NCBI RefSeq assembly: GCF_028368935.1
Contig: NZ_JAQNDK010000004.1
Coordinates: forward strand, 1,426,001 to 1,490,000
Length of the DNA: 64,000 nucleotides
From: Sorangium aterium
GTDB taxonomy: Bacteria; Myxococcota_A; Polyangia; Polyangiales; Polyangiaceae
Direction of reading: 5' to 3'
The notes below the pieces were generated by a model, which had not been told where the DNA came from, did no database searches, and saw nothing but the letters and a program-made list of their open reading frames with translations. Position 1 is the stretch's first letter; each line of letters opens with the position of its first letter. The position numbers were made by a program, and so were the translations under genes. Positions 1 through 64,000 of this stretch are shown piece by piece.

Positions 1-1360
1 TCTTGCTGAACGTGTAGAGCACCACGAGGTTCTGAGGGCATTTCGGCCCGCCGGGCCTGGGCAAGGTCCGGTTCTCCTTGGGCGTCGGCGGCGGCCCCTT
101 CTGGAGCTGGAGGGTCCCCGGCGCCGCGCCCGCGGCCTCGCTGGCGCCGCCGTGCTTCAGGATCGCCCCGCCGGCCGCGACCCATACCGCGCCGTCGCTC
201 CCGACGGCCACGTCCCGGGCCTTCACCCCGTCGGGCAGCGGCGCCTGCTCCCAGGCATCGCCCTTGCGCGCGAACAGCGCGTCGTCCGTGAGCGCCCACA
301 GCGTCCCGTCCGGCGCCGCCGACGCCGTGAGCACGCGCGCGCCCTTCGCCGGCGGGTCGATCTTCTTCGCCTCCCCGCCCTGGTAGCGGAGCACGCCCCC
401 GTCCACGATCCACGCCTCGCCGTCGCCGGGGCCCGGCAGGATCAGCGTGCGCACATCGTCGGCCTCCTGCTCCTCGGACGGCGCCGGGACAGGCACGATG
501 GTCGAGCGTTTCTCGCCGCGCTTCCAGACCTCCAGGGCGCTCTCCCCGCGGCAGTTGCGCCCGTAGCTCAGCGCCGTCCCATCGCGCGTCGCCCCGAATG
601 CCTCCGGGCGGACTTCGGCCTCCGCATAGGGCGATGCCCCTTCGAAGTCGAACCCGCGGCACTCCCCCTTCCTGGGCGCCGGCGTGATCGTCAGCCCCAC
701 CCCGGGCCCGCGCAGCGTGATGAACCGCGAGGGCCCGATCATCGACGGCCCCGCCAGCCCCACGAGCGAGCTGCCCATCCTTGCCACCCCGGTGAACCAC
801 TGGCCCGCGCTGCTCACGCGCCGCTCCCAGCCCTTCGCCCCCAGCGCGTAGTGCTCGGCGACGCCGGTGCGGCCCGTGGTGCCCGTCGCGATCAGGTCGA
901 GCTGGTCGGGATAACGCCCGTGGACGTCCATCACCGACACCCACCACCCCGGCAGGCGCAGGCGCTTCGGGAACTCGATCTTCCCGTCCTTCAGCACGCC
1001 GACCGCGGCGGCCACGTCCGTCTGCTCCCCCTCGAGCATCGTCAGGTTGGAGGTCGATACGAGCAGCGCCCCCTCCACCGGGTGCAGCCGCAGCTCGACG
1101 TCCGCCGGGATCTGCGCCACCGGCGCGAACGCCGACTTCGGCGGCGGCGCCGGCTTCGCCGCCTCGTCCGCCTTCACCCCGCCCGCCGCGCCTGCGGTGC
1201 TCGATGCGCCCGCCGCGCTTGCCGGACCCGCCGCGCCCGGCCCCTGCGCTGCGGCCTCCGCGCGCGGCCCGTCCGCGGCCTGCGGCGCAGGCACAGGGCC
1301 GCACCCCGCCATCGCCATCACGAGCCCGCCCAGCCCCCACCACGCCCTTCGCCCGCTCAT
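1..1360 (-). CDS. Putative lipoprotein with propeller-like repeats, 3' end missing
   Basis: The frame stays open from an ATG at 1360 to the left edge (about 453 residues), so the gene is cut by the window. The N-terminus is a lipoprotein signal: two Arg, a hydrophobic stretch, then a lipobox ending in Cys20. An Ala/Pro-rich linker follows to about residue 75. The rest is beta-rich, with repeated short strands around phrases such as GEAWIVDGG, GTLWALTDD and GAVWVAAGG, as in Kelch/WD40-like or two-component-sensor-type propellers. I infer a surface or periplasmic propeller and cannot assign a ligand. It lies 149 bp downstream of the multihaem cytochrome on the same strand, so co-transcription is possible. 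A GC-rich frame on the opposite strand is a shadow. Confidence 0.75.
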   Translation of the reverse strand, partial: MSGRRAWWGLGGLVMAMAGCGPVPAPQAADGPRAEAAAQGPGAAGPASAAGASSTAGAAGGVKADEAAKPAPPPKSAFAPVAQIPADVELRLHPVEGALLVSTSNLTMLEGEQTDVAAAVGVLKDGKIEFPKRLRLPGWWVSVMDVHGRYPDQLDLIATGTTGRTGVAEHYALGAKGWERRVSSAGQWFTGVARMGSSLVGLAGPSMIGPSRFITLRGPGVGLTITPAPRKGECRGFDFEGASPYAEAEVRPEAFGATRDGTALSYGRNCRGESALEVWKRGEKRSTIVPVPAPSEEQEADDVRTLILPGPGDGEAWIVDGGVLRYQGGEAKKIDPPAKGARVLTASAAPDGTLWALTDDALFARKGDAWEQAPLPDGVKARDVAVGSDGAVWVAAGGAILKHGGASEAAGAAPGTLQLQKGPPPTPKENRTLPRPGGPKCPQNLVVLYTFSK

Positions 1361-1509
1361 CGCTCGTCCTCCTCCAGGCACGGCCGCGCCGGACTGCCGC
1401 GCCGCGCTCGCACGCTCTCCATCCTCGACCCCGCCGGCTGCTCCGCCGCCCACCACCCCGGACCATTCGCCGCGCCGGCCTGCTCCCCTCGCGCCGATCC
1501 CTCGTCCGC

Positions 1510-2667
1510 TCACGGCGCGAGCCTCCCCGACGCCACCCGGATCTCGCCCTCGATCTCCGCGTCGCGCAGGTCCACCCCGTTCGGGTGCGCCACCCGCTGG
1601 TAGGCCACCTGCCACGCGATCGCCCGCCCCTCGCCGGCGGCACCGACGTCGAGCTCCACCGTCACGGGCTCCGCGTGCACCCGATCGTCGGCCACGAGCT
1701 TCCGCCCGATGGCCCCGGGCCGCAGCGCGAAGTGCCGTGTCAGGTAGCGCTCGGCTTGCCCCAGCACGAGCTCGTCGGGCCCGAGCGCCTCGGCCGACAC
1801 CTCGAGCCTCCGGAACAGATCCCCCGTCGGGAACGCGTGCCCCGCGTTCGCGGGCGCGAGCGTCACCGCCACGCGCGTCGCCGAGAGCCGCCGCGCCGTC
1901 ACCGCGACGGCGCCCCGCACGAGCGCCTCGTCCCGCGATCCTGCGAACCCATGGCCGCGCCGCCCCGCCGGCCCGCGCGGCATGTGGCACGCCGCGCAGG
2001 GCTGATCCGCGGCCGGCGACGCGCGGTGCTCGATGACGGTCGACTGCATCAGCTCCGCGGCCGATCGCCCTCGCGCCGTGGGGAACGCGAACTCGTGGCA
2101 GGCCGCGCACGCGTCCGCGCCCCCGAACCGCGCGTCCCGGATCACCGCGTGCGGCGCCGCCGGCGGAGCCCCGCGCCCCGCCCACGGCGCCGCGAGCACC
2201 GGCGCCGCCGCCTCCCCCGCGAGCCCGCCCTCGCCGTCGCTGGTCACGTGGCACGTCACGCACCCCACCCCGAGCGCCCCGAGCGCCTCCGGCTCTGGCT
2301 CCTCCGGCCTCGCCTCGGGCGCGTGGCAGGCCCGGCAGAACGGCATCGGCTCGATCGCGAACGCCCGCCGGTAGGCCGGCTCGGTGTTCGCCCGGTGGTG
2401 GAGCGACGCGCGCCACTCCCGCGCCACCTCCTCGTGGCACCCCTCGCAGGCCTGGTTCGCGACCACCGCCGCCCCGAGCCGCGCCCGCGCCGGCCTCGGC
2501 ATGGGCACCCGCGCCGCCTCCGCGGCCCCAGGCAGGGCGCCGCCGGACGGCGCCTCGACGTCGCCTGCCGGCCGCGCGGGCGCGTCCGGCGCGGCAGCGC
2601 ACGCGCCCGCGAGGGCGCCCGCGATCAGCAAGCCAGGGCCAGGTGCACAGCGCCGCACAGCGATCAT
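1510..2667 (-). CDS. Pentahaem c-type cytochrome lipoprotein
   Basis: This 385-residue protein starts with a lipoprotein signal (lipobox AGAC near residue 23) and an Ala/Pro linker. Five CxxCH haem-binding motifs follow: CEGCH, CRACH, CVTCH, CAACH and CAACH, spread over roughly residues 75-215. The C-terminal 150 residues are beta-rich and lack Cys, which suggests a separate domain. The family is multihaem cytochrome c (cytochrome c-554/NapC-NrfB-like haem packing); these act in periplasmic electron transfer. No oxidase or reductase partner gene is beside it, so the redox partner is unknown. It is transcribed divergently from the lipoprotein gene at 2813 and sits upstream of the propeller lipoprotein at 1-1360. 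Confidence 0.85.
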   Translation of the reverse strand: MIAVRRCAPGPGLLIAGALAGACAAAPDAPARPAGDVEAPSGGALPGAAEAARVPMPRPARARLGAAVVANQACEGCHEEVAREWRASLHHRANTEPAYRRAFAIEPMPFCRACHAPEARPEEPEPEALGALGVGCVTCHVTSDGEGGLAGEAAAPVLAAPWAGRGAPPAAPHAVIRDARFGGADACAACHEFAFPTARGRSAAELMQSTVIEHRASPAADQPCAACHMPRGPAGRRGHGFAGSRDEALVRGAVAVTARRLSATRVAVTLAPANAGHAFPTGDLFRRLEVSAEALGPDELVLGQAERYLTRHFALRPGAIGRKLVADDRVHAEPVTVELDVGAAGEGRAIAWQVAYQRVAHPNGVDLRDAEIEGEIRVASGRLAP

Positions 2668-2812
2668 TGCGGCTACAACACCCCCGACGCTGCGTCATCC
2701 CCGAGGCACCCGCGCGACGCCTGCCGCTCTGCCGCCGTTTCGCGCCGATTCGCACCGTTCCGCCGCCGCAAGCGGCGTGGCGCCGTAAGATCCCGGGGGC
2801 TCCCGTGTTTCC

Positions 2813-3484
2813 ATGCCCATGCACGCGCTCGTTCTGCTCCTGTGCCCCCTGCTGCTCCTCGCCACGGCCTGCGCCGCCAGGGAGCCCGACCCGGCGGATC
2901 GCCCTCGCCCGGGCGCTGACAACCCCTGCGCGCCGGGGGGGACGCCTCGGCCTCCCCGCAAGCACGTCGTGGCCACCACGGTCACGCCGGACGGCCAGAT
3001 CGTCGACTGGATCCCCATCGAGTCCCAGACGCCCGACGGCAAGATCGCCACGCCTCCCGCGGGGCCGACGGCGCCGGAGGGAGCCAGCCCCCCGCCGCCG
3101 GCGAGCCCGGATGGCGCTGCGCCGGCGCGGTCTCCGGACGCGGCTACCGTTCAGCTCGGGCCGAGAGGCCCCGCCGGCACGGTGCCGGTGCTGCGCCCCC
3201 GGAGGCTGCAGTGCGACTGCTTGCCCGGGTATGTCCAGCAAGCCGACGGCTCGTGCGCAGCGCTTGCGTCGCACTGCTCGGGCGAGGGAGGGATGGCGTC
3301 GAGCAAGTCGTTCACGACCTGCTGCCCGGGTCTCACGCCCATCGCGAGCATGGAGCGCGTCGACGGTGCGTGCGTGACAACGGCGCCCGACGCGCACCTC
3401 TGCGCGAGATGCGGCGACGGCGCCTGCGGCGCGGGTGAGAACGACTGCAATTGTCCGGGCGACTGCGGTGGAGCCCGGCCCTGA
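2813..3484 (+). CDS. Cys-rich lipoprotein
   Basis: A 223-residue predicted lipoprotein: a Leu-rich signal followed by the lipobox ATAC at about residue 20. A Pro-rich low-complexity segment extends to about residue 110. The C-terminal half has many Cys, including CDCLPGYVQQADGSC, which resembles a short EGF-like loop, and a final segment CGDGACGAGENDCNCPGDC typical of disulphide-rich myxobacterial surface proteins. The start could equally be the second Met two codons later. Function unknown; outer-membrane anchoring is inferred from the lipobox. It ends 12 bp before the convergent PanE-like gene. Confidence 0.8.
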   Translation: MPMHALVLLLCPLLLLATACAAREPDPADRPRPGADNPCAPGGTPRPPRKHVVATTVTPDGQIVDWIPIESQTPDGKIATPPAGPTAPEGASPPPPASPDGAAPARSPDAATVQLGPRGPAGTVPVLRPRRLQCDCLPGYVQQADGSCAALASHCSGEGGMASSKSFTTCCPGLTPIASMERVDGACVTTAPDAHLCARCGDGACGAGENDCNCPGDCGGARP

Positions 3485-3496
3485 GCGACGATTGGC

Positions 3497-4477
3497 TCAT
3501 CCGGCATACAAGCCGCGCGTGCGGCCGCACAGGCGCACGAGGCCGAGCAGGCTATCGATGGTCGGCGTCGGCACGCCGGTCAGCTTGCCTATCTCATGGA
3601 CCACGGTCACCAGCGCATCGATCTCCAGCGACTTGCCCGCTTCCGCGTCCTGCAGCATCGATGTCTTGAACGCGCCGAGCCTGCGCGTGACCTCCATCCG
3701 GTCTTCTCCGCTCTGCGCGATCGGGCAACCGATCCTATCGCCGATCGCCGCCGCTTCCTGCATCGCGTGAAGGCAGAAGCCGCGCACCAGCGGATCGTCG
3801 AGTATCCGATCGCACGTCGCTCCGGTGAGCACAGACACCGGGTTCATCGTCATGTTGCCCCACAGCTTGTACCAGATGTCGGTCCGGATGTCGGCGCTGG
3901 CCTTGGCCTCGAAGCCGGCGCGCCGCAGCAGCTCGACAAGCGCGCTCACCCGGTCCGAATGTCCGCCGGCCGGCTCGCCGAGGAGCAGGTGGTTGCCGGG
4001 GCCGACGCGCACCAGCCCCGGTTCCGGGCTTGAACCCGACAGGTGCACGACGCAGCCGATCACCTGGCGGAGCCGGATGGCGCGCGGCACGACGTCGCCG
4101 GGATCGAGCGACTGGAGCCGAGCTCCGGCATACGGCACGTTCTCGGGGGCGAAGAACCACCACGGCACGCCGTTCATCGCGGGGACGACGATCGTGTCCT
4201 CGCGGAGCAGCGGCGCGATGCGCGCGGCGACGTCGGCAAGCGCGGTGGCCTTGACCGCGATGATCACGACGTCCTGCGCGCCGAGCGCGGCCGGATCCTG
4301 CGCCGCGCGGATCGGCACGCGGGTGATCTCTCCATCGACTTGCAGCAGCAAGCCGCGCCTCTGCAAGGCGGCGAGGTTCTCTCCGCGCGCGACGGCGCTG
4401 ACGTCGCAGCCGGCCGTCGCCAGCCGGGCGCCCAGCAAGCCGCCGATGGATCCGAAGCCGTAAACAGCAATTTTCAT
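3497..4477 (-). CDS. 2-dehydropantoate 2-reductase (ketopantoate reductase) family
   Basis: I set the start at the ATG at 4477, giving MKIAVYGFGSIGG. The open frame runs about 1 kb further upstream, but that part is a shadow of the SMP-30 gene. The 326 residues fit the usual length of PanE/ApbA proteins. The N-terminal Rossmann GxGxxG is at residues 7-12. The NADPH-binding core is followed by the helical C-terminal domain carrying YKLWGNMTMNPVSVLTGA and the EIDALV segment, which hold the family's catalytic Lys and Glu. Known family reaction: NADPH-dependent reduction of ketopantoate to pantoate in CoA synthesis. Many paralogues act on other 2-oxo acids and no pan genes are adjacent, so the substrate is not certain. 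It is divergent from the SMP-30 gene with a 217-bp gap. Confidence 0.85.
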   Translation of the reverse strand: MKIAVYGFGSIGGLLGARLATAGCDVSAVARGENLAALQRRGLLLQVDGEITRVPIRAAQDPAALGAQDVVIIAVKATALADVAARIAPLLREDTIVVPAMNGVPWWFFAPENVPYAGARLQSLDPGDVVPRAIRLRQVIGCVVHLSGSSPEPGLVRVGPGNHLLLGEPAGGHSDRVSALVELLRRAGFEAKASADIRTDIWYKLWGNMTMNPVSVLTGATCDRILDDPLVRGFCLHAMQEAAAIGDRIGCPIAQSGEDRMEVTRRLGAFKTSMLQDAEAGKSLEIDALVTVVHEIGKLTGVPTPTIDSLLGLVRLCGRTRGLYAG

Positions 4478-4694
4478 GATGTTGCTGCATCCTATCGCTG
4501 CGGACCGTCGGTTGCCTCCTCGCCCGCCGCCGCCGTTCGCGGCGCACCGCGGCAAGCCCGTTCCTGGCCAGGCGGAGCTCGCGATCGACGTGCTGTGCCG
4601 TTCGGTCACCTCGGCCCTTGCGGCGCGAGGCGAGCTGACGATGATGGGCGCGCCCGATCGGCACACCATCCGGGGCGCTTGGAGGAGCTTGCTT

Positions 4695-5933
4695 ATGAAG
4701 GCCAGGTATTCGCTCGTTGTCTCTTGGATTGTGCTCGTTGCGGCGAACGGCTGCGGCGGCGACGACCCGCTCGAGTCGGAGGGCGGAGGTGGATCCTCCA
4801 GTGATGTCGGGGCCGGCGAGTCGAGCGGCTCTGCGGGCAGCGTGGGTACCACGACCTCGAGCGGCACCAGCGCGGGCAGCGCGGGCGCGGGCGCGAGCAG
4901 CGCCACGGCGGGGAGCGGCAGCGGCAGCGGCGGCGCTGCGGCGGGGAGCGGCAGCGGCGGCGCCGGGGCGGGCGGCGCCGGGGCGGGCGGCGCCGGGGCG
5001 GGCGGCGCCGGAGCAGGCGGCGCCGGAGCAGGCGGCGGTGATGACGTGTCGGCCGTCTGCCCGGGCGGCCCGTACGCGGCCAATCCGCTGCCGGCGAACG
5101 GCAGGCCGCAGCTGGTCAGAGGGGGGTTCACGTACGTCGAGGGCCCGGTCTGGGTCGCCGAGCTCGGGGCGCTGTTCTTCTCGGAGATCAACATGCAGTC
5201 GCAGAACACTCCGCCCCTCAACGGCCCGAAGGCGAAGATCCAGAAGCTCACGCCGCCGGGCACGATCGAGGTGTTCCTCGAGAACAGCGGGACGAACGGG
5301 CTCGGCCTCCACAGCGACGGGAACCTCATCGCATGTACCCACGACACGCGCAGCATCTCCGTGTTCGATCTCGGCACGAAGGCGCGGCGCGAGGTCGCCG
5401 GGTCGTACATGGGCAAGCGGTTCAGCTCCCCGAACGATGTCGTCGCGCGGAGCGACGGCAACGTCTACTTCACCGATCCCGATTTTCAGCTCAGCGCCGG
5501 CAGGCCGGAGCTGCCGACAGCAGCTTACCGCGTGTCCCCGTCGGGCGCGGTGAGCCTCATCGGCACGCTGGAAACCCCCAACGGCGTCGCGCTCTCGCCG
5601 GACGAGAGCGTGCTGTACGTGACCGAGTTCACCCCCGGCCGGATCCGTCGTTATCCGCTGAGCGCCGAAGGAGCGCCCGGCGCCTCGTCCGATTTCGCAG
5701 CGAACCTGCCGAAGGCCGACGGCATGGGCGTCGACTGCGCGGGCAATATCTACATCGCGTGGCGCGACGGCATGGATGTCCTCGCGCCGAGCGGCGCGAG
5801 GCTCGGCTCGATCACGGGGATGGGCGAGGTGTCGAACGTCGCGTTCGGCGGGGCCGATCGAAAGACCCTTTACATCACGGCGGGCGCGTCGCTCTACGCG
5901 ATGGAGATGAACATCCCCGGATATCCTAACTGA
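4695..5933 (+). CDS. SMP-30/gluconolactonase-family lipoprotein
   Basis: The start is the ATG at 4695, preceded by GGAGGAG at 4681; 412 residues result. A lipoprotein signal ends at Cys20. A Ser/Gly/Ala linker follows (about residues 25-115), encoded from about 4955 by a tandem 15-bp unit built on GGCGCCGGGGCGGGC. The remainder is a six-bladed SMP-30-type propeller. The four expected metal ligands are visible in EGPVW (Glu), SSPNDV (Asn), TPNGVALSPD (Asn) and ADGMGVD (Asp). The family hydrolyses sugar lactones and related esters with a divalent metal. Export to the periplasm or surface is inferred. No sugar-oxidation genes are adjacent, so the substrate is open. Confidence 0.88.
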   Translation: MKARYSLVVSWIVLVAANGCGGDDPLESEGGGGSSSDVGAGESSGSAGSVGTTTSSGTSAGSAGAGASSATAGSGSGSGGAAAGSGSGGAGAGGAGAGGAGAGGAGAGGAGAGGGDDVSAVCPGGPYAANPLPANGRPQLVRGGFTYVEGPVWVAELGALFFSEINMQSQNTPPLNGPKAKIQKLTPPGTIEVFLENSGTNGLGLHSDGNLIACTHDTRSISVFDLGTKARREVAGSYMGKRFSSPNDVVARSDGNVYFTDPDFQLSAGRPELPTAAYRVSPSGAVSLIGTLETPNGVALSPDESVLYVTEFTPGRIRRYPLSAEGAPGASSDFAANLPKADGMGVDCAGNIYIAWRDGMDVLAPSGARLGSITGMGEVSNVAFGGADRKTLYITAGASLYAMEMNIPGYPN

Positions 5934-6110
5934 ACTTTGCTGGACGCGGGCCGCCGGTGCTCAACCGCGCCGGCGTTCCAGCTGCGAGCGCCCGGCGGCT
6001 CGTCCCCGCGCGCGAGCACGTATTCTGGGAAATCCGTGATAGCTTGATCGACGCGGAACACCGAGCGGGCGATAGCGCTTGACCGGTCTGGCGGCCCGGC
6101 GTAGGTCACG

Positions 6111-7505
6111 ATGTTCGAGGGACTCGAGCCAGTGTGCATGGGAGTGGTTGTCGCCGAGACGCTCGCCGCGCAGCATATCGAGCGCGACGCCGAACGCAGC
6201 CTCGACGCGGCGCTCGCCCTGGCGACCACATTGCATGAGCTAGGGCAGCGCGAGCGCTACCGGCGTCTGCTCGAACGCGCGATCGAGCAGGCGGATCGCG
6301 CGCTGGCCGCCGCCGAGCAGGAGCGCGCCGCCCTCCAGGAACTTGAAGTCGCCGCTGGGACAGAGCGAATGCTCGCGACGGCGAGCGGCGCCCGTTCGAC
6401 GCTGGCGCGGGCTCACGCGGCGCGGGCAGCAGACGCGCTCCACGGAGCGGGCCAGCTCTCGTTGAGCGCGCAGCGCGCTCCGACGCGCGACGCTTGCGAC
6501 GACGGGTGGCGGCGCGTGGAGGCGATCGTGGCCGTCGCAGAGGCCTCGGCCCGCGCGGCCGCGATCAGCGCGTCAGAGCTCGAGGGCGGCTCTCCGCGGT
6601 CCAAGGTCGCCCGCGCGGCGCGCGCGGCGGCTCACGAGGCCGAGGCCGCCGCTCGCGCCGCGCGCAGGATCGTCGAGGAGCGAAACCACGCGTATACGTT
6701 CCACACGGACAGCGGCTTTTCGTTCGGCGAGGGGTGGTATGTCGCCGCGGCCGCCGTCCTCGCGGGCGCGGCCATCCAGGTCGAGCCAGGCAAGCCGGGG
6801 ACACCGCAAGCCGAGGCGTTTCTGCGCGATGCTGGCCTGAGCGATCACCTTCAGACGCACCGCTCGCGCCCGCGCGCGGTGAAGCAGACGACGGAGATCG
6901 TCGCGCGCGCCTTCAAGGCCGAGCCGTCGTCCGCCCAGCGGAGGCTCCGCGCGGCGTTCCTCGGGGACGCGCCGATTCCGGGATCGGTGATCGCCTGGGT
7001 CGATCGCAGGCTCGCGGAAGCGCGCGCGGGAGAGTCACGCCGGAAGAAGGTGCTGCTCTGGATCCGCGAGGGGCTCCATCACCCGCACCGCAACACGACG
7101 CTCGCCGAGCTCCTGGAGCTGACGGACCTCGTTCAACGTGCAGGGCTCGTGCCTGTCTTGACCGGCGACGCGCTTCGAGGCGCACAGGTCCCCGACGGCG
7201 CGGTCGACATGACGCTCTTCTGGAAGGACCCCACCTTCCGGCAGCTCGACATGCGCCGGGCGCAGCTGCAGTTCTTCGAGCACTTGAAGCGCACGCACGA
7301 CCTCGTCGGTCAGCTCGGCGTCACGACTGCAGGCATGGATGGGCCCGCGCTCATGGGGCTTCCCACGATGTATCTCACCGACGTGTCGAACGTGCGCATG
7401 CGGGAGTGGGTCGGCGCGGTGCCGGGATACCAGGAGATCGTGCGCGAGGGGGGGTATCTCGAGCGCGTCAGCCGTGTGTTGTCCGAATGGGCCTCAGCCT
7501 CGTAA
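6111..7505 (+). CDS. Unrecognised protein: Ala-rich helical N-half, nucleotide-sugar-enzyme-like C-half
   Basis: I do not recognise this 464-residue protein. Residues 1-190 are Ala/Arg/Glu-rich and predicted helical, probably coiled coil, as in chromosome- or polar-organising proteins. From about residue 195 the composition changes to a globular domain (YTFHTDSGFSFGEGWY). The segment GLVPVLTGDAL, then GVTTAGMDGPALMGLPTMYL, has the loop-helix pattern of the donor-binding half of GT-B enzymes (glycosyltransferase family 9 or fucosyltransferase-like). That resemblance is only by eye. Other Met codons near the start are possible. It stands alone, with no neighbour on the same strand within 1 kb other than the propeller lipoprotein upstream. 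Confidence 0.6.
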   Translation: MFEGLEPVCMGVVVAETLAAQHIERDAERSLDAALALATTLHELGQRERYRRLLERAIEQADRALAAAEQERAALQELEVAAGTERMLATASGARSTLARAHAARAADALHGAGQLSLSAQRAPTRDACDDGWRRVEAIVAVAEASARAAAISASELEGGSPRSKVARAARAAAHEAEAAARAARRIVEERNHAYTFHTDSGFSFGEGWYVAAAAVLAGAAIQVEPGKPGTPQAEAFLRDAGLSDHLQTHRSRPRAVKQTTEIVARAFKAEPSSAQRRLRAAFLGDAPIPGSVIAWVDRRLAEARAGESRRKKVLLWIREGLHHPHRNTTLAELLELTDLVQRAGLVPVLTGDALRGAQVPDGAVDMTLFWKDPTFRQLDMRRAQLQFFEHLKRTHDLVGQLGVTTAGMDGPALMGLPTMYLTDVSNVRMREWVGAVPGYQEIVREGGYLERVSRVLSEWASAS

Positions 7506-7568
7506 GGGGACGACGATTCCCTCGGACTGTAGGTGGTGAGGTGCTTTGGCCGAAGGTGAGGTCTTTTT

Positions 7569-7686
7569 AGCCGCCAAGACGCCATAAGACGCCAAGGAAA
7601 TTTAAGAATCTTGGCGTCTTATGGCGTCTTGGCGGCTCCATCATGAAGAATCTTGGCGTCTTATGGCGTCTTGGCGGCTCCATCAT
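7569..7686. repeat. 28-bp perfect inverted repeat plus 41-bp direct duplication
   Basis: The arms at 7569-7596 and 7610-7637 are perfect reverse complements around a 13-base AT-rich loop. The right arm with its flank (7604-7644) is repeated directly at 7646-7686. The unit is built from the motif CTTGGCGTCTTATGGCGTCT, with a CGCCAAGACG-type core seen in intergenic repeats of many environmental bacteria. It lies between two converging genes. It could act as a bidirectional terminator, an mRNA-stabilising hairpin or a REP-like mobile palindrome; the duplication suggests a replicating repeat. Confidence 0.9.
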
Positions 7687-7792
7687 TTCGGCAAGATCGG
7701 GTAGGTACCCCACCACCGGCCTGCAGAGGGAACCCCGGATCCGACCGATTCAGCAGAAACGTGTCAGAGCACGAGGAGGAGGTCGTCGAGCG

Positions 7793-8212
7793 TCAAGGGG
7801 CGCCGCCGCCTGCGGTGCCGCTGCCGCCCCCGCCGCCGGTGCCGAGCGGGGTGTCGTCGCCGCTGCAGTCCTGATCGATGCTGTCACCTGCCACGTCCGT
7901 CGCCCCGGGGTGGATGTCCGGATCGCCGTCGTCGCAGTCCTCCTCGGGCCCGTAGCCCTCGCATGTCGCCTGGTAGCCGTCGCCGTCGCTGTCGGTCGCC
8001 GGCCCGTCGCACGGGGGCATGCCGTAGCAGGCCATCAGCGTGACAGCCATCATGCCGCCCGACGCCACCGCGAGCAGCCTGCTCGCCATCCCGTGGCGCG
8101 CCTGCGCGCAGGTGACGCGCTCGGCCGTGGCCGTCGCGCCGCAATGCGGGCAGGCGGAAGCGCCCGGGGGAACGAAGCCATCGCAGCAAGGACAAGCGCC
8201 GAGGGTGAGCAT
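7793..8212 (-). CDS. Zinc-ribbon / membrane / MopE-like metal-binding small protein
   Basis: The 139-residue product starts at an ATG with GGAG six bases upstream. Residues 7-24 form a zinc-ribbon knuckle pair (CPCC...CPHC). A hydrophobic segment follows at about 43-62, then an acidic region, DSDGDGY through DCDDGDPDIHPGA to DQDCSGDD. This resembles the putative metal-binding motif of MopE-type copper-binding proteins and calcium-binding TSP3 repeats. A Gly-rich tail ends the protein. The likely topology is a cytoplasmic zinc ribbon with an exported acidic metal-binding tail. The function is not known. Confidence 0.75.
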   Translation of the reverse strand: MLTLGACPCCDGFVPPGASACPHCGATATAERVTCAQARHGMASRLLAVASGGMMAVTLMACYGMPPCDGPATDSDGDGYQATCEGYGPEEDCDDGDPDIHPGATDVAGDSIDQDCSGDDTPLGTGGGGGSGTAGGGAP

Positions 8213-8442
8213 GAGGATCTCCGCCTTTGAGCCATGCGGCCGAGCCCTGGCGCACGTCGGAAGGCCGAGCCAGGGAGGTCGAACCCTCCCATTCTATGGC
8301 GAGGCGCCCAGGCGCCACGCAAGGAAAATGGAGGGGAATGGCGCAGCGGCCCGGCGCGCGCGTGCACAGGTCACCATCCCCCGCGCGTCGAAAGGGCGCA
8401 GGAGCGCAGGAGCCGGCGGCGGACTTCGCGGTAGGCTCGGGC

Positions 8443-9684
8443 ATGGCGCTGCGCCGTCTCGATGTGGTTCCCGGCGAGTATTTCCCGGCGTACGTCGTCT
8501 GGGAGCTGACGCTCCGCTGCGATCAGCCCTGTCGGCACTGCGGCTCCCGGGCAGGGGCTGCGCGGCCCTCGGAGCTCGGCACCGAGGAGGCGCTGGGCGT
8601 GGTGCGGCAGCTCGCGGCGATGGGCGCCCGCGAGGTGGTGCTCATCGGCGGCGAGGCCTACCTGCACGACGGCTTTCTGGAGATCATCGCGGCGCTCAAG
8701 GCCGCGGGCGTGCGGCCGACCATGACCACCGGGGGGCGCGGGATCACCGCGGAGATCGCGGCGCAGATGAAGGAGGCCGGCCTGCACAGCGTCTCGGTCA
8801 GCGTCGACGGGCTGGAGCGCGCCCACGACCTCATCCGCAAGGCCCCGGGCAGCCACCGGAGCGCGCTCTCGGCGCTCGGGCACCTCCGGGGCGCGGGGCT
8901 GCTCACCGCGGCCAACACCAACCTCAACCGGGTGAACCAGGGCGATCTAGAGGCGCTCTACGACCTGCTCCGGGAGCAGGGGATCAAGGCGTGGCAGGTG
9001 CAGATCACCGCGGCGCTCGGGCGCGCGGCCGACAGGCCGGCGATGTTGCTCCAGCCCTACGATCTGCTCGACGTGCTCCCGCGCATCGCCGCGCTGAAGC
9101 GGCGGGCCTTCCAGGACGGGATCACGGTGATGCCCGGCAACAACCTGGGCTACTTCGGCCCGGAGGAGGCGCTCTTGCGCTCGCTGCGCGAGGGCGGCCG
9201 CGACCACTTTCGCGGCTGTCAGGCCGGGAAGCTGGTGCTGGGGATCGAGTCCGACGGCGCGGTGAAGGGCTGCCCGTCGCTCCAGAGCGATGCGTACGTG
9301 GGCGGCAACCTGCGCGGGCGCGCGCTCCAGGAGATCTGGGACGAGGCGCCGCGCCTCGCGTTCGCGAGGGCGCGCACGGCCGACGATCTCTGGGGCTTCT
9401 GCCGGAGCTGCGCGTTCGCGGAGGTGTGCATGGGCGGGTGCAGCTTCACGGCGCACGCGCTCTTCGGGCGGCCGGGGAACAACCCGTACTGCCACTTCCG
9501 CGCGCGCACGCTGGCCGCGCAGGGCAAGCGCGAGCGCCTCGTGCCGGCCGAGCCGGCCGCGGGGAGGCCGTTCGACAACGGGCTGTTCGAGCTCGTGCTG
9601 GAGGATCTCGACGGCCCCGATCCCGGGCTCGATTCCCCGGAGCGGCTGGTCCAGCTCACGCGCAAGCCGCGGCCCTCGAGCTGA
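8443..9684 (+). CDS. Radical SAM/SPASM domain protein
   Basis: I start at the ATG at 8443 (MALRRLDVV); the frame is open upstream but without family-like sequence. The 413 residues contain the radical SAM cluster motif CDQPCRHC (Cys26, Cys30, Cys33), the GGE motif in LIGGEAYLHDG, and a TIM-barrel middle. A C-terminal SPASM/twitch-like region follows with GCQAGKLVLGIESDG, GCPS and CRSCAFAEVCMGGC, which would bind auxiliary Fe-S clusters. Family members modify ribosomal peptides or protein substrates, or act in cofactor synthesis. I see no obvious precursor peptide beside it. The metallophosphoesterase gene starts 18 bp downstream and is probably in the same operon. Confidence 0.88.
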   Translation: MALRRLDVVPGEYFPAYVVWELTLRCDQPCRHCGSRAGAARPSELGTEEALGVVRQLAAMGAREVVLIGGEAYLHDGFLEIIAALKAAGVRPTMTTGGRGITAEIAAQMKEAGLHSVSVSVDGLERAHDLIRKAPGSHRSALSALGHLRGAGLLTAANTNLNRVNQGDLEALYDLLREQGIKAWQVQITAALGRAADRPAMLLQPYDLLDVLPRIAALKRRAFQDGITVMPGNNLGYFGPEEALLRSLREGGRDHFRGCQAGKLVLGIESDGAVKGCPSLQSDAYVGGNLRGRALQEIWDEAPRLAFARARTADDLWGFCRSCAFAEVCMGGCSFTAHALFGRPGNNPYCHFRARTLAAQGKRERLVPAEPAAGRPFDNGLFELVLEDLDGPDPGLDSPERLVQLTRKPRPSS

Positions 9685-9702
9685 GTTTGCTAAGGTTCCG
9701 GG

Positions 9703-10524
9703 ATGGTCCGACCGGTCACCCGTCGAGCGTTCCTCCACGCCAGCTGCTGCGCTGCTGGAATTGCCGCCTTCGATGGGATCGCCATCGAACCTTCGTGGCT
9801 CGATGTCGCCGAGCACGATGTCCCGATTCCGCGGCTCCCGGCCGCGCTTCAGGGGTTTCGGATCGCTCACCTCTCCGACATCCACCTGCGCGCGCTCGGC
9901 GGTGTGCACGAGAAGGCCATCGACGCCATCCGCAGGCTGGCGCCCGATCTCGTCGTGCTGACCGGCGACTCGATCGAGGGCGAGGGCTCGCTCGGCGCGC
10001 TGGAGGAGTTCTGCCGCAGGCTCGCCGCGCCGGGGCGGGAGGTCCTCGCCACCGTCGGCAACTGGGAACACTGGGGGCACGTCCCCTTGCAAAGGCTGAG
10101 CGAGGTGTACGCGCGCGCCGGAGCCAGGCTCCTCGGGAACGAGTCGGTGCTGCTGAAGCGCGGCCTCTCCGTCGTCGCGACGGACGATTTCTGCAGCGGG
10201 AACCACGACCTGCGCGCCGCCCTGACGAACGTGCCATCCGCTCCGGCTCGGCTCTTTCTCACGCACGCGCCCGGCATCTTCGAGGCGCTCTCTCCCGGCG
10301 CGCCGCGCTTCGACCTGGGCCTCGCGGGGCATACGCATGGAGGGCAGATCCGAGCGCTCGGAACGGCGGTGTGGGTTCCGCCTGGATCGGGCCGATTTCG
10401 CTCGGGTATGTACGACACGGCCCATGGCAGGGTGTACGTGAGCCGCGGTGTCGGCACGAGCGTCTTGCCTGTGCGGTTCACGTGCCGGCCAGAGCTCCCC
10501 GTGTTCCGGCTGATCGCCGGGTGA
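9703..10524 (+). CDS. Tat-exported metallophosphoesterase (YkuE-like)
   Basis: The 273-residue protein has an N-terminal twin-Arg sequence (TRRAFLHASC) and hydrophobic stretch, consistent with Tat export. All calcineurin-like metal motifs are present: LSDIHLR, VLTGDSI, VGNWEHWG (GNxxH), LTHAPG and GHTHGGQ. This order fits the YkuE/UDP-2,3-diacylglucosamine-pyrophosphatase-like branch, which acts on phosphoesters or lipid pyrophosphates with two metal ions. It follows the radical SAM/SPASM gene after 18 bp, so the two are probably co-transcribed. The reason for the pairing is unknown. Confidence 0.87.
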   Translation: MVRPVTRRAFLHASCCAAGIAAFDGIAIEPSWLDVAEHDVPIPRLPAALQGFRIAHLSDIHLRALGGVHEKAIDAIRRLAPDLVVLTGDSIEGEGSLGALEEFCRRLAAPGREVLATVGNWEHWGHVPLQRLSEVYARAGARLLGNESVLLKRGLSVVATDDFCSGNHDLRAALTNVPSAPARLFLTHAPGIFEALSPGAPRFDLGLAGHTHGGQIRALGTAVWVPPGSGRFRSGMYDTAHGRVYVSRGVGTSVLPVRFTCRPELPVFRLIAG

Positions 10525-10571
10525 CGTCCTGCCCGACGACGGATGTCCGGGGGGTGAGCCGCCGCAGTCCG

Positions 10572-11357
10572 TCAGTCGCGCTTCGGTTCTGCGGAGAGCG
10601 CGTCCAGGCGGCACGCGACCGACAGCGAGAGCCCCACCTCGACGAGCGAGATGGGCCGCTGCTCGATGGCTCCCGGCGGCGCGCAGTCCACGAGCGAGAG
10701 CGGCGCCGACGCCGCCTGCGCCGCCTCCGCGAACGACCGAGCCCTCCGGACCCATTGCTCGGTCAGCTGCGCGCGGTGCCCCTCCGGCTCCTTCACCTCG
10801 GCCCGAGGCTGCCCGAAGGTGGCCCCGCGCCGCCCGTCCTTCGCGGCCTGGACCGCGGCGCTCACGTCGCGCCGGACCTGCGCCACGGCCGCGGCCAGCC
10901 GGCTCCTCGCCCAGAAGTCGAGCTCGGGGGCGAGGCGTACCTCGATCACGCCGTCGACGGCGGCCGATACGGCGTCGCCATCGCTCTCTGCCTTGTCGGG
11001 GAAGACTGCGGTGAACGATGCGCCAAGCATCTTCACCGTGGATGCGCCGGCGGTCGCCTCCGTGAGCTGTCGCCCCAGGTCCTCCACCGAAGCCTTCGCC
11101 GCGGTGAGGGCGCGCTGCGGATCGGCGTCGGTCTCCTGGAGCGCGAAGCTGAGGACGAGCACGTCGGGGCGGACGACCAGATCGGCCTGGACCGCCCCCC
11201 GACTGGGCAACGCCGGCGCGGGCAGCATGCTGGGCATGCTCGCCGACGTGGAGCCCAGGCTCGACGCGTAGGAGGGGGAGAGGGCCGCGCCGGGCGCCGC
11301 CCCGGATGCGCCCCCGCAACCGGCCAGGAGGGCGAGGGCGAAAACCGCGGTTCGCAT
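10572..11357 (-). CDS. Putative lipoprotein with SIMPL-like domain
   Basis: The 261-residue product starts with a short lipoprotein signal ending in AGC (Cys14). After a Ser/Pro linker comes VRPDVLVLSFALQETDADP, with later alternating strands and helices, as in the SIMPL (DUF541) family whose members usually begin the domain with a PD-rich strand. The match is by pattern only. SIMPL proteins are periplasmic or surface proteins of poorly defined role. The gene converges on the metallophosphoesterase gene and is divergent from the GH30 gene. Confidence 0.65.
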   Translation of the reverse strand: MRTAVFALALLAGCGGASGAAPGAALSPSYASSLGSTSASMPSMLPAPALPSRGAVQADLVVRPDVLVLSFALQETDADPQRALTAAKASVEDLGRQLTEATAGASTVKMLGASFTAVFPDKAESDGDAVSAAVDGVIEVRLAPELDFWARSRLAAAVAQVRRDVSAAVQAAKDGRRGATFGQPRAEVKEPEGHRAQLTEQWVRRARSFAEAAQAASAPLSLVDCAPPGAIEQRPISLVEVGLSLSVACRLDALSAEPKRD

Positions 11358-11662
11358 CGGGGGCCGACGCTATCACGCGCATCGAAACCCAGCAATCGTA
11401 CGGCCGGGTTGGATCCGCTGTGCACGATCTGGAAGGCGTGCCGCCGTGCCATCCGCGACGTCGACGCGGGACCTTCGGTACGGGAGGCGTGACGCGAGCG
11501 CATGGCGCGTGCGTGCGCCGGGTCATCGACGTGAAGCTTGCCGCCTTTTATCCCACCCGCCCGATCACCGTGGGGCCTTCTGGGCATATAGGACGGCCAC
11601 TTTCTGACGCCTGCTGCAGGCACCGCCAAGGGGTTGCACTCCTGGGATGGAGGATTTTTGTG
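11358..11662. promoter_or_regulatory. Divergent intergenic region upstream of the GH30 gene
   Basis: About 305 bp separate the two divergent lipoprotein genes. A ribosome-binding site GGATGGAGGA is visible at about 11645-11654, just before the GH30 ATG. The stretch around 11575-11600 is locally richer in A+T and could hold the promoter, but I see no clear -35/-10 pair and no palindrome. No gene is supported here. Confidence 0.35.
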
Positions 11663-13327
11663 ATGAACAGGGCACGAGCTTCGACCGTCGGCATATTGCT
11701 CGCGTTTCTCCTGGTGGGTTGCGGTTCTTCGAGCGGCCCGGAAGAACCCGAGAGCTCGGGCGGCCCGGGTGCGGGTGCGGGCAGTAGCGGGAGCACGGGC
11801 GGCAACGGGAGTACGAGCGGCAACGGGAGCACGAGCGGCACCGGGAGCACGAGCGGCAACGGGAGCGCGACGACAGGCAGCGGCGAAGGGACGGGTGGCG
11901 CGACGGGTTCGAGCGGTGCCGGCGGCGATCCGGGTGGAGACGGGGGTTCTGGCGGCTCGTCCACCGGGACCGGCGGTGACCCCGACGTGGTCGAGCCCAC
12001 GCTGATCACCTCGGGCGCGAACGAGTACTGGAAGATCGGGACGCCGACGGAAGTGACGAGCGGCAATGCCGACGTGACCGTCGATGACGCGGCAACGCAG
12101 CAGCGATGGGATGGCTTCGGCGGCTCGTTCAACGAGATGGGCTGGAACATGCTCTCGATGCTCAGCGAGTCCGACCGGCAGCGAGCCATCAAGCTTCTCT
12201 TCGACAAGGACGAGGGCGCAGGGTTCGCCTACGGGCGCATCCCCATGGGGGCCAGCGACTATGCGATGGATCGCTATAGCCTCGACGAGAAGAAGGATGA
12301 TTTCACGATGGAGAGCTTCTCCATCGCGCGGGACAAGGAGAAATTGATCCCGTACATCAAGGCGGCGCTCGCCGTGAGGCCCGGCCTCCACCTCTGGGCC
12401 AGCCCCTGGACGCCCCCCACCTGGATGAAGAGCAACGGCGCCTTCGACGGTGGCAAGATGAAGGACGACGCGAACACCCTGAAGGCACATGCCCTGTACT
12501 TCGCGAAGTTCGTGGAGGCGTACGCCGCAGAGGGCATGACCATCGAGGCGGTCCACCCCCAGAACGAGCCGACCTACGAGACGAGGTATCCGAGCTGCGC
12601 GTGGACGGGGCAGCTCATGGCCAAGTTCATCGGCACCTACCTCGGGCCGCTGTTCGAAGAGCGCGGGATCAAGGCTCAGATCTTCCTCGGCACGATGTCC
12701 AATGACGCGGCGGACCCGGGGATCCTCAGCGCCGTGACCGGCGATGCCACCGCGATGAAGTACGTCAAGGGCTTCGGGCTGCAGTGGAACATGCGGGGCA
12801 GCGCAGCCGGCCTGAAATCGCGCAACCTGCCGATCGTGCAAACGGAGCACCAGTGCGGCAACTACAACTGGAACCCGCCGGGGGTGCCGGTGTTCAACCC
12901 GACCACGGCAGCGAACGATCACGCCTACGGGCAGGAGAGCTGGGGGCTCATCCGCGACTGGATCAAGGCGGGGGTGAACTCGTACAACGCGTGGAACATG
13001 GTGCTGGACCCAGTGGGCAAGAACATCGACTCGCAGCGGCCGTGGCCCCAGAACGCGCTCCTCAACGTGAAAGCCGACACGAAGGAGCTGATACTGACCC
13101 CTGCCTACTACGTCTTCCGCCACGTCTCCCAGTACGTCGATCCTGGAGCGATGCGCGTCAACACGACCGGCGGGGACGCGCTGGCCTTCAAGAACCCTGA
13201 CGGCACCATCGTCACGGTCATCTACAACTCCGGCAGCTCCGCGAAGACGACCACCCTCAGCGTGGCCTCCAAGAAGCTCCAGTTCAGCGTCCCTGCCCGC
13301 GGCTGGGCCACCGTCAACTGGAAGTGA
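11663..13327 (+). CDS. Glycoside hydrolase family 30 lipoprotein
   Basis: The ATG at 11663 has a good ribosome-binding site, giving 554 residues. The lipobox LVGC is near residue 20. A Gly/Ser/Thr linker (about 22-105) is encoded by 18-bp repeats (NGSTSG units). The catalytic (beta/alpha)8 domain shows the GH30 hallmarks: FGGSFNEMGWNML, WASPWTPPTWMK, acid/base Glu302 in HPQNEPTY and nucleophile Glu395 in VQTEHQCGNY. A short beta domain ends the protein. GH30 enzymes cleave beta-glucosyl, beta-1,6-glucan or xylan linkages. Subfamily and substrate cannot be fixed by eye. Surface anchoring suggests digestion of external polysaccharide, as expected for a saprophytic or predatory myxobacterium. 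Confidence 0.92.
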   Translation: MNRARASTVGILLAFLLVGCGSSSGPEEPESSGGPGAGAGSSGSTGGNGSTSGNGSTSGTGSTSGNGSATTGSGEGTGGATGSSGAGGDPGGDGGSGGSSTGTGGDPDVVEPTLITSGANEYWKIGTPTEVTSGNADVTVDDAATQQRWDGFGGSFNEMGWNMLSMLSESDRQRAIKLLFDKDEGAGFAYGRIPMGASDYAMDRYSLDEKKDDFTMESFSIARDKEKLIPYIKAALAVRPGLHLWASPWTPPTWMKSNGAFDGGKMKDDANTLKAHALYFAKFVEAYAAEGMTIEAVHPQNEPTYETRYPSCAWTGQLMAKFIGTYLGPLFEERGIKAQIFLGTMSNDAADPGILSAVTGDATAMKYVKGFGLQWNMRGSAAGLKSRNLPIVQTEHQCGNYNWNPPGVPVFNPTTAANDHAYGQESWGLIRDWIKAGVNSYNAWNMVLDPVGKNIDSQRPWPQNALLNVKADTKELILTPAYYVFRHVSQYVDPGAMRVNTTGGDALAFKNPDGTIVTVIYNSGSSAKTTTLSVASKKLQFSVPARGWATVNWK

Positions 13328-13369
13328 GCCGCGCGCGACCCGACCCGGGTTGACCTGTCGCGGCCCGAA

Positions 13370-13590
13370 GCTGTCGACAGCCTCCCGGGAGAGGTGAAGC
13401 TTAAACCGGAGGGTGTCGACAGCCTCCCGGGAGAGGTGAAGCTTAAACCGGAGGGTGTCGACAGCCTCCCGGGAGAGGTGAAGCTTAAACCGGAGGGTGT
13501 CGACAGCCTCCCGGGAGAGGTGAAGCTTAAACCGGAGGGTGTCGACAGCCTCCCGGGAGAGGTGAATCTCAAACCGGAGGGTGTCGACGC
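13370..13590. repeat. 42-bp tandem repeat, five copies (minisatellite)
   Basis: Five head-to-tail copies start at 13381, 13423, 13465, 13507 and 13549, with a part copy before. The first four are identical; the fifth has AATCTC where the others have AAGCTT. Each unit contains three short palindromes: GTCGAC, CTCCCGGGAG and AAGCTT. Because 42 is a multiple of three and no stop occurs, several frames are open through it on both strands. I take these as chance frames. The array sits between the GH30 stop and the start of the HEAT-like gene at 13654. It may be a terminator or regulator array, or a hypervariable locus. Confidence 0.95.
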
Positions 13591-13653
13591 TCCGCAGCGT
13601 CGCCGCGCTCGGCCTTGCGAGCCTCCGGCCCCGGGGCGCTATGATCGCCCTCC

Positions 13654-16600
13654 ATGGACGCCGCTTCCTTCCTCGCCGAGCTCGAGCCGCAAACGCACCA
13701 CGACCGTGTCCGCCGCGTGGTGGAGCTGGGCCGCGCCGCCGCGCGCGGCGACGCCGGCGCAAGCGCGCTCCTCGGCGCGCTCTGGAAGAGCGCTCAGCCC
13801 TACGAGCGCCTCCTCGCGTTGATGAGCGTCTACGGCTCGGGCGACGGCGCGCGCGTCGTCGCGGCCGTCTCCGACCCGTCCCGCTCCGTGCGGCGGCGCG
13901 CAAGCCGCATGATCGCCCGCTTCTGCGACGACGCGCAGGCGCTCGCGGCGCTCGGCGCCCTCCTCGAGCGGCGCACCCTCCGGCGCACCGTCGCCCAGCT
14001 CGCGCGGCGGAAGCGCCAGGCCGCCGTGGACGCCTTCCTCGGCGCGCGCATGCAGGCGGGGCGCGATCCCCTGATCGTAGATCTGCTCCCGTTCGGCTCC
14101 GAGGCGCTCGTGTCGGCGCACCGGCGCGCCATCGACGAGGCGGGCGGCCCGAGCTGCCTCGATCGGCTCGGCGTGAGGCACCCCGCGGCCGCGGCGCGCT
14201 GGTTCGGGGAGGCGATCGCCCGCTCCCCGTCCCTCGACGTCCGCCAGCGCTACCGCCTCGCGCCGCTGCTCGTCCCGCTCGCCAGGCGCGCGCCCGACGC
14301 GGCGCTCCCGCTGATCCAGGCCCTCTTCGAGCGCGGCGAGGAGCCCTCGTTCCTCGCGGGCCCGCTGCGCTTGCTCGCCCGATCGCGCCCGGCCGCCACG
14401 TTCGACCTCCTCAAGGCGCGCCACGAGAGCGGACGACCCGCGCGGCCGCCCGGCGCCTTCGAGGTGGTGCGCTTCGACAAGGGCGCGCCCGCCCTCGGCG
14501 CCGAGCGCCTCGAGTACCTCATCCGCCACGCCTGGGGCGCGCTGAGCGACGGCAAGCGGGGCCCGCGGTGGTTCCTGCGACTGCGTCCCGACGACCAGAA
14601 GGCGGTCCTGCGGGCCTTCCTGCTCGGAGGGCGAGGGGGCTTCGGCGCCTTCCTGTTCCGCTACGTGAAGGCCGAGTCGGCCGAAGAGCAGGCGCTCCGG
14701 GAGCGGGCCTTCGAGCGGTGGTCCTGCGCGGCGCAGGCCGCCGACGGATCGATCGCGCCCGAGGTGCTCGACGCGCTGCCTCGCGACCTGCGCGAGCGCG
14801 AGGCGAGGCGGCACCTCTCGAGCTGCCCGTCGCTCGTCTCGAAGCCGGAGCGGCGGATGAGCTACGCGCGCCTCCTCTCCTTCGCCGAGGCCAAGGAGGT
14901 GCTCGCGCCGCTCCTCGGGCACCCGGAGGGCGAAGAGCGGGCGAAGGCGCAGGCGCTGCTCGTCGCGAGCGTCCTGCACGACCGGGGCGCGCTCGCGGAC
15001 GCCCTCGCGAACGTGCGCGCCCGCAAGTTCGAGCAGGATCCGGTGCGGCGGGCGATGCTCGGCGCCCTCGCCGCGCTGCCCATCGGCAGGTTCGCGCAGG
15101 AGCACCTGGAGGCCGTGGGCGCCGTGGCGCAGGACGCGCTCGACGCCGCGGACCTGTCCCACGCCACGGCCTCGGCCGTCGAGCGGCTCGTGGTCCGCCT
15201 GTTCCGCATCGACGGGGCGTGGGGGGCGCGCTGGATCGCGAAGATCCTCGCGGTGCGCGGCTCGGTCTCGACGGCGGGCCTCGGAGAGGGGCTGACCCGG
15301 GCGGAGGCCGAGCGGCTCAGCCCGGCGCTCGCGCAGCTCGCGGGCGCGTGGTGCACCGGCGAGCGGGCAGGGGCGGTGCTCTCGCTCGCGCAGAGCCTCG
15401 GCATCCGCCTCGCTGTGGTCACGCCGCTGCTCGAGGCGCTCGAGCGGCTGTCCCGCGAGCTCCCGTTCGTCGGCGTCGCGGCGGGCGCGCTCGGCCTCCT
15501 GCGCGCCCACGACAGGCCGCGGTTCGCGCGGCTCGTTCCCGCGCTGCTGGGCGAGGACAGGAGCTTCGTGCTGATCGGCGCCGTCGCCCGGCACGTGAGC
15601 CAGAGGCGCCAGGATCTCCTGGGCCCCCTGCTCGACCGGACGCAGCCCATGACCGGCAGGTTCGCGACGGGCAAGACGCGCTGGGTGCTCGATTTCGGCG
15701 GAGGCCACGGCCGCTGGACGGCGAGGCAGCAGGAGAGCTATGCCGCCGGCCTCCGCGGGCTGCTCGGCGACGAGACCAGCGACGTCCCCACGCTGCGGTT
15801 CGCGATCTCCGCGCTGGTCCGGCTCGCGTACGTCGACGCCTCGGCGGTCACCCCGTTCGCCTCCGATCCGAGGCCGCCCCTGCGCGAGATGGCCATCCGG
15901 GGCCTGCCGTGGCTCGACGCAGGCCAGGGCGTCCCCGTCCTGATCGAGTGCCTGGGCGACGATCGCGCGCGCTGGGCGATCTACGCGCTCCGGAAGGCCT
16001 TCGCCGAGATGTCCCGGGAGCGGGTGCTCGCCGAGCTCCGGGCGGTGCCGACAACGAAGGTGACCGTGGCCAAGGAGGTCGTGCGCCTGCTCGGCGAGCT
16101 GGGCGGCGACGACGCCTACCGGGACCTGCTCCGGCTGGACGGCCCGAAGACCCACCGCGACGTGCGGATCGCGCTGCTCCGGGCGCTCTGGGACCACCTG
16201 GACAAGCCCGAGACCTGGGACGTCTTCGGCCGCGCCGCCCGGGATCCCGACTGGATCGTGGCCTCGAAGCTCGCGGACATCCCGCTCGGCAGGCTGTCGA
16301 CCGAGGCCGAGCGGCGCGTGGTGGACCTGCTCGCCGCGATCCTCGGGCGGGCGGAGCCGGAGGCGCGGCTCGATCTGCTGCGGCGCGCCGCGCACCTGCC
16401 GCTCCGGGACGACGCGCGGTCGCTCTTTCGCCGGCTGCTCGAGCACATGGCCGCGCCCGCGCCCGAGGAGGCGGCGGAGGCGCTGTCCGCGGCGCTCGCC
16501 AGGATGCAGCATGGGGAGGTCGCGACCGTCGTCCAGCGGCTCGCGGAGCTCTTGCCGAGGCGCCGGCACCTCGTGGCGTTCCTTCCCGCGCTCACGGCGC

Positions 16601-17016
16601 GGCTCGGCCCGTACGCCGCGAAGCACCACGTCGCCGTCGGGGAGGGCCTGCTCGCCGCGCTCAAGGCGGATGCCCTGGCCGTGCCCCAGTACCTGGGGCT
16701 CGCGGCGCGCCTGCTCCCGTGGAAGGCGCTCGGGCAGGCGCTCGCGGAGCTCGGCCGGCGGGACCTCTTGCACCACGACGCGATGGTCGCGGCGATGTCC
16801 GCGGTGCACGGCTGCGTCCACCCGTCGCAGCTCGAGCAGGAGCTGCGGGGGAGCGCCGATCCGCGGCTGCGCCGGCTCGCGCTGGAGGCGCTCGTGCAGG
16901 CGGCGTCGCCGAAGAACGGCTGGACGGCGGACCGGCGCGAGTTGCTGGCAGAGCGCTACAGGAAGGATCCGTCTCCCGCCGTGGCGGGGCCGGCGTCGTT
17001 CGTCACGCCGCCGTGA
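13654..17016 (+). CDS. Giant HEAT/ARM-repeat-like protein (1120 aa)
   Basis: The protein is almost entirely short antiparallel helices with recurring HEAT-like phrases such as VVAAVSDPSRSVRRRASRMI, PPLREMAIRGLPWL and DPRLRRLALEALVQ. This indicates an alpha-solenoid along nearly the full length. I see no enzymatic motif, signal peptide or membrane segment, so it is probably a cytoplasmic scaffold. Similar long HEAT proteins occur in Streptomyces and myxobacteria without known role. Start chosen at MDAASFLAELEPQT, the first Met that gives solenoid sequence. Very long open frames of over 1000 codons on both strands here are composition artefacts. It stands alone, 57 bp before a convergent gene. 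Confidence 0.82.
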   Translation: MDAASFLAELEPQTHHDRVRRVVELGRAAARGDAGASALLGALWKSAQPYERLLALMSVYGSGDGARVVAAVSDPSRSVRRRASRMIARFCDDAQALAALGALLERRTLRRTVAQLARRKRQAAVDAFLGARMQAGRDPLIVDLLPFGSEALVSAHRRAIDEAGGPSCLDRLGVRHPAAAARWFGEAIARSPSLDVRQRYRLAPLLVPLARRAPDAALPLIQALFERGEEPSFLAGPLRLLARSRPAATFDLLKARHESGRPARPPGAFEVVRFDKGAPALGAERLEYLIRHAWGALSDGKRGPRWFLRLRPDDQKAVLRAFLLGGRGGFGAFLFRYVKAESAEEQALRERAFERWSCAAQAADGSIAPEVLDALPRDLREREARRHLSSCPSLVSKPERRMSYARLLSFAEAKEVLAPLLGHPEGEERAKAQALLVASVLHDRGALADALANVRARKFEQDPVRRAMLGALAALPIGRFAQEHLEAVGAVAQDALDAADLSHATASAVERLVVRLFRIDGAWGARWIAKILAVRGSVSTAGLGEGLTRAEAERLSPALAQLAGAWCTGERAGAVLSLAQSLGIRLAVVTPLLEALERLSRELPFVGVAAGALGLLRAHDRPRFARLVPALLGEDRSFVLIGAVARHVSQRRQDLLGPLLDRTQPMTGRFATGKTRWVLDFGGGHGRWTARQQESYAAGLRGLLGDETSDVPTLRFAISALVRLAYVDASAVTPFASDPRPPLREMAIRGLPWLDAGQGVPVLIECLGDDRARWAIYALRKAFAEMSRERVLAELRAVPTTKVTVAKEVVRLLGELGGDDAYRDLLRLDGPKTHRDVRIALLRALWDHLDKPETWDVFGRAARDPDWIVASKLADIPLGRLSTEAERRVVDLLAAILGRAEPEARLDLLRRAAHLPLRDDARSLFRRLLEHMAAPAPEEAAEALSAALARMQHGEVATVVQRLAELLPRRRHLVAFLPALTARLGPYAAKHHVAVGEGLLAALKADALAVPQYLGLAARLLPWKALGQALAELGRRDLLHHDAMVAAMSAVHGCVHPSQLEQELRGSADPRLRRLALEALVQAASPKNGWTADRRELLAERYRKDPSPAVAGPASFVTPP

Positions 17017-17073
17017 GGGGCGCTCGCTGCGCTGCCGTGAGGCGGCGCGCGGCGGGCGAGCGCCTGGCAGGGC

Positions 17074-17979
17074 TCATCGCACGACGACAGCGCGGCCATC
17101 GACCGTGGTAATCACCGCCTCCGCCATGGCGAGGTCGGCTGTCGGCGATGTCTGTTCGATCAGGCGGCGACGATCCGCCCTCTCGTCCTTCGTCGAGCGC
17201 ACGAACGGCCAGAAGAGCTGCTCGGCCCACGGCTCGACCGGCGCGCCCTCGGGCAGCCCGAAGCCCTCCTGGCGCGCGTGCGGGATCATCAGCGTGCCAT
17301 GGAGCCAATCGAAGCAGACGAGGGTGGCGCCATAGTTCTTCATGGCATTGCCGAAGCGGCCGACCCCGTGGTGCACATGGTGCGTGTCGGGAAGCGAGAC
17401 GATGCGCTCGAGCACCCGCATGACAGGACGCGTGAAGCGGCTCTGCTGGAGATGCAGGTCCCAGCGGAGATCGCTGTGCTCCATCAGCGCGATCAGCGTC
17501 CTGAAGGCCAATCCCACGACGTAGGCGCCCGGGTGGCCGAGCCAGACGACGAGCGGGGCCAGCCATGTGCCTGGTACCAGGACGTCCCATAGCCAGTTTT
17601 CGCGGTACGTGACCGCGATGTTCATGTTGCGCGGCACGTGGTGCGGCTTGTGGATCCGCCAGAGCCAGGGCCGTTCATGGCTCAGGCGGTGCACCCAGTA
17701 CAGCCCGTATTCATCGAGTAGCAGGTAGACCGGCAAGACCAGCCAGGGGCTCACGTCCGCGAGCGCGTCCTCCGAGCCGGGCCAGAGCGATCCGAGCGCC
17801 CAGATCACGGCGACGAAGGACGCGCCGCGGATCACGAGGTAGGCGCCGACGGACAGGAGGCTCGCGCCGAGCTCCCGCATGGTGAGCACGCCTGGGCGCC
17901 GGTACAGGCCGAACGCGACCTCGAGGGCGGCAAAGAGCGCGAGGAGAACGAGGACGAACATCGTGCTGTGGATGATCAT
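17074..17979 (-). CDS. Membrane sterol desaturase/fatty acid hydroxylase superfamily protein
   Basis: The 301-residue protein has two to four hydrophobic segments in the first 90 residues and another near 135-160. It carries the di-iron histidine motifs: HRLSH (97-101), HKPHH (110-114) and HHVHH (200-204), with an extra His168. This is the fatty acid hydroxylase superfamily (PF04116-type). Members oxidise C-H bonds in sterols, carotenoids, fatty acids or alkyl ethers. It starts 32 bp after the stop of a ferredoxin-NAD(P)H reductase gene, a plausible electron donor. The substrate is unknown. Confidence 0.88.
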   Translation of the reverse strand: MIIHSTMFVLVLLALFAALEVAFGLYRRPGVLTMRELGASLLSVGAYLVIRGASFVAVIWALGSLWPGSEDALADVSPWLVLPVYLLLDEYGLYWVHRLSHERPWLWRIHKPHHVPRNMNIAVTYRENWLWDVLVPGTWLAPLVVWLGHPGAYVVGLAFRTLIALMEHSDLRWDLHLQQSRFTRPVMRVLERIVSLPDTHHVHHGVGRFGNAMKNYGATLVCFDWLHGTLMIPHARQEGFGLPEGAPVEPWAEQLFWPFVRSTKDERADRRRLIEQTSPTADLAMAEAVITTVDGRAVVVR

Positions 17980-18011
17980 GAGGGCTCTCCTTTCGAGCGT
18001 GGTGGCCGGGC

Positions 18012-19139
18012 TCAGGCGACCGCAGAGGCGGCGCCAGCCACCGAGCCGCGGTCCAGGAATCTATCGTGATGCAAGTGCTTCGGCGGAATCTCGCCGCGCA
18101 GCACGTCGAGCGCGGCGTCGATCATCCCGGGCGGCCCGCACACGTAGGCCGCGCAATCGGCGTGGCCCGCGGCGACCCCACGAAGGTAGTCGGTGACGTG
18201 CCCCTTCCGCCCTGTCCAGCTCGAGCCTTCGGGCTCTTGCGAGAGCACGGGCACGAAGACGAATCGACCTCGCCATCGCTTCTTGATCGAGGCAATGGCG
18301 TCGAGCGCATAGAGATCCTGCCGGGTGCGCGCGCCTACGACCAGCGTCACGTCTCGGGCGAGCCCGTCCGAGATCCCCTGCTCCAGGATCGCCTTGATCG
18401 GAGAGAGCCCGGTGCCTCCTGCCACGCAGAGGAGCGGCCGATCGGCCTCGTGGTAGCGGAAGGTGCCGTGTGGCCCCGAGAAGCACAGGCGCGCGCCCGT
18501 GCGATCGGCCCCGAAGAGCCAATCGGTGAAGGCCCCGCCCGGCACGTGGCGGACATGAAAGAGCGCCCTTCGCGGCGAGGCGCGATCCGGCGCCTCGGCG
18601 AAGGAGTAGCAGCGCGGCTTGTCGAGCCCCGGTACGCCGGGCACCGTGAGCTGTGCAACCTGCCCGGCCACGTAGTCGACCTCCGCGGTGAGGTCGACCT
18701 CGAGCGCGAGGACGCTGGGCGAGAGCGGCGTCACGCGCGCGACGCTCGCGTCGATCTGCACCGGCGCTGGACGCGTCGAGCGCCCGCGGCCCGTCCCAGG
18801 GACCTCGACCGCCACGTCCTCCGACACGGCCAGGCTCTGGCAGGCGAGGACGAAGCCGGCAGAGAGCTCCTCGGGCGCGACGTGGCGCGAGATATCGCTC
18901 TTGAGGCGGATATGGCCTCTGATGAGGCGGCACTTGCAGGTGCCACACTCGCCCGCGTTGCACATGTGTGGAAATGAAATGTTCCCGCGTACGGCTGCGC
19001 TGAGCAGCGTTTCCCCGGCCTCGATACGGGCCGCGCGATCGCTGCCCAGGACATGGAGTGTGCCGGCTCGACCGCTCGTCCGGCCGCCGAATGAGATAGC
19101 CTTCACGATGTTATGTTTCCCTCTCGTACGCGGCTTCAT
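18012..19139 (-). CDS. Ferredoxin-fused NAD(P)H oxidoreductase
   Basis: I start at the ATG at 19139, giving 375 residues; an earlier in-frame Met adds sequence of no clear family. Residues 25-110 are a plant-type 2Fe-2S ferredoxin with Cys60, Cys65, Cys68 and Cys100. The FAD domain has R-C-Y-S at 176-179, and the NAD domain has GGTGLSP at 241-247 and YVCGPPGM near the C-terminus. This order matches reductases of ring-hydroxylating or phenol-hydroxylase systems and CDP-6-deoxy-glucoseen reductase. It transfers electrons from NAD(P)H to an oxygenase. The gene directly upstream of the membrane hydroxylase argues that this is its reductase. Confidence 0.9.
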   Translation of the reverse strand: MKPRTRGKHNIVKAISFGGRTSGRAGTLHVLGSDRAARIEAGETLLSAAVRGNISFPHMCNAGECGTCKCRLIRGHIRLKSDISRHVAPEELSAGFVLACQSLAVSEDVAVEVPGTGRGRSTRPAPVQIDASVARVTPLSPSVLALEVDLTAEVDYVAGQVAQLTVPGVPGLDKPRCYSFAEAPDRASPRRALFHVRHVPGGAFTDWLFGADRTGARLCFSGPHGTFRYHEADRPLLCVAGGTGLSPIKAILEQGISDGLARDVTLVVGARTRQDLYALDAIASIKKRWRGRFVFVPVLSQEPEGSSWTGRKGHVTDYLRGVAAGHADCAAYVCGPPGMIDAALDVLRGEIPPKHLHHDRFLDRGSVAGAASAVA

Positions 19140-19262
19140 GGGGGCGGCCCCCCCGAAAAGCCCAATCAAGAAATGGTATGAGGCAGATTGCCGGCGTGAA
19201 TATTCCGCCGAATCCACGGCCGCCCGTCTCCCTCTGGGTCGAGCTCGCCCGCCGGGGACGCG
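19140..19262 (-). promoter_or_regulatory. Spacer between LysR gene and reductase gene
   Basis: This 123-bp gap is less GC-rich than its surroundings. It contains the 8-bp palindrome GAATATTC at 19198-19205. A LysR-type regulator gene lies immediately upstream on the same strand. The palindrome could be part of a LysR box controlling the reductase/hydroxylase pair, but I see no full T-N11-A repeat set. This is inference only. Confidence 0.25.
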
Positions 19263-20183
19263 TCAGATGCGGCTGCAGAGCTCGATGAGGGATCGCCGCA
19301 GCCACTCGTGGGCCGGGTCGCCGTCCTGACAGGCATGCCACATCATGAACAGCGGGATCGGCTGGATGGGGAGCGGACAGCTCACCACCCGCACGGGGAA
19401 GTGCTGCTCGAACAGCCGCGCCAGGGGGAGCGGCAACGTGCAGACGAGGTTCGACTGCGAGACGATGAACGGCATCGAGAGATAGCGGGGGACCTGCGCC
19501 CGCACGCACCGCGATCGCCCGACGAGGGCCTGAATTTGCTCTGCCAGGTTGGTCTGGCCCTCGCGCGGCTCGATGATGACGTGCTCGAGCGCCATGTACT
19601 CGTCGAGGGTCAGCGAGGGGCCCACGGTCGGATGATCCTGGCGCACCAGCGAGACGAGCTCGACGTCGAGCACGCGCGTTCGCCGGAACTCGTCGCCCGG
19701 GATGACGATGTGATCCAGGACGAGCTCGACCTTGCCGAGCCGCATCTCGTTCTGCAGCGAGGCCCCGGGCTCGCGGCAGATATCGAGCCGGACGCGGGCG
19801 CCGAGCTGCTCGAGCCACTGCAGAAAACGAGGCAAGAGGATGGCCTCTCCGAGGTCGCTGATCCCCAGCCTGAAGGTGCGGCTCGCCGTGCAATCGAAGG
19901 CGCCTGTATGGGCGAATGAGGCATGGATCAGGTCGAGCGCCTTGCGGATCGGGCCGGCGAGCGCGAGGGCGCGCGGCGTCGGGGCCATCTCCTTGCCGCG
20001 ACGCACGAAGAGATCGTCGTTGAACAGGAGCCGCAGCCGGCCGAGGGCGCTGCTCACGGCCGGCTGCGTCATGCCGAGTCGCTCGGCCGCTCGCGTCACG
20101 TTGCGCTCGGTGAGCACGACGTCCAGCACCGTGAGCAGGTTCAGGTCCACGGCGCGCAGGCGCGGCAGCGGCGGTGCGTTCAT
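19263..20183 (-). CDS. LysR-type transcriptional regulator
   Basis: The 306-residue length is normal for the family. The N-terminal winged HTH (about 10-68) reads DLNLLTVLDVVLTERNVTRA followed by AAERLGMTQPAVSSALGRLR, typical of the NodD/SyrM-like branch. The C-terminal periplasmic-binding-like domain would sense a co-inducer. It lies 124 bp upstream of the reductase/hydroxylase genes and on the same strand, unlike the usual divergent layout. It may regulate them, and possibly itself. The effector is unknown. Confidence 0.92.
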   Translation of the reverse strand: MNAPPLPRLRAVDLNLLTVLDVVLTERNVTRAAERLGMTQPAVSSALGRLRLLFNDDLFVRRGKEMAPTPRALALAGPIRKALDLIHASFAHTGAFDCTASRTFRLGISDLGEAILLPRFLQWLEQLGARVRLDICREPGASLQNEMRLGKVELVLDHIVIPGDEFRRTRVLDVELVSLVRQDHPTVGPSLTLDEYMALEHVIIEPREGQTNLAEQIQALVGRSRCVRAQVPRYLSMPFIVSQSNLVCTLPLPLARLFEQHFPVRVVSCPLPIQPIPLFMMWHACQDGDPAHEWLRRSLIELCSRI

Positions 20184-20276
20184 GGGGGAAGGGTAGCGCC
20201 GCCCCGACGCCCGCCGCCGAGAGCCCGAGCGGCGAGCTCTTCCATGCGCCTGCCGTCGAGAGGTAGCGGCCGGCGC

Positions 20277-23200
20277 CTACGGTGGCCCGGGCGCGGCTTC
20301 GATGCCGCCTGGCCCGACGCCCGGGGGTGGCGGCATCGCCGCGGCCACGAGGGCCACGCTCGCCCCGCGCGAGAGCCCGAGGGTCACCTGGGTCCCCGCG
20401 GGCACGCGGATCAGGGACCCAACCAGATACCCCAGCTTGCCGGTGACATCGTGGCCGTCCACCGAGACGATCACGTCCCCCACCTGCAGGCCCGCCGCCG
20501 CGGCCGGACCGCCGGGGCGCACCTCGATCACCTTGTGCGGCCGCATGGCCATCTCCATCGGCGACCGGGGCGGCTCGACCGTGAACCCGAGATCGCCGGG
20601 CGGCTCGTCCTGCTTCACCCGGCGCTTCGCCATGAGCAACCGCCCGACGTCGGTCTCCGCGCCCGGTTCCACATCGACCGGGATCATCGCCGCGTCGAAC
20701 GCCGAGCTCATCGGGTCCGCGGGCATGAGCATGAGCACGAGGGGACCTCTGGGGACACGGTCGAGGTGAAAATGACCCGCCCCGTCCGTGACCTCGCGTT
20801 GCTGCACCGGAGAGGGCGCGATTCCGCCGGCGCGCGGGTACGCGTGCACGGTCACCCCGGCCATGGGCGCGCCGTCCTCCAGGGACACCACCTGACCCCG
20901 GATGGCGACGCGCCCGGCGAGCGTGAGCACCACCCCGCTCCGCTGCTCCCCCTGCGCGAGCGTCACCTCCCCCGTGGCCGTCCCCTCCGGGGCGTCGGCT
21001 GCGATATCGTACTTGCCCGCCGGCAGATCGCTCATCGTCCAGGCCCCGTCCGTGAACGAGAAGGACTCGCTCCGGAAGAACGGCGCTTCGCGGCCCGTGA
21101 CGCGGATCGTGAACTGATCGGGCGGCGCGCCGCCGGGGCGGGAGACAGCGCCGGAGACGGTGCCAGTCTCCTGGATCGTGAGCGTCACGGTGTCGCCGAT
21201 ATGGACGTGCTCGACGGCGGCGCGGCCTCCTCCGCGGCGCTGCGCCTGGACCGTGTACGTGCCCCGGCCCAGGTTCCCGATCACGAACTCCCCGTCGGGA
21301 TCGGTGAGCACCGGCGCGTAGGGCCCCATGCTCTCCAGCGGTGGGGGTGGAGGGGCCGGAGCGCCCGGCTCTCCCGCGCCCTCGGGCTCTCGCTGAACAT
21401 TGACGAACGCGTCCGCCACCGGCCTGCCGCTCCCGTCGATGACGCGCCCGTGGATCTCGCCGTTCTGGCGCTCCACGACCAGGCTCACGCGCGCGGCCGC
21501 CCCTGCCTTCACGTTCACGGCGACCCCGGGGTCGCCGTCGCCGACCTGGCCTGGCGCCCTCATGGGCATACCCCCCTGCATGGCCCAGATCCGATACGCG
21601 CCCGGCGCGACCCCCTTGATCACGAAGGTCCCGTCCGCGAGGGACTTTCTCGGAGGGCCGTTCCACCCGGGCTGCTGCGCGCTCAGCATGACGTCCGCGC
21701 CTGCAACGGGGCGGCGGTCCTCATCGATCACCGTGCCCTCGACGCTGCCCCCGCTATCCATCACGAGGGTGATCTCGGGAGCGCGCTCATCGACGAGCTC
21801 GACCTCGACCGGTTCGGGCGGAATGTGATCGTTCGAGTGCGCCATGACCCTGTGCTTGCCGGGGAGGAGCCCCCGGAGCACGAAGCGGCCGTCGTCATCG
21901 CTCTGCCCGACGGGGCCGGGCAGCATCGCCCTCATGTCGGTCGGGCTCGCGTGGACCATGGCGCGCACGGGCTTGTCCTCGCGGTCCACCACCCGGCCCC
22001 GGAGCGACAGCCCGGCGCGGACGGTCCACACGAGGCCCTCGACGTCCGCCTCGCCGACCTCCACGGCGGGGTAGGTCGGCTCCGACGCGTGATCCTGGCA
22101 GAGCACCATCACCTGGTACGAGCCGGGCAGCACCCCCTCGAAGCGCGCTGAACCGTCGGCCTCGAGGACAGCGGGGAGCCAGCCGCTCCCTTCGTGAAAC
22201 AGGGTGACGGAGCCGCTCGCGCAGGGCCCGCCCCCGGGCGCGACCTCCACGCGGCCAGCCACGCTGCTGGCGGGGTGCATCTCGATCACCACCTCGCTCG
22301 AGGTCTGACCGATCCCGAGCACCACGCTCGCGCGCGCCTGGCCATATCCGCCCGCGGCGCGCGCCGTGGGCTTGTAGCGCCCGGGCGCCAGCCCTGGGAT
22401 GCGGAAGCGCCCCTCCGCGTCGCTCGACGCGGGTTTCACCTCCCCGGGGCCCCACCGCTGCTCCATCCCGGGACTGATCTTCGCGCCGGCGATCGGCTCG
22501 CCCGACCCCGCCTCGACGACCCGCCCCTCGATCACCGAGCCGGGCGTCAGCAAGATCTCGAGCGGCGGCCCCGGCGCCATGCCGTGCTGCGACCCCTCGG
22601 CATACCCGTCGGCGGTGGCGCGCGCCAGGCAGTATCCCTCCTCGGTCCACGCGGAGAAGGAGCCCTCTGCGTCGGAGCGGGTCACCGCGGCGCCCTGGTG
22701 CGACCCCAGGAAGCCATGAATCATGACGAGCGCCCCGGCGATGGGCCCGCCGCTGACGTCCTTGACGTGGCCCCGGACCTCGACGCCGCCGCGGACGAGC
22801 GTCAGATCGACGCCGGTGCGCGCCTCTCCCTGGCGGAGATCGAGCCAGCCGGCGCGGTCCGGGGCAGGGGAGGTGTAGCTCGCGGGGCGGTGGCCCGGCG
22901 CCGAGGCGAAGATCGTCAGGCGCGCGGGGGAGAGATCCGCGATCTGGTAGCGGCCGTCCTCTCCTGCGGGCGCGCATGTCGGCTCGCCCAGATCGAACGG
23001 CGTCAGGCCGCCCGCGCCGCCGCTCGCGCCGGCGCACACCAGCGCTCCGGCGACGGGCGAGCCGGCCGCATTGGCGACCCGCCCCGCGATGCTCCCGAGC
23101 TTCGGGGGCGGCGCGTCCCTCGCGCGGAGGCGCCGCGCTCCCCGCGTCGAAGCGGCGCTCGCCGGAGGTGCGGGGCCGTCCGGCGGCGGCTCTGCGGCGC

Positions 23201-23288
23201 GGAGCCACAACAAGAGGCCCAGGATCCCCGCCGCCGCCAGCCCGAGCACGACAAGGGGTAGCCACCGTCTCGCTTCCGCTCTCTTCAT
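20277..23288 (-). CDS. Membrane-anchored protein with nine carboxypeptidase-regulatory-like domains and a C-terminal PDZ
   Basis: The 1003-residue protein starts with a positively charged N-terminus and a transmembrane segment (about 10-30). About nine beta-sandwich repeats follow, each starting with a phrase like GSIAGRVANAAGSPVAGALV, VEVRGHVKDVSGGPIAGALV or GSVEGTVIDEDRRPVAGADV and containing DGRF/DGSF and GxY turns. These are the CarboxypepD_reg-like (transthyretin-fold) marks. Near residue 915 the sequence changes to a PDZ domain (GGPAAAAGLQVGDVIVSVDG). No protease catalytic motif is visible. I infer a large periplasmic binding or scaffold protein. The neighbouring LysR gene starts 94 bp beyond its stop on the same strand. 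Confidence 0.87.
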   Translation of the reverse strand: MKRAEARRWLPLVVLGLAAAGILGLLLWLRAAEPPPDGPAPPASAASTRGARRLRARDAPPPKLGSIAGRVANAAGSPVAGALVCAGASGGAGGLTPFDLGEPTCAPAGEDGRYQIADLSPARLTIFASAPGHRPASYTSPAPDRAGWLDLRQGEARTGVDLTLVRGGVEVRGHVKDVSGGPIAGALVMIHGFLGSHQGAAVTRSDAEGSFSAWTEEGYCLARATADGYAEGSQHGMAPGPPLEILLTPGSVIEGRVVEAGSGEPIAGAKISPGMEQRWGPGEVKPASSDAEGRFRIPGLAPGRYKPTARAAGGYGQARASVVLGIGQTSSEVVIEMHPASSVAGRVEVAPGGGPCASGSVTLFHEGSGWLPAVLEADGSARFEGVLPGSYQVMVLCQDHASEPTYPAVEVGEADVEGLVWTVRAGLSLRGRVVDREDKPVRAMVHASPTDMRAMLPGPVGQSDDDGRFVLRGLLPGKHRVMAHSNDHIPPEPVEVELVDERAPEITLVMDSGGSVEGTVIDEDRRPVAGADVMLSAQQPGWNGPPRKSLADGTFVIKGVAPGAYRIWAMQGGMPMRAPGQVGDGDPGVAVNVKAGAAARVSLVVERQNGEIHGRVIDGSGRPVADAFVNVQREPEGAGEPGAPAPPPPPLESMGPYAPVLTDPDGEFVIGNLGRGTYTVQAQRRGGGRAAVEHVHIGDTVTLTIQETGTVSGAVSRPGGAPPDQFTIRVTGREAPFFRSESFSFTDGAWTMSDLPAGKYDIAADAPEGTATGEVTLAQGEQRSGVVLTLAGRVAIRGQVVSLEDGAPMAGVTVHAYPRAGGIAPSPVQQREVTDGAGHFHLDRVPRGPLVLMLMPADPMSSAFDAAMIPVDVEPGAETDVGRLLMAKRRVKQDEPPGDLGFTVEPPRSPMEMAMRPHKVIEVRPGGPAAAAGLQVGDVIVSVDGHDVTGKLGYLVGSLIRVPAGTQVTLGLSRGASVALVAAAMPPPPGVGPGGIEAAPGPP

Positions 23289-23810
<522 letters not shown>

Positions 23811-24959
23811 TTACGGGCAGGCGGTCCCGTCGGCCAGCGCGGTGCACTCCTCCGGGTTCTCGAACGCGCGGCTCACGTGGAGCAGCCGGCAAGAGACCGT
23901 GTCGCCGCCCTCGGCGCTCGCCACGGAGTAGTGGGAATCATGGGCGGCTCCCGCCATCGTGCTGCACTCGCTCTGGCACTCCGCGCCCCAGCCCTCGTAC
24001 GCCTCGCCGAGGGCCTCCTTGCAGGCCGCTTCGAAGAGCGTGCAGTACGACACGCAGTTGCCTGTCACGCCCGAGCCCGGCTCCTCGACCCCGCAATGGC
24101 CGTCTCCGCCCGGCCCCGTGTGCGGGCAGTGGGTCGTCGGCGCCAGCATGGCGCTGTAAGCGTGGTACTTGCGGCAGCCCACGGTGTTCTCGGTCCGGTC
24201 CTCCGCCCCGCCGGGAGGGAGCGCCGCGCAGACCGCGAGGCACTGCGCTCTCGACTCGTAGACGGCCAGATCACCCGTGCACGACGTCATGACCACCTGG
24301 CAGAAGTCCTCGCAGCTCGGCTCGGTCCCGTCCGGATCGGCGCAGGGCTGCACGGGCGTCAGGCTCGCGTGCGGGCAGTGCTCCTCGGGGTCCACCGTCG
24401 CGGAGCTCACGTGCACGAGGCGGCACTGCAGCGTGTCGCCGTCGTGGTTCTCGATGACGTCGAACATGTCCACGTCCTTGAGCCCCGCGCACATGGCGAC
24501 GCAGTCCTCCTCCGTGGGGACCTCGAGCGTGCACGCCGCGGCCCGCAGCGCGCAGTAGCTCTCGCAGTTGCTCCCGCACTCGCCGCCGCCGCCCGGGCCG
24601 GCCGCTGGACAGTGCACCTCGACCTCGCCCGTGGCCCCCGCCAGCTCCGCCTGGCGGGCGCGGCACGCGACCGTGTTGTCCACGGGCTCCAGGGGATCGC
24701 CCTCCGGGAGCAGCGCGCACACGCCCTGGCAGGTCTCCAGCGTGGCATAGACCTGGTGCTCTCCCGTGCAGTTCGCCATCACGTCGGCGCAGTACGACGC
24801 GCATTGCTCGCTCACAGGCGCCTGCCCGCCCCCCGTCTCCGCGCCGCCCGGGTCGAAGGTGCGGTCCTCGATGCCGGCGATGGCCTGGCAGCCGAGCCAC
24901 GCGAGGCTCGAGAGCGGGGCGAGCAGGGCGAGCGACAGGAGCCCTGTCATGCGTCTCAT
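23811..24959 (-). CDS. Cys-rich lipoprotein with internal ABAB duplication
   Basis: Start at the ATG at 24959, which overlaps the stop of the upstream TPR gene as ATGA. The 382-residue product has a lipoprotein signal (lipobox AWLGC, about residue 24). The mature part consists of four Cys-rich modules in the order A-B-A-B. Each module begins with C-x3-C-x6-C (CASYCADVMANC, CESYCALRAAAC, CEDFCQVVMTSC, CVSYCTLFEAAC) and ends with a VxCR or QCR Cys. The A modules both contain TGE/TGD, a C-x3-C pair and NTVxCR. Only disulphide-rich surface function can be inferred. It is the last gene of the kinase/TPR/lipoprotein run. Confidence 0.85.
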   Translation of the reverse strand: MRRMTGLLSLALLAPLSSLAWLGCQAIAGIEDRTFDPGGAETGGGQAPVSEQCASYCADVMANCTGEHQVYATLETCQGVCALLPEGDPLEPVDNTVACRARQAELAGATGEVEVHCPAAGPGGGGECGSNCESYCALRAAACTLEVPTEEDCVAMCAGLKDVDMFDVIENHDGDTLQCRLVHVSSATVDPEEHCPHASLTPVQPCADPDGTEPSCEDFCQVVMTSCTGDLAVYESRAQCLAVCAALPPGGAEDRTENTVGCRKYHAYSAMLAPTTHCPHTGPGGDGHCGVEEPGSGVTGNCVSYCTLFEAACKEALGEAYEGWGAECQSECSTMAGAAHDSHYSVASAEGGDTVSCRLLHVSRAFENPEECTALADGTACP

Positions 24960-26023
24960 TCGAACGTACCTCCCACGCGCAACCCGACATTGCGCGCGTC
25001 CACGAACGCTCCCACCTGGACGGGCGGGGTCTGCCTCGGCGCGACGACGAACACGAGGACGGCGCCGCCGATCGCCGCCGCCGCGCCGAGCCCGAACGCG
25101 ACGTTCGACACGGTGGCGGCGCTCTTGGCCTCCTCGGTCAGCGTGACGCCGCGCTCGTCCTCGCACGTGCTGCCGCCCTTGCAGTAGCCCTCCGCGTCGC
25201 TGTTCTTCGAGATGGCCTTCACGCCGAAGAACGTCCCGACGCCGAGGCCCACGACGCCCGCGCCGCCCACGACGAGGCCGATCAAGCGCGTCGTGTGGCC
25301 CCCGGACGCCGCCTGCGCCGGCGCCGGCGCAGGGGCGCCGCGCGCCGGCGCGGGGCCTGTCCCCTGGGCGGGCGGCGGCTCGAGGGGCGCAGTCGGCGAC
25401 CCCTCGATCCGCTTGAGCGCCGGGACATCGACGCTCGCTGGGCCCTTGTTGTCGCCCCCGAGCTTCACGGTCGTCGTCCAGGTCTCGTGGCCCGGGGCGC
25501 TCGCCTCGATCGCGATCTCGCCCGGATCCACGGGGAGCGCGACGCCGAAGACCGCAGGATCGACGGCCTTTCCGGCGGAGCGCACCTTGAACCCCTCGAT
25601 CGCGAGGTTCTCGGCCGCGACGCCGATGCTCAGCTTCGACAGGCCCGGCTCCAGCCGGGCCGCCCTCGCCTGCGCCTTGCGGGCGCGGTCGGCTTGCCCC
25701 GCGGCCTGGGACTCCGACATGGCCTGCCGGAACGTGGCCCAGGCGCTCGCCGTGCGGCCGGTGTTCTCGTAACACTCGGCCAGGTAGAGGAGCGTGCCGA
25801 TGCCCGGATCGATGCGCTGGCTCTGCTCCAGCCTCGGGCACGCCTCCGCGCTGCGCCCCTGCTTCATCAGGTCGAGCGCCGCGTCGAAGAGCGCCTCCGC
25901 CGCCGCCTTGTCGGCGGCGCTCGGCTCCGCCCGCGCGGGGAGGCCCCCGGAGATCAACGCCGCGCACAGGCCCAGGCCGACGCAGTGTGCGATGCTTCGC
26001 TGACGACGTTTCAACCGCCTCAT
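24956..26023 (-). CDS. TPR and PEGA-like periplasmic/membrane protein
   Basis: The ATG at 26023 gives 355 residues with an N-terminal signal (KRRQRSIAHCVGLGLCAALI). A tetratricopeptide-like region follows at about 35-125 (AALDLMKQGRSAEACPRLEQ; GTLLYLAECYENTGRTASAW). A beta domain resembling PEGA comes next, with DPGEIAIEASAPGHETWTTT, then a Pro/Ala linker and two hydrophobic segments near residues 245-265 and 310-330. This plan is common in myxobacteria downstream of Ser/Thr kinases. Its stop overlaps the start of the Cys-rich lipoprotein, so translation is probably coupled. Confidence 0.85.
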   Translation of the reverse strand: MRRLKRRQRSIAHCVGLGLCAALISGGLPARAEPSAADKAAAEALFDAALDLMKQGRSAEACPRLEQSQRIDPGIGTLLYLAECYENTGRTASAWATFRQAMSESQAAGQADRARKAQARAARLEPGLSKLSIGVAAENLAIEGFKVRSAGKAVDPAVFGVALPVDPGEIAIEASAPGHETWTTTVKLGGDNKGPASVDVPALKRIEGSPTAPLEPPPAQGTGPAPARGAPAPAPAQAASGGHTTRLIGLVVGGAGVVGLGVGTFFGVKAISKNSDAEGYCKGGSTCEDERGVTLTEEAKSAATVSNVAFGLGAAAAIGGAVLVFVVAPRQTPPVQVGAFVDARNVGLRVGGTFE

Positions 26024-26097
26024 ACGTCCCGTGTTCTCCTCCAAGCTGGCCACGGCGGCCCCGGGGGGCCGTCGCCGGATCGACGCGAGCGCCACGC

Positions 26098-27762
26098 TCA
26101 GCGCCGCCCGCCGAAGTCGCTGATCGAGTTGCCCTGCGTGGGCTCCGGGCGCGCTCCCGCGCCCGGGTGCGAGCGCTCGACGGGCCGGGCCGTGGCGGTC
26201 GCCCGCGGAGCGCCCGTCTGCGCGGGCGGCGCGGAAAGGTGCGCCGCTGGGCTGGAGGACGCCGCCGGCGGCGGCGCGGGCGCGCTGGAAGAGGCCGCCG
26301 GCGCGGTCGGGGCTGGCGAACCGCCGGCCACATCGGGCGCGGCGCCGGTGGCGCCGGGAGCCTCGTGCGCGTCGCCCTTCGCCGTGGCCTCGGCGCTCGG
26401 CGCCGCCGTGGCCTCGGCGGTGGGCGCAGCCGCGGCTGCGGGGGGCTGTCCCTGGTCGGTGGCGAGCCCGGAGCGCAGGAAGAACAGGGCGCCGAGCGAG
26501 GCCCCCGCCAGCAAGGCGCCGACGGCGATGGCCAGGGCGACACGCGCCCCGTTGCGGACCGTTCGCACCGGATGGCCCGAGTTGCTCCACGAGTTGACCG
26601 TGGGCCCCGTCTCCGCGTTGGGCGCGGTCGGCGAGGCCGGCACGAAGGACGGCGTGCCGGGCGCGAAGGAGGGCGAGGACGGCGTGCCGGGCGCGAAGGA
26701 CGGCGAGGCCGGCGCGAAGGACGGCGAAGACGGCGTGCCCGGCGCGAAGGGCGGGCCCCCGTGCGGTATCGACGGGCGCGATCCGGCGCCCTGAGCGCCC
26801 CCGCTCGGCACGCCCGTCTGGAGGATCGACGGCCGTGCGATGTCCGAGGAGCTGCCGAGCACGCGGCGCGCCCTGTCGACGTGCATGTGGCCCGTGGCCG
26901 GGCCGAACGGGAGCAGCGCGGCGGCCAGATCGCCGACGTTCCTCCACCGCTGGTCGCGGTCCTTCGCGAGGCAGTGCATCACCACGGCGTCCAGCTCGCG
27001 CGGGACGTCGGGGCGCAGCTGGGCGACCGGGGCAGCGTTCTCGTAGAGCAGCGCGTGGAAGAGCTGAGCGACGGAGTCGCCGTCGTACGGAGTCCGCCCG
27101 GTCAGCATCTCGTACAGGATGACGCCGAGAGACCAGATATCCGCGCGCATATCCACGTCCCGCGCGGAGCGCACCTGCTCGGGAGACATGTAGAGCGGCG
27201 ACCCGAGGAGCGACGCTGTCTGGGTCAGCGCCACCTGATCGCGCGATATGCCGAGCAGCGACTTCGAGATACCGAAGTCGAGGACCTTGATGACCCGGTC
27301 GCCGTCGGGCCGGAGCGAGAGGAACAGGTTGGCCGGCTTGAGATCGCGGTGAACGATCCCCGCGGCGTGCGCCTCGGCCATCGCGTCGAGGGCCTGGAGC
27401 ATGTACGCGACGGCCTCCACCACGGGCAGCGGACCGCGCGCGCGTATCTCGTGGGCGAGGTCGTTCCCCTCCAGGAACTCCATCACCATGTAGGGCATCC
27501 CGCCCTCCAGCGAGCCGACATCCAGGACGCGCGCCACGTGCTCGCTCTTGATCCTGGCCAGCGCGCGCGCCTCGCGCCGGAACCGCTCCGTCGGGTCGCC
27601 GCCGTCCGGCCGCAGCGAGTGCAGGAACTTCATCGCGACCCGCTGCTCGAGCTCCAGGTGCCACGCGGCGACGATCGTGCCCATCGCACCGGCGCCAACG
27701 ATCTGCTCCACGCGGTACTTGCCCGCGAGAACGTCGCCCACAGCAACGGGAGCCATCGCCAT
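26098..27762 (-). CDS. Membrane Ser/Thr protein kinase (Pkn/Hanks type)
   Basis: Start chosen at the ATG at 27762 (554 residues); the upstream in-frame extension lacks family sequence. The kinase domain covers about 17-290: the Gly loop GAGAMG, Lys45, HRDLKPAN (138-145), DFG (162-164) and SPE in place of APE (194-196). The catalytic set is complete, so activity is expected. A Pro/Ser linker holds repeats of SFAPGTPSSP. One transmembrane helix follows near residue 410-430, then a Pro/Ala-rich exported tail. The gene is 74 bp upstream of the TPR and lipoprotein genes and probably shares their transcript. Confidence 0.93.
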   Translation of the reverse strand: MAMAPVAVGDVLAGKYRVEQIVGAGAMGTIVAAWHLELEQRVAMKFLHSLRPDGGDPTERFRREARALARIKSEHVARVLDVGSLEGGMPYMVMEFLEGNDLAHEIRARGPLPVVEAVAYMLQALDAMAEAHAAGIVHRDLKPANLFLSLRPDGDRVIKVLDFGISKSLLGISRDQVALTQTASLLGSPLYMSPEQVRSARDVDMRADIWSLGVILYEMLTGRTPYDGDSVAQLFHALLYENAAPVAQLRPDVPRELDAVVMHCLAKDRDQRWRNVGDLAAALLPFGPATGHMHVDRARRVLGSSSDIARPSILQTGVPSGGAQGAGSRPSIPHGGPPFAPGTPSSPSFAPASPSFAPGTPSSPSFAPGTPSFVPASPTAPNAETGPTVNSWSNSGHPVRTVRNGARVALAIAVGALLAGASLGALFFLRSGLATDQGQPPAAAAAPTAEATAAPSAEATAKGDAHEAPGATGAAPDVAGGSPAPTAPAASSSAPAPPPAASSSPAAHLSAPPAQTGAPRATATARPVERSHPGAGARPEPTQGNSISDFGGRR

Positions 27763-27915
27763 GCGCCCCAGGCTAGCCGAGATCCACGAGATCACATACT
27801 TCGGCGAGCCGCGCTCTGCGTGGAGGGCGGAAAACCATCGCGGAGGCTTCCGCTGCGGCGGAACCGTGCGTCCGGGCGCTTGGTGGGCAGGCATGACACC
27901 TGCGCCGGCGAGATC

Positions 27916-28449
27916 TCACCGGCGTTCCAGCGCGACGCCCTCGACGCAGCGCCAGCGCTCGGTCTGCCCCTCCACGGTCCACAGCTCCAGCCGGTCGGCC
28001 CACCACGTGTCGTGGGCGAGCGCACGCACCCGAGGATCCGCGGCGAGCTCCTGGCGGCGCGCCGCCGGCAGCTCGCCGTACACGAGGCTCACGTGCGGCC
28101 GAAAGGGGGCCTCGTTCGCGCCGAGCGCGGCCTCGGCCGCGCGGCGCAGCGCCGCGAGCGGCTCGGACGGCGCCACGTCGAGGAACACGCACTGGTGTCG
28201 GGTGCTGCCGGTGGCGGGGCCCCGCGCCTCGAGCGCGACGGGGCGGAGCGCGCCGGCGTCGCCGCGCAGCCTGCCGAGCTTCGCGGCCAGCGCACCGGCG
28301 TCGCCGCGCAGCCCGCCGAGCAGGGTGAGGTGAGGCGCGAACGCCGGGCCCCCGGTCTCCCGGGCGAGCGCCTCGATGAGCTCCTCGAGCCGCGCGGCCG
28401 GCGCTCCGCCGGGGAGGAGCCACAGGGCGAACGCTGTCTCTTGCGCCAT
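27916..28449 (-). CDS. 2H phosphoesterase (2'-5' RNA ligase/cyclic phosphodiesterase-like)
   Basis: Start at MAQETAF (28449), 177 residues; a GTG three codons earlier is possible. Two HxT/S motifs define the 2H fold: HLTLLGG at residues 40-46 and HVSLVYG near residue 120. Length and spacing agree with cyclic phosphodiesterase/RNA-ligase-like 2H proteins, which hydrolyse or form 2',3'- or 2',5'-phosphodiester bonds in RNA or nucleotides. The cellular substrate is unknown. It lies 153 bp upstream of the kinase gene on the same strand. A short stretch is duplicated internally (LRGDAGALAAKLGRLRGDAG). Confidence 0.85.
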   Translation of the reverse strand: MAQETAFALWLLPGGAPAARLEELIEALARETGGPAFAPHLTLLGGLRGDAGALAAKLGRLRGDAGALRPVALEARGPATGSTRHQCVFLDVAPSEPLAALRRAAEAALGANEAPFRPHVSLVYGELPAARRQELAADPRVRALAHDTWWADRLELWTVEGQTERWRCVEGVALERR

Positions 28450-28558
28450 GGCCGACACCCATTGCGCCGCCGCGCCCCGCGGGCAAGCCGCCGCGCGCCG
28501 GAGCTCGCGTGAGCGCCCCCTCCGGCGACGGCCCGCTCAGGGCGCGAGCTGGGTGGCA

Positions 28559-28596
28559 GCGCGCGGCGGACCGCTCGGCGCGCGGCGGACCGCTCG
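28559..28596. repeat. 19-bp tandem duplication
   Basis: The sequence GCGCGCGGCGGACCGCTCG occurs twice head to tail at 28559-28577 and 28578-28596. It lies in the gap between the ATP-grasp and 2H phosphoesterase genes, just downstream of the ATP-grasp stop codon. It has no clear function. Confidence 0.9.
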
Positions 28597-28617
28597 GATC
28601 GAGCGATGAGACGCTCC

Positions 28618-29559
28618 TCAGCCGAGCGCCGCGTGCAGGTTCCGGTAGAACGCGTCCGCGGCCCCACCCTCGGGGATGGCCGCCGACCCGCCATCGTTCA
28701 GCTCCACCAGCATCCAGCCGCCCCCTTCCTTCTCGGCGACATCGGCCGCGTAGAAACGACCGCGCACGCGGCCGAGAATGGGCGCGAGGACATCGGCGCT
28801 CGGCGGTTCGCCCGGATAGTCACCGTCGGCCCAGTACGGTGCCGCGTAGAACGGCCGGCCGTCGAGCACGAAGAAGCGATGCTCGTTCACCAGCGGCAGC
28901 CTGCTCTTCGGGTGCAGCCCGATGCGCCGCAGCTCGACGAACTCCCGGAAGACGAGCCCACCGACGACGTGGTCGTCCTGGAGGCGAAGGAAGTTCCCCA
29001 CGACGCGCCGCACGTTGGCCTCGTCGTCCGCCGCCGGGATGAAGCAGGCGTCGAACCATTCGTGCTTGCGGGACTTCACATAGTCCTTGAGGATCACGGC
29101 GCCCGATCCGAACGCCTCTCGCACGTGAACGACGACGGCTTCGAGGTCGAACATTGAGCCCGGGATCCAGATCGATCGTGCGGTGTGCTCGGCGCCGCCG
29201 ATCGCCTCGTACCACTCCGGCAGATGATAGCAGTGCCGGTACGCCGCCGGCTCGGTGATCAACCGTCGGCCACGCGCGGCGACGACCTCGCTCATGCATT
29301 GATAAGCATCGAGGCCCAGGAGCCAGCCGCGGTAGATCACCTCGCCCGGGCCTTCCGGCACCCGGCGGAGCTTCACGTCGCCGCCGAGAAACACCTCGAG
29401 GTCGATGAGGCCGATGTCGAAGCCCGCGCTGGCGGCATGCCGGGCTTCCTCCTCGAAGGCGCTGTCCGGCGCGGTCGGGTGCAGCGGGTTGCTCGGGAGC
29501 AGGACGAGCGGGGCCGAGAGCATCTCGCCGACTCTATCCGACGGCGCGAAGGTCGTCAT
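28618..29559 (-). CDS. R2K-clade ATP-grasp domain protein (DUF4343-like)
   Basis: The 313-residue protein resembles the DUF4343/R2K ATP-grasp family. Visible parts are the N-terminal domain with EEEARHAASAGFDI, the central VILKDYVKSRKHEWFDACFI, VVGGLVFREFVEL (the metal/nucleotide strand) and the terminal WMLVELNDGGSAAIPEG, equivalent to the ATP-grasp catalytic loop with Glu/Asn. R2K enzymes are proposed amino-acid or peptide ligases, often in phage or peptide-tagging contexts. No obvious partner gene is beside it. A piece of its 5' end is copied into a chimeric pseudogene at 36.9 kb. Confidence 0.82.
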   Translation of the reverse strand: MTTFAPSDRVGEMLSAPLVLLPSNPLHPTAPDSAFEEEARHAASAGFDIGLIDLEVFLGGDVKLRRVPEGPGEVIYRGWLLGLDAYQCMSEVVAARGRRLITEPAAYRHCYHLPEWYEAIGGAEHTARSIWIPGSMFDLEAVVVHVREAFGSGAVILKDYVKSRKHEWFDACFIPAADDEANVRRVVGNFLRLQDDHVVGGLVFREFVELRRIGLHPKSRLPLVNEHRFFVLDGRPFYAAPYWADGDYPGEPPSADVLAPILGRVRGRFYAADVAEKEGGGWMLVELNDGGSAAIPEGGAADAFYRNLHAALG

Positions 29560-29610
29560 GAGGGTGTAGATCGGGCAATGACCGCGCGGACCGCGCGATG
29601 TTCAACTCGC

Positions 29611-29653
29611 CCTCCGCGCTCGACGCGAGCACCCAGCTCGCACTCGCAGGCGG
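29611..29653 (+). repeat. Dispersed 43-bp repeat, copy 1
   Basis: This 43-base segment matches the reverse strand of 45598-45641 at 37 of 43 positions by my alignment. On the plus strand it reads as peptide SALDASTQLALAGG, and the other copy as SALDACTQLALAGG. Both copies lie in intergenic debris close to decayed sequences. It may be a remnant of a coding element or a repeat family. Confidence 0.6.
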
Positions 29654-29757
29654 TTTCCTACCCGCCACGCGGCGGCTCTCTATCGCAAAGCCGCGCGCGA
29701 CGCGCGAGACGCCTCGCGGCGCTCGTGCCCGTGCCCGCGTCGGGCTAGTTTCGCGCC

Positions 29758-30447
29758 ATGGGAATGACGCTGCTCAGGATGCGCATCGCTCCGCTCGCGG
29801 CCCTGGCCTGGGGGAGCGCCTGCGGTGGAAACGTCGTCGTCGACGAGATGCCCGACGGGTCAGGAGGCGCCGGCGCGACAAGCACCAGCACCAGCACCAG
29901 CACCAGCGCGGTCGGCGTCGGCGTGACCAGCGCGGGCTCGACGGCCATCTCGGCGGCGGTGGGCTCCACCGGGGTGGGCGGCGGCGACTTGAGGTCGACG
30001 TGCCTTGAGCACTGCGAGCTCTTCGAGTTGACGTGCGGGGTGGCACCGGGCGCCTGCCGCGACTTCTGTGAGGCGCACCGGTCCGCGGCGTCCGCGTGCA
30101 ACGACCTGCTCATCCAGTTCTTCGATTGCGCGGTGCTCACATTGAGCTGCGATTTCCCTCCGCCCGCGTGCGAGCTGGTCCTGGAGCCGTACCTGGAGTG
30201 TGCGTCCGCTCCTCCCTGCGGGGCGGGGGTGCTCGAGTGCCCAGTCGGCGGCGACAGGGTCTGCGGTTGCGAGGGCTCGTGCCCAGGCATGGACCTCTCC
30301 GTCAGCTGCGCGCCGGTCAGAGGCGGCCCCGACATCAGCTGCGATTGCCTCGTCAACTACACGACGGTGGGCGCCTGTCAGGACGTCGGCCCGCCGTGCG
30401 ACCTCGCCCTTCGCTGCTGCGGGCCGATCTTCGAGCAGTTCCGCTGA
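29758..30447 (+). CDS. Cys-rich lipoprotein with Ser/Thr linker
   Basis: The 229-residue product has a signal ending in the lipobox GSAC (about residue 22). A linker follows that includes a microsatellite-coded Thr-Ser run (AGCACC repeats at about 29880). The rest carries many Cys (CLEHCELFELTC, CRDFC, CDCL, CDLALRCC). The C-x3-C-x6-C opening is the same spacing as in the four modules of the lipoprotein at 23811, so the two may be distant relatives. Function unknown. Start could be the second Met at codon 3 or the Met at codon 8. Confidence 0.75.
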   Translation: MGMTLLRMRIAPLAALAWGSACGGNVVVDEMPDGSGGAGATSTSTSTSTSAVGVGVTSAGSTAISAAVGSTGVGGGDLRSTCLEHCELFELTCGVAPGACRDFCEAHRSAASACNDLLIQFFDCAVLTLSCDFPPPACELVLEPYLECASAPPCGAGVLECPVGGDRVCGCEGSCPGMDLSVSCAPVRGGPDISCDCLVNYTTVGACQDVGPPCDLALRCCGPIFEQFR

Positions 30448-30559
30448 GAGGTGCGAGCGGCGCGAGGCCGCGGCGCCGCCGCTCACGGGCACGACCAGCG
30501 GCGCGCCCGCCCTGTCGCCCGGCACGCAACGCAGCGCCGGCCCGCCGAACTGGTCGCGC

Positions 30560-30880
30560 CGCGCCCAGAAATCGCCGTTGCTCATCCGGGACCGCGGCGA
30601 ACAGCGGCGGGCCGTAGCTTGGCGGGATCGGCCGGCGCGTCGCCTGGCGGACGTCCTCGAGGAAGGTACGGAACGGGCGCGTGTCGACCGCGTTCTGCGG
30701 GCCGAGCCGCGTGGCCGGGATCGGCAGGATCATGGCGTTCGGGCCGGAGGTCGACGCCGTGTTCTGGTAGGCGAGGACGTGGACGTAAAGGCCGTTCCAC
30801 TGCGCATCGCCGGCATAGAGGAGGGTGCTGGAGAGCCTCGCGGGGGAGAAGGTGCAGCATATGGTCGCGGCAGGATACAC
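30560..30880 (-). pseudogene. Decayed N-terminal part of a conserved hypothetical protein
   Basis: On the minus strand one frame reads ICCTFSPARLSSTLLYAGDA, then LYVHVLAYQNTA, GPNAMILPIPAT and FRTFLEDVRQAT. This order (CCxF start, LVY-like strand, NAMILPIP, F-x-FLxDL) resembles a family of conserved hypothetical proteins of about 300 residues whose name I cannot give. The homologous start appears as ATA rather than ATG, no ribosome-binding site is visible, and the family-like sequence stops near 30560 without the second half. I therefore take it as a remnant. The rest of the 551-bp gap shows nothing else. Confidence 0.45.
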
Positions 30881-30998
30881 GAGGAGGAGCCTTTCACCCC
30901 CTTGCCTTTCTCTTGCCCGACCAACGTCTTGCCGGCGTGTCGCCGCGCGGAGCGCCGTCGGCGCCAGCATCGTTTACGTCACGCGTCGCCGCGCCCCC

Positions 30999-31406
30999 TC
31001 ACGGGTGCCGGCTTCGGCGCAATAGCAACGCACGCAGGCGAACTCGGTCCTCACCATTCATGTCCAGGAGCTGGACTGTGGCGCGCCCCTCGGCCGTCAG
31101 CCCTTGAATGGTACCCTCGATCGCGACCGTGAAGTGCTCGCGCCAAGAGTGACACCTGGGGTGATACAGCGCCACGAGGATCCCAGTCTCTGGATCGATG
31201 GAGGCGATATTAGGCCCCTTCTTTAAATTGCAATGGATGCAGCAGAGACACAGATTGGCAACATCGTCGGAGCCACGATGCTGCCTCCCGATGATGTGGT
31301 CGACTTGATGGGGAAGGATTGAAGCTTCTTGAGGAAGCCGGCAGTACTCACATGCGCCCTGGGCGCGTCGCTGCACCGTCTCCCGCACATCGTTCGAGAG
31401 CTTCAC
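30999..31406 (-). CDS. HNH endonuclease
   Basis: The GTG start at 31406 overlaps the stop of the small upstream gene as GTGA. The 135-residue protein has a Cys4-type HNH domain: CEYC (19-22), HQVDHIIG with the catalytic Asp-His pair (36-37), CIHCN (56-60) and a following Lys-rich turn. This matches the HNH nuclease family found as stand-alone genes in cyanobacteria and other environmental bacteria. G+C is lower than in the neighbouring genes, which suggests acquisition. The role could be in defence or in a mobile element; nothing fixes it. Confidence 0.88.
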   Translation of the reverse strand: MKLSNDVRETVQRRAQGACEYCRLPQEASILPHQVDHIIGRQHRGSDDVANLCLCCIHCNLKKGPNIASIDPETGILVALYHPRCHSWREHFTVAIEGTIQGLTAEGRATVQLLDMNGEDRVRLRALLLRRSRHP

Positions 31407-31618
31407 GAAGCCGCGCGCATCGTCCAGAACTCCTCGGCCTCGAGCTTGAGGAGGCTAAGCCTGTCGTTCAAGCGGACGATCTCTGCGTACTCCCTTTGCT
31501 CCTCCGGGGTGAGCGCGCCTTCGGTGCTCTTCCGAGCGAGCTCCTCGACGCGTGGGGCGAGGTCTCTGCTGACGGCATCGAGCGCCGCCTCAAGCTGTTC
31601 GAGGGTTCGCCTTTCCAT
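31403..31618 (-). CDS. Small protein paired with the HNH endonuclease
   Basis: The ATG at 31618 gives 71 residues, all helical, with the conserved-looking core GALTPEEQREYAEIVRLNDR followed by LSLLKLEAEEF. Similar short proteins commonly precede HNH nuclease genes in other bacteria. The stop overlaps the nuclease start, so the two are translationally coupled. An accessory or antitoxin-like role is possible but not shown. No signal or membrane segment. Confidence 0.75.
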   Translation of the reverse strand: MERRTLEQLEAALDAVSRDLAPRVEELARKSTEGALTPEEQREYAEIVRLNDRLSLLKLEAEEFWTMRAAS

Positions 31619-31856
31619 GAGGTTCTCCGTCCGACGTCGGCACGGAGAGCATGCCATCCCTCCGCCGTCGCCTCAAGCTCCGCACGCCTCGGGCGGCTGA
31701 AGCCGCTCCACGCCCGAGGGCCGCACGGCCCGGCGCACGACCCGTAGCAGATCCGCCCCGTGCGCCGGCGGTGCGGAGCCCTGGCTTAGGGGAGCCGTTG
31801 CTTATGCCTGTCAGCGTCATCGAGCAGAGCTCGTCAAGCGCCGAGCCCATTTGTCG
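31619..31856. other. Intergenic region, nothing recognised
   Basis: The gap between the small HNH partner gene and the left boundary of the duplicated nitronate monooxygenase segment shows no gene, repeat or hairpin that I can support. The junction near 31857 is where homology with the second copy begins. Confidence 0.4.
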
Positions 31857-33050
31857 AACGTCGGCCGATGAGCCGCCGGCGCCACAGGCACCCGTCGGAT
31901 CTACCGGCAGGTTGGTCGGCGTCAGCGTGCACCCGGGAGGGCACCCGCGAGTCGTCGCGTGAGATCGGCCGCTGGCACTGCCTTACACCCGCTGGCGTTT
32001 TGCCCCGCCCAGAGCGGCGAGAAGTCGCCGCTGCCCTGGCTTTCGGCCTTGGCGCGCAGGGGCGCGATGGCCGACGTCGCCAAGGGAAAAGCTGGCACGG
32101 CGCCGCTCATCGGCCCAAGCTCCCTCATGAAGCGGTTCACGATGCCCCGAGCGGGTCGCCCGGTGAACAGGTTGGTGAGCGCCGTGGTGCGGGCTGCGTC
32201 GCTCTCGAGGGCCGCGCGATGCACCCTGCTCGTGGTGGCCTCGGGGCACAACAGGTAGGCCGTCCCGATCTGTGCGCCGGCCGCACCGAGGGCCATGGCG
32301 GCCGCAACGCCCCTCGCGTCCGCGATGCCGCCCGCGGCGATGACGGGGATCTTCACGGCGTCCACGATCTGCGGCACCAGCGCGAAGGTGCCGAGCTGGA
32401 CGCTGAGATCGTCGGACAGGAAGCTGCCGCGATGACCGCCCGCCTCGATGCCCTGGGCGATGACCGCGTCGACGCCGCGCGCCTCCAGCCAGCGCGCCTC
32501 GTCGACCGTCGTCGCAGAGGACAGGATCTTCGCGCTCCAGCGGCGCACCCGCGAGAGCAAAGCCTCCGAGGGCAGGCCGAAGTGAAAGCTCACAACAGCA
32601 GGGCTGAACTCGTCGAGCACGTCAGCGGCCTCATCGCTGAAGGGCAATCGGCCGGGGCCGGTCGGGATCGCGCTCGCATCGACGCCGAGCTCGGCGAAGT
32701 ACGGCGAGAGCCGGGCACGCCAGCTCGCTTCTCGCTCGGCGTCGGGCTCGGACTGCATGTGACAGAAGAAGTTCACGTTGAACGGCTTCGTCGTCTGCGC
32801 TCGGATGGCTGCCAGCTCCTTGCGCAGGCCGTCCGGGCCCAGCACGGCGCCGGGCAGCGAACCGAGCCCACCAGCGCTGGAGACCGCGACCGCGAGCGCG
32901 CTGCCCTGCACGCCCGCCATGGGTGCCTGGATGATTGGGAAATCGATTCCAAGGAGCTCCTGCAGCGTCGTCATGAGAATCTCCAGATCCACGGCCGAGG
33001 CAGAGTCCGGCTTTTGTCCTTTTTCGCCCAACAGAGAGCGTTCGGCCGTG
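31857..33050. repeat. Segmental duplication, copy 1 (nitronate monooxygenase unit)
   Basis: From AACGTCGGC at 31857 to about 33050 the sequence is closely similar to 39419-40612 in the same orientation. The similarity covers the whole coding region, about 65 bp beyond the stop and about 75 bp before the start. The two copies are direct repeats about 7.56 kb apart. Confidence 0.92.
31922..32974 (-). CDS. Nitronate monooxygenase, copy 1
   Basis: Start at the ATG at 32974 (MTTLQELLGI, 350 residues), with GGAG six to eight bases upstream. The FMN-dependent TIM barrel of the NMO/2-nitropropane dioxygenase family is clear: PIIQAPMAG at the start, AGGLGSLPG, VISFHFG-type strand, AQGIEAGGHRG with the catalytic His, PVIAAGGIADARG and the phosphate-binding ALGAAGAQIGT. 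The family oxidises alkyl nitronates such as propionate 3-nitronate to aldehyde and nitrite. The protein differs from copy 2 (39484-40536) at 26 of 350 positions by my alignment, so both copies are probably functional and recently duplicated. Confidence 0.92.
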   Translation of the reverse strand: MTTLQELLGIDFPIIQAPMAGVQGSALAVAVSSAGGLGSLPGAVLGPDGLRKELAAIRAQTTKPFNVNFFCHMQSEPDAEREASWRARLSPYFAELGVDASAIPTGPGRLPFSDEAADVLDEFSPAVVSFHFGLPSEALLSRVRRWSAKILSSATTVDEARWLEARGVDAVIAQGIEAGGHRGSFLSDDLSVQLGTFALVPQIVDAVKIPVIAAGGIADARGVAAAMALGAAGAQIGTAYLLCPEATTSRVHRAALESDAARTTALTNLFTGRPARGIVNRFMRELGPMSGAVPAFPLATSAIAPLRAKAESQGSGDFSPLWAGQNASGCKAVPAADLTRRLAGALPGAR

Positions 33051-33154
33051 GGACCTCAGCGTACGCGAAGGGCCCATCGGTAGCAACGCCGAGTTGGACG
33101 GCACCTGCTCACCTGCACGATGCACCAGTCGTTCCTCTGCCAACCTCTGCCAAT

Positions 33155-33766
33155 TTAATTCCAATCCGAGATCAGCTCGAGCGGCATGGGTCCCGACGAG
33201 GAGCTCGCCGATGCCGACGCGATGATGGCCGGCGTGTCCGCGGGGGCATTGTACAAGGCTACGAAGCCGCAAAGACCGTTGTTGTCGTTGTAGCTGCCAA
33301 GCTTCGGTATCGCGCTAGCAAGATACCAGCAGCCGGATGAGCCCTTCTTCCAGATATTCAGCTGGCCGGTCGCGGTCGCGCACTCCGATGGAGACATGGA
33401 TTTTACGCTCCTGAGGACGATTCTGAAGGTGTCGTTGCAGTTTACAGGATCGCTGCTGGGGCTAGGAACGAACTTCACTGTGTAGCGGGTAGCGCCGGCC
33501 GGGGATGACAGCCAATCACTGTGGTCACAGTATGGACCGGACTCGGTGATGAACGTGAGATCCGGGGTGGGTACCCCCATCGCGACACAAACGGGAAAAC
33601 CGCTGCCGCCCGTCGATACTCCTCCGGCGGATTGCTCCAGCAGCACAGGCCCGGGATCTGTATCGCTCCCCTCGGTACCCGCTTGATCGATGGGCTCGAT
33701 CACGCAGGCGGCCGAAGAAAGAGCACAGCTCATGAGGCACAACAGCAACCGATGACGTCGATACAT
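33155..33766 (-). CDS. Lipoprotein of unknown function
   Basis: The ATG at 33766 has GGAGG six bases upstream. The 203-residue product carries a lipoprotein signal ending in SSAAC (Cys21), an acidic linker and a globular Cys-containing domain (PVCVAMGVP, SGPYCDHSDW, CNDTF, CATATGQLNIW, SSGCWYLAS, GLCGF). A Ser-rich stretch precedes the C-terminus. I do not recognise the family. Its codon use is less GC-biased than the surrounding genes. It lies just outside duplication copy 1. Confidence 0.75.
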   Translation of the reverse strand: MYRRHRLLLCLMSCALSSAACVIEPIDQAGTEGSDTDPGPVLLEQSAGGVSTGGSGFPVCVAMGVPTPDLTFITESGPYCDHSDWLSSPAGATRYTVKFVPSPSSDPVNCNDTFRIVLRSVKSMSPSECATATGQLNIWKKGSSGCWYLASAIPKLGSYNDNNGLCGFVALYNAPADTPAIIASASASSSSGPMPLELISDWN

Positions 33767-34541
33767 GGTAGTCCTCCCCGGGTGGCGGGTTCTGGGGCCA
33801 GCATGCCGCGTTGGCCGCCCCGTCCAGACCGGACAGGGAGGGCTCTGCAGCTCGATACGGGTCTGTGCTGAGGTAGGCAAACGGCGTGCCCGAGAGCGCA
33901 CGTCGATGCGCAAGGATGCTTTCGCCTGCGAGCGCGGCTGGGCGGCGTTCGGAGCGCGCGCCATGGAGGGAGGCTGGTGAACGCGGAGGCTGCAGCCACC
34001 AGCCAATGGCGCCTGCAGCCACCAGACAGCGCCCGAAACCGTTCCGCACCTGTACCACGTTGGCGTGCTGGCTATCCATCGAGGGGAAGCTCGTAACCGC
34101 CCGACCTTCGCCATGGGCGTGGCCCCGTATGGACGTTCCTTCACTCATCAAAACGGGTTTTGGCGAGCTGTTTCGGGGCTTCCCCCTCCCACGTCCTCGG
34201 ATCGAGGTCCGGATCTGGGGGACCTAACCGCGAGACACAGCAGTGGAACAGCCGGATGGTGGCAATTCCCTTGTCCGATTCTGGTGAGGGCCCCGGAGTG
34301 GTCCGCCGGGGCTACTCGACAAAAAGAATGTTCTCTCCACCCGCGCCAGGTCGCGCAGTTGGGGCTTGACGTTTCCGAAACGTTTGGAATTCCTTTTCCC
34401 CTCCTGCGCGCAGAGCCCAGACGAGGGCTTCTCCTGCGGGGCGGGGCGGTCATCACTGGGCGTGACACGGCCGAGAGCTCCACGGTTTCAGATCCGCGGC
34501 GCGCGCGGCGCGACTACACTGCGCGGCCCGTGGACTCCGTG
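33767..34541. other. 775-bp region without a supported gene
   Basis: G+C is lower and frames are short on both strands. A 13-bp direct repeat CTGCAGCCACCAG occurs at about 33990 and 34013. Several short open frames exist but none has a ribosome-binding site or family-like sequence. Upstream control of the divergent lipoprotein (33766) and DoxX-like (34542) genes must lie here. Confidence 0.4.
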
Positions 34542-35207
34542 ATGGACCGCATCGAGGCGATGGTCGCCTGGTTCCGGCAGCGCCGGTGGGCGCACCTCGC
34601 CGTGGTGAACCTGCGCATCCTGATCGGCTTCGCGTTCCTGCCGGCGGGGCTGAAGAAGATCCTCGGCGAGCCGTTCACGGATCCGGCCAATCGCGGCCCG
34701 TTCCACGAGTTCTTGCACGCGTTCCACGCGACCGGGCACTTCTACACGTTCGTGGGCGTGGTCCAGCTGGTGGCCGCGACGCTGCTCATGACGCAGCGGT
34801 TCGCGACGGCCGGCGCATTCATGGCGCTGCCGGTGACGGGCGCGATCCTGGCGTTCTGCTGGAGCACGGCGGTCGTCCCGACGGCGACGGTCGTCACGCT
34901 GATGTTCGCGGGCCTGGTCGGGCTGGCGCTGTGGGACGTCGAGCGGTGGCGCGGCGTCCTCGACGCGCCGGACGCCACGCCGCGGGCCGCGCGTGCCTCG
35001 TCACCAGCGCCGATCGATCTGCAGCTGTGGAGCCTGTGCGGGGCGGCCATCCTGGTGGCGTACCTCGCGACGTGTCTGCTCAGCGGCGGCATCTACCGGC
35101 CGCGCGGGCCCGCGTTCGACGAGCCGGGGTTCTACGTGCTGATGGCGCTGCCGCTGTTCCCGATCGTGACCGCGCTCATCGATCGTCGCCGGCGCGCGGG
35201 GCGCTGA
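34542..35207 (+). CDS. DoxX-like integral membrane protein
   Basis: Start at the ATG at 34542 (221 residues); a GTG four codons earlier is possible, and the longer upstream frame has no family sequence. Four to five hydrophobic segments are present: LRILIGFAFLPAGLKKIL, FYTFVGVVQLVAATLL, AFMALPVTGAILAFCW and TVVTLMFAGLVGLALW, plus two more near the C-terminus. The GLKKI motif after the first helix is typical of DoxX/DoxD-like proteins. Members have varied redox- or quinone-related roles, and no partner is adjacent. It converges on the gene at 35241. Confidence 0.8.
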   Translation: MDRIEAMVAWFRQRRWAHLAVVNLRILIGFAFLPAGLKKILGEPFTDPANRGPFHEFLHAFHATGHFYTFVGVVQLVAATLLMTQRFATAGAFMALPVTGAILAFCWSTAVVPTATVVTLMFAGLVGLALWDVERWRGVLDAPDATPRAARASSPAPIDLQLWSLCGAAILVAYLATCLLSGGIYRPRGPAFDEPGFYVLMALPLFPIVTALIDRRRRAGR

Positions 35208-35240
35208 CCGTGCCGCGGTAGAGGTGCCCCTGCAGCGGTG

Positions 35241-36431
35241 TCATGCGCCGGCGGTACCCTCCAGCGCCACGACGATGTCGCCGAGCGGCGCAGCGAGGTG
35301 GAGCCACGCCTCGCCGCCCACGCGCAGCACGGCGAGCACGTCGTCCGCCCGGCCGCGGAACCCGCCCAGCGAGCGGGCCGGGCCGCCCTCGTCGACCGCG
35401 AGCACGGCCACCTCGCCGTCAGCGCGCGCCACGACGACGAGCACACCCGGTTCGGTCGCGCCCAGCCAGACAGGGCGGCCGCCGAGCGCGACGTTCCGGG
35501 GAGAGCCGCGCTTCGGCACCTCGTGCAGGAGCCCGCGAGGAACGTCGCAGCCCCAGAACGAGCGCAGCCGCAGGGCGGCCGGCAGCGGGCCGCCGAACGC
35601 CTCGTAGGCGTCGCAGGCGTCGTGGCCGGGGTCGAGCGGGAGCAGGTCGGCGTCGTTCGGGACGAGGCGGGCGAGGGCCGCGTCGCGCGCCTCCATGAAG
35701 CGTGGCAGCGCATGGCGAAGGCGTAACGCCGGCAGGCCACAGAGCGGTCGCAGGTCTGGGCGAGACTCACCCTCTTCCGTCACAATGCAGCGCCTGCCGC
35801 TCGGGTCGAGCAAGAGCACCGCGCGATGGCGGATCGCGATAGGTGTGTCTGGCCTGAAGACGGGGCACACCTCAACGACCCCGTGGTCCTTCTTCAGCCG
35901 CACGAGCCTCCAGCCGTCGATGGCGAAAACCCGGCTGCCATCCGTGCAAAGGCGGCGATAGGACGACGACGTTGCGGCAACGAGGGTTGTCCCCGGAGGA
36001 ACGAGCGCACCTCCTGACGCCAAGCTTGCGGGCGCTTCGCCGCGTCCTGGCTCGGGGCGCGCTGCGGCTACACCGTGCGCGGTGAGCCAGGCGCGGAGCG
36101 CGGCAGGCGCGTCCACTTGCGCGGCGGTATCCCACGCAAGCTGGATCGATAGGTCAGCACCCACGCGCAGCGCGGCGATTGGCCGCCCATGGCGCTCGAG
36201 CTCCACCGTGATCGGCCCCAGCGTGTCCTCTTCTAGAGGTGCGCCCTCGCCGTGCGGAGGCGTATTCCCGCGGAGGCGAAGCAGCGGGCGAAGCGTGTCG
36301 AGCTCGGAACGAGGGACGCGAACGCGGTGGCGATCGTTCGCGACGAGCCACGCCGCCGTCGCGCTCTCGAGGGCGCGGTCCACGTCCGCTTGCTGCGGAG
36401 GCGGCGAAGGCAGGATGGGCCATACAGGCAT
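35241..36431 (-). CDS. Unrecognised 396-residue protein
   Basis: A single long frame with consistent codon use but no family that I recognise. The sequence is mixed alpha/beta with many repeated short strand-turn phrases (RVFAIDGWRLVRL, VLVVVARADGEVAVLAVD, VGGEAWLHLAAPLGDIVVAL). This suggests a beta-rich C-terminal half. No signal peptide, membrane segment or catalytic motif is visible. Overlapping antisense frames are shadows. It is convergent with the DoxX-like gene. Confidence 0.65.
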   Translation of the reverse strand: MPVWPILPSPPPQQADVDRALESATAAWLVANDRHRVRVPRSELDTLRPLLRLRGNTPPHGEGAPLEEDTLGPITVELERHGRPIAALRVGADLSIQLAWDTAAQVDAPAALRAWLTAHGVAAARPEPGRGEAPASLASGGALVPPGTTLVAATSSSYRRLCTDGSRVFAIDGWRLVRLKKDHGVVEVCPVFRPDTPIAIRHRAVLLLDPSGRRCIVTEEGESRPDLRPLCGLPALRLRHALPRFMEARDAALARLVPNDADLLPLDPGHDACDAYEAFGGPLPAALRLRSFWGCDVPRGLLHEVPKRGSPRNVALGGRPVWLGATEPGVLVVVARADGEVAVLAVDEGGPARSLGGFRGRADDVLAVLRVGGEAWLHLAAPLGDIVVALEGTAGA

Positions 36432-36683
36432 AGGGCTATCGCTTCAATAACGAAGTCGGATCCATCACCCCGTTTCGCTGTCGGAGACCAGAATTTGTAC
36501 CACGGCCGCGGCTTGATCGACGTCGCTTTTCGCCTGGCTAAGAACGCGCTCCCACGCGCTGCTCGGTCCGTTTTGTCATCCTAGCCCTCGGGCCTCCTCC
36601 CTCAGGCTGTCTGCCTGCAGCAAGCCTGCGGAGGATGTGCAGGCGACGGCGCTGGTCGGCGCGGCCGAGCTGGCCGCGCCGCC

Positions 36684-36992
36684 GGTCATCTGCCCGCGCG
36701 CGGCTCCAGCCGGAGCCACACGCCGCCGGACGTGCGCAGCGTGGTCGCGACGTGCAGCCGCGTCGTCCGCCCCGGCACGGCGCTAATCCGCTAGCGCTGG
36801 AGGAGCCGGGCGAGGATGAGCTGCCCTTCCATGAGCGCGAACTCCTTGCCGATGCACTGTCGCTGCCCGATCCCGAACGGGGCGGCCGACGTCGAAGCCT
36901 GCGCTGGCGGCATGCCGGGCTTCCTCCTCGAAGGCGCTGTCCGGCGCGGTCGGGTGCAGCGAGTTGCTCGGGAACAAGGACGAGCGGGGCTC
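36684..36992 (-). pseudogene. Chimeric pseudogene: ATP-grasp 5' piece joined to P450 3' piece
   Basis: Bases 36884-36992 match the 5' part of the ATP-grasp gene (about 29410-29517), and bases 36684-36882 match the 3' part of the P450 gene (about 43665-43864, including the haem-Cys loop). Both pieces keep their original minus-strand orientation and join near 36883. In the P450 frame the haem segment GIGQRQCIGKEFALMEGQ is intact. The codon TAC of the parent, after LLQR, is TAG here, and a frame change occurs at the joint. The fragment cannot make either product. The parents lie on opposite sides, about 7 kb away each. Confidence 0.88.
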
Positions 36993-37071
36993 GGAGCGAG
37001 TCGCCGGCCATCCGCCCGTCAGCTCTTATCCTCGGCATGGGCGTCGCTGCCTACCGCTGTCCGAATGAACG

Positions 37072-38949
37072 CTACGCTGCTGTGGGACCCGGCCATAGCT
37101 TCAGCGCTACGTCGAACAGCGCCCTGCCACGCACCTCGATGCTGGACTCGTCCCAGGTGGCGAACGTATGCAGCTGCTGGTTGATCGGCAGCAACGAGGA
37201 GACCAGGAGTTCCGGTTTCTTGACCTTCCATGCGCTATTCGAGACTGTCGAGTTCAACGCCTGCGTGAGGATCGTCAGGTTTCCGAGGGTGTGAATCGCG
37301 GCGCTTCTGCGGCGGGTCGCGACGGCTCGAGGATCCGTTGCATCGCTACTGACGAGCTCATCGGAGGTCATCCCCGCGGTCCCATCTGCCAGGGGCCAGT
37401 GCTCGATCCAGCTTTGCGGGAGGATGTGCTCGATGGTAAGCGGTCCATCGATGCTGATTCGTTCACTCTTGCCGCTCAGCAGCGCGTCACTCAGGCGCCG
37501 GAGGATGTGTACAACCCGGGGCTGGGCCAACGTCTGGTATGTGGCGCGCTCCTGCCAGGCCGTCCGGAACTCTTCATCGGACGGCCACCCGGTCGACTCC
37601 CCGGAGAGCTCGGCCAGGTGCTTGCGAACGCTTTCCGGCGTGGTCCCATCCCGACGCAAGCTCCGGGTCAGTGTAAGGAAGACACGGTTGTAGTTCTTGG
37701 TGTTTAGGCCACACACCGCCCGTCGCAACAGATACGACTCGAGCAGGACGGTGATCTGCCGCCAGTGCATATCGGTCGTCCGGGCATCGAGGAGGTGGAG
37801 CAGCAGCGGATAGGCGGTCCGGATGTCGAACGCCTCGAGGAACGACGTTAGCGGGAAGAGGATGTCGTCCTTCTTCGGATCAATGATCCGCCGGAAGTCG
37901 TCACCCTGGCGAGCCAGCGTCGCCAGCTCTTCACGCACTGTGGCGTAGGGCCTCTTCCGCTCGATCCAGAACTTGTACTCGACGAACAGGTGCGTGATCG
38001 GGATATCCGCGGTCTGGCGGCTGGCCAGGAAGTGCTGCATGAAAAGGTCGCTGCGCGGCCGGAGCAGGCGCCCCTGCTTGACCTCTTGGCGCCAAAAGTC
38101 GTCGTCGAACCTGCGCCAATACTCCTCGTAGAGCGCCTCCTGCGACTCGCCCTGGCGCGCTGCCCGTAGGAAGATGAAGTTCCTTAGCAGATCGGCGGGC
38201 AGGAGCGGCTCCCCGCGGGCGTTCAGCGTCTCGAAAATGACCTGCGCATCGTCCCCACCCTCGAGGTCGATCACGACCACCTGCAGCGCGTTCTTGAGGG
38301 CCTGGAAGCACTCCTCGACTCGCACCGCGAGTGGTTGATCGGCGGCGATCGGCGGCTCCCCCTCTGTCCCGAAGAAGAATTCGCGCAGCTGATCGTGGAA
38401 ATACAAGTAAGCCTCGACCATGCGCGGACGCGGGTCGTCGTGCCGCTGGTACTTGCGCCGTTGCCGCGGGTGCTTCTCCTCAAGCGCGGCACGGGAGCCC
38501 GCGCCAATAACGTCCTTGAACTGCTGACGATCGAGCAGGGTAGGCCAAACTTTGAACCGGTCGGCGTCGGGCTCGGCCATCATTCCCTTGTTCAGGGTGA
38601 AGGAATCGCACTCCTTGGCGAGTTCCTCGCACGTGCTCTCGCGACATAGGTCACGGAAGGCCGCGAGGAAGATCTGCAGCGTCGTGAGCCGCTGCTGCCC
38701 GTCGATGACCTGCCGCTTCTCGACGTGCGTGGTCGGCGTCTGCTTCTGGTCGAGCACCATCGCCCCGAGGAAGTGGACCGGCGCGTCCTTCCTCCCCTCG
38801 AGGTATTCGGTGAATTTCCGGCAGATGTCCTCCCAGAGGAACACCCACTGGTCGTCTTGGCTCCAAACGTATTGCCGCTGGAAGAGGGGAACCTCAAGGC
38901 GCATCTTCTTCTCGAAGATGGCGAGCAGCGGGACGGCGTTGGCTTTCAT
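37072..38949 (-). CDS. GmrSD-like DUF262/DUF1524 protein
   Basis: The ATG at 38949 gives 625 residues, within the normal range. The N-terminal DUF262 (GmrS-like, ParB/Srx-type NTPase) shows PLFQRQYVW (21-29), VIDGQQRLTTLQ (81-92) and FETLNARGEPLLPADLLRN. The C-terminal DUF1524 (GmrD-like HNH nuclease) shows IEHILPQSW around residue 505 and HTLGNLTILTQALN then SNSAWKVKK. Known relatives (GmrSD, BrxU, SspE) recognise modified DNA and cleave it, giving phage resistance. It stands alone between the duplicated nitronate monooxygenase genes, with no DNA-modification gene visible. Confidence 0.93.
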   Translation of the reverse strand: MKANAVPLLAIFEKKMRLEVPLFQRQYVWSQDDQWVFLWEDICRKFTEYLEGRKDAPVHFLGAMVLDQKQTPTTHVEKRQVIDGQQRLTTLQIFLAAFRDLCRESTCEELAKECDSFTLNKGMMAEPDADRFKVWPTLLDRQQFKDVIGAGSRAALEEKHPRQRRKYQRHDDPRPRMVEAYLYFHDQLREFFFGTEGEPPIAADQPLAVRVEECFQALKNALQVVVIDLEGGDDAQVIFETLNARGEPLLPADLLRNFIFLRAARQGESQEALYEEYWRRFDDDFWRQEVKQGRLLRPRSDLFMQHFLASRQTADIPITHLFVEYKFWIERKRPYATVREELATLARQGDDFRRIIDPKKDDILFPLTSFLEAFDIRTAYPLLLHLLDARTTDMHWRQITVLLESYLLRRAVCGLNTKNYNRVFLTLTRSLRRDGTTPESVRKHLAELSGESTGWPSDEEFRTAWQERATYQTLAQPRVVHILRRLSDALLSGKSERISIDGPLTIEHILPQSWIEHWPLADGTAGMTSDELVSSDATDPRAVATRRRSAAIHTLGNLTILTQALNSTVSNSAWKVKKPELLVSSLLPINQQLHTFATWDESSIEVRGRALFDVALKLWPGPTAA

Positions 38950-39110
38950 CGGCGGTGCTCTCCAGGCGAAAGGGGATTTGCGTCTGATCCATGAGCCCGG
39001 CGCGGCGCCCCGCAACCCTGGCTACGCGTTTCCGATCGGCTGGTGGAACCGAGAGCCAGCCGGTCAGGGCGCGCGTCACATCCTACCCGAGATCGTGGAC
39101 GGGGGCCACT

Positions 39111-39395
39111 CTACTCGTGTCGAGCGACACGGGCGATTCTCGCTTGGGCGACGCGCGATATCCGCATCAACACCAGCCAGGGCGCCGATCGATCGTCGGC
39201 TGCTAGCAACCAGAGGCGCATCAGCGATGTGAGCGCCCAGGCATCACGGTCCGAGCAGGCGTCTTTCATGAGCGGCAACAGCTCGAGCATTCCGCTGCCG
39301 ATCGACGCGGCCGTACTGGCGGTCGAAGACTTCAGCTCGCCGAAGAACTCCCCCAGGCTCTTGGACCGCTGAACTGAGGCTCGGTTCAATGCCAT
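39111..39395 (-). CDS. Small hypothetical protein
   Basis: The 94-residue frame begins at an ATG with a strong ribosome-binding site (AGGAAAGGAG, six-base spacing), which supports it as real. The sequence is helical (SLGEFFGELKSSTASTAASI; WALTSLMRLWLLAADD) and has no recognised domain. It begins 24 bp outside the left boundary of duplication copy 2, downstream of the second nitronate monooxygenase gene, and could be co-transcribed with it. Confidence 0.5.
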   Translation of the reverse strand: MALNRASVQRSKSLGEFFGELKSSTASTAASIGSGMLELLPLMKDACSDRDAWALTSLMRLWLLAADDRSAPWLVLMRISRVAQARIARVARHE

Positions 39396-39418
39396 TGCAC
39401 TCCTTTCCTAGCCTGCCC

Positions 39419-40612
39419 AACGTCGGCGGATGAGCCGCGGCTGCCGCGGGCACCCGTCGGATCCATCGGCAGACTGGGCGGCGTCAGCGTGCACCTGGGA
39501 GTGCACCCGCGAATTGTCGCGTGAGATCGGCCGCTGGCACTTCCTTACATCCGCTGACGTTTTGCCCCGCCCAGAGCGGCGAGAAGTCGCCGCTGCCCTG
39601 GCTTTCGGCCTTGGCCCGCAGGGGTGCGATGGCCGACGTCGCCAAGGGAAAAGCTGGCACGGCGCCGCTCATCGGCCCCAGCTCCCTCATAGGGCGGTTC
39701 GCGATGCCCCGAGCGGGTCGCCCGGTGAACAGGTTGGTGAGCGCCGTGGTGCTGGCTGCGTCGCTCTCGAGGGCCGCGCGATGCACCCTGCTGGTGGTGG
39801 CCTCTGGGCACAACAGGTACGCCCTCGCGATCTGTACGCCGGCCGCACCGAGGGCCATGGCGGCCGCAACACCCCTCGCGTCCGCGATGCCGCCCGCGGC
39901 GATGACGGGGATCTTCACGGCGTCCACGATCTGGGGCACCAGCGCGAAGGTGCCGAGCTGGACGCTGAGATCGTCGGACAGGAATCTGCCGCGATGACCG
40001 CCCGCCTCGATGCCTTGGGCGATGACCGCATCGACGCCGCGTGCCTCGAGCCAGCGCGCCTCGTCGACCGTCGTCGCAGAGGACAGGATCTTCGCGCCCG
40101 AGCGGCGCACCCGCGAGAGCAAAGCCTCCGAGGGCAGGCCGAAGTGAAAGCTCACCACAGCAGGCCTGAGCTCCTCGAGCACATCAGCGGCCTCCTCGCT
40201 GAAGGGCAATCGGCCGGGGCCCGTCGGGATGGCGCTTGCGTCGACGCCGAGCTCAGCGAAGTACGGCAGCAGCCGGGCACGCCAGATCGCTTCTCGCTCG
40301 GCGTCGGGCTCGGGCCGCGTGTGACAGAAGAAGTTCACGTTGAACGGCTTCGCGGTCTGCGCTCGGATGGCTGCCAGCTCCTTGCGCAGGGCGTCCGGGC
40401 CCAGCACGGCGCCGGGCAGCGAACCGAGCCCGCCCGCGTTGGAGACCGCGACCGCGAGCGCGCTGCCCTGCACGCCGGCCATGGGGGCCTGGATGATTGG
40501 AAGATCGATTCCAAGGAGCTCCTGCAGCGTCGTCATGAGAATTTCCAGATCCACTGCCGCGGCAGAGTCCAGCTTTTGTCTTCTTTCGGACCAACGCCGT
40601 GTTCAGCCGCGG
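39419..40612. repeat. Segmental duplication, copy 2 (nitronate monooxygenase unit)
   Basis: Direct repeat of 31857-33050. Homology starts at AACGTCGGC and continues past the start codon into the upstream region, where it fades near 40612. The junctions show no insertion-sequence ends or target-site duplication that I can see. Confidence 0.92.
39484..40536 (-). CDS. Nitronate monooxygenase, copy 2
   Basis: Start at the ATG at 40536, aligned with copy 1; an in-frame ATG six codons upstream is replaced by GTG in copy 1, so the later start is preferred. The 350-residue FMN-barrel has the same motifs as copy 1. The differences are scattered, including IGTAY to IARAY near the FMN phosphate loop and MQSEP to TRPEP in a surface loop. 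A change in the phosphate-loop region may alter cofactor binding or activity. No other nitronate or nitro-compound gene is nearby. Confidence 0.92.
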   Translation of the reverse strand: MTTLQELLGIDLPIIQAPMAGVQGSALAVAVSNAGGLGSLPGAVLGPDALRKELAAIRAQTAKPFNVNFFCHTRPEPDAEREAIWRARLLPYFAELGVDASAIPTGPGRLPFSEEAADVLEELRPAVVSFHFGLPSEALLSRVRRSGAKILSSATTVDEARWLEARGVDAVIAQGIEAGGHRGRFLSDDLSVQLGTFALVPQIVDAVKIPVIAAGGIADARGVAAAMALGAAGVQIARAYLLCPEATTSRVHRAALESDAASTTALTNLFTGRPARGIANRPMRELGPMSGAVPAFPLATSAIAPLRAKAESQGSGDFSPLWAGQNVSGCKEVPAADLTRQFAGALPGAR

Positions 40613-40675
40613 CGGGGTATCCCCCGCCGTCGACGTGCAACACGTAGTTGGGCAGTTTCCGGCGTCCCATGTCCA

Positions 40676-42058
40676 TCATCCAGCTATCCCGAGGTGGAGA
40701 ATCCGTTTCCCGTGCCGGTAGATGGTGATTGGACCATCTTCCGAAATCTTCAGGCTTGTGCCAAAGATCGATGCATTCCATGCGGCGGTGGATCGAGCGC
40801 CCTCGAAAGTTCTCCCTACATCCGCCCCAACGACCGCCTGGAGTGCTTCGCGCGATGGACGCGCCACCATGGCGGCTGCGTCGAGAACCTGGCCGTTCCT
40901 TGACAGCACAGTCGCGCCATCGACGGAGGCAACTCCGGCAATTACCTGTCGTGCGGTCCAGTCGACGATACTGAGCCCCACGATGCTTTCACGTAGAGCA
41001 CGACTGGGCCTGTGTGGGTCAGCGTTGTCTGGAACGAGACTATTCAAGTCCTCGTGTCGATCTAGTATCACTATTAACGCGCCGACTCGCTGAAACGACA
41101 AGTCCAGAGCTAAGCGAAGAACGGCAACAATAAAGTTCCACTTGAGCGCAATGTTGGCATCGTGATCGGTCCAGCAGCGCGAAAGCACGACCTGGGCACT
41201 CTCGTAGTTGAGATAACGCCATGCTCCCTGGCTCTTCTGGAAGACTATGCCATTGCCCAGTAGCGCGAAGATGTCACCATGGCTTGAGGCAGTGATGACC
41301 ATGTCTCTTGAGCCAAGGAAACTCTGCAGAGGAAGGAGCGAATCGTGGGGCGCGAATGGGAATCTTGGCTCTGTTGCCGGAAGAGCAGAATAGCACAACA
41401 ATCCCGTGACCTGCCGTCTCTTTTTTCTTCTGCCGTCAATCACGAGAGCAAGCGGCCTTGAACCAAAAGCCGCGCGTATCCACTTTTGGCGAAGCAGGGC
41501 GTCCTCGATGTCCATCGGCTCGGAAAGCTTAACATAGAGCGAACCTGACCTCGCCTCGAGATCCTTGGTGCTGTTCAAGAAGAGCGCTGTGTATCGAACA
41601 GGCTTCCCTTCGTAAGTAAGGCTTATCGAGCTTTCCGCCAGCTCGAGCCAGTTCGACACCATTGGAGTGGGGAGCGGCACATACGCTGCTATGGCGCGGG
41701 CAATTCTTGATGTCGTGAGCGCCTCCCAAGGTGCCTGATTTCTCGCGCTCTGGACGTCTTCTTCGAAGGTGTGGAGCAAACAGCGACAGAATTGTATGTC
41801 CTCGGGCATCGGCGCGGAAGGAAACGTGACTCGAAGCGCGTGGGCAACGCGCCGCACACGCGGCTTGTATAGGAAGATCAATAACGTGTCTTCGTTGGTG
41901 ACTAGCCGTGGTTGAGCGTCGTCGGAGGTTCGGCAACGATTCCATTCTTGCGTCGTGGCTGCTGCGTCCAGGACTTGAACCGTGGCCCCTGTTGCGTCCT
42001 GCAATAGGCGTTTCAGCGAGTCTGCCAGTTCACCCTTGAGCCAGTGCTTAGTTGTCAT
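40676..42058 (-). CDS. Protein with C-terminal diadenylate-cyclase-like (DisA_N-type) domain
   Basis: The ATG at 42058 gives 460 residues; the longer upstream frame has no family-like sequence. Residues 1-250 are a novel mixed domain. From about 300 the sequence follows the DAC fold: VLRLALDLSFQRVGALIVIL, then SVDGATVLSRNGQVLDAAAM with DGA at 380-382, GARSTAA at 420-426 in the place of the GTRHRxA motif, and LKISEDGPITIYRHGKRIL with SEDG at 439-442. The DGA, Arg and Ser-Glu positions are kept; the motif His is Ser. It may make a cyclic dinucleotide, or be a divergent nucleotide sensor as proposed for other DisA_N-like domains in conflict systems. G+C is well below its neighbours. Gene order suggests an operon with the DUF4365 gene 92 bp upstream. 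Confidence 0.75.
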   Translation of the reverse strand: MTTKHWLKGELADSLKRLLQDATGATVQVLDAAATTQEWNRCRTSDDAQPRLVTNEDTLLIFLYKPRVRRVAHALRVTFPSAPMPEDIQFCRCLLHTFEEDVQSARNQAPWEALTTSRIARAIAAYVPLPTPMVSNWLELAESSISLTYEGKPVRYTALFLNSTKDLEARSGSLYVKLSEPMDIEDALLRQKWIRAAFGSRPLALVIDGRRKKRRQVTGLLCYSALPATEPRFPFAPHDSLLPLQSFLGSRDMVITASSHGDIFALLGNGIVFQKSQGAWRYLNYESAQVVLSRCWTDHDANIALKWNFIVAVLRLALDLSFQRVGALIVILDRHEDLNSLVPDNADPHRPSRALRESIVGLSIVDWTARQVIAGVASVDGATVLSRNGQVLDAAAMVARPSREALQAVVGADVGRTFEGARSTAAWNASIFGTSLKISEDGPITIYRHGKRILHLGIAG

Positions 42059-42150
42059 GCTATCGCTGTGGAGTCGAAGTAGAACGTGTCTGCAACCTGC
42101 CACGGCGAGCGCGGACGTATTCCCTGCGTGGGCCGCGGGGCGTGAAGATG

Positions 42151-42927
42151 TCACTGCTCTCTCTCGGGATGTGGCTCTCGTAGCCGCTTCTCTAGATCCG
42201 CGATCATTGGCTCGATAGCGGCGAGAACTTCTCCTCCGTCCGCGAAGGTACGCGAACCTCCCCACATGACGTGGGCATACATGCTGTCGCAGTTGATGGG
42301 GTAAACCGCGCGCAATGCCTTGGCCAGCGCTTCTTCTGCGAGCTTGATGACGTGTTCGCCCCAATATCCTAACGCGGGAGCTTCAGGGCGAAGGCCTACT
42401 CGAATTCTCTCACCCTTCGGAATGTCCCAGTAACGTTTCTTGCAGACTTCGGTCCGATCGTGAAGTTGCTTCAGTCGCATTGTTAGGGCGCCTGCTGCTT
42501 GATCAAGTGCGTCCATGGAGCACCGCCCCAAGCTCTGTGTCCTAGGAACCGTAGTCTTCCAACCCTTCGGCGTTCGCTCGACCGCCTTTTCCTCGATCTG
42601 TTTCCACAAACACTCGCCCGTCTGTGAGTTCCATATGATGACAATGACGGGGAGCGAATGGTTGAGCCAGTATTCGAGATGCTCCGTGTCTCCACGGTAG
42701 ACGTAGCCGTCGTCGGTCGGCTCCGCAAAATAGCTCGGGCCAGACTTGATTTGTGCTGCGAGCAGCCGCCCCGTCGCTTGGCCTTCTCGGACAACTTCAA
42801 TCTGTGCGTCGATCCCGAAGTCGCTGATCGGCTGCTCGCGGAACAACCAGTTGAGCTGCGTCGTGACACGCAGTTGAACCTCCGATACTCCGCTTCGCTC
42901 AGTCAGATGGCGCTCATCAACCTTCAT
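42151..42927 (-). CDS. DUF4365 nuclease-like protein
   Basis: The ATG at 42927 (258 residues) has GAGG eight bases upstream; a GTG three codons earlier is possible. Residues 5-160 match the DUF4365 pattern: VQLRVTTQLNWLFREQPISD, FGIDAQIEV with Asp40 and Glu44, LLAAQIKSG with Gln59 and Lys61, and HSLPVIVIIWN. The D...QxK set is the PD-(D/E)xK nuclease signature. DUF4365 occurs in anti-phage and conflict proteins, usually with a sensor or effector partner. The C-terminal 100 residues are of no known family. It is the first gene of a lower-GC pair with the DAC-like gene. Confidence 0.82.
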   Translation of the reverse strand: MKVDERHLTERSGVSEVQLRVTTQLNWLFREQPISDFGIDAQIEVVREGQATGRLLAAQIKSGPSYFAEPTDDGYVYRGDTEHLEYWLNHSLPVIVIIWNSQTGECLWKQIEEKAVERTPKGWKTTVPRTQSLGRCSMDALDQAAGALTMRLKQLHDRTEVCKKRYWDIPKGERIRVGLRPEAPALGYWGEHVIKLAEEALAKALRAVYPINCDSMYAHVMWGGSRTFADGGEVLAAIEPMIADLEKRLREPHPEREQ

Positions 42928-43344
42928 CAGTTGCACCTCTGGAGATTAGCCTGCCCGCTCCCCTGGTCGACAGGACGAACCCCTCTCGATTGTTTTCCCC
43001 TCGCCAGCGCGAAGGATCGCATGTTCAACTATCCGTCGATTGGTCAACCGAAACCGCCGGACCAGTTCTGTCTAGTTCGTTGCCTTGTGTGACCTCCCAT
43101 ACGGAAAATCTCACGGATCGGTCCTGCGCCGCAAGGCCCAAATGCCGTCCAGCGCCATAGGGTAGATCGGTCTAAGACCGGTGGCAGTCGTCGCCTTTCC
43201 GGGGGACCGGAGGCGCCTGGAGGGAGGGGGCGCGGCGGACGCGCAGCCAGAGGCGTCGTGCCGCATCGCGCCTGGATGACACGGCGCGGCCGCCTCATCA
43301 GGAGGTTGCGGGACACCTACCAGTCCGTTCACAACTTCGGACCG
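42928..43344. other. Intergenic region upstream of the DUF4365/DAC pair
   Basis: About 417 bp run from the DUF4365 start to the recombinase remnant. The first 150 bp keep the lower G+C of the module and presumably carry its promoter. From about 43160 the G+C rises sharply, which marks a likely boundary of the acquired segment. No gene is supported. Confidence 0.4.
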
Positions 43345-43510
43345 AAGGGGCCATCGAGGCGCTGCGGACCGTCAGGGCGCTGCGGTTCAGCACCAGGGTG
43401 TAGATCCTCGTCGTGCGCACGTCGCGGTAGCTGAGGAACTCCGGGATCGTGCGGATGTCGTGGCCGGCCTCCAGCAGGTGCGTGGCGAAGGAGTGACGCT
43501 GGCGCTCTGC
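43345..43510 (-). pseudogene. Decayed C-terminal part of a tyrosine recombinase
   Basis: On the minus strand the frame reads [39 protein letters not shown]. This is the C-terminal core of integron-type or XerC/D-type integrases, where the usual text is LLGHxDVxTTxIYTHVL. The second conserved His is lost (LSYRD), the Tyr of IYT is kept, and no N-terminal or core-binding domain precedes it. It is a remnant of an integrase next to the DUF4365/DAC module. Confidence 0.82.
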
Positions 43511-43667
43511 TTCGCGCCCGTGACGTGGACGGACGCGGAACTCGACATCATCGCGCAGGACGGGCACCTCCTGTCATTCATGACACGGAGACGCTGGATC
43601 TCGTGGTACGGACGCTCCTGCCGCAGAGGCAGACAGGGCGGCCGCGCACCTCGGTCATCTCATCTAC

Positions 43668-45089
43668 CTACCTACCAGCGCGCGGCTCCAGCCGGAGCCA
43701 CAAGCCGCCGGACGTGCGCAGCGTGGTCGCGACGTGCAGCCGCGTCGTCCGCCCGGGCACCGCGCTGATCCGGTAGCGCTGGAGGAGCCGGGCGAGGATG
43801 AACTGCCCTTCCATGAGCGCGAACTCCTTGCCGATGCACTGTCGCTGTCCGATTCCGAACGGGATGAACGCGAGCGGGTGCCGGGCGCGCGTGCGCTCGG
43901 GCGTGAACCGGCCTGGGTCGAAGCGCATGGGGGCCTCCCAGTGGTCCGGGTGCCGGTGCAAGACATAACTCATGACGCCCACCAGGGTGCCAGCGGGGAT
44001 GTGGAAGCCGTCGATCTCGTCGTCCTCGACCGCGGTGCGAGGTATCCAGTACGACGGCGGGTAGATCCGGAGCGCCTCCTGCACGACCGCGAGCGCGAGC
44101 GGCAGCCTGGGGACGTCCGCGAAGCTGGGCCGCCTGTCGCCGAGCGCCGCGTCGACCTCGGCCGCGAGCGCCTGCAGGACGTCGGGGTTCTCGACGAGGA
44201 AGTGGAGCGCCCACGCGAGTGCGACCGAGGTCGTCTCGTACCCCGCGAGGAACATCGACACCGCCTCGTCCCGCAGCTGCTGGTTGGACATCTGCTCGCC
44301 GGTCTCGGCGTCGACTGTGGCGAGGAGCATCGAGAGCAGATCTCCGCTCCGCCCCGGCTGCGCGCGGCGCTGCGCGATGAAGCGAAACACGTTCTCATCG
44401 ATCGTCTTCACCGACCGCTCGAACCGGCGCCGCCCAGGGGCCGGCATCCAGCTCGGCAGCGCCCGGAGCGCGGCCCCGAAGATCATGTAGTCGATGGCGT
44501 ACTGCATCGAGCCGCCGATGGCGTCCGCCTCCTCTTTGGTGATCCCCGAGCCGAACATGGTGTTGAGGATGACCTTCATCGTGATGTGCGGGAGCTCCCG
44601 CTCGGCGTTGACCGGGCGCCCCCCGGCGGCGGCCGCGCCGAAGCCGGCCATGCCGTCGTCGATCGCCTGCACCATGAGGTCGCACATCGCGGCGAGCCGG
44701 TCCCGGTGGAACTCGGGCTGGATCATCCGCCGCTGCCGCAGCCAGAGATCCCCCTCGCTCGTGGGCAGCCCATCGCCGATGAGCGCGCGGATGCTCTCCC
44801 ATAGAGCGCCTCCCTTGCGGTAGTTGCGCGCGTTGTCGCGCAGGACGTGCTGCGCGTGCCTCGGGTGGTTCAGCGCGACGATCCGCGTGAACCCGAGATC
44901 GACGGTGTACAGATCGCCGAGCTCGGCTCTCGCCGAGACGAGGTAATCGAGCCGATCCTTGAGCAGGTGCGGGAGCACGCCGACGAGCGGAAAACCGCGC
45001 GCCGACGGCGGCGCGCTCGCGCGGGCGGCGGCGCCGGCGCTGCCCGTGGCGCGGGCGGGTGTGCCGGAGAGAAGATCTGGCTGCATCAT
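43668..45089 (-). CDS. Cytochrome P450
   Basis: Start at the first of two Met at 45089, giving 473 residues; the frame is open upstream but non-homologous. All P450 marks are present: I-helix AGYETTS, EALRIYPP (ExxR), the PERF-like region FDPGRFTPERT, and the haem loop FIPFGIGQRQCIGKEFA with the thiolate Cys. The long form without a membrane anchor and with CIGKEFA resembles bacterial relatives of CYP102/eukaryotic-type P450s, likely acting on fatty acids or secondary metabolites. No ferredoxin or reductase gene is adjacent. A 3' part of this gene was copied into the pseudogene at 36.7 kb. Confidence 0.93.
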   Translation of the reverse strand: MMQPDLLSGTPARATGSAGAAARASAPPSARGFPLVGVLPHLLKDRLDYLVSARAELGDLYTVDLGFTRIVALNHPRHAQHVLRDNARNYRKGGALWESIRALIGDGLPTSEGDLWLRQRRMIQPEFHRDRLAAMCDLMVQAIDDGMAGFGAAAAGGRPVNAERELPHITMKVILNTMFGSGITKEEADAIGGSMQYAIDYMIFGAALRALPSWMPAPGRRRFERSVKTIDENVFRFIAQRRAQPGRSGDLLSMLLATVDAETGEQMSNQQLRDEAVSMFLAGYETTSVALAWALHFLVENPDVLQALAAEVDAALGDRRPSFADVPRLPLALAVVQEALRIYPPSYWIPRTAVEDDEIDGFHIPAGTLVGVMSYVLHRHPDHWEAPMRFDPGRFTPERTRARHPLAFIPFGIGQRQCIGKEFALMEGQFILARLLQRYRISAVPGRTTRLHVATTLRTSGGLWLRLEPRAGR

Positions 45090-45321
45090 GGCCTCGTCCA
45101 GGTAAGGGGCGGAATCCGAGCGAGGGGTGGTATCCGGGTCGCTCGGCGGCTGACGCGCCCGCTGCGTCGATCGGGCGAGAGTACATGAGCCCGGACCTCG
45201 GCGAGGAGGATTTTGGAGCGAGGCGCGCGGCGCGCCCTCCCCGCCCACGGTGTGGCCGCGCGAGGCACATGCGACGGCGTGAGGCGACAAGGGTCGATGT
45301 CCTGGGACATTGGATTCCTAC

Positions 45322-45500
45322 GCTGTCACGTCAGCGCGCGCTGCGAGCGCCTCGCCCGGCCCAGCCGGAGAGCTGGACGGCGCGCCGGCCGCTCCGCGCG
45401 ACCGCATCGACGAGGAGCATCGTCGTAGCGTCGGGATCGTGGGAAGTCATGCTGCCGGAGCCGAGGGGAGCGGTGGCTCGCCCGCCGCGGCGAGGTCTGG
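45322..45500 (-). pseudogene. Decayed fragment of a GT1 glycosyltransferase
   Basis: The minus strand reads GSMTSHDPDATTMLLVDAVA, then RSGRRAVQLSGWAG, nearly identical to the segment of the intact gene at 55813-57087. Just beside it LAAAGEPPLPSA corresponds to FLAAGEPPIALG in a shifted frame, and a few bases (about 45322-45350) match the 3' end of that gene. The fragment therefore has a frameshift and a large internal deletion. It is a remnant of a second copy. Confidence 0.82.
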
Positions 45501-45597
45501 CGTTCGTTGCGCCCTGAACGCGGAGAAGCGTCGCTCCCGGCGCTCGAAAGCGGCGTCGGGATTGCCATTGTGCTGGAAAGGCCGAGCAACGAAAGCT

Positions 45598-45641
45598 CCG
45601 CCTGCGAGCGCGAGTTGGGTACACGCATCGAGCGCGGACGG
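45598..45641 (-). repeat. Dispersed 43-bp repeat, copy 2
   Basis: Reverse-strand counterpart of 29611-29653, with 37 of 43 bases the same by my alignment. Encodes SALDACTQLALAGG on the minus strand. It lies about 100 bp upstream of the glycosyltransferase remnant, in a 725-bp gap with no supported gene between 45090 and 45814. Confidence 0.6.
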
Positions 45642-45814
45642 GACGACGGTGTCATGGCTGCATTTCCTCCACGGAGACGTCCTCGATGAACGTCGAGCGG
45701 ATCCACGGGTGACCGAACGGCTCCTCGATCCTCCCCGCACGGCGGCCTCCACCCGGGAGCGCGACGGCAGGGCGCCTTCGTTCGCCAGCCGTCCCCGATG
45801 CTATCGTGGGCCGC

Positions 45815-47311
45815 ATGCGCCATGTCTTCTTCCTCGCTTGCCTCGCCGCCTCGCTGATGCCCGCCGCGTGCACCTCCCTCTCGATAGGCTCCAGCGACGG
45901 CGGACAGGCGGCCGGTGGATCGTCGGGGCGCGCTGGCGGGCAGGGCGGCGCCGGCGGGCAGGGCGGCGCCGGCGAGCACGGCGCCGCCGGCGGGCAGGGC
46001 GGCGCCGGCGGGCAAGGGGGTTGCCTGGGCGGAGACGGGGGCGATGGGACCTGGAGCCGTCTGTTGCTCGGCCAGGGAGAGTGGGAGTCCGGCGAGGGAG
46101 TCATGCCTGCCGCCGTCGTGCCCAACGCCGTCGCGGTGGACGCCGCCGGCAATACCGTCGTCGCCGGGGTTTTCTCCGGCGCCTTCCAGGTCTGCGGCGA
46201 GGTGGTCCCCGCCACCTCGGACTACGAGCTGAATTGCTTCGTCACCAAGCTCGACGCAGCCGGCGCGCATCTCTGGACCCTGCGCTTCGACGATCAGGTA
46301 GGCTTCTATGACTGCTCCGCGGTGGCCGTCGATGGCGAGGGAAACATCGTCCTGGCCGGCCCCAACCCCGGTCCGCAGCTGATCCGCCTCGATCCTGCGG
46401 GGACCGTGCAGTGGCAGAAGGTCTTCCCCGGGCACGCGACCGTCACGGCTTTGGCCCTCGATCCGGCGGGGGACCTGGTCATCGCCGGCGTGTTCCGGGA
46501 GGCCGTCGATCTCGGCGCCGGCCCGATGACCACGACCGGCCGCGATGACCCAGACGTCTTCGTGGCCAGGCTCGACCCGGCCGGCGTCGCGCTGTGGAGC
46601 CGCGACCTGGGCAGCTACGACGATCTGCGGGCCTCCGCGGTGGCCATCGACGATGCAGGCTCGATCCTTGTCGCGGGCAGCCTGATGGGCACGATCGAGG
46701 TCGGATCCATCGCGCTGACGAGCGCCGGGGACGCAGACGCTCTCCTCGTCCGCCTCGACGCGGCGGGCAACCCGGTCTGGGGCGCGCGCTACGGCGACGC
46801 CGGAGCGCAGAGCCTGACCGGCGTCGCCCTCGACGCGGCCGGCGATGTCGTGATCTCGGGCCTCTTCAAGGGGAGCATCGAGCTCGGCGGCGGTCCGCTC
46901 TCGCCGTCCAGCAGCCCGGGCGTGACCAGCAGCTTCGTCGCGAAGCTCGACCTCGCCGGCGCGCACCTGTGGAGCCGGGGCTATGTGGGTCCGTACGATT
47001 GGATGATGAGCAGCATGGCCGTGGACGCCAGCGGGAACGTGCTGCTCGCCGGCCAGGTCAAGAACCCGCGCGACTCGCCGTACGACTACTTTGGTGACGC
47101 GCTGATCGCGAAGTTCGACCCGGCGGGCGGGCTGCTATGGGAGCGGACGTACGGGAACAGGAGCCAGACGCAAGTGGCGGGGGGCGTCGCTGTCGACGCG
47201 ACCGGGCATGTGGTCGTCGCCGGCTTCGTGGATGGCACGATCGACTTCGGCCACGGCCCGCTCTCCAATCCGACCAACCGCAGCGGCTTTGTCGTCAGGC
47301 TGGTGCCCTGA
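45815..47311 (+). CDS. Beta-propeller (SBBP-repeat) lipoprotein
   Basis: Start at the ATG at 45815 (MRHVFF; 498 residues); a GTG three codons earlier is possible. The lipobox is PAAC. A Gly/Ala linker coded by GGCGGGCAGGGCGGCGCC-type repeats follows to about residue 75. The rest contains about six to seven blades with the recurring pattern AVAVDAAGNTVVAGVFSGAF, FVTKLDAAGAHLWTLRF, VTALALDPAGDLVIAG and FVARLDPAGVALWSRDL. This is the SBBP/beta-propeller repeat of myxobacterial and other environmental secreted proteins. The fold is clear; the ligand is unknown. Confidence 0.87.
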   Translation: MRHVFFLACLAASLMPAACTSLSIGSSDGGQAAGGSSGRAGGQGGAGGQGGAGEHGAAGGQGGAGGQGGCLGGDGGDGTWSRLLLGQGEWESGEGVMPAAVVPNAVAVDAAGNTVVAGVFSGAFQVCGEVVPATSDYELNCFVTKLDAAGAHLWTLRFDDQVGFYDCSAVAVDGEGNIVLAGPNPGPQLIRLDPAGTVQWQKVFPGHATVTALALDPAGDLVIAGVFREAVDLGAGPMTTTGRDDPDVFVARLDPAGVALWSRDLGSYDDLRASAVAIDDAGSILVAGSLMGTIEVGSIALTSAGDADALLVRLDAAGNPVWGARYGDAGAQSLTGVALDAAGDVVISGLFKGSIELGGGPLSPSSSPGVTSSFVAKLDLAGAHLWSRGYVGPYDWMMSSMAVDASGNVLLAGQVKNPRDSPYDYFGDALIAKFDPAGGLLWERTYGNRSQTQVAGGVAVDATGHVVVAGFVDGTIDFGHGPLSNPTNRSGFVVRLVP

Positions 47312-47441
47312 GGCCCAGGCGCGAGCGCGCGCACCTGCGCATGCCTCCTGGGCGCGCGTTGTCTCGGATGACTCACCCGCAACGTGGAAATCTTGCTGCG
47401 CCATGCCGTTCCGAACGCCGAGCGGGCACGCTGGCGCCCCG

Positions 47442-48998
47442 ATGTCCGACTCGACGATGGAGAATAGAGGCGCTGCCTTCGTGGTATCGCTCGCATTGAC
47501 GATCACCGCCGCTTGCGGAGACGGCGGCAACGGAGAGGCGAGCGCCTCGACGACATCTCCCGCAAGCACGAGCTCAGGGTCGAGCACGAGCGCCAGCGCC
47601 GGGACCGGGAACGAGACGAGCGGCGGAGGCGCACCGGACGGCGGCGGCGCGGGTGGCGTTGGCGGGTCGGCCGGCGATGGTGGCGCTGGCGGCGACGCGG
47701 CGGTGGACATCCTGGATCAGCTTCACGCGCTCGACGGCACCGAGGTCACGGAAGAGGTGTCCACGATCCCCGGCTATCGATCCTTCATCATCGAGCTCGA
47801 GCAGCCTGTCGATCATGATGACCCGAGCGGCGAGCGCTTCCGGCAGCGGCTCGCGCTGCACCACCGCGACGCGAGCGCGCCGCTCGTGCTCGCCACGACC
47901 GGCTATTCGCTGTGGCTCCCCTACGACTATCTCGATGAGCCTGCCGTGCTCCTGAACGCAAACCAGCTCTACGTCGAGCACCGGTACTTCCCGCCGTCGC
48001 GCCCGGAGCGGGCGGATTGGACCAAGATGACGATCGAGCAGGCGGCCGCCGATCACCACCGTGTCGTCGAAGCGTTCCGCACAATCTACACGGGGAAATG
48101 GATCTCCACCGGCGCGAGCAAGGGAGGGATGACCTCCGTTTATCATCGTCGTTTCTACCCCGATGACGTCGACGGCACGGTCGCCTACGTGGCTCCGCTC
48201 AGCTACGGCGTAGAAGATCCGCGTTACGTCGATTTCCTGAATCAGGTCGGCGATGCGGGCTGTCGCGAGCGCATCGCCGCGCTCCAGCGCGAAGTGCTGC
48301 TCCGGCGTCCCGCCATGCTCGAGCGCGCGGAGACGGAGGCGAACGCGCTGGGCGTGACCTACGACCTGTTCGGCCTGGAGGCGCAGCTCGAGGCCGCCGT
48401 GGTGTGGCTCCCATTCTCCTTCTGGGCGTACTCGTCCGAGGGCTCCTGCGGCGGAATCCCGGATGCGTCGGCGTCCGATAACGACATATGGTTGATCCTC
48501 GACACGCTCTCTCCGGTGAGCTCCGGCTCCGATGCGTCTTATCTCAGCCTGGAGCCGTACTACTGGCAAAGTTACACAGAGCTCGGCGCCCCCAGGGTCG
48601 ACATCACTGATCTCGCTGACTTGCTCACGTTCGACTGGGGGGCGGTCGATCGCCTGCCGAGCGTCCCCGTCGAGCCGGAGTTCCTGCCTGCCGCGATGGA
48701 GGACGTCGCGCGCTGGGTTGCTACCGAAGGCAGCGAGCTCATGTTCATTTACGGCGAGAAAGACCCTTGGTCCGCCGGGGCCTTCGAGCTCGGGGCGGCG
48801 GTGGACTCGTTTCGCTATCACGCGCCCGGCGACAATCACGGCGCGCTCATCGGCAGCCTCGCGCCGGCCGACAGGGACGCCGCGATGGCGACGCTCGCCC
48901 GTTGGGCGGGTGTGCCCCTATCGCTCGTGACGGCGCAGCCCCTGCGCGCTGCCCGCCCGCGCCCTCCGCACGCCCTGCGCCGGCGATTCGCTCCCTGA
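47442..48998 (+). CDS. S37-family (PS-10-like) serine peptidase lipoprotein
   Basis: Start uncertain between the ATG at 47442 and that at 47457; both keep the signal FVVSLALTITAAC. After a Ser/Gly linker the catalytic domain begins near residue 95. It has the PS-10 features: SFIIELEQPVDHDDP, LNANQLYVEHRYF, the nucleophile elbow STGASKGGMTSVY (GxSxGG), FIYGEKDPWS (Asp) and HAPGDNHGALIG (His). S37 peptidases release tripeptides or Pro-linked peptides outside the cell. Surface anchoring suits digestion of protein from prey or litter. It follows the propeller lipoprotein gene after 130 bp. Confidence 0.9.
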   Translation: MSDSTMENRGAAFVVSLALTITAACGDGGNGEASASTTSPASTSSGSSTSASAGTGNETSGGGAPDGGGAGGVGGSAGDGGAGGDAAVDILDQLHALDGTEVTEEVSTIPGYRSFIIELEQPVDHDDPSGERFRQRLALHHRDASAPLVLATTGYSLWLPYDYLDEPAVLLNANQLYVEHRYFPPSRPERADWTKMTIEQAAADHHRVVEAFRTIYTGKWISTGASKGGMTSVYHRRFYPDDVDGTVAYVAPLSYGVEDPRYVDFLNQVGDAGCRERIAALQREVLLRRPAMLERAETEANALGVTYDLFGLEAQLEAAVVWLPFSFWAYSSEGSCGGIPDASASDNDIWLILDTLSPVSSGSDASYLSLEPYYWQSYTELGAPRVDITDLADLLTFDWGAVDRLPSVPVEPEFLPAAMEDVARWVATEGSELMFIYGEKDPWSAGAFELGAAVDSFRYHAPGDNHGALIGSLAPADRDAAMATLARWAGVPLSLVTAQPLRAARPRPPHALRRRFAP

Positions 48999-49083
48999 GC
49001 CTGCCGCTCTGAACTCCTACTCGCACCGGAACAAGCCGCGGCTCACCTCACACCCTGTGAAAAGCGCCCTCGCGAGAGCGGAG

Positions 49084-51423
49084 CTAGCGAGCCCAGCGCA
49101 CGAAGAGCGGGCTCGTCCAGACCTTGGCGTCACCGATCTCGCGCCCGAAGAGGTACACAGGATAGGCGGGCGCTTGCCCATCGAGCGCCGGTGGTGGAGC
49201 GCTCCAGGGCAGCGTCAGCTCGCCCGTGAGCTCCAGCGGCAGCACCGCGTCCGTCACGCGCTCGACCGCGACGAAGAGGCCCTCGCCGCCGAGATCGAAA
49301 TGAATTCGACCCTTGTCGAGCAACGCGCCTCCATGCACTTCGAGCTGCGCCGCCTCTCCCCAGGGCTGGCCATCGAAGCCGCTCACGCGCACGTCGAGCG
49401 TGAGCTGGGCATCCCGCAGCGAGACCAGCCGGAGATCGAGCTCGTCCGCGTCGCCGTGGGTGGTGCTCCGCACCTCGAAGCGCCCGTCGGACAGCGCTCG
49501 CACGCTCTCCTCGGGGTGCTCGAAGCCGCGCGCCGTCCAGTCTTCGACGGCCGTGTCGCTCACTCGCAGCGACAGCGCGTAGGTGGCCCAACGATAGCGA
49601 TCGCGCACGCGCGCGCCGCCCCAGCGCACGCGCAACCGGTTCGCGGCGTAGCCGAGCTCGCGGTGCAGGTCGCGCTCCCAGACCACGCCTCGGTGATCTT
49701 TGAGAGCGACGTACTCCCAGCCCGAGTGCCCGAGCACTCGGTAGCGCACGGGCAGCGGCCCCGCGTGCTCGAGCTCGTCGCCCTGCACGTGCGCTCCCGA
49801 CCCCACGAGCGCGACGTTGCGCTCGCCGGTAGTTGCCCACGTTCGGCGCTGGCGCAGGGCCAGGCCGATGGCGGCGCGGTCGAGCGCCGGGCTGAGCACG
49901 CCGGTGAGGCCGCCGCGCACGCCGAAGATCGAGGCGCCCGGGGCGCCCCCGCCCGGTCGCCCGCGGTGCTCGTCGCCGGAGGCGCTGGCGCCGAGCCGGT
50001 AGCCGCGGGCGAGCGCTTCCGAGAACAGCCACTCGAAGTGCCCCCAGGACGACGCCAGCTCGCACAGCCGCTCGAGCTCCGGGTGATGGTAGTCGAGGCT
50101 CGCGCGGCGACCGCCCACGTGAGGGATCAAGAGAAAGCGCTCCGGCGCGTCCTGGTACGCCGCGTAGAGCGCGGTGAGCGGCCAGCGGCCGGGCTCCGGC
50201 GCTGCCCCGCGCATGTGCTCGTGCCACTCGAACGAGCGCAACGACCTGCCGGTCGCGTCATTCGGGAAACGCACCTCGTCGGAGAGGAAGACGACGTTGT
50301 GGTCTCCTCCCACGGCGCTGTTGCCGCACCACTCGGTGCCCGGGAAGCACACGAAGCGGCCGTCCGCGTGGAAGCGTGCGATGTCCGCCAGCGCCGAGCT
50401 CCAGTCGCGATCCGTGATCTGGAAGTCGTTCACCGTGTAGCCGAGCACGTCGAGCCCGGCGAGGTCACGCGCAAAGCTCAGGTTGGAGGCGGTGGAGTTG
50501 GTGCCGACGGTGTCGTGCGCGTGCACGTGCAGGTCGGCGAAGTACGGGCGCTCGCTGGGCAGCTCGCCAATCGAGAGCGGAACGGACGAGACCCATGTCT
50601 CCTCTCCGCTGTCGACGCGCACCTCGAGCCGGTGGTCGCCGGCCTCCGGAGGCCGGAGCTCGTGCCGCAGCGCGCGCGCGCCGGCCAGCCAAGTCACCGT
50701 CTCGCTCACCGTCTCGCTCACCGCCGCGCCGCCCCGGAGCGAGAAGCTCACCCGAGCATCCGCGAGGGCGCACGGGTTGCCCCAGGCGTCGTCGAGCCGC
50801 ACCACCACCGGCACGCTCACGCCGGGCCGAGCCGCGCGCGGCGTGAGCACCCGCAGCGCGTGCGGGGGCCCGGCAGCGACGCGGAGCACGATGTCGCCGG
50901 GGACCGCCGCCAGCCGCGACGTGCCTGTCACGTCCACGTACGCGCGGAACCTGAATGCGTCCTCCACGAACGTCTGCACGCGCGTGCCGGCTCCGCCGTG
51001 CGAGCGATCCCCGAGGCGCACCTCGATGCGATCACCGGGGCGCGCGAAGCCGTCGACGAGGTCCACGATGACCGCCTTCTGGTACGGGCGCTCGTGCCCC
51101 TTCGTGTCGTACTTGACGGCGAGGCGCCGGAGCGTCGCCGGGCTCTCGCCGGGGAAGCTCGCCCTCGGAACGAAGCGCGCGCTCACGTAGTCGCGCGCTC
51201 GCGGCTCGTGCGTCTGCAGCTCGCCCCAGTCCGAGTAGAACTTGAACGTGATCTTCAGCCGGCCGCTGTCGGCGATGCCCGAAGCGCCGATCTCGTACAC
51301 AAGGAGGATCTCTTCCACGGCCCCTGCGCGCACTTCGCCGTGCGAGGCGCTGAGCGAGCCGAGGAACGGCAATCCCGCGAGATACGCTTCGAGCCCCTCC
51401 GGGGCAATCACGGTGGTCGCCAC
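49084..51423 (-). CDS. DUF3604-like PHP-domain protein
   Basis: The 779-residue protein starts at MATTVIAPEG. The N-terminal half is beta-rich. PHP-domain metal motifs appear in YFADLHVHAHDTVGTN (HxH), CFPGTEWCG, GDHNVVFLS, LIPHVGG, and SASGDEHRGRPGG. This order matches DUF3604, whose members are large PHP-like metal hydrolases often found with sulfatase, phosphonate or transporter genes. The start lies 3 bp after the stop of a sulfonate-type substrate-binding protein gene, so it is in that operon. A role as a hydrolase for the imported compound is an inference. Confidence 0.8.
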   Translation of the reverse strand: MATTVIAPEGLEAYLAGLPFLGSLSASHGEVRAGAVEEILLVYEIGASGIADSGRLKITFKFYSDWGELQTHEPRARDYVSARFVPRASFPGESPATLRRLAVKYDTKGHERPYQKAVIVDLVDGFARPGDRIEVRLGDRSHGGAGTRVQTFVEDAFRFRAYVDVTGTSRLAAVPGDIVLRVAAGPPHALRVLTPRAARPGVSVPVVVRLDDAWGNPCALADARVSFSLRGGAAVSETVSETVTWLAGARALRHELRPPEAGDHRLEVRVDSGEETWVSSVPLSIGELPSERPYFADLHVHAHDTVGTNSTASNLSFARDLAGLDVLGYTVNDFQITDRDWSSALADIARFHADGRFVCFPGTEWCGNSAVGGDHNVVFLSDEVRFPNDATGRSLRSFEWHEHMRGAAPEPGRWPLTALYAAYQDAPERFLLIPHVGGRRASLDYHHPELERLCELASSWGHFEWLFSEALARGYRLGASASGDEHRGRPGGGAPGASIFGVRGGLTGVLSPALDRAAIGLALRQRRTWATTGERNVALVGSGAHVQGDELEHAGPLPVRYRVLGHSGWEYVALKDHRGVVWERDLHRELGYAANRLRVRWGGARVRDRYRWATYALSLRVSDTAVEDWTARGFEHPEESVRALSDGRFEVRSTTHGDADELDLRLVSLRDAQLTLDVRVSGFDGQPWGEAAQLEVHGGALLDKGRIHFDLGGEGLFVAVERVTDAVLPLELTGELTLPWSAPPPALDGQAPAYPVYLFGREIGDAKVWTSPLFVRWAR

Positions 51424-51426
51424 GGC

Positions 51427-52371
51427 TCAGTACACGAACACGGCGCGGTTCTTCGTCAGCCCGAAGTCGACGAGCTCCTGCGCGCGCCGCTCGGCGAAGG
51501 CCCTGAGCTCGGGCGAGACAGCGACCGACAGCTGCTTGCCCGCGGCGTACAGCGGGTTCTCGGCCGAGATCTGCTGCACGAGCGAGGGCTCGAGGCGCAG
51601 ATCCTCGGCGAACCACTCCGCCGTCTGCTGGGGGTTCGCCGCCACGAACTGCGCTGCTTCCTGGATCGCCGCCACCAGTCGCTCGCGCACGCCGAGATGC
51701 TCCGCGAGGAACTCGGTGCGTGCGATGGCCCAGAGGTGATGCGGCCAGCGCTGGATCACCCGCGCGCCCTTCTGGCTGAACTTGAGCAGCTGAGGCTGGC
51801 GCAGCAGCACCGCGTCCGCCTGCCTCTGCTCGAGCGTGGCGGGCTGCGCGTTCGGCGGCACGTTGACGAGCGTGACGTCTGCTGCCGGGTTCAGCCCGGC
51901 CTCCCGCAGCGCCGCGAGCAGATCGACCTGTGAGTCCGTGCCGAAGGCGACGGCGATTGTCTTTCCCTTCAGATCCGCGAGCGACCGCGCCGGGCTGTCG
52001 GCGGGCACGACCAGGCCGTGGCCGGACTCGCCCACGGCGGCGATCACCGTCACCGCGCCCGGTTGCTTGGACAGGTACGTGGCCGTGGGCACGAGCGACG
52101 TGAACGCGACGTCGAGGCTCCTGGAGACCAGGGCCTCGATCTGCGGCGGCCCGTACTGGAAGAAGGCGGCCTGCACCGCGATGCCGTGCCCTTTGCCGAT
52201 GTCCGTCTTGCCCAGGACCTTCGCGATCTCGCCGTGCAGCGCGGTGGCATAACCGACGCGCACGGCCAGCGGCTGGGCGCTCGGGGCCCGGGGCCACGCG
52301 AGCGCCAGCGCGATGGCCGTCAGCGCCGTCAGCGCGGCGATCCAGCCGAACCTCCTCACTCCTCGACTCAT
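51427..52371 (-). CDS. ABC transporter substrate-binding protein (SsuA/TauA-type)
   Basis: The ATG at 52371 gives 314 residues, normal for the family. A signal peptide (IAALTALTAIALALAWPRAP) precedes a SsuA/TauA/NMT1-like domain: VRVGYATALHGE, YGPPQIEALVSRSLDVAFTS, LADLKGKTIAVAFGTDSQVD and WFAEDLRLEP. Known members bind sulfonates, taurine, nitrate or thiamine precursors. The permease gene is 35 bp upstream and the ATPase is on the other side of a divergent promoter. The specificity cannot be read from the sequence. Confidence 0.88.
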   Translation of the reverse strand: MSRGVRRFGWIAALTALTAIALALAWPRAPSAQPLAVRVGYATALHGEIAKVLGKTDIGKGHGIAVQAAFFQYGPPQIEALVSRSLDVAFTSLVPTATYLSKQPGAVTVIAAVGESGHGLVVPADSPARSLADLKGKTIAVAFGTDSQVDLLAALREAGLNPAADVTLVNVPPNAQPATLEQRQADAVLLRQPQLLKFSQKGARVIQRWPHHLWAIARTEFLAEHLGVRERLVAAIQEAAQFVAANPQQTAEWFAEDLRLEPSLVQQISAENPLYAAGKQLSVAVSPELRAFAERRAQELVDFGLTKNRAVFVY

Positions 52372-52406
52372 GATGTTCTCTTCGTCTCGCTTCGTTCGAA
52401 GGACCT

Positions 52407-53222
52407 TCAGTCCGCCTTCTTCCAAGGGAACATCCGCGCTTCCAGGCTGCCGAGCACGAACGTCATCAACGCTCCAATGATGGCGATCATCGACATGCCG
52501 ACGAACACGCGCGGCGTCTCGAGCTGGAGCCGGTTCAGCTCGATCATGTGCCCCAGCCCGGAGCGAGCGGCGACCAGCTCCGCGGTCACCACGGCCATCC
52601 ACGACTGACCGAGGCCGATCTTGAGGCCTGTCCACACGTGGGGCAGCGACGACGGCAGGTACACGAAGCGCAGGAGCGACAGCCGGCGCGCTCCCAGGCA
52701 GCGCGCCGCGCGCAGGTGCTGCGAGTCGACCGCGCGAGCGCCGCCGAGGGCGTTGAGGAAGATCGGGAAGAAGGCCGCGACGGCGGTGACGAAATAGCTC
52801 GGATGATCGCCGAGGCCGAACCACAGGATGGCGATGGGGACCCAGGCGATGGGCGGGATGGGGCGCAGAAGGGAGAGCACCGGCAGGAGCAGCTGGCTCA
52901 GCGAGGGAAACGACACCACGAGCAAGGCTAGAGGCACCGCCGTGAACGCCGCCAGCGAAAAGCCGCTCAGCACCCGCTTCAAGCTGGCGGCGACGTCGAC
53001 GAGCAGCGTGCCGTCCTGCACGACCTCGTGAAAGCCGCGCAGCATGGCCCAGGGCGAGGGCAGCAGGATCGCGTTGTCGAACCACAGCGACGCCGCGCCC
53101 CAGCCGCCGAACAGCAGGGCCACGCCGGCCAGCGCAAGACCCGAAGCGCGCGCCACGTCCCAGCGGAACGGGCGCCTAGGAACGGGCATGGCGAGCGGGC
53201 TGGGCTCGGCGTCGCTCGTCAC
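52407..53222 (-). CDS. ABC transporter permease (SsuC/TauC-type)
   Basis: GTG start at 53222 (271 residues); an ATG 11 codons later (53189) is an alternative. Six hydrophobic segments are present, as in the family, with the EAA-like loop ARCLGARRLSLLRFVYLPSS followed by LPHVWTGLKIGLGQSW. It is the inner-membrane part of the importer. It overlaps no gene and is first in the leftward operon. Confidence 0.9.
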   Translation of the reverse strand: MTSDAEPSPLAMPVPRRPFRWDVARASGLALAGVALLFGGWGAASLWFDNAILLPSPWAMLRGFHEVVQDGTLLVDVAASLKRVLSGFSLAAFTAVPLALLVVSFPSLSQLLLPVLSLLRPIPPIAWVPIAILWFGLGDHPSYFVTAVAAFFPIFLNALGGARAVDSQHLRAARCLGARRLSLLRFVYLPSSLPHVWTGLKIGLGQSWMAVVTAELVAARSGLGHMIELNRLQLETPRVFVGMSMIAIIGALMTFVLGSLEARMFPWKKAD

Positions 53223-53490
53223 GACACGACCCTCGGGCCATCGAGCGTCTTCGATCTCGCGTCCCGGATCAGCCTGACGACGATGGGAGTGCGGGGGCGC
53301 ACATCCATGGCATGATCAGCCGGTGCACGCGCTGAGATGAGGACGAGGGACATCAAGTGGTTTTCGATCGTGAGACGAAGTCCGACAACGCAATCCCACA
53401 CCACCGGCGCCGCTCACGCGCGCTCGGCCAGGCGCGAACGTTGGCCGCGCGAACACTGCATCGACTGGTGCTCGCACAGGATGTGCCAAT

Positions 53491-53523
53491 GGCAAAAAAT
53501 CGCATACGACCGGCGATTTTGCC
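53491..53523. promoter_or_regulatory. Imperfect inverted repeat
   Basis: GGCAAAAAATCGC at 53491-53503 faces GCGATTTTGCC at 53513-53523, the reverse complement except for two extra A residues, around a 9-base loop. It may be an operator for a dimeric regulator of the divergent genes. Confidence 0.4.
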
Positions 53524-53540
53524 GTCGCCGTGAGGAGACG

Positions 53541-53589
53541 CTGCTGCCAGAGCAGCAGCGGATCAGCAACGTTGCTGCTCTGGCAGCAG
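53541..53589. promoter_or_regulatory. Perfect 17-bp inverted repeat
   Basis: CTGCTGCCAGAGCAGCA at 53541-53557 is matched exactly by its reverse complement at 53573-53589, with a 15-base loop. Each arm contains an internal CTGC/GCAG element. It may be an operator or a strong transcript hairpin. Confidence 0.6.
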
Positions 53590-53749
53590 TACGGAGACCG
53601 AGAGACAGGCGGCGTGGGCCGAGCGCCGGTCACCGGATCATCCAAGGCCGGGTGAGGTCGCGCTGTCGCCGCGAGCCGGAGAACGACACCACACGAGACG
53701 ATCCAGATAGACGGTTGCGCGCGTCCTCCGGTATGCTCTGAGCGTCCAT

Positions 53750-54910
53750 ATGGCTCGCTCCAACGCCCCGTTCTTCATCGTAGGTAACGAGCGCTCCGGC
53801 ACAACGCTGCTCATGGCGATCCTGGGGCATCATCGCCGCCTCGCCGTGCCCGAGGTCGCCTGGTACTACCCGCGCTTCCGTCCCTACCTGCACACGTACG
53901 GCGATCTGAAGCAGGCGGAGAGCTTTCGCGCGCTCGTCTCCGAGATGATCTTCGGGTTGAAGACGCCGTTCTTCGGGCTGGACCTGAACCCGAGCACGAT
54001 CGTGCAGGAGCTCATCGCTCGCACCCGGCGAAACACGTTCGGGGAAGCGTATCGTGTCATCCTGGAGCGCTACGCGGACGCGGTGCAGAAGCCGCGCTGG
54101 GGCGAGAAGACACCGCACAATTTGTTCTACGTGCGCGAGATCCTCGAGGACTTCCCCGAGGCGAAGTTCTTGAACCTCGTGCGAGACGGGCGCGATGTCG
54201 CGGTGGAACAGCTCCGCTCGGCGTTCGGCCCCCGCAACGTCTACGCCGCCGCGCTGATCTGGCGCCGCTCGCAAGCCATCGCCGAGCACTGGGCGCGCAC
54301 GCTTCCGAAATCGCAGTGGCTGGACGTGCGCTACGAGGAGCTCACCCGTGAGCCCGAGCGCGTGCTCGAACGGGTGGCGGAGTTCTTGGGTGAGGACCAC
54401 GAGCCCGAGGTCTTCGAGTTTCACCGGGGGGAGATCGCGCGCCGGCGCGCGCAGACGCGCGACCACCGGGCCCTCGGTGGTCCGGTGTCGACGCAGTATG
54501 TCGGCCTCTACCGGCAGTACTTGAGCCTGGAGGAGCAAGGCGTGTTCGCCGCGGTCGCCGGCGACGCGCTCGGGCGCGCAGGGTACGAGGTCGGGGTGAG
54601 CCCGCGGCCAGTCTCGGACGAGGAGGCGGCGCTCTTCCTGGAGCTCGACGCCCGCATCCGCGCCGCGACCCTCGACGCGCCCGAGGGCCATATCGTGTAC
54701 GAGAGCTATAACGACTGGCTCGCGGATCAGCGCGAGGAGCGCCGCCGGCGCGGCCTGTGGACGCGCGATGCCGCGCCGCGCCCGTTCGGCGCGGAGGAAC
54801 CCCTCTTCGACTGGGACGAGGAGTTCGTCGCAGGCCAGCGCGCGCCTCGAAAGTGGAAGGACTACTTCGCCGTGAAGCGTCGCTACAACGGCACAGGCAT
54901 CGTGCTGTGA
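53750..54910 (+). CDS. PAPS-dependent sulfotransferase
   Basis: The 386-residue product shows the 5'-phosphosulfate loop IVGNERSGTTLLMAIL near residue 10, the 3'-phosphate motif NLVRDGRDVAVEQ, the conserved WGEKTPHN and a GLYRQY-type C-terminal segment. Family reaction: transfer of sulfate from PAPS to a hydroxyl or amine. The stop overlaps the GTG of the ABC ATPase gene (GTGA), which couples it to transport genes. The acceptor is unknown. Start at the ATG at 53750. Confidence 0.9.
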   Translation: MARSNAPFFIVGNERSGTTLLMAILGHHRRLAVPEVAWYYPRFRPYLHTYGDLKQAESFRALVSEMIFGLKTPFFGLDLNPSTIVQELIARTRRNTFGEAYRVILERYADAVQKPRWGEKTPHNLFYVREILEDFPEAKFLNLVRDGRDVAVEQLRSAFGPRNVYAAALIWRRSQAIAEHWARTLPKSQWLDVRYEELTREPERVLERVAEFLGEDHEPEVFEFHRGEIARRRAQTRDHRALGGPVSTQYVGLYRQYLSLEEQGVFAAVAGDALGRAGYEVGVSPRPVSDEEAALFLELDARIRAATLDAPEGHIVYESYNDWLADQREERRRRGLWTRDAAPRPFGAEEPLFDWDEEFVAGQRAPRKWKDYFAVKRRYNGTGIVL

Positions 54911-55761
54911 CGCAGGCGGCGGTCGATGGGGCTCTGGCAGCCGCGGGCGAGCGCGCCACCCCGGTGAAGCGCGCGGGCGGCGCCATCGAGCTTGCCGAGA
55001 TATCGGTGCAGTTCGGCAAGGCCGGGCGCGAGGTCACAGCGCTCCAGCGCGTGAGCCTCACGATCGCGCCGGGGCAGTTCGTGGCCGTGCTCGGGCCGTC
55101 CGGCTGCGGCAAATCCACGCTGCTGAACGTGATCGCCGGGTTCGAACGACCGCGGGCGGGCTCTGTGCGGGTCGACGGCGAGCTCGTGACCGAGCCCAGC
55201 CCTCGCCGCCCGGTGGTGTTCCAGCAGCACTCGCTGTTTCCGTGGATGACGGCGCTCGACAACGTCGCCTTTGGCCTCAAGATGGCTGGCGACGCGGCGG
55301 CGCGCGAGCGCGCGCGGCACTACCTGGCGCTCGTGGGCTTGTCGGATTTCGCCGAGCATTACCCGGAGCAGCTGTCGGGTGGCATGCAGCAGCGCGTGGG
55401 TATCGCGCGGGCGCTCGCCGTGGAGCCCGCCGTCTTGTTGATGGACGAGCCGTTCGGCGCGCTGGACGCGCAAACACGCGCGTTGATGCAGGAGCAGCTG
55501 CTCGGCCTCTGGGAGCGCTGGCGTCACACCGTCGTGTTCGTGACCCACGACATCGACGAAGCGATTTTCCTAGCCGATCGCGTGGTGGTGCTGGGGGTCA
55601 AGCCGAGCGGCCTCCGGCGGATCGTCGACGTCGACGTGCCGCGGCCGCGCAGCCCGCGCGCGCGGCTCGATCCGACCTACCAGGCGTTGTATCAAGATCT
55701 CTTCGGGCTGATCCGGGACGAGAGCTCGAAGACGTTCCATGGATCGAGGGCTGCGTCATGA
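54907..55761 (+). CDS. ABC transporter ATPase (SsuB/TauB-type)
   Basis: The GTG at 54907 overlaps the sulfotransferase stop, giving 284 residues. Motifs: Walker A GPSGCGKST, Q-loop QQHSLFPW, signature LSGGMQQR, Walker B VLLMDEPFGALD, and VTHDIDEA. The family energises sulfonate/taurine/nitrate-type importers. Together with the permease and binding protein across the divergent promoter it completes the transporter. An upstream in-frame extension lies inside the sulfotransferase and is not used. Confidence 0.92.
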   Translation: MTQAAVDGALAAAGERATPVKRAGGAIELAEISVQFGKAGREVTALQRVSLTIAPGQFVAVLGPSGCGKSTLLNVIAGFERPRAGSVRVDGELVTEPSPRRPVVFQQHSLFPWMTALDNVAFGLKMAGDAAARERARHYLALVGLSDFAEHYPEQLSGGMQQRVGIARALAVEPAVLLMDEPFGALDAQTRALMQEQLLGLWERWRHTVVFVTHDIDEAIFLADRVVVLGVKPSGLRRIVDVDVPRPRSPRARLDPTYQALYQDLFGLIRDESSKTFHGSRAAS

Positions 55762-55812
55762 CGAGGACGGGCGGCGGATGGCCAGTGTCCTCGACGCTGG
55801 CCTTCTGCGTTG

Positions 55813-57087
55813 TCACGTCGTCGCGCGCGCCGCGAGGTGCCGCTCGATGTGGTCTATCGCCGTGGTCACGCCGTCCTCGCCGCGGATCCGGCGCCCGAGC
55901 TCCTCGGCGCGCTCTTTCATGCCGGCGTCGGTCGCGGCGGTCCGGATCGCGGCCGCGAGCGCGTCGGCGGTGAGGCGCGGCCGCGGGATGGCGCGCGGGC
56001 CGACGCGGAGCTCCTCGACGCGGCGCCCCCAGAAGAGCTGGTCCGCGAGGTGCGGGACGACCACCGCGGGCCGCCCGGCGCGCAGGCATGCGGCCACGGT
56101 GCCGGCGCCCCCGTGGATCACGGCCGCGGCGACCCGCGGATAGAGCCAGTCGTGCGGCGCGGCGTCGATCCGGAGGATGGTGTCGGGAAGCGCCATGTCG
56201 CCGAGCCCGGCCCAGCCGGAGAGCAGGACGGCGCGCTGGCCGCTCCGCGCGACCGCGTCGACGAGGAGCCTCGTCGTGGCGCCGGGATCGTGGGACGTCA
56301 TGCTGCCGAAGCCGAGAGCGATCGGCGGCTCGCCCGCCGCGAGGAACCGCTCGAGCGCCTCGGGCGGCCGGTACTCTTCTCCCTCGTCGAGGAACCAGTA
56401 GCCCGTCGTGTGGTAGCTGGGCGGCCAGTCCGGCGGGTGCGGGACGACGTGGGCGCTGTAGCCGTGGACGACCAGCATGCGGCGCAGCGCGGCCATGTAC
56501 GCCCGCCGATCCTGCGGCGGCAGGCCGAGCCTCTGCCGCACGCGGGCCGTCACGCCGCGGTACCAGCGCCACACCGTCGGCTCGATCAGGAGCTTGCCGA
56601 ACAGGAGGTTGAGCAGGCTGTCGCGGCGCGGGACGGGGGCGGCGAGCGCGGTCGGCCCGTGGCGCGTCGCCAGGATGGAGGGCTGCAGCGGCATGCTGAC
56701 CTGCACCGCGCCGGAGGCCTCGGCGATGGAGGCCGCGTACGTGTCCGAGGTGAAGCTGCTCAGGATGAGCTCGGCGCCCTCGCAGGCGCGCAGGGCGTCG
56801 TCGGCCATCTCCGCGCCGAAGCGGTCGATGATCCGCTGCAGGATCCCCGACTGGGCCATGGGGTTCGTGCCGCGCGAGACCCACTCTTTGCCGAGGTCGC
56901 TCTCCATGATGTCGACGGAGTCGACGCTCGCCGGGAGGGTGGCGAGCCCGTGCCCCTCGATCCAGGGCAGGAAGCTCTTGCCGGCGAGGACGCGGACAGC
57001 GTGGCCGCGGGCCGCGAGCGCCTTGCCGAGCGCGATCGCCGGCTGCACGTCACCGCGGCTGCCCAGGGCGAGGACGGTGGTCTTCAT
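55813..57087 (-). CDS. GT1-family glycosyltransferase (UGT/sterol glucosyltransferase-like)
   Basis: Start at the ATG at 57087 (424 residues). The GT-B pattern begins with VLALGSRGDVQPAIALGKAL, the N-terminal signature of sterol glucosyltransferases and antibiotic glycosyltransferases. The donor site is IHGGAGTVAACLRAGRPAVV then VPHLADQLFWG. It could glycosylate a sterol, lipid or secondary metabolite. The OmpA-like gene ends 14 bp upstream, so the two may be co-transcribed. A decayed fragment of a second copy lies at 45.3 kb. Confidence 0.9.
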   Translation of the reverse strand: MKTTVLALGSRGDVQPAIALGKALAARGHAVRVLAGKSFLPWIEGHGLATLPASVDSVDIMESDLGKEWVSRGTNPMAQSGILQRIIDRFGAEMADDALRACEGAELILSSFTSDTYAASIAEASGAVQVSMPLQPSILATRHGPTALAAPVPRRDSLLNLLFGKLLIEPTVWRWYRGVTARVRQRLGLPPQDRRAYMAALRRMLVVHGYSAHVVPHPPDWPPSYHTTGYWFLDEGEEYRPPEALERFLAAGEPPIALGFGSMTSHDPGATTRLLVDAVARSGQRAVLLSGWAGLGDMALPDTILRIDAAPHDWLYPRVAAAVIHGGAGTVAACLRAGRPAVVVPHLADQLFWGRRVEELRVGPRAIPRPRLTADALAAAIRTAATDAGMKERAEELGRRIRGEDGVTTAIDHIERHLAARATT

Positions 57088-57101
57088 GGGGCCGCCTCGC
57101 C

Positions 57102-57908
57102 TCAGAGCGCCTTCCAGGACGCGTCGCCCGAAGGCAGGCGCGGCGGCTCGACGGACAGGATGTAGTCGACCCGGCGGTTGCGCGGCTCGTCCACCTGGTC
57201 TGCGGTCTTCACGAGCGGCGCCGACTCGCCGAGCCCCTCGAAGGCGATGGGGAGCTTCACGCCGCGGCCCTTGAACCAGGCGGCGATCGCGCGGGCGCGC
57301 TTCCGTGACAGGGCGAGGTTGTGCTCCGCGCTGCCGACCGTGTCCGTGTGGCCGACGATGAACAGCGTGATCTTGCCGAGCTCGCTGGTCTTCGCCACGA
57401 CCTCCGAGATCTTCTGGAGGCTCGCCTCCAGCTTGGGCACCTCGGGGGCGCGGATGACGTCGGAGTTGGTCTCGAACTGCACCTCTTCGTGGGGGATGCT
57501 CACGTTCCAGGGGATGATCGCGATCCCCGCCCAGTACCCCTCGGTGTCGTAGCCGTACACCTCGATGCGCGCGACGGGCTCGTCGCTCGAGGGCGACCAG
57601 GTCACGGCGAGCGGCGAGCCGGCGGCGGCCCCGCCGAACGGCTTCTCCTCTTCGGCCAGGACCGCGCCCGACTGCCCGAGGACCTTGATGCGCACCTTGC
57701 CGGCGGCGCGCGACAGCTTCACCTCGATCTGGCGGCCCTTGAGGTCCACCTTGGACCTGTCGATCGTCACCTCGAGCGCGGGCGGCCTCGCCGGGGCGCT
57801 CTGCGCTGGCCGGGGCGCGGGCGAGGGGCCATCGGCGCGCGCGGCGGCGGGGGCGAGCAGGGAGGCGGCGAGGAGCACGGCCGAGGCATGGCGCATGGGG
57901 ATCCCCAT
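57102..57908 (-). CDS. OmpA-like periplasmic protein
   Basis: ATG at 57908 (268 residues; an ATG four codons later is possible). A cleavable signal (AVLLAASLLAPAAARA) is followed by a beta domain (DRSKVDLKGRQIEVKLSRAA). The C-terminal OmpA peptidoglycan-binding domain has LFIVGHTDTVGSAEHNLALS then RKRARAIAAWF and ESAPL..DEPRNRRVDY. It anchors envelope parts to peptidoglycan. No partner is identified, and the glycosyltransferase follows on the same strand. Confidence 0.9.
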   Translation of the reverse strand: MGIPMRHASAVLLAASLLAPAAARADGPSPAPRPAQSAPARPPALEVTIDRSKVDLKGRQIEVKLSRAAGKVRIKVLGQSGAVLAEEEKPFGGAAAGSPLAVTWSPSSDEPVARIEVYGYDTEGYWAGIAIIPWNVSIPHEEVQFETNSDVIRAPEVPKLEASLQKISEVVAKTSELGKITLFIVGHTDTVGSAEHNLALSRKRARAIAAWFKGRGVKLPIAFEGLGESAPLVKTADQVDEPRNRRVDYILSVEPPRLPSGDASWKAL

Positions 57909-58065
57909 CTCTGGAGGGTGAGGGAAGTGGCGGGAAGACGTCCCCGAGCATACCAAAAGGCGCGCGTGGTGGAGCGGCGGGGTGACGCGCTGTGTGTTCG
58001 CGGCGCGAGCCGCCCTGCGCGCCGGCCTGCACCGGTGTAGGGTGTACCGTGGAGCGCCGAGCGCG

Positions 58066-58085
58066 CTCCGGCAAAGGCGCCGGAG
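58066..58085 (+). promoter_or_regulatory. Hairpin in the sdaA leader
   Basis: CTCCGGC at 58066-58072 pairs exactly with GCCGGAG at 58079-58085 around a six-base loop. The start codon is 27 bases further. It may affect translation or be incidental. I could not recognise a glycine riboswitch. Confidence 0.25.
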
Positions 58086-58112
58086 ATCCTGCTGAACGGG
58101 GTTCCACGTCAC

Positions 58113-59505
58113 ATGGCAGTCACCATTTTCGACCTCTTCAAGATCGGTATTGGGCCGAGCAGCTCGCACACGGTCGGGCCGATGCGCGCGGCGCGCATGT
58201 TCGCGGTGGATCTCGACGAGGCGGGCCTGCTCGCCCGCACCGCGGCGGTGTCGGTGGAGCTGTTCGGGTCGCTCGGCGCCACCGGCCGTGGCCATGGCAG
58301 CGACAAGGCCGTGATCCTCGGGCTCATGGGCGAGACGCCGGACGGGGTGGACGTCGAGCGGGCGGACGCGATCGTCGAGGGCGTGCGGCAGAGCGGCCGG
58401 CTGTCGCTGCTCTCGCGCCACGAGATCGGTTTCCAGGTGAAAGGACACCTGGCCTTCCTGCACCGGAGCTTGCCGTTCCATCCGAACGGCATGCGCTTCA
58501 CGGCGCTGGACGAGGCGGGCGCGCCGCTGCGCGCGCGCGTGTATTACTCGGTGGGCGGCGGCTTCGTGGTGAACGAGGCGGCGGCGAAGGGGGAGAACCC
58601 GATCGAAGCGGACACGACGCCGCTCCCGTATCCGTTTCACAGCGCCGCGGATCTGCTCGCGGCGTGCGCGGCGAGCGGCCTGTCGGTAAGCCAGGTCATG
58701 CTGGAGAACGAGAAGGTCTTTCGCCCGGAGGCGGAGACCCGGGCGGGTCTCCTGCGGATCTGGGGGGTGATGCAGGAGTGCGTGCGGCGCGGCTTCCGGG
58801 CGGAGGGCGTGTTGCCCGGCGGCCTCAAGGTGGTGCGCCGCGCGCCGGCCCTGTACCGCAAGCTCATCGAGAGCCCCGAGGCGGGGCTCCGGGATCCGCT
58901 GACGGCGATGGACTGGGTGAGCCTCTACGCGCTCGCGGTGAGCGAGGAGAACGCCGCCGGGGGCCGTGTCGTGACGGCGCCGACGAACGGCGCGGCGGGG
59001 ATCATCCCCGCGGTCCTGCACTATTACCGGCGCTTCGTGCCGACGTCGACGGACGAGGGGGTCATCCGGTTCCTGCTGACGGCGGGCGCGATAGGCATTC
59101 TCTACAAGGAGAACGCGTCGATCAGCGGCGCGGAGGTGGGGTGTCAGGGCGAGGTGGGCTCGGCATGCTCGATGGCCGCGGGCGCGCTCGCCGAGGGGCT
59201 GGGCGGCACGCCGGAGCAGGCGGAGAACGCGGCCGAGATCGCCATGGAGCACAACCTCGGATTGACGTGCGATCCGGTGGGCGGTCTCGTCCAGGTGCCG
59301 TGCATCGAGCGCAACGCGATGGCCGCGATCAAGGCGATCAGCGCGGCGCGCATGGCGCTGCACGGCGATGGGGCGCACTTCGTGAGCCTCGACAAGGTGA
59401 TCAAGACGATGCGCGACACCGGGGCAGACATGGAGTCGAAGTACAAGGAGACGGCGCGCGGGGGGCTCGCCGTCAACGTGCTCGAGGTGCCGGTGGAGGT
59501 GGGGG

Positions 59506-59525
<20 letters not shown>
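58113..59525 (+). CDS. sdaA: L-serine ammonia-lyase (single-chain)
   Basis: The 470-residue length and order match bacterial one-chain iron-sulfur serine dehydratases. The beta domain begins [20 protein letters not shown]. The alpha domain contains [13 protein letters not shown], the cluster Cys in [17 protein letters not shown] and LTCDPVGG, and [13 protein letters not shown] near the end. Reaction: L-serine to pyruvate and ammonia with a 4Fe-4S cluster. It stands alone; the 3' end overlaps the convergent histidine-kinase gene by 20 bp. Confidence 0.95.

Positions 59526-64000
<4,475 letters not shown>

Follow-up and report, generated by a model that had tools for sequence, protein, structure and literature searches.

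A chimeric gene fragment as the likely seam of a tandem two-unit array beside a cytochrome P450 gene in Sorangium

Results and Discussion

A short chimeric fragment at positions 36690-37006 of a 64,000-nucleotide window from a Sorangium genome, built from the start of an ATP-grasp gene and the end of a cytochrome P450 gene, is almost certainly the seam of a tandem two-unit array with the order A-B-P' followed by A'-B'-P. We give somewhat better than even chances to the view that the array arose when one-sided illegitimate recombination placed two divergent versions of the same variable locus end to end. The window (G000:C4:1426001-1490000) lies on a contig of 1.82 Mb in a genome of 13.47 Mb assembled into 7 contigs, and the genus comparison covered six Sorangium genomes, namely the window's own (G000) and five others including So ce26 (G001) and So0157-2 (G004).

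The chimeric fragment

The fragment, its joint and its two parent genes are as follows.

28618-29523, minus strand: A, intact ATP-grasp (R2K clade) gene without internal stop (PF14243, 1e-32)
36690-36881, minus strand: P', copy of the P450 gene end, ~64 codons (BLASTN and window self-comparison)
36882-36883, no strand: joint, GC, two bases fitting neither parent in register (BLASTN)
36884-37006, minus strand: A', copy of the ATP-grasp gene start, ~38 codons, with one base inserted and the ATG lost
43668-45290, minus strand: P, intact cytochrome P450 gene, also present in So0157-2 and So ce26 (PF00067, 8e-89)

A sequence-only reading had described this stretch as a chimera of an ATP-grasp 5' piece and a P450 3' piece, and BLASTN of 36500-37200 against the window recovered both matches. 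P' is a direct copy of 43672-43863 with 182 of 192 positions identical (94.8%, E 4e-82), while A' matches 29409-29530, likewise directly, over 123 bp with gaps at 91% identity (E 5e-42). The next genome-wide matches to the fragment, among the 40 of 405 candidates that were scored, are short and at most 76% identical. The earlier description of a single short chimeric segment therefore stands with its limits moved from 36684-36992 to 36690-37006; the joint, previously set at about 36883, is located at 36882-36883, and the reported change of a P450 tyrosine codon from TAC to TAG is real and falls at codon 36791-36793.

Read on its coding strand, the fragment begins with the ATP-grasp start, passes the two-base joint and continues into the P450 end, with the frame broken at the joint. 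A' looks decayed at its outer end, where 6 of 11 bases are changed, a base is inserted and the ATG is missing. The fragment is without function. A functional fusion of the two genes was considered and rejected, as no open frame crosses the joint, the P450 part carries the TAG and the ATP-grasp part has lost its ATG. The P450 gene itself runs on unbroken to the right of 43863. For A we set the start at the ATG near 29523, although the longest open reading frame begins at 29559; the five best-matching relatives align with this longer frame from residue 14-17, and weaker ones together with the best match of another search from about residue 5.

A check for microhomology at the joint gave a divided answer: the parents have GATGA in common at the joint position, but the fragment itself reads GGC there. 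With at most these ~5 bp shared between the parents, the joint was made with little or no homology. Sharing of this kind occurred in 69 of 20000 random site pairs at zero slack, in 406 at one base and in 1030 at two bases. Because the fragment reads GGC, the GATGA match is only suggestive; it may be due to chance, or a short match that helped to guide the joining may since have been eroded.

The flanks of the fragment were compared with those of the parents by shuffling, and no homology is claimed for any of these comparisons. For the left flank against the region downstream of the P450 gene, the score was reached by 5 of 500 shuffles, by 98 of 2000 in another setting and by 1103 of 2000 with a longer stretch. 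For the right flank against the region upstream of the ATP-grasp gene it was reached in 375 of 500 and 1008 of 2000 shuffles. When the left flank was set against the native boundary between the genes as it stands in So ce26, in So0157-2 and in the own genome, the counts were 208, 31 and 201 of 500, respectively.

A tandem array of two units

Comparing the window with itself revealed a third homologous pair, 31857-33026 and 39419-40588 (93.6% identity over 1170 bp), that was absent from the earlier reading. It accounts for the place of the fragment halfway between its parents, noted before, since the fragment is the joint of two tandem units. The genes and cargo regions of the units are listed below.

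31922-33031, minus strand: B, nitronate monooxygenase gene of unit 1 (alternative start 32992; PF03060, 7e-84; shared DNA 31857-33026)
39484-40554, minus strand: B', intact nitronate monooxygenase gene of unit 2 (PF03060, 9e-82; shared DNA 39419-40588)
29531-31856, no strand: cargo x1 of unit 1, 2326 bp, with a gene at 29758-30447 and an HNH-like open reading frame at 30999-31406
33027-36689, no strand: cargo y1 of unit 1, 3663 bp, with open reading frames at 34065-35207 and 35241-36431
37007-39418: cargo x2 of unit 2, 2412 bp, mostly the GmrSD-type gene
37072-39015, minus strand: GmrSD-type (type IV) restriction gene (PF03235, 2e-36; PF07510, 3e-25; mREase_IV)
40589-43667, no strand: cargo y2 of unit 2, 3079 bp, 59% G+C, containing a dispersed repeat (~43026-43499)

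The three pairs A/A', B/B' and P'/P share order and direction, with offsets of 7475, 7562 and 6982. Unit 1 (A-x1-B-y1-P') spans 29409-36881 (7473 bp) and unit 2 (A'-x2-B'-y2-P) spans 36884-43863 (6980 bp), giving the direct repeats with a new joint between them that mark a tandem duplication. The three collinear pairs support the former interpretation of the fragment as a scar of recombination or duplication between the ATP-grasp and P450 genes. The further idea that a larger second copy was reduced to one joint does not hold, as the nitronate monooxygenase gene of unit 2 is still intact and the cargo of one unit is not homologous to that of the other. B and B', whose minus-strand assignment is backed by codon usage and Pfam, are both intact without internal stop and differ with dS 0.12 and dN 0.036 (dN/dS 0.30).

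Comparison of x1 with x2 and of y1 with y2 gave nothing beyond matches of 13-19 bp, which is not the picture of a whole-unit duplication. Several cargo pieces have relatives scattered over the six Sorangium genomes examined, the own genome included. Outside this locus, ten relatives match both the A and the B protein (E 0.001 for A; E 1e-40 for B, which leaves out weaker B homologues), but the two genes lie far apart in G001, G004, G024, G043, G071 and G086; in G006, G033, G054 and G064 they are on separate contigs and may or may not be neighbours.

Some features of the cargo may be recorded in their own right. Each of the six Sorangium genomes searched has copies of the dispersed repeat at 43026-43499 (69-88% identity), and 5 of the 7 copies compared start at 43026-43029. 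Within a stretch of 57% G+C (40589-43025), an open reading frame of 261 residues (42151-42936) matches with its first 120 residues the PADLOC models Aga_REase-PNTD1-PNTD2 (429 positions; 1e-24) and, judged from this match, may be a broken defence gene of the Argonaute-associated kind. In a related Sorangium (G005:C499, 5156-5772) the GmrSD-type gene survives as a decayed remnant, in which three pieces are 88-92% identical and the intervening parts are missing. Two segments of ~78 bp each, 30462-30539 and 34324-34401, have many matches in the genus at 79-87% and match neither Rfam nor a tRNA. The Rfam search of 28400-43900 gave nothing at gathering score, and the window contains no tRNA.

An empty site in two relatives

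Genome comparison identified one block between the flanking genes.

28489-43667, no strand: 15.2-kb block, not present at the corresponding site of So0157-2 and So ce26

In So0157-2, the alignment with the window breaks off at 35215 (window position 28488) and resumes at 35219 (window position 43667), leaving three bases between; in So ce26 the same two flanking genes adjoin. Neither genome has a match to A, B or the cargo between these genes, and the block is therefore extra here relative to both. The comparison covers these two strains, as the three further genomes of the genus lack a sufficiently close P450 gene. The search for an un-rearranged ancestor, proposed along with the first description of the fragment, was thus answered in part: the state before either unit exists in two relatives, while a one-unit strain was not found among the genomes searched.

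Divergence of the copies

P' and the P450 gene differ at 10 positions, eight of them at codon position 3 and two at position 1. When So0157-2 and So ce26 serve as outgroups, three changes fall on the P' branch (all at position 3, the stop included) and five on the P450 branch (three at position 3, two at position 1), while two stay unplaced. Had P' been a neutral relic, ~8.8 differences would be expected at positions 1 and 2, against 2 seen (P 0.007), if the split is as old as that of B and B' (dS 0.12) and the P450 gene changes at these positions at 15% of the neutral rate; with a split half as old (dS 0.06), P rises to 0.18. The 93-bp core of the ATP-grasp pair, placed by eye with one outgroup (G043), has four differences, of which one belongs to A', two to A and one is unplaced. 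Taken together, P' and A' carry 4 of the 11 placed changes, where ~70% would be expected for a relic (P 0.022, or 0.062 when two more decay events of A' are counted).

A second relic, a piece of a glycosyltransferase gene described below, served as a control. Over its ungapped 120 bp (45348-45467), eight changes fall on the relic, two on the gene and one is unplaced; by codon position they number 0/4/4 for the relic and 0/6/5 for all changes. By this informal comparison of small numbers, the pattern of P' looks unlike that of the control. As the differences between P' and the P450 gene sit mostly at position 3 and are so placed on the branches, the copies probably diverged as working genes before they were joined; we word this as probable because the numbers are small and the outer end of A' is more decayed than P'.

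Origin of the array

In the reading we prefer, units 1 and 2 would be divergent versions of one variable locus beside the P450 gene, coming from separate lineages. DNA with version 2 would have paired with the resident P450 gene on one side, while its other end, broken inside the ATP-grasp gene, would have been joined to the resident P450 gene ~192 bp before the stop codon with little or no homology. This single event would add ~7 kb, displace the tail of the resident P450 gene, leave a piece of the ATP-grasp gene beside that tail and keep one complete P450 gene. Support comes from the three collinear pairs, the cargo without detectable homology, the empty site in two relatives and the codon and branch pattern of P'; counting against it are the small numbers, the decay at the outer end of A', the lack of a one-unit strain in the genomes searched and the GATGA that the fragment does not contain. 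The divergence pattern, again from few changes, favours incoming DNA from another strain.

An ordinary tandem duplication within one genome, with its joint between the P450 and ATP-grasp genes and with different cargo lost or gained in each unit afterwards, would equally give three collinear pairs, and it fits their similar divergence (5-9%) as well as the two intact nitronate monooxygenase genes. In a variant, all of the cargo may have been present in the ancestral unit, with a different half then lost from each copy. By our own count it requires ~4 further deletions or replacements, and P', in contrast to the control relic, does not have the branch and codon pattern to be expected if decay had set in with the duplication; we regard this origin as rather unlikely, though as one to be taken seriously. 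Alternatively, two full units with two P450 and two ATP-grasp genes could have diverged as working genes before a deletion ran from the first P450 gene into the second ATP-grasp gene, which is the form that the duplication-deletion idea of the sequence-only reading takes here. Such a late deletion yields the constrained P' and the same geometry, but it leaves the cargo differences unexplained and needs a long coexistence of a large tandem repeat. Large tandem repeats are usually unstable, and we consider this course improbable.

The start of the block directly behind the P450 stop codon and the duplication of the P450 end are what would be seen if an integrative element used the 3' end of this gene as its attachment site and restored it; the 192-bp repeat would then be the gene end that was displaced. 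That scenario leaves the A/A' and B/B' pairs unexplained and puts the second copy of the P450 end in the middle of the block and not at its far edge; no integrase was found in the subset of open reading frames scanned and the window has no tRNA, which makes an element of this kind very improbable. For an assembly error no supporting sign was found, and copies that differ by 5-9% and by a stop codon and an indel, on a 1.82-Mb contig of a 7-contig genome, render it scarcely credible.

Relation to known systems

Hot spots of bacterial genomes hold variable, often defence-related cargo between conserved genes. The present locus resembles them in carrying unrelated accessory genes, a restriction gene among them, at a site that is empty in relatives; unlike in such hot spots, two cargo versions stand here in tandem in one genome with their seam preserved. 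The kind of event that we propose is already known, and the present case is a new, well-preserved and unusually readable example. One-sided joining is described for several bacteria (PMC3240628), and homology-facilitated illegitimate recombination has been proposed for the stacked T6SS immunity genes of Vibrio cholerae (PMC5361080). As described there, the immunity genes share with our locus, in the reading we prefer, one conserved anchor, an illegitimate other end, a part of the resident gene displaced beside the module and repeated insertions at one place. In Sorangium, unlike in that account, the joint links the interiors of two genes, one for a P450 and one for an ATP-grasp protein; the pieces are dead, and retaining the piece brings no evident benefit. 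For transformation of Streptococcus pneumoniae, a tandem duplication (merodiploid) with a chimeric junction is reported (PMC3784515), likewise a direct duplication with a junction made of parts of two sequences between the copies; the junction described in that report formed between repeats of 96% identity, whereas here at most ~5 bp are shared and the units differ in cargo. Literature searches on tandem duplication in Sorangium gave no title on this case, and those combining bacterial chimeric pseudogenes with tandem duplication found nothing.

Seams of this sort are usually erased. As the seam, both parents, a third duplicated gene, the empty site in two relatives and a control relic are all found in one stretch, it becomes possible to test in what order and by what mode a variable region of a very large bacterial genome has grown. 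The case suggests that gene fragments lying between genes may mark recombination rather than random debris.

A second relic and minor observations

The window self-comparison also revealed the relic used as control, on the other side of the P450 gene.

45348-45489, minus strand: second relic, piece of a glycosyltransferase gene

It matches 56199-56341 (90% of 143 bp) inside a gene at 55813-58107 with glycosyltransferase domains, and its changes appear to be spread like those of neutral decay. The start of this glycosyltransferase gene lies ~170-220 bp beyond the P450 gene in So ce26 and ~3.6 kb beyond it in So0157-2. As it is nearer to the P450 gene in these relatives, 45.5-55.8 kb is another stretch that parts the P450 gene from an old neighbour, and the ~10 kb between relic and gene have almost no match in the stretches of So ce26 and So0157-2 compared. 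We tentatively suggest, with considerable doubt, that the P450 gene is a repeated landing place at which one-sided recombination adds cargo and each time leaves a short piece of a neighbouring gene that it displaces (36690-37006 on one side of the P450 gene, 45348-45489 on the other). If true, gene pieces at such loci would be readable as a record of successive insertions.

Elsewhere in the window, a 44-bp inverted repeat pair (29610-29653 and 45598-45641, 86% identity) has more copies at G000:C2:704312 and G000:C1:2303598. A tandem array with a period of ~42 bp, its repeats 91-96% alike, occupies 13364-13588 upstream of an open reading frame of 1120 residues at 13654.
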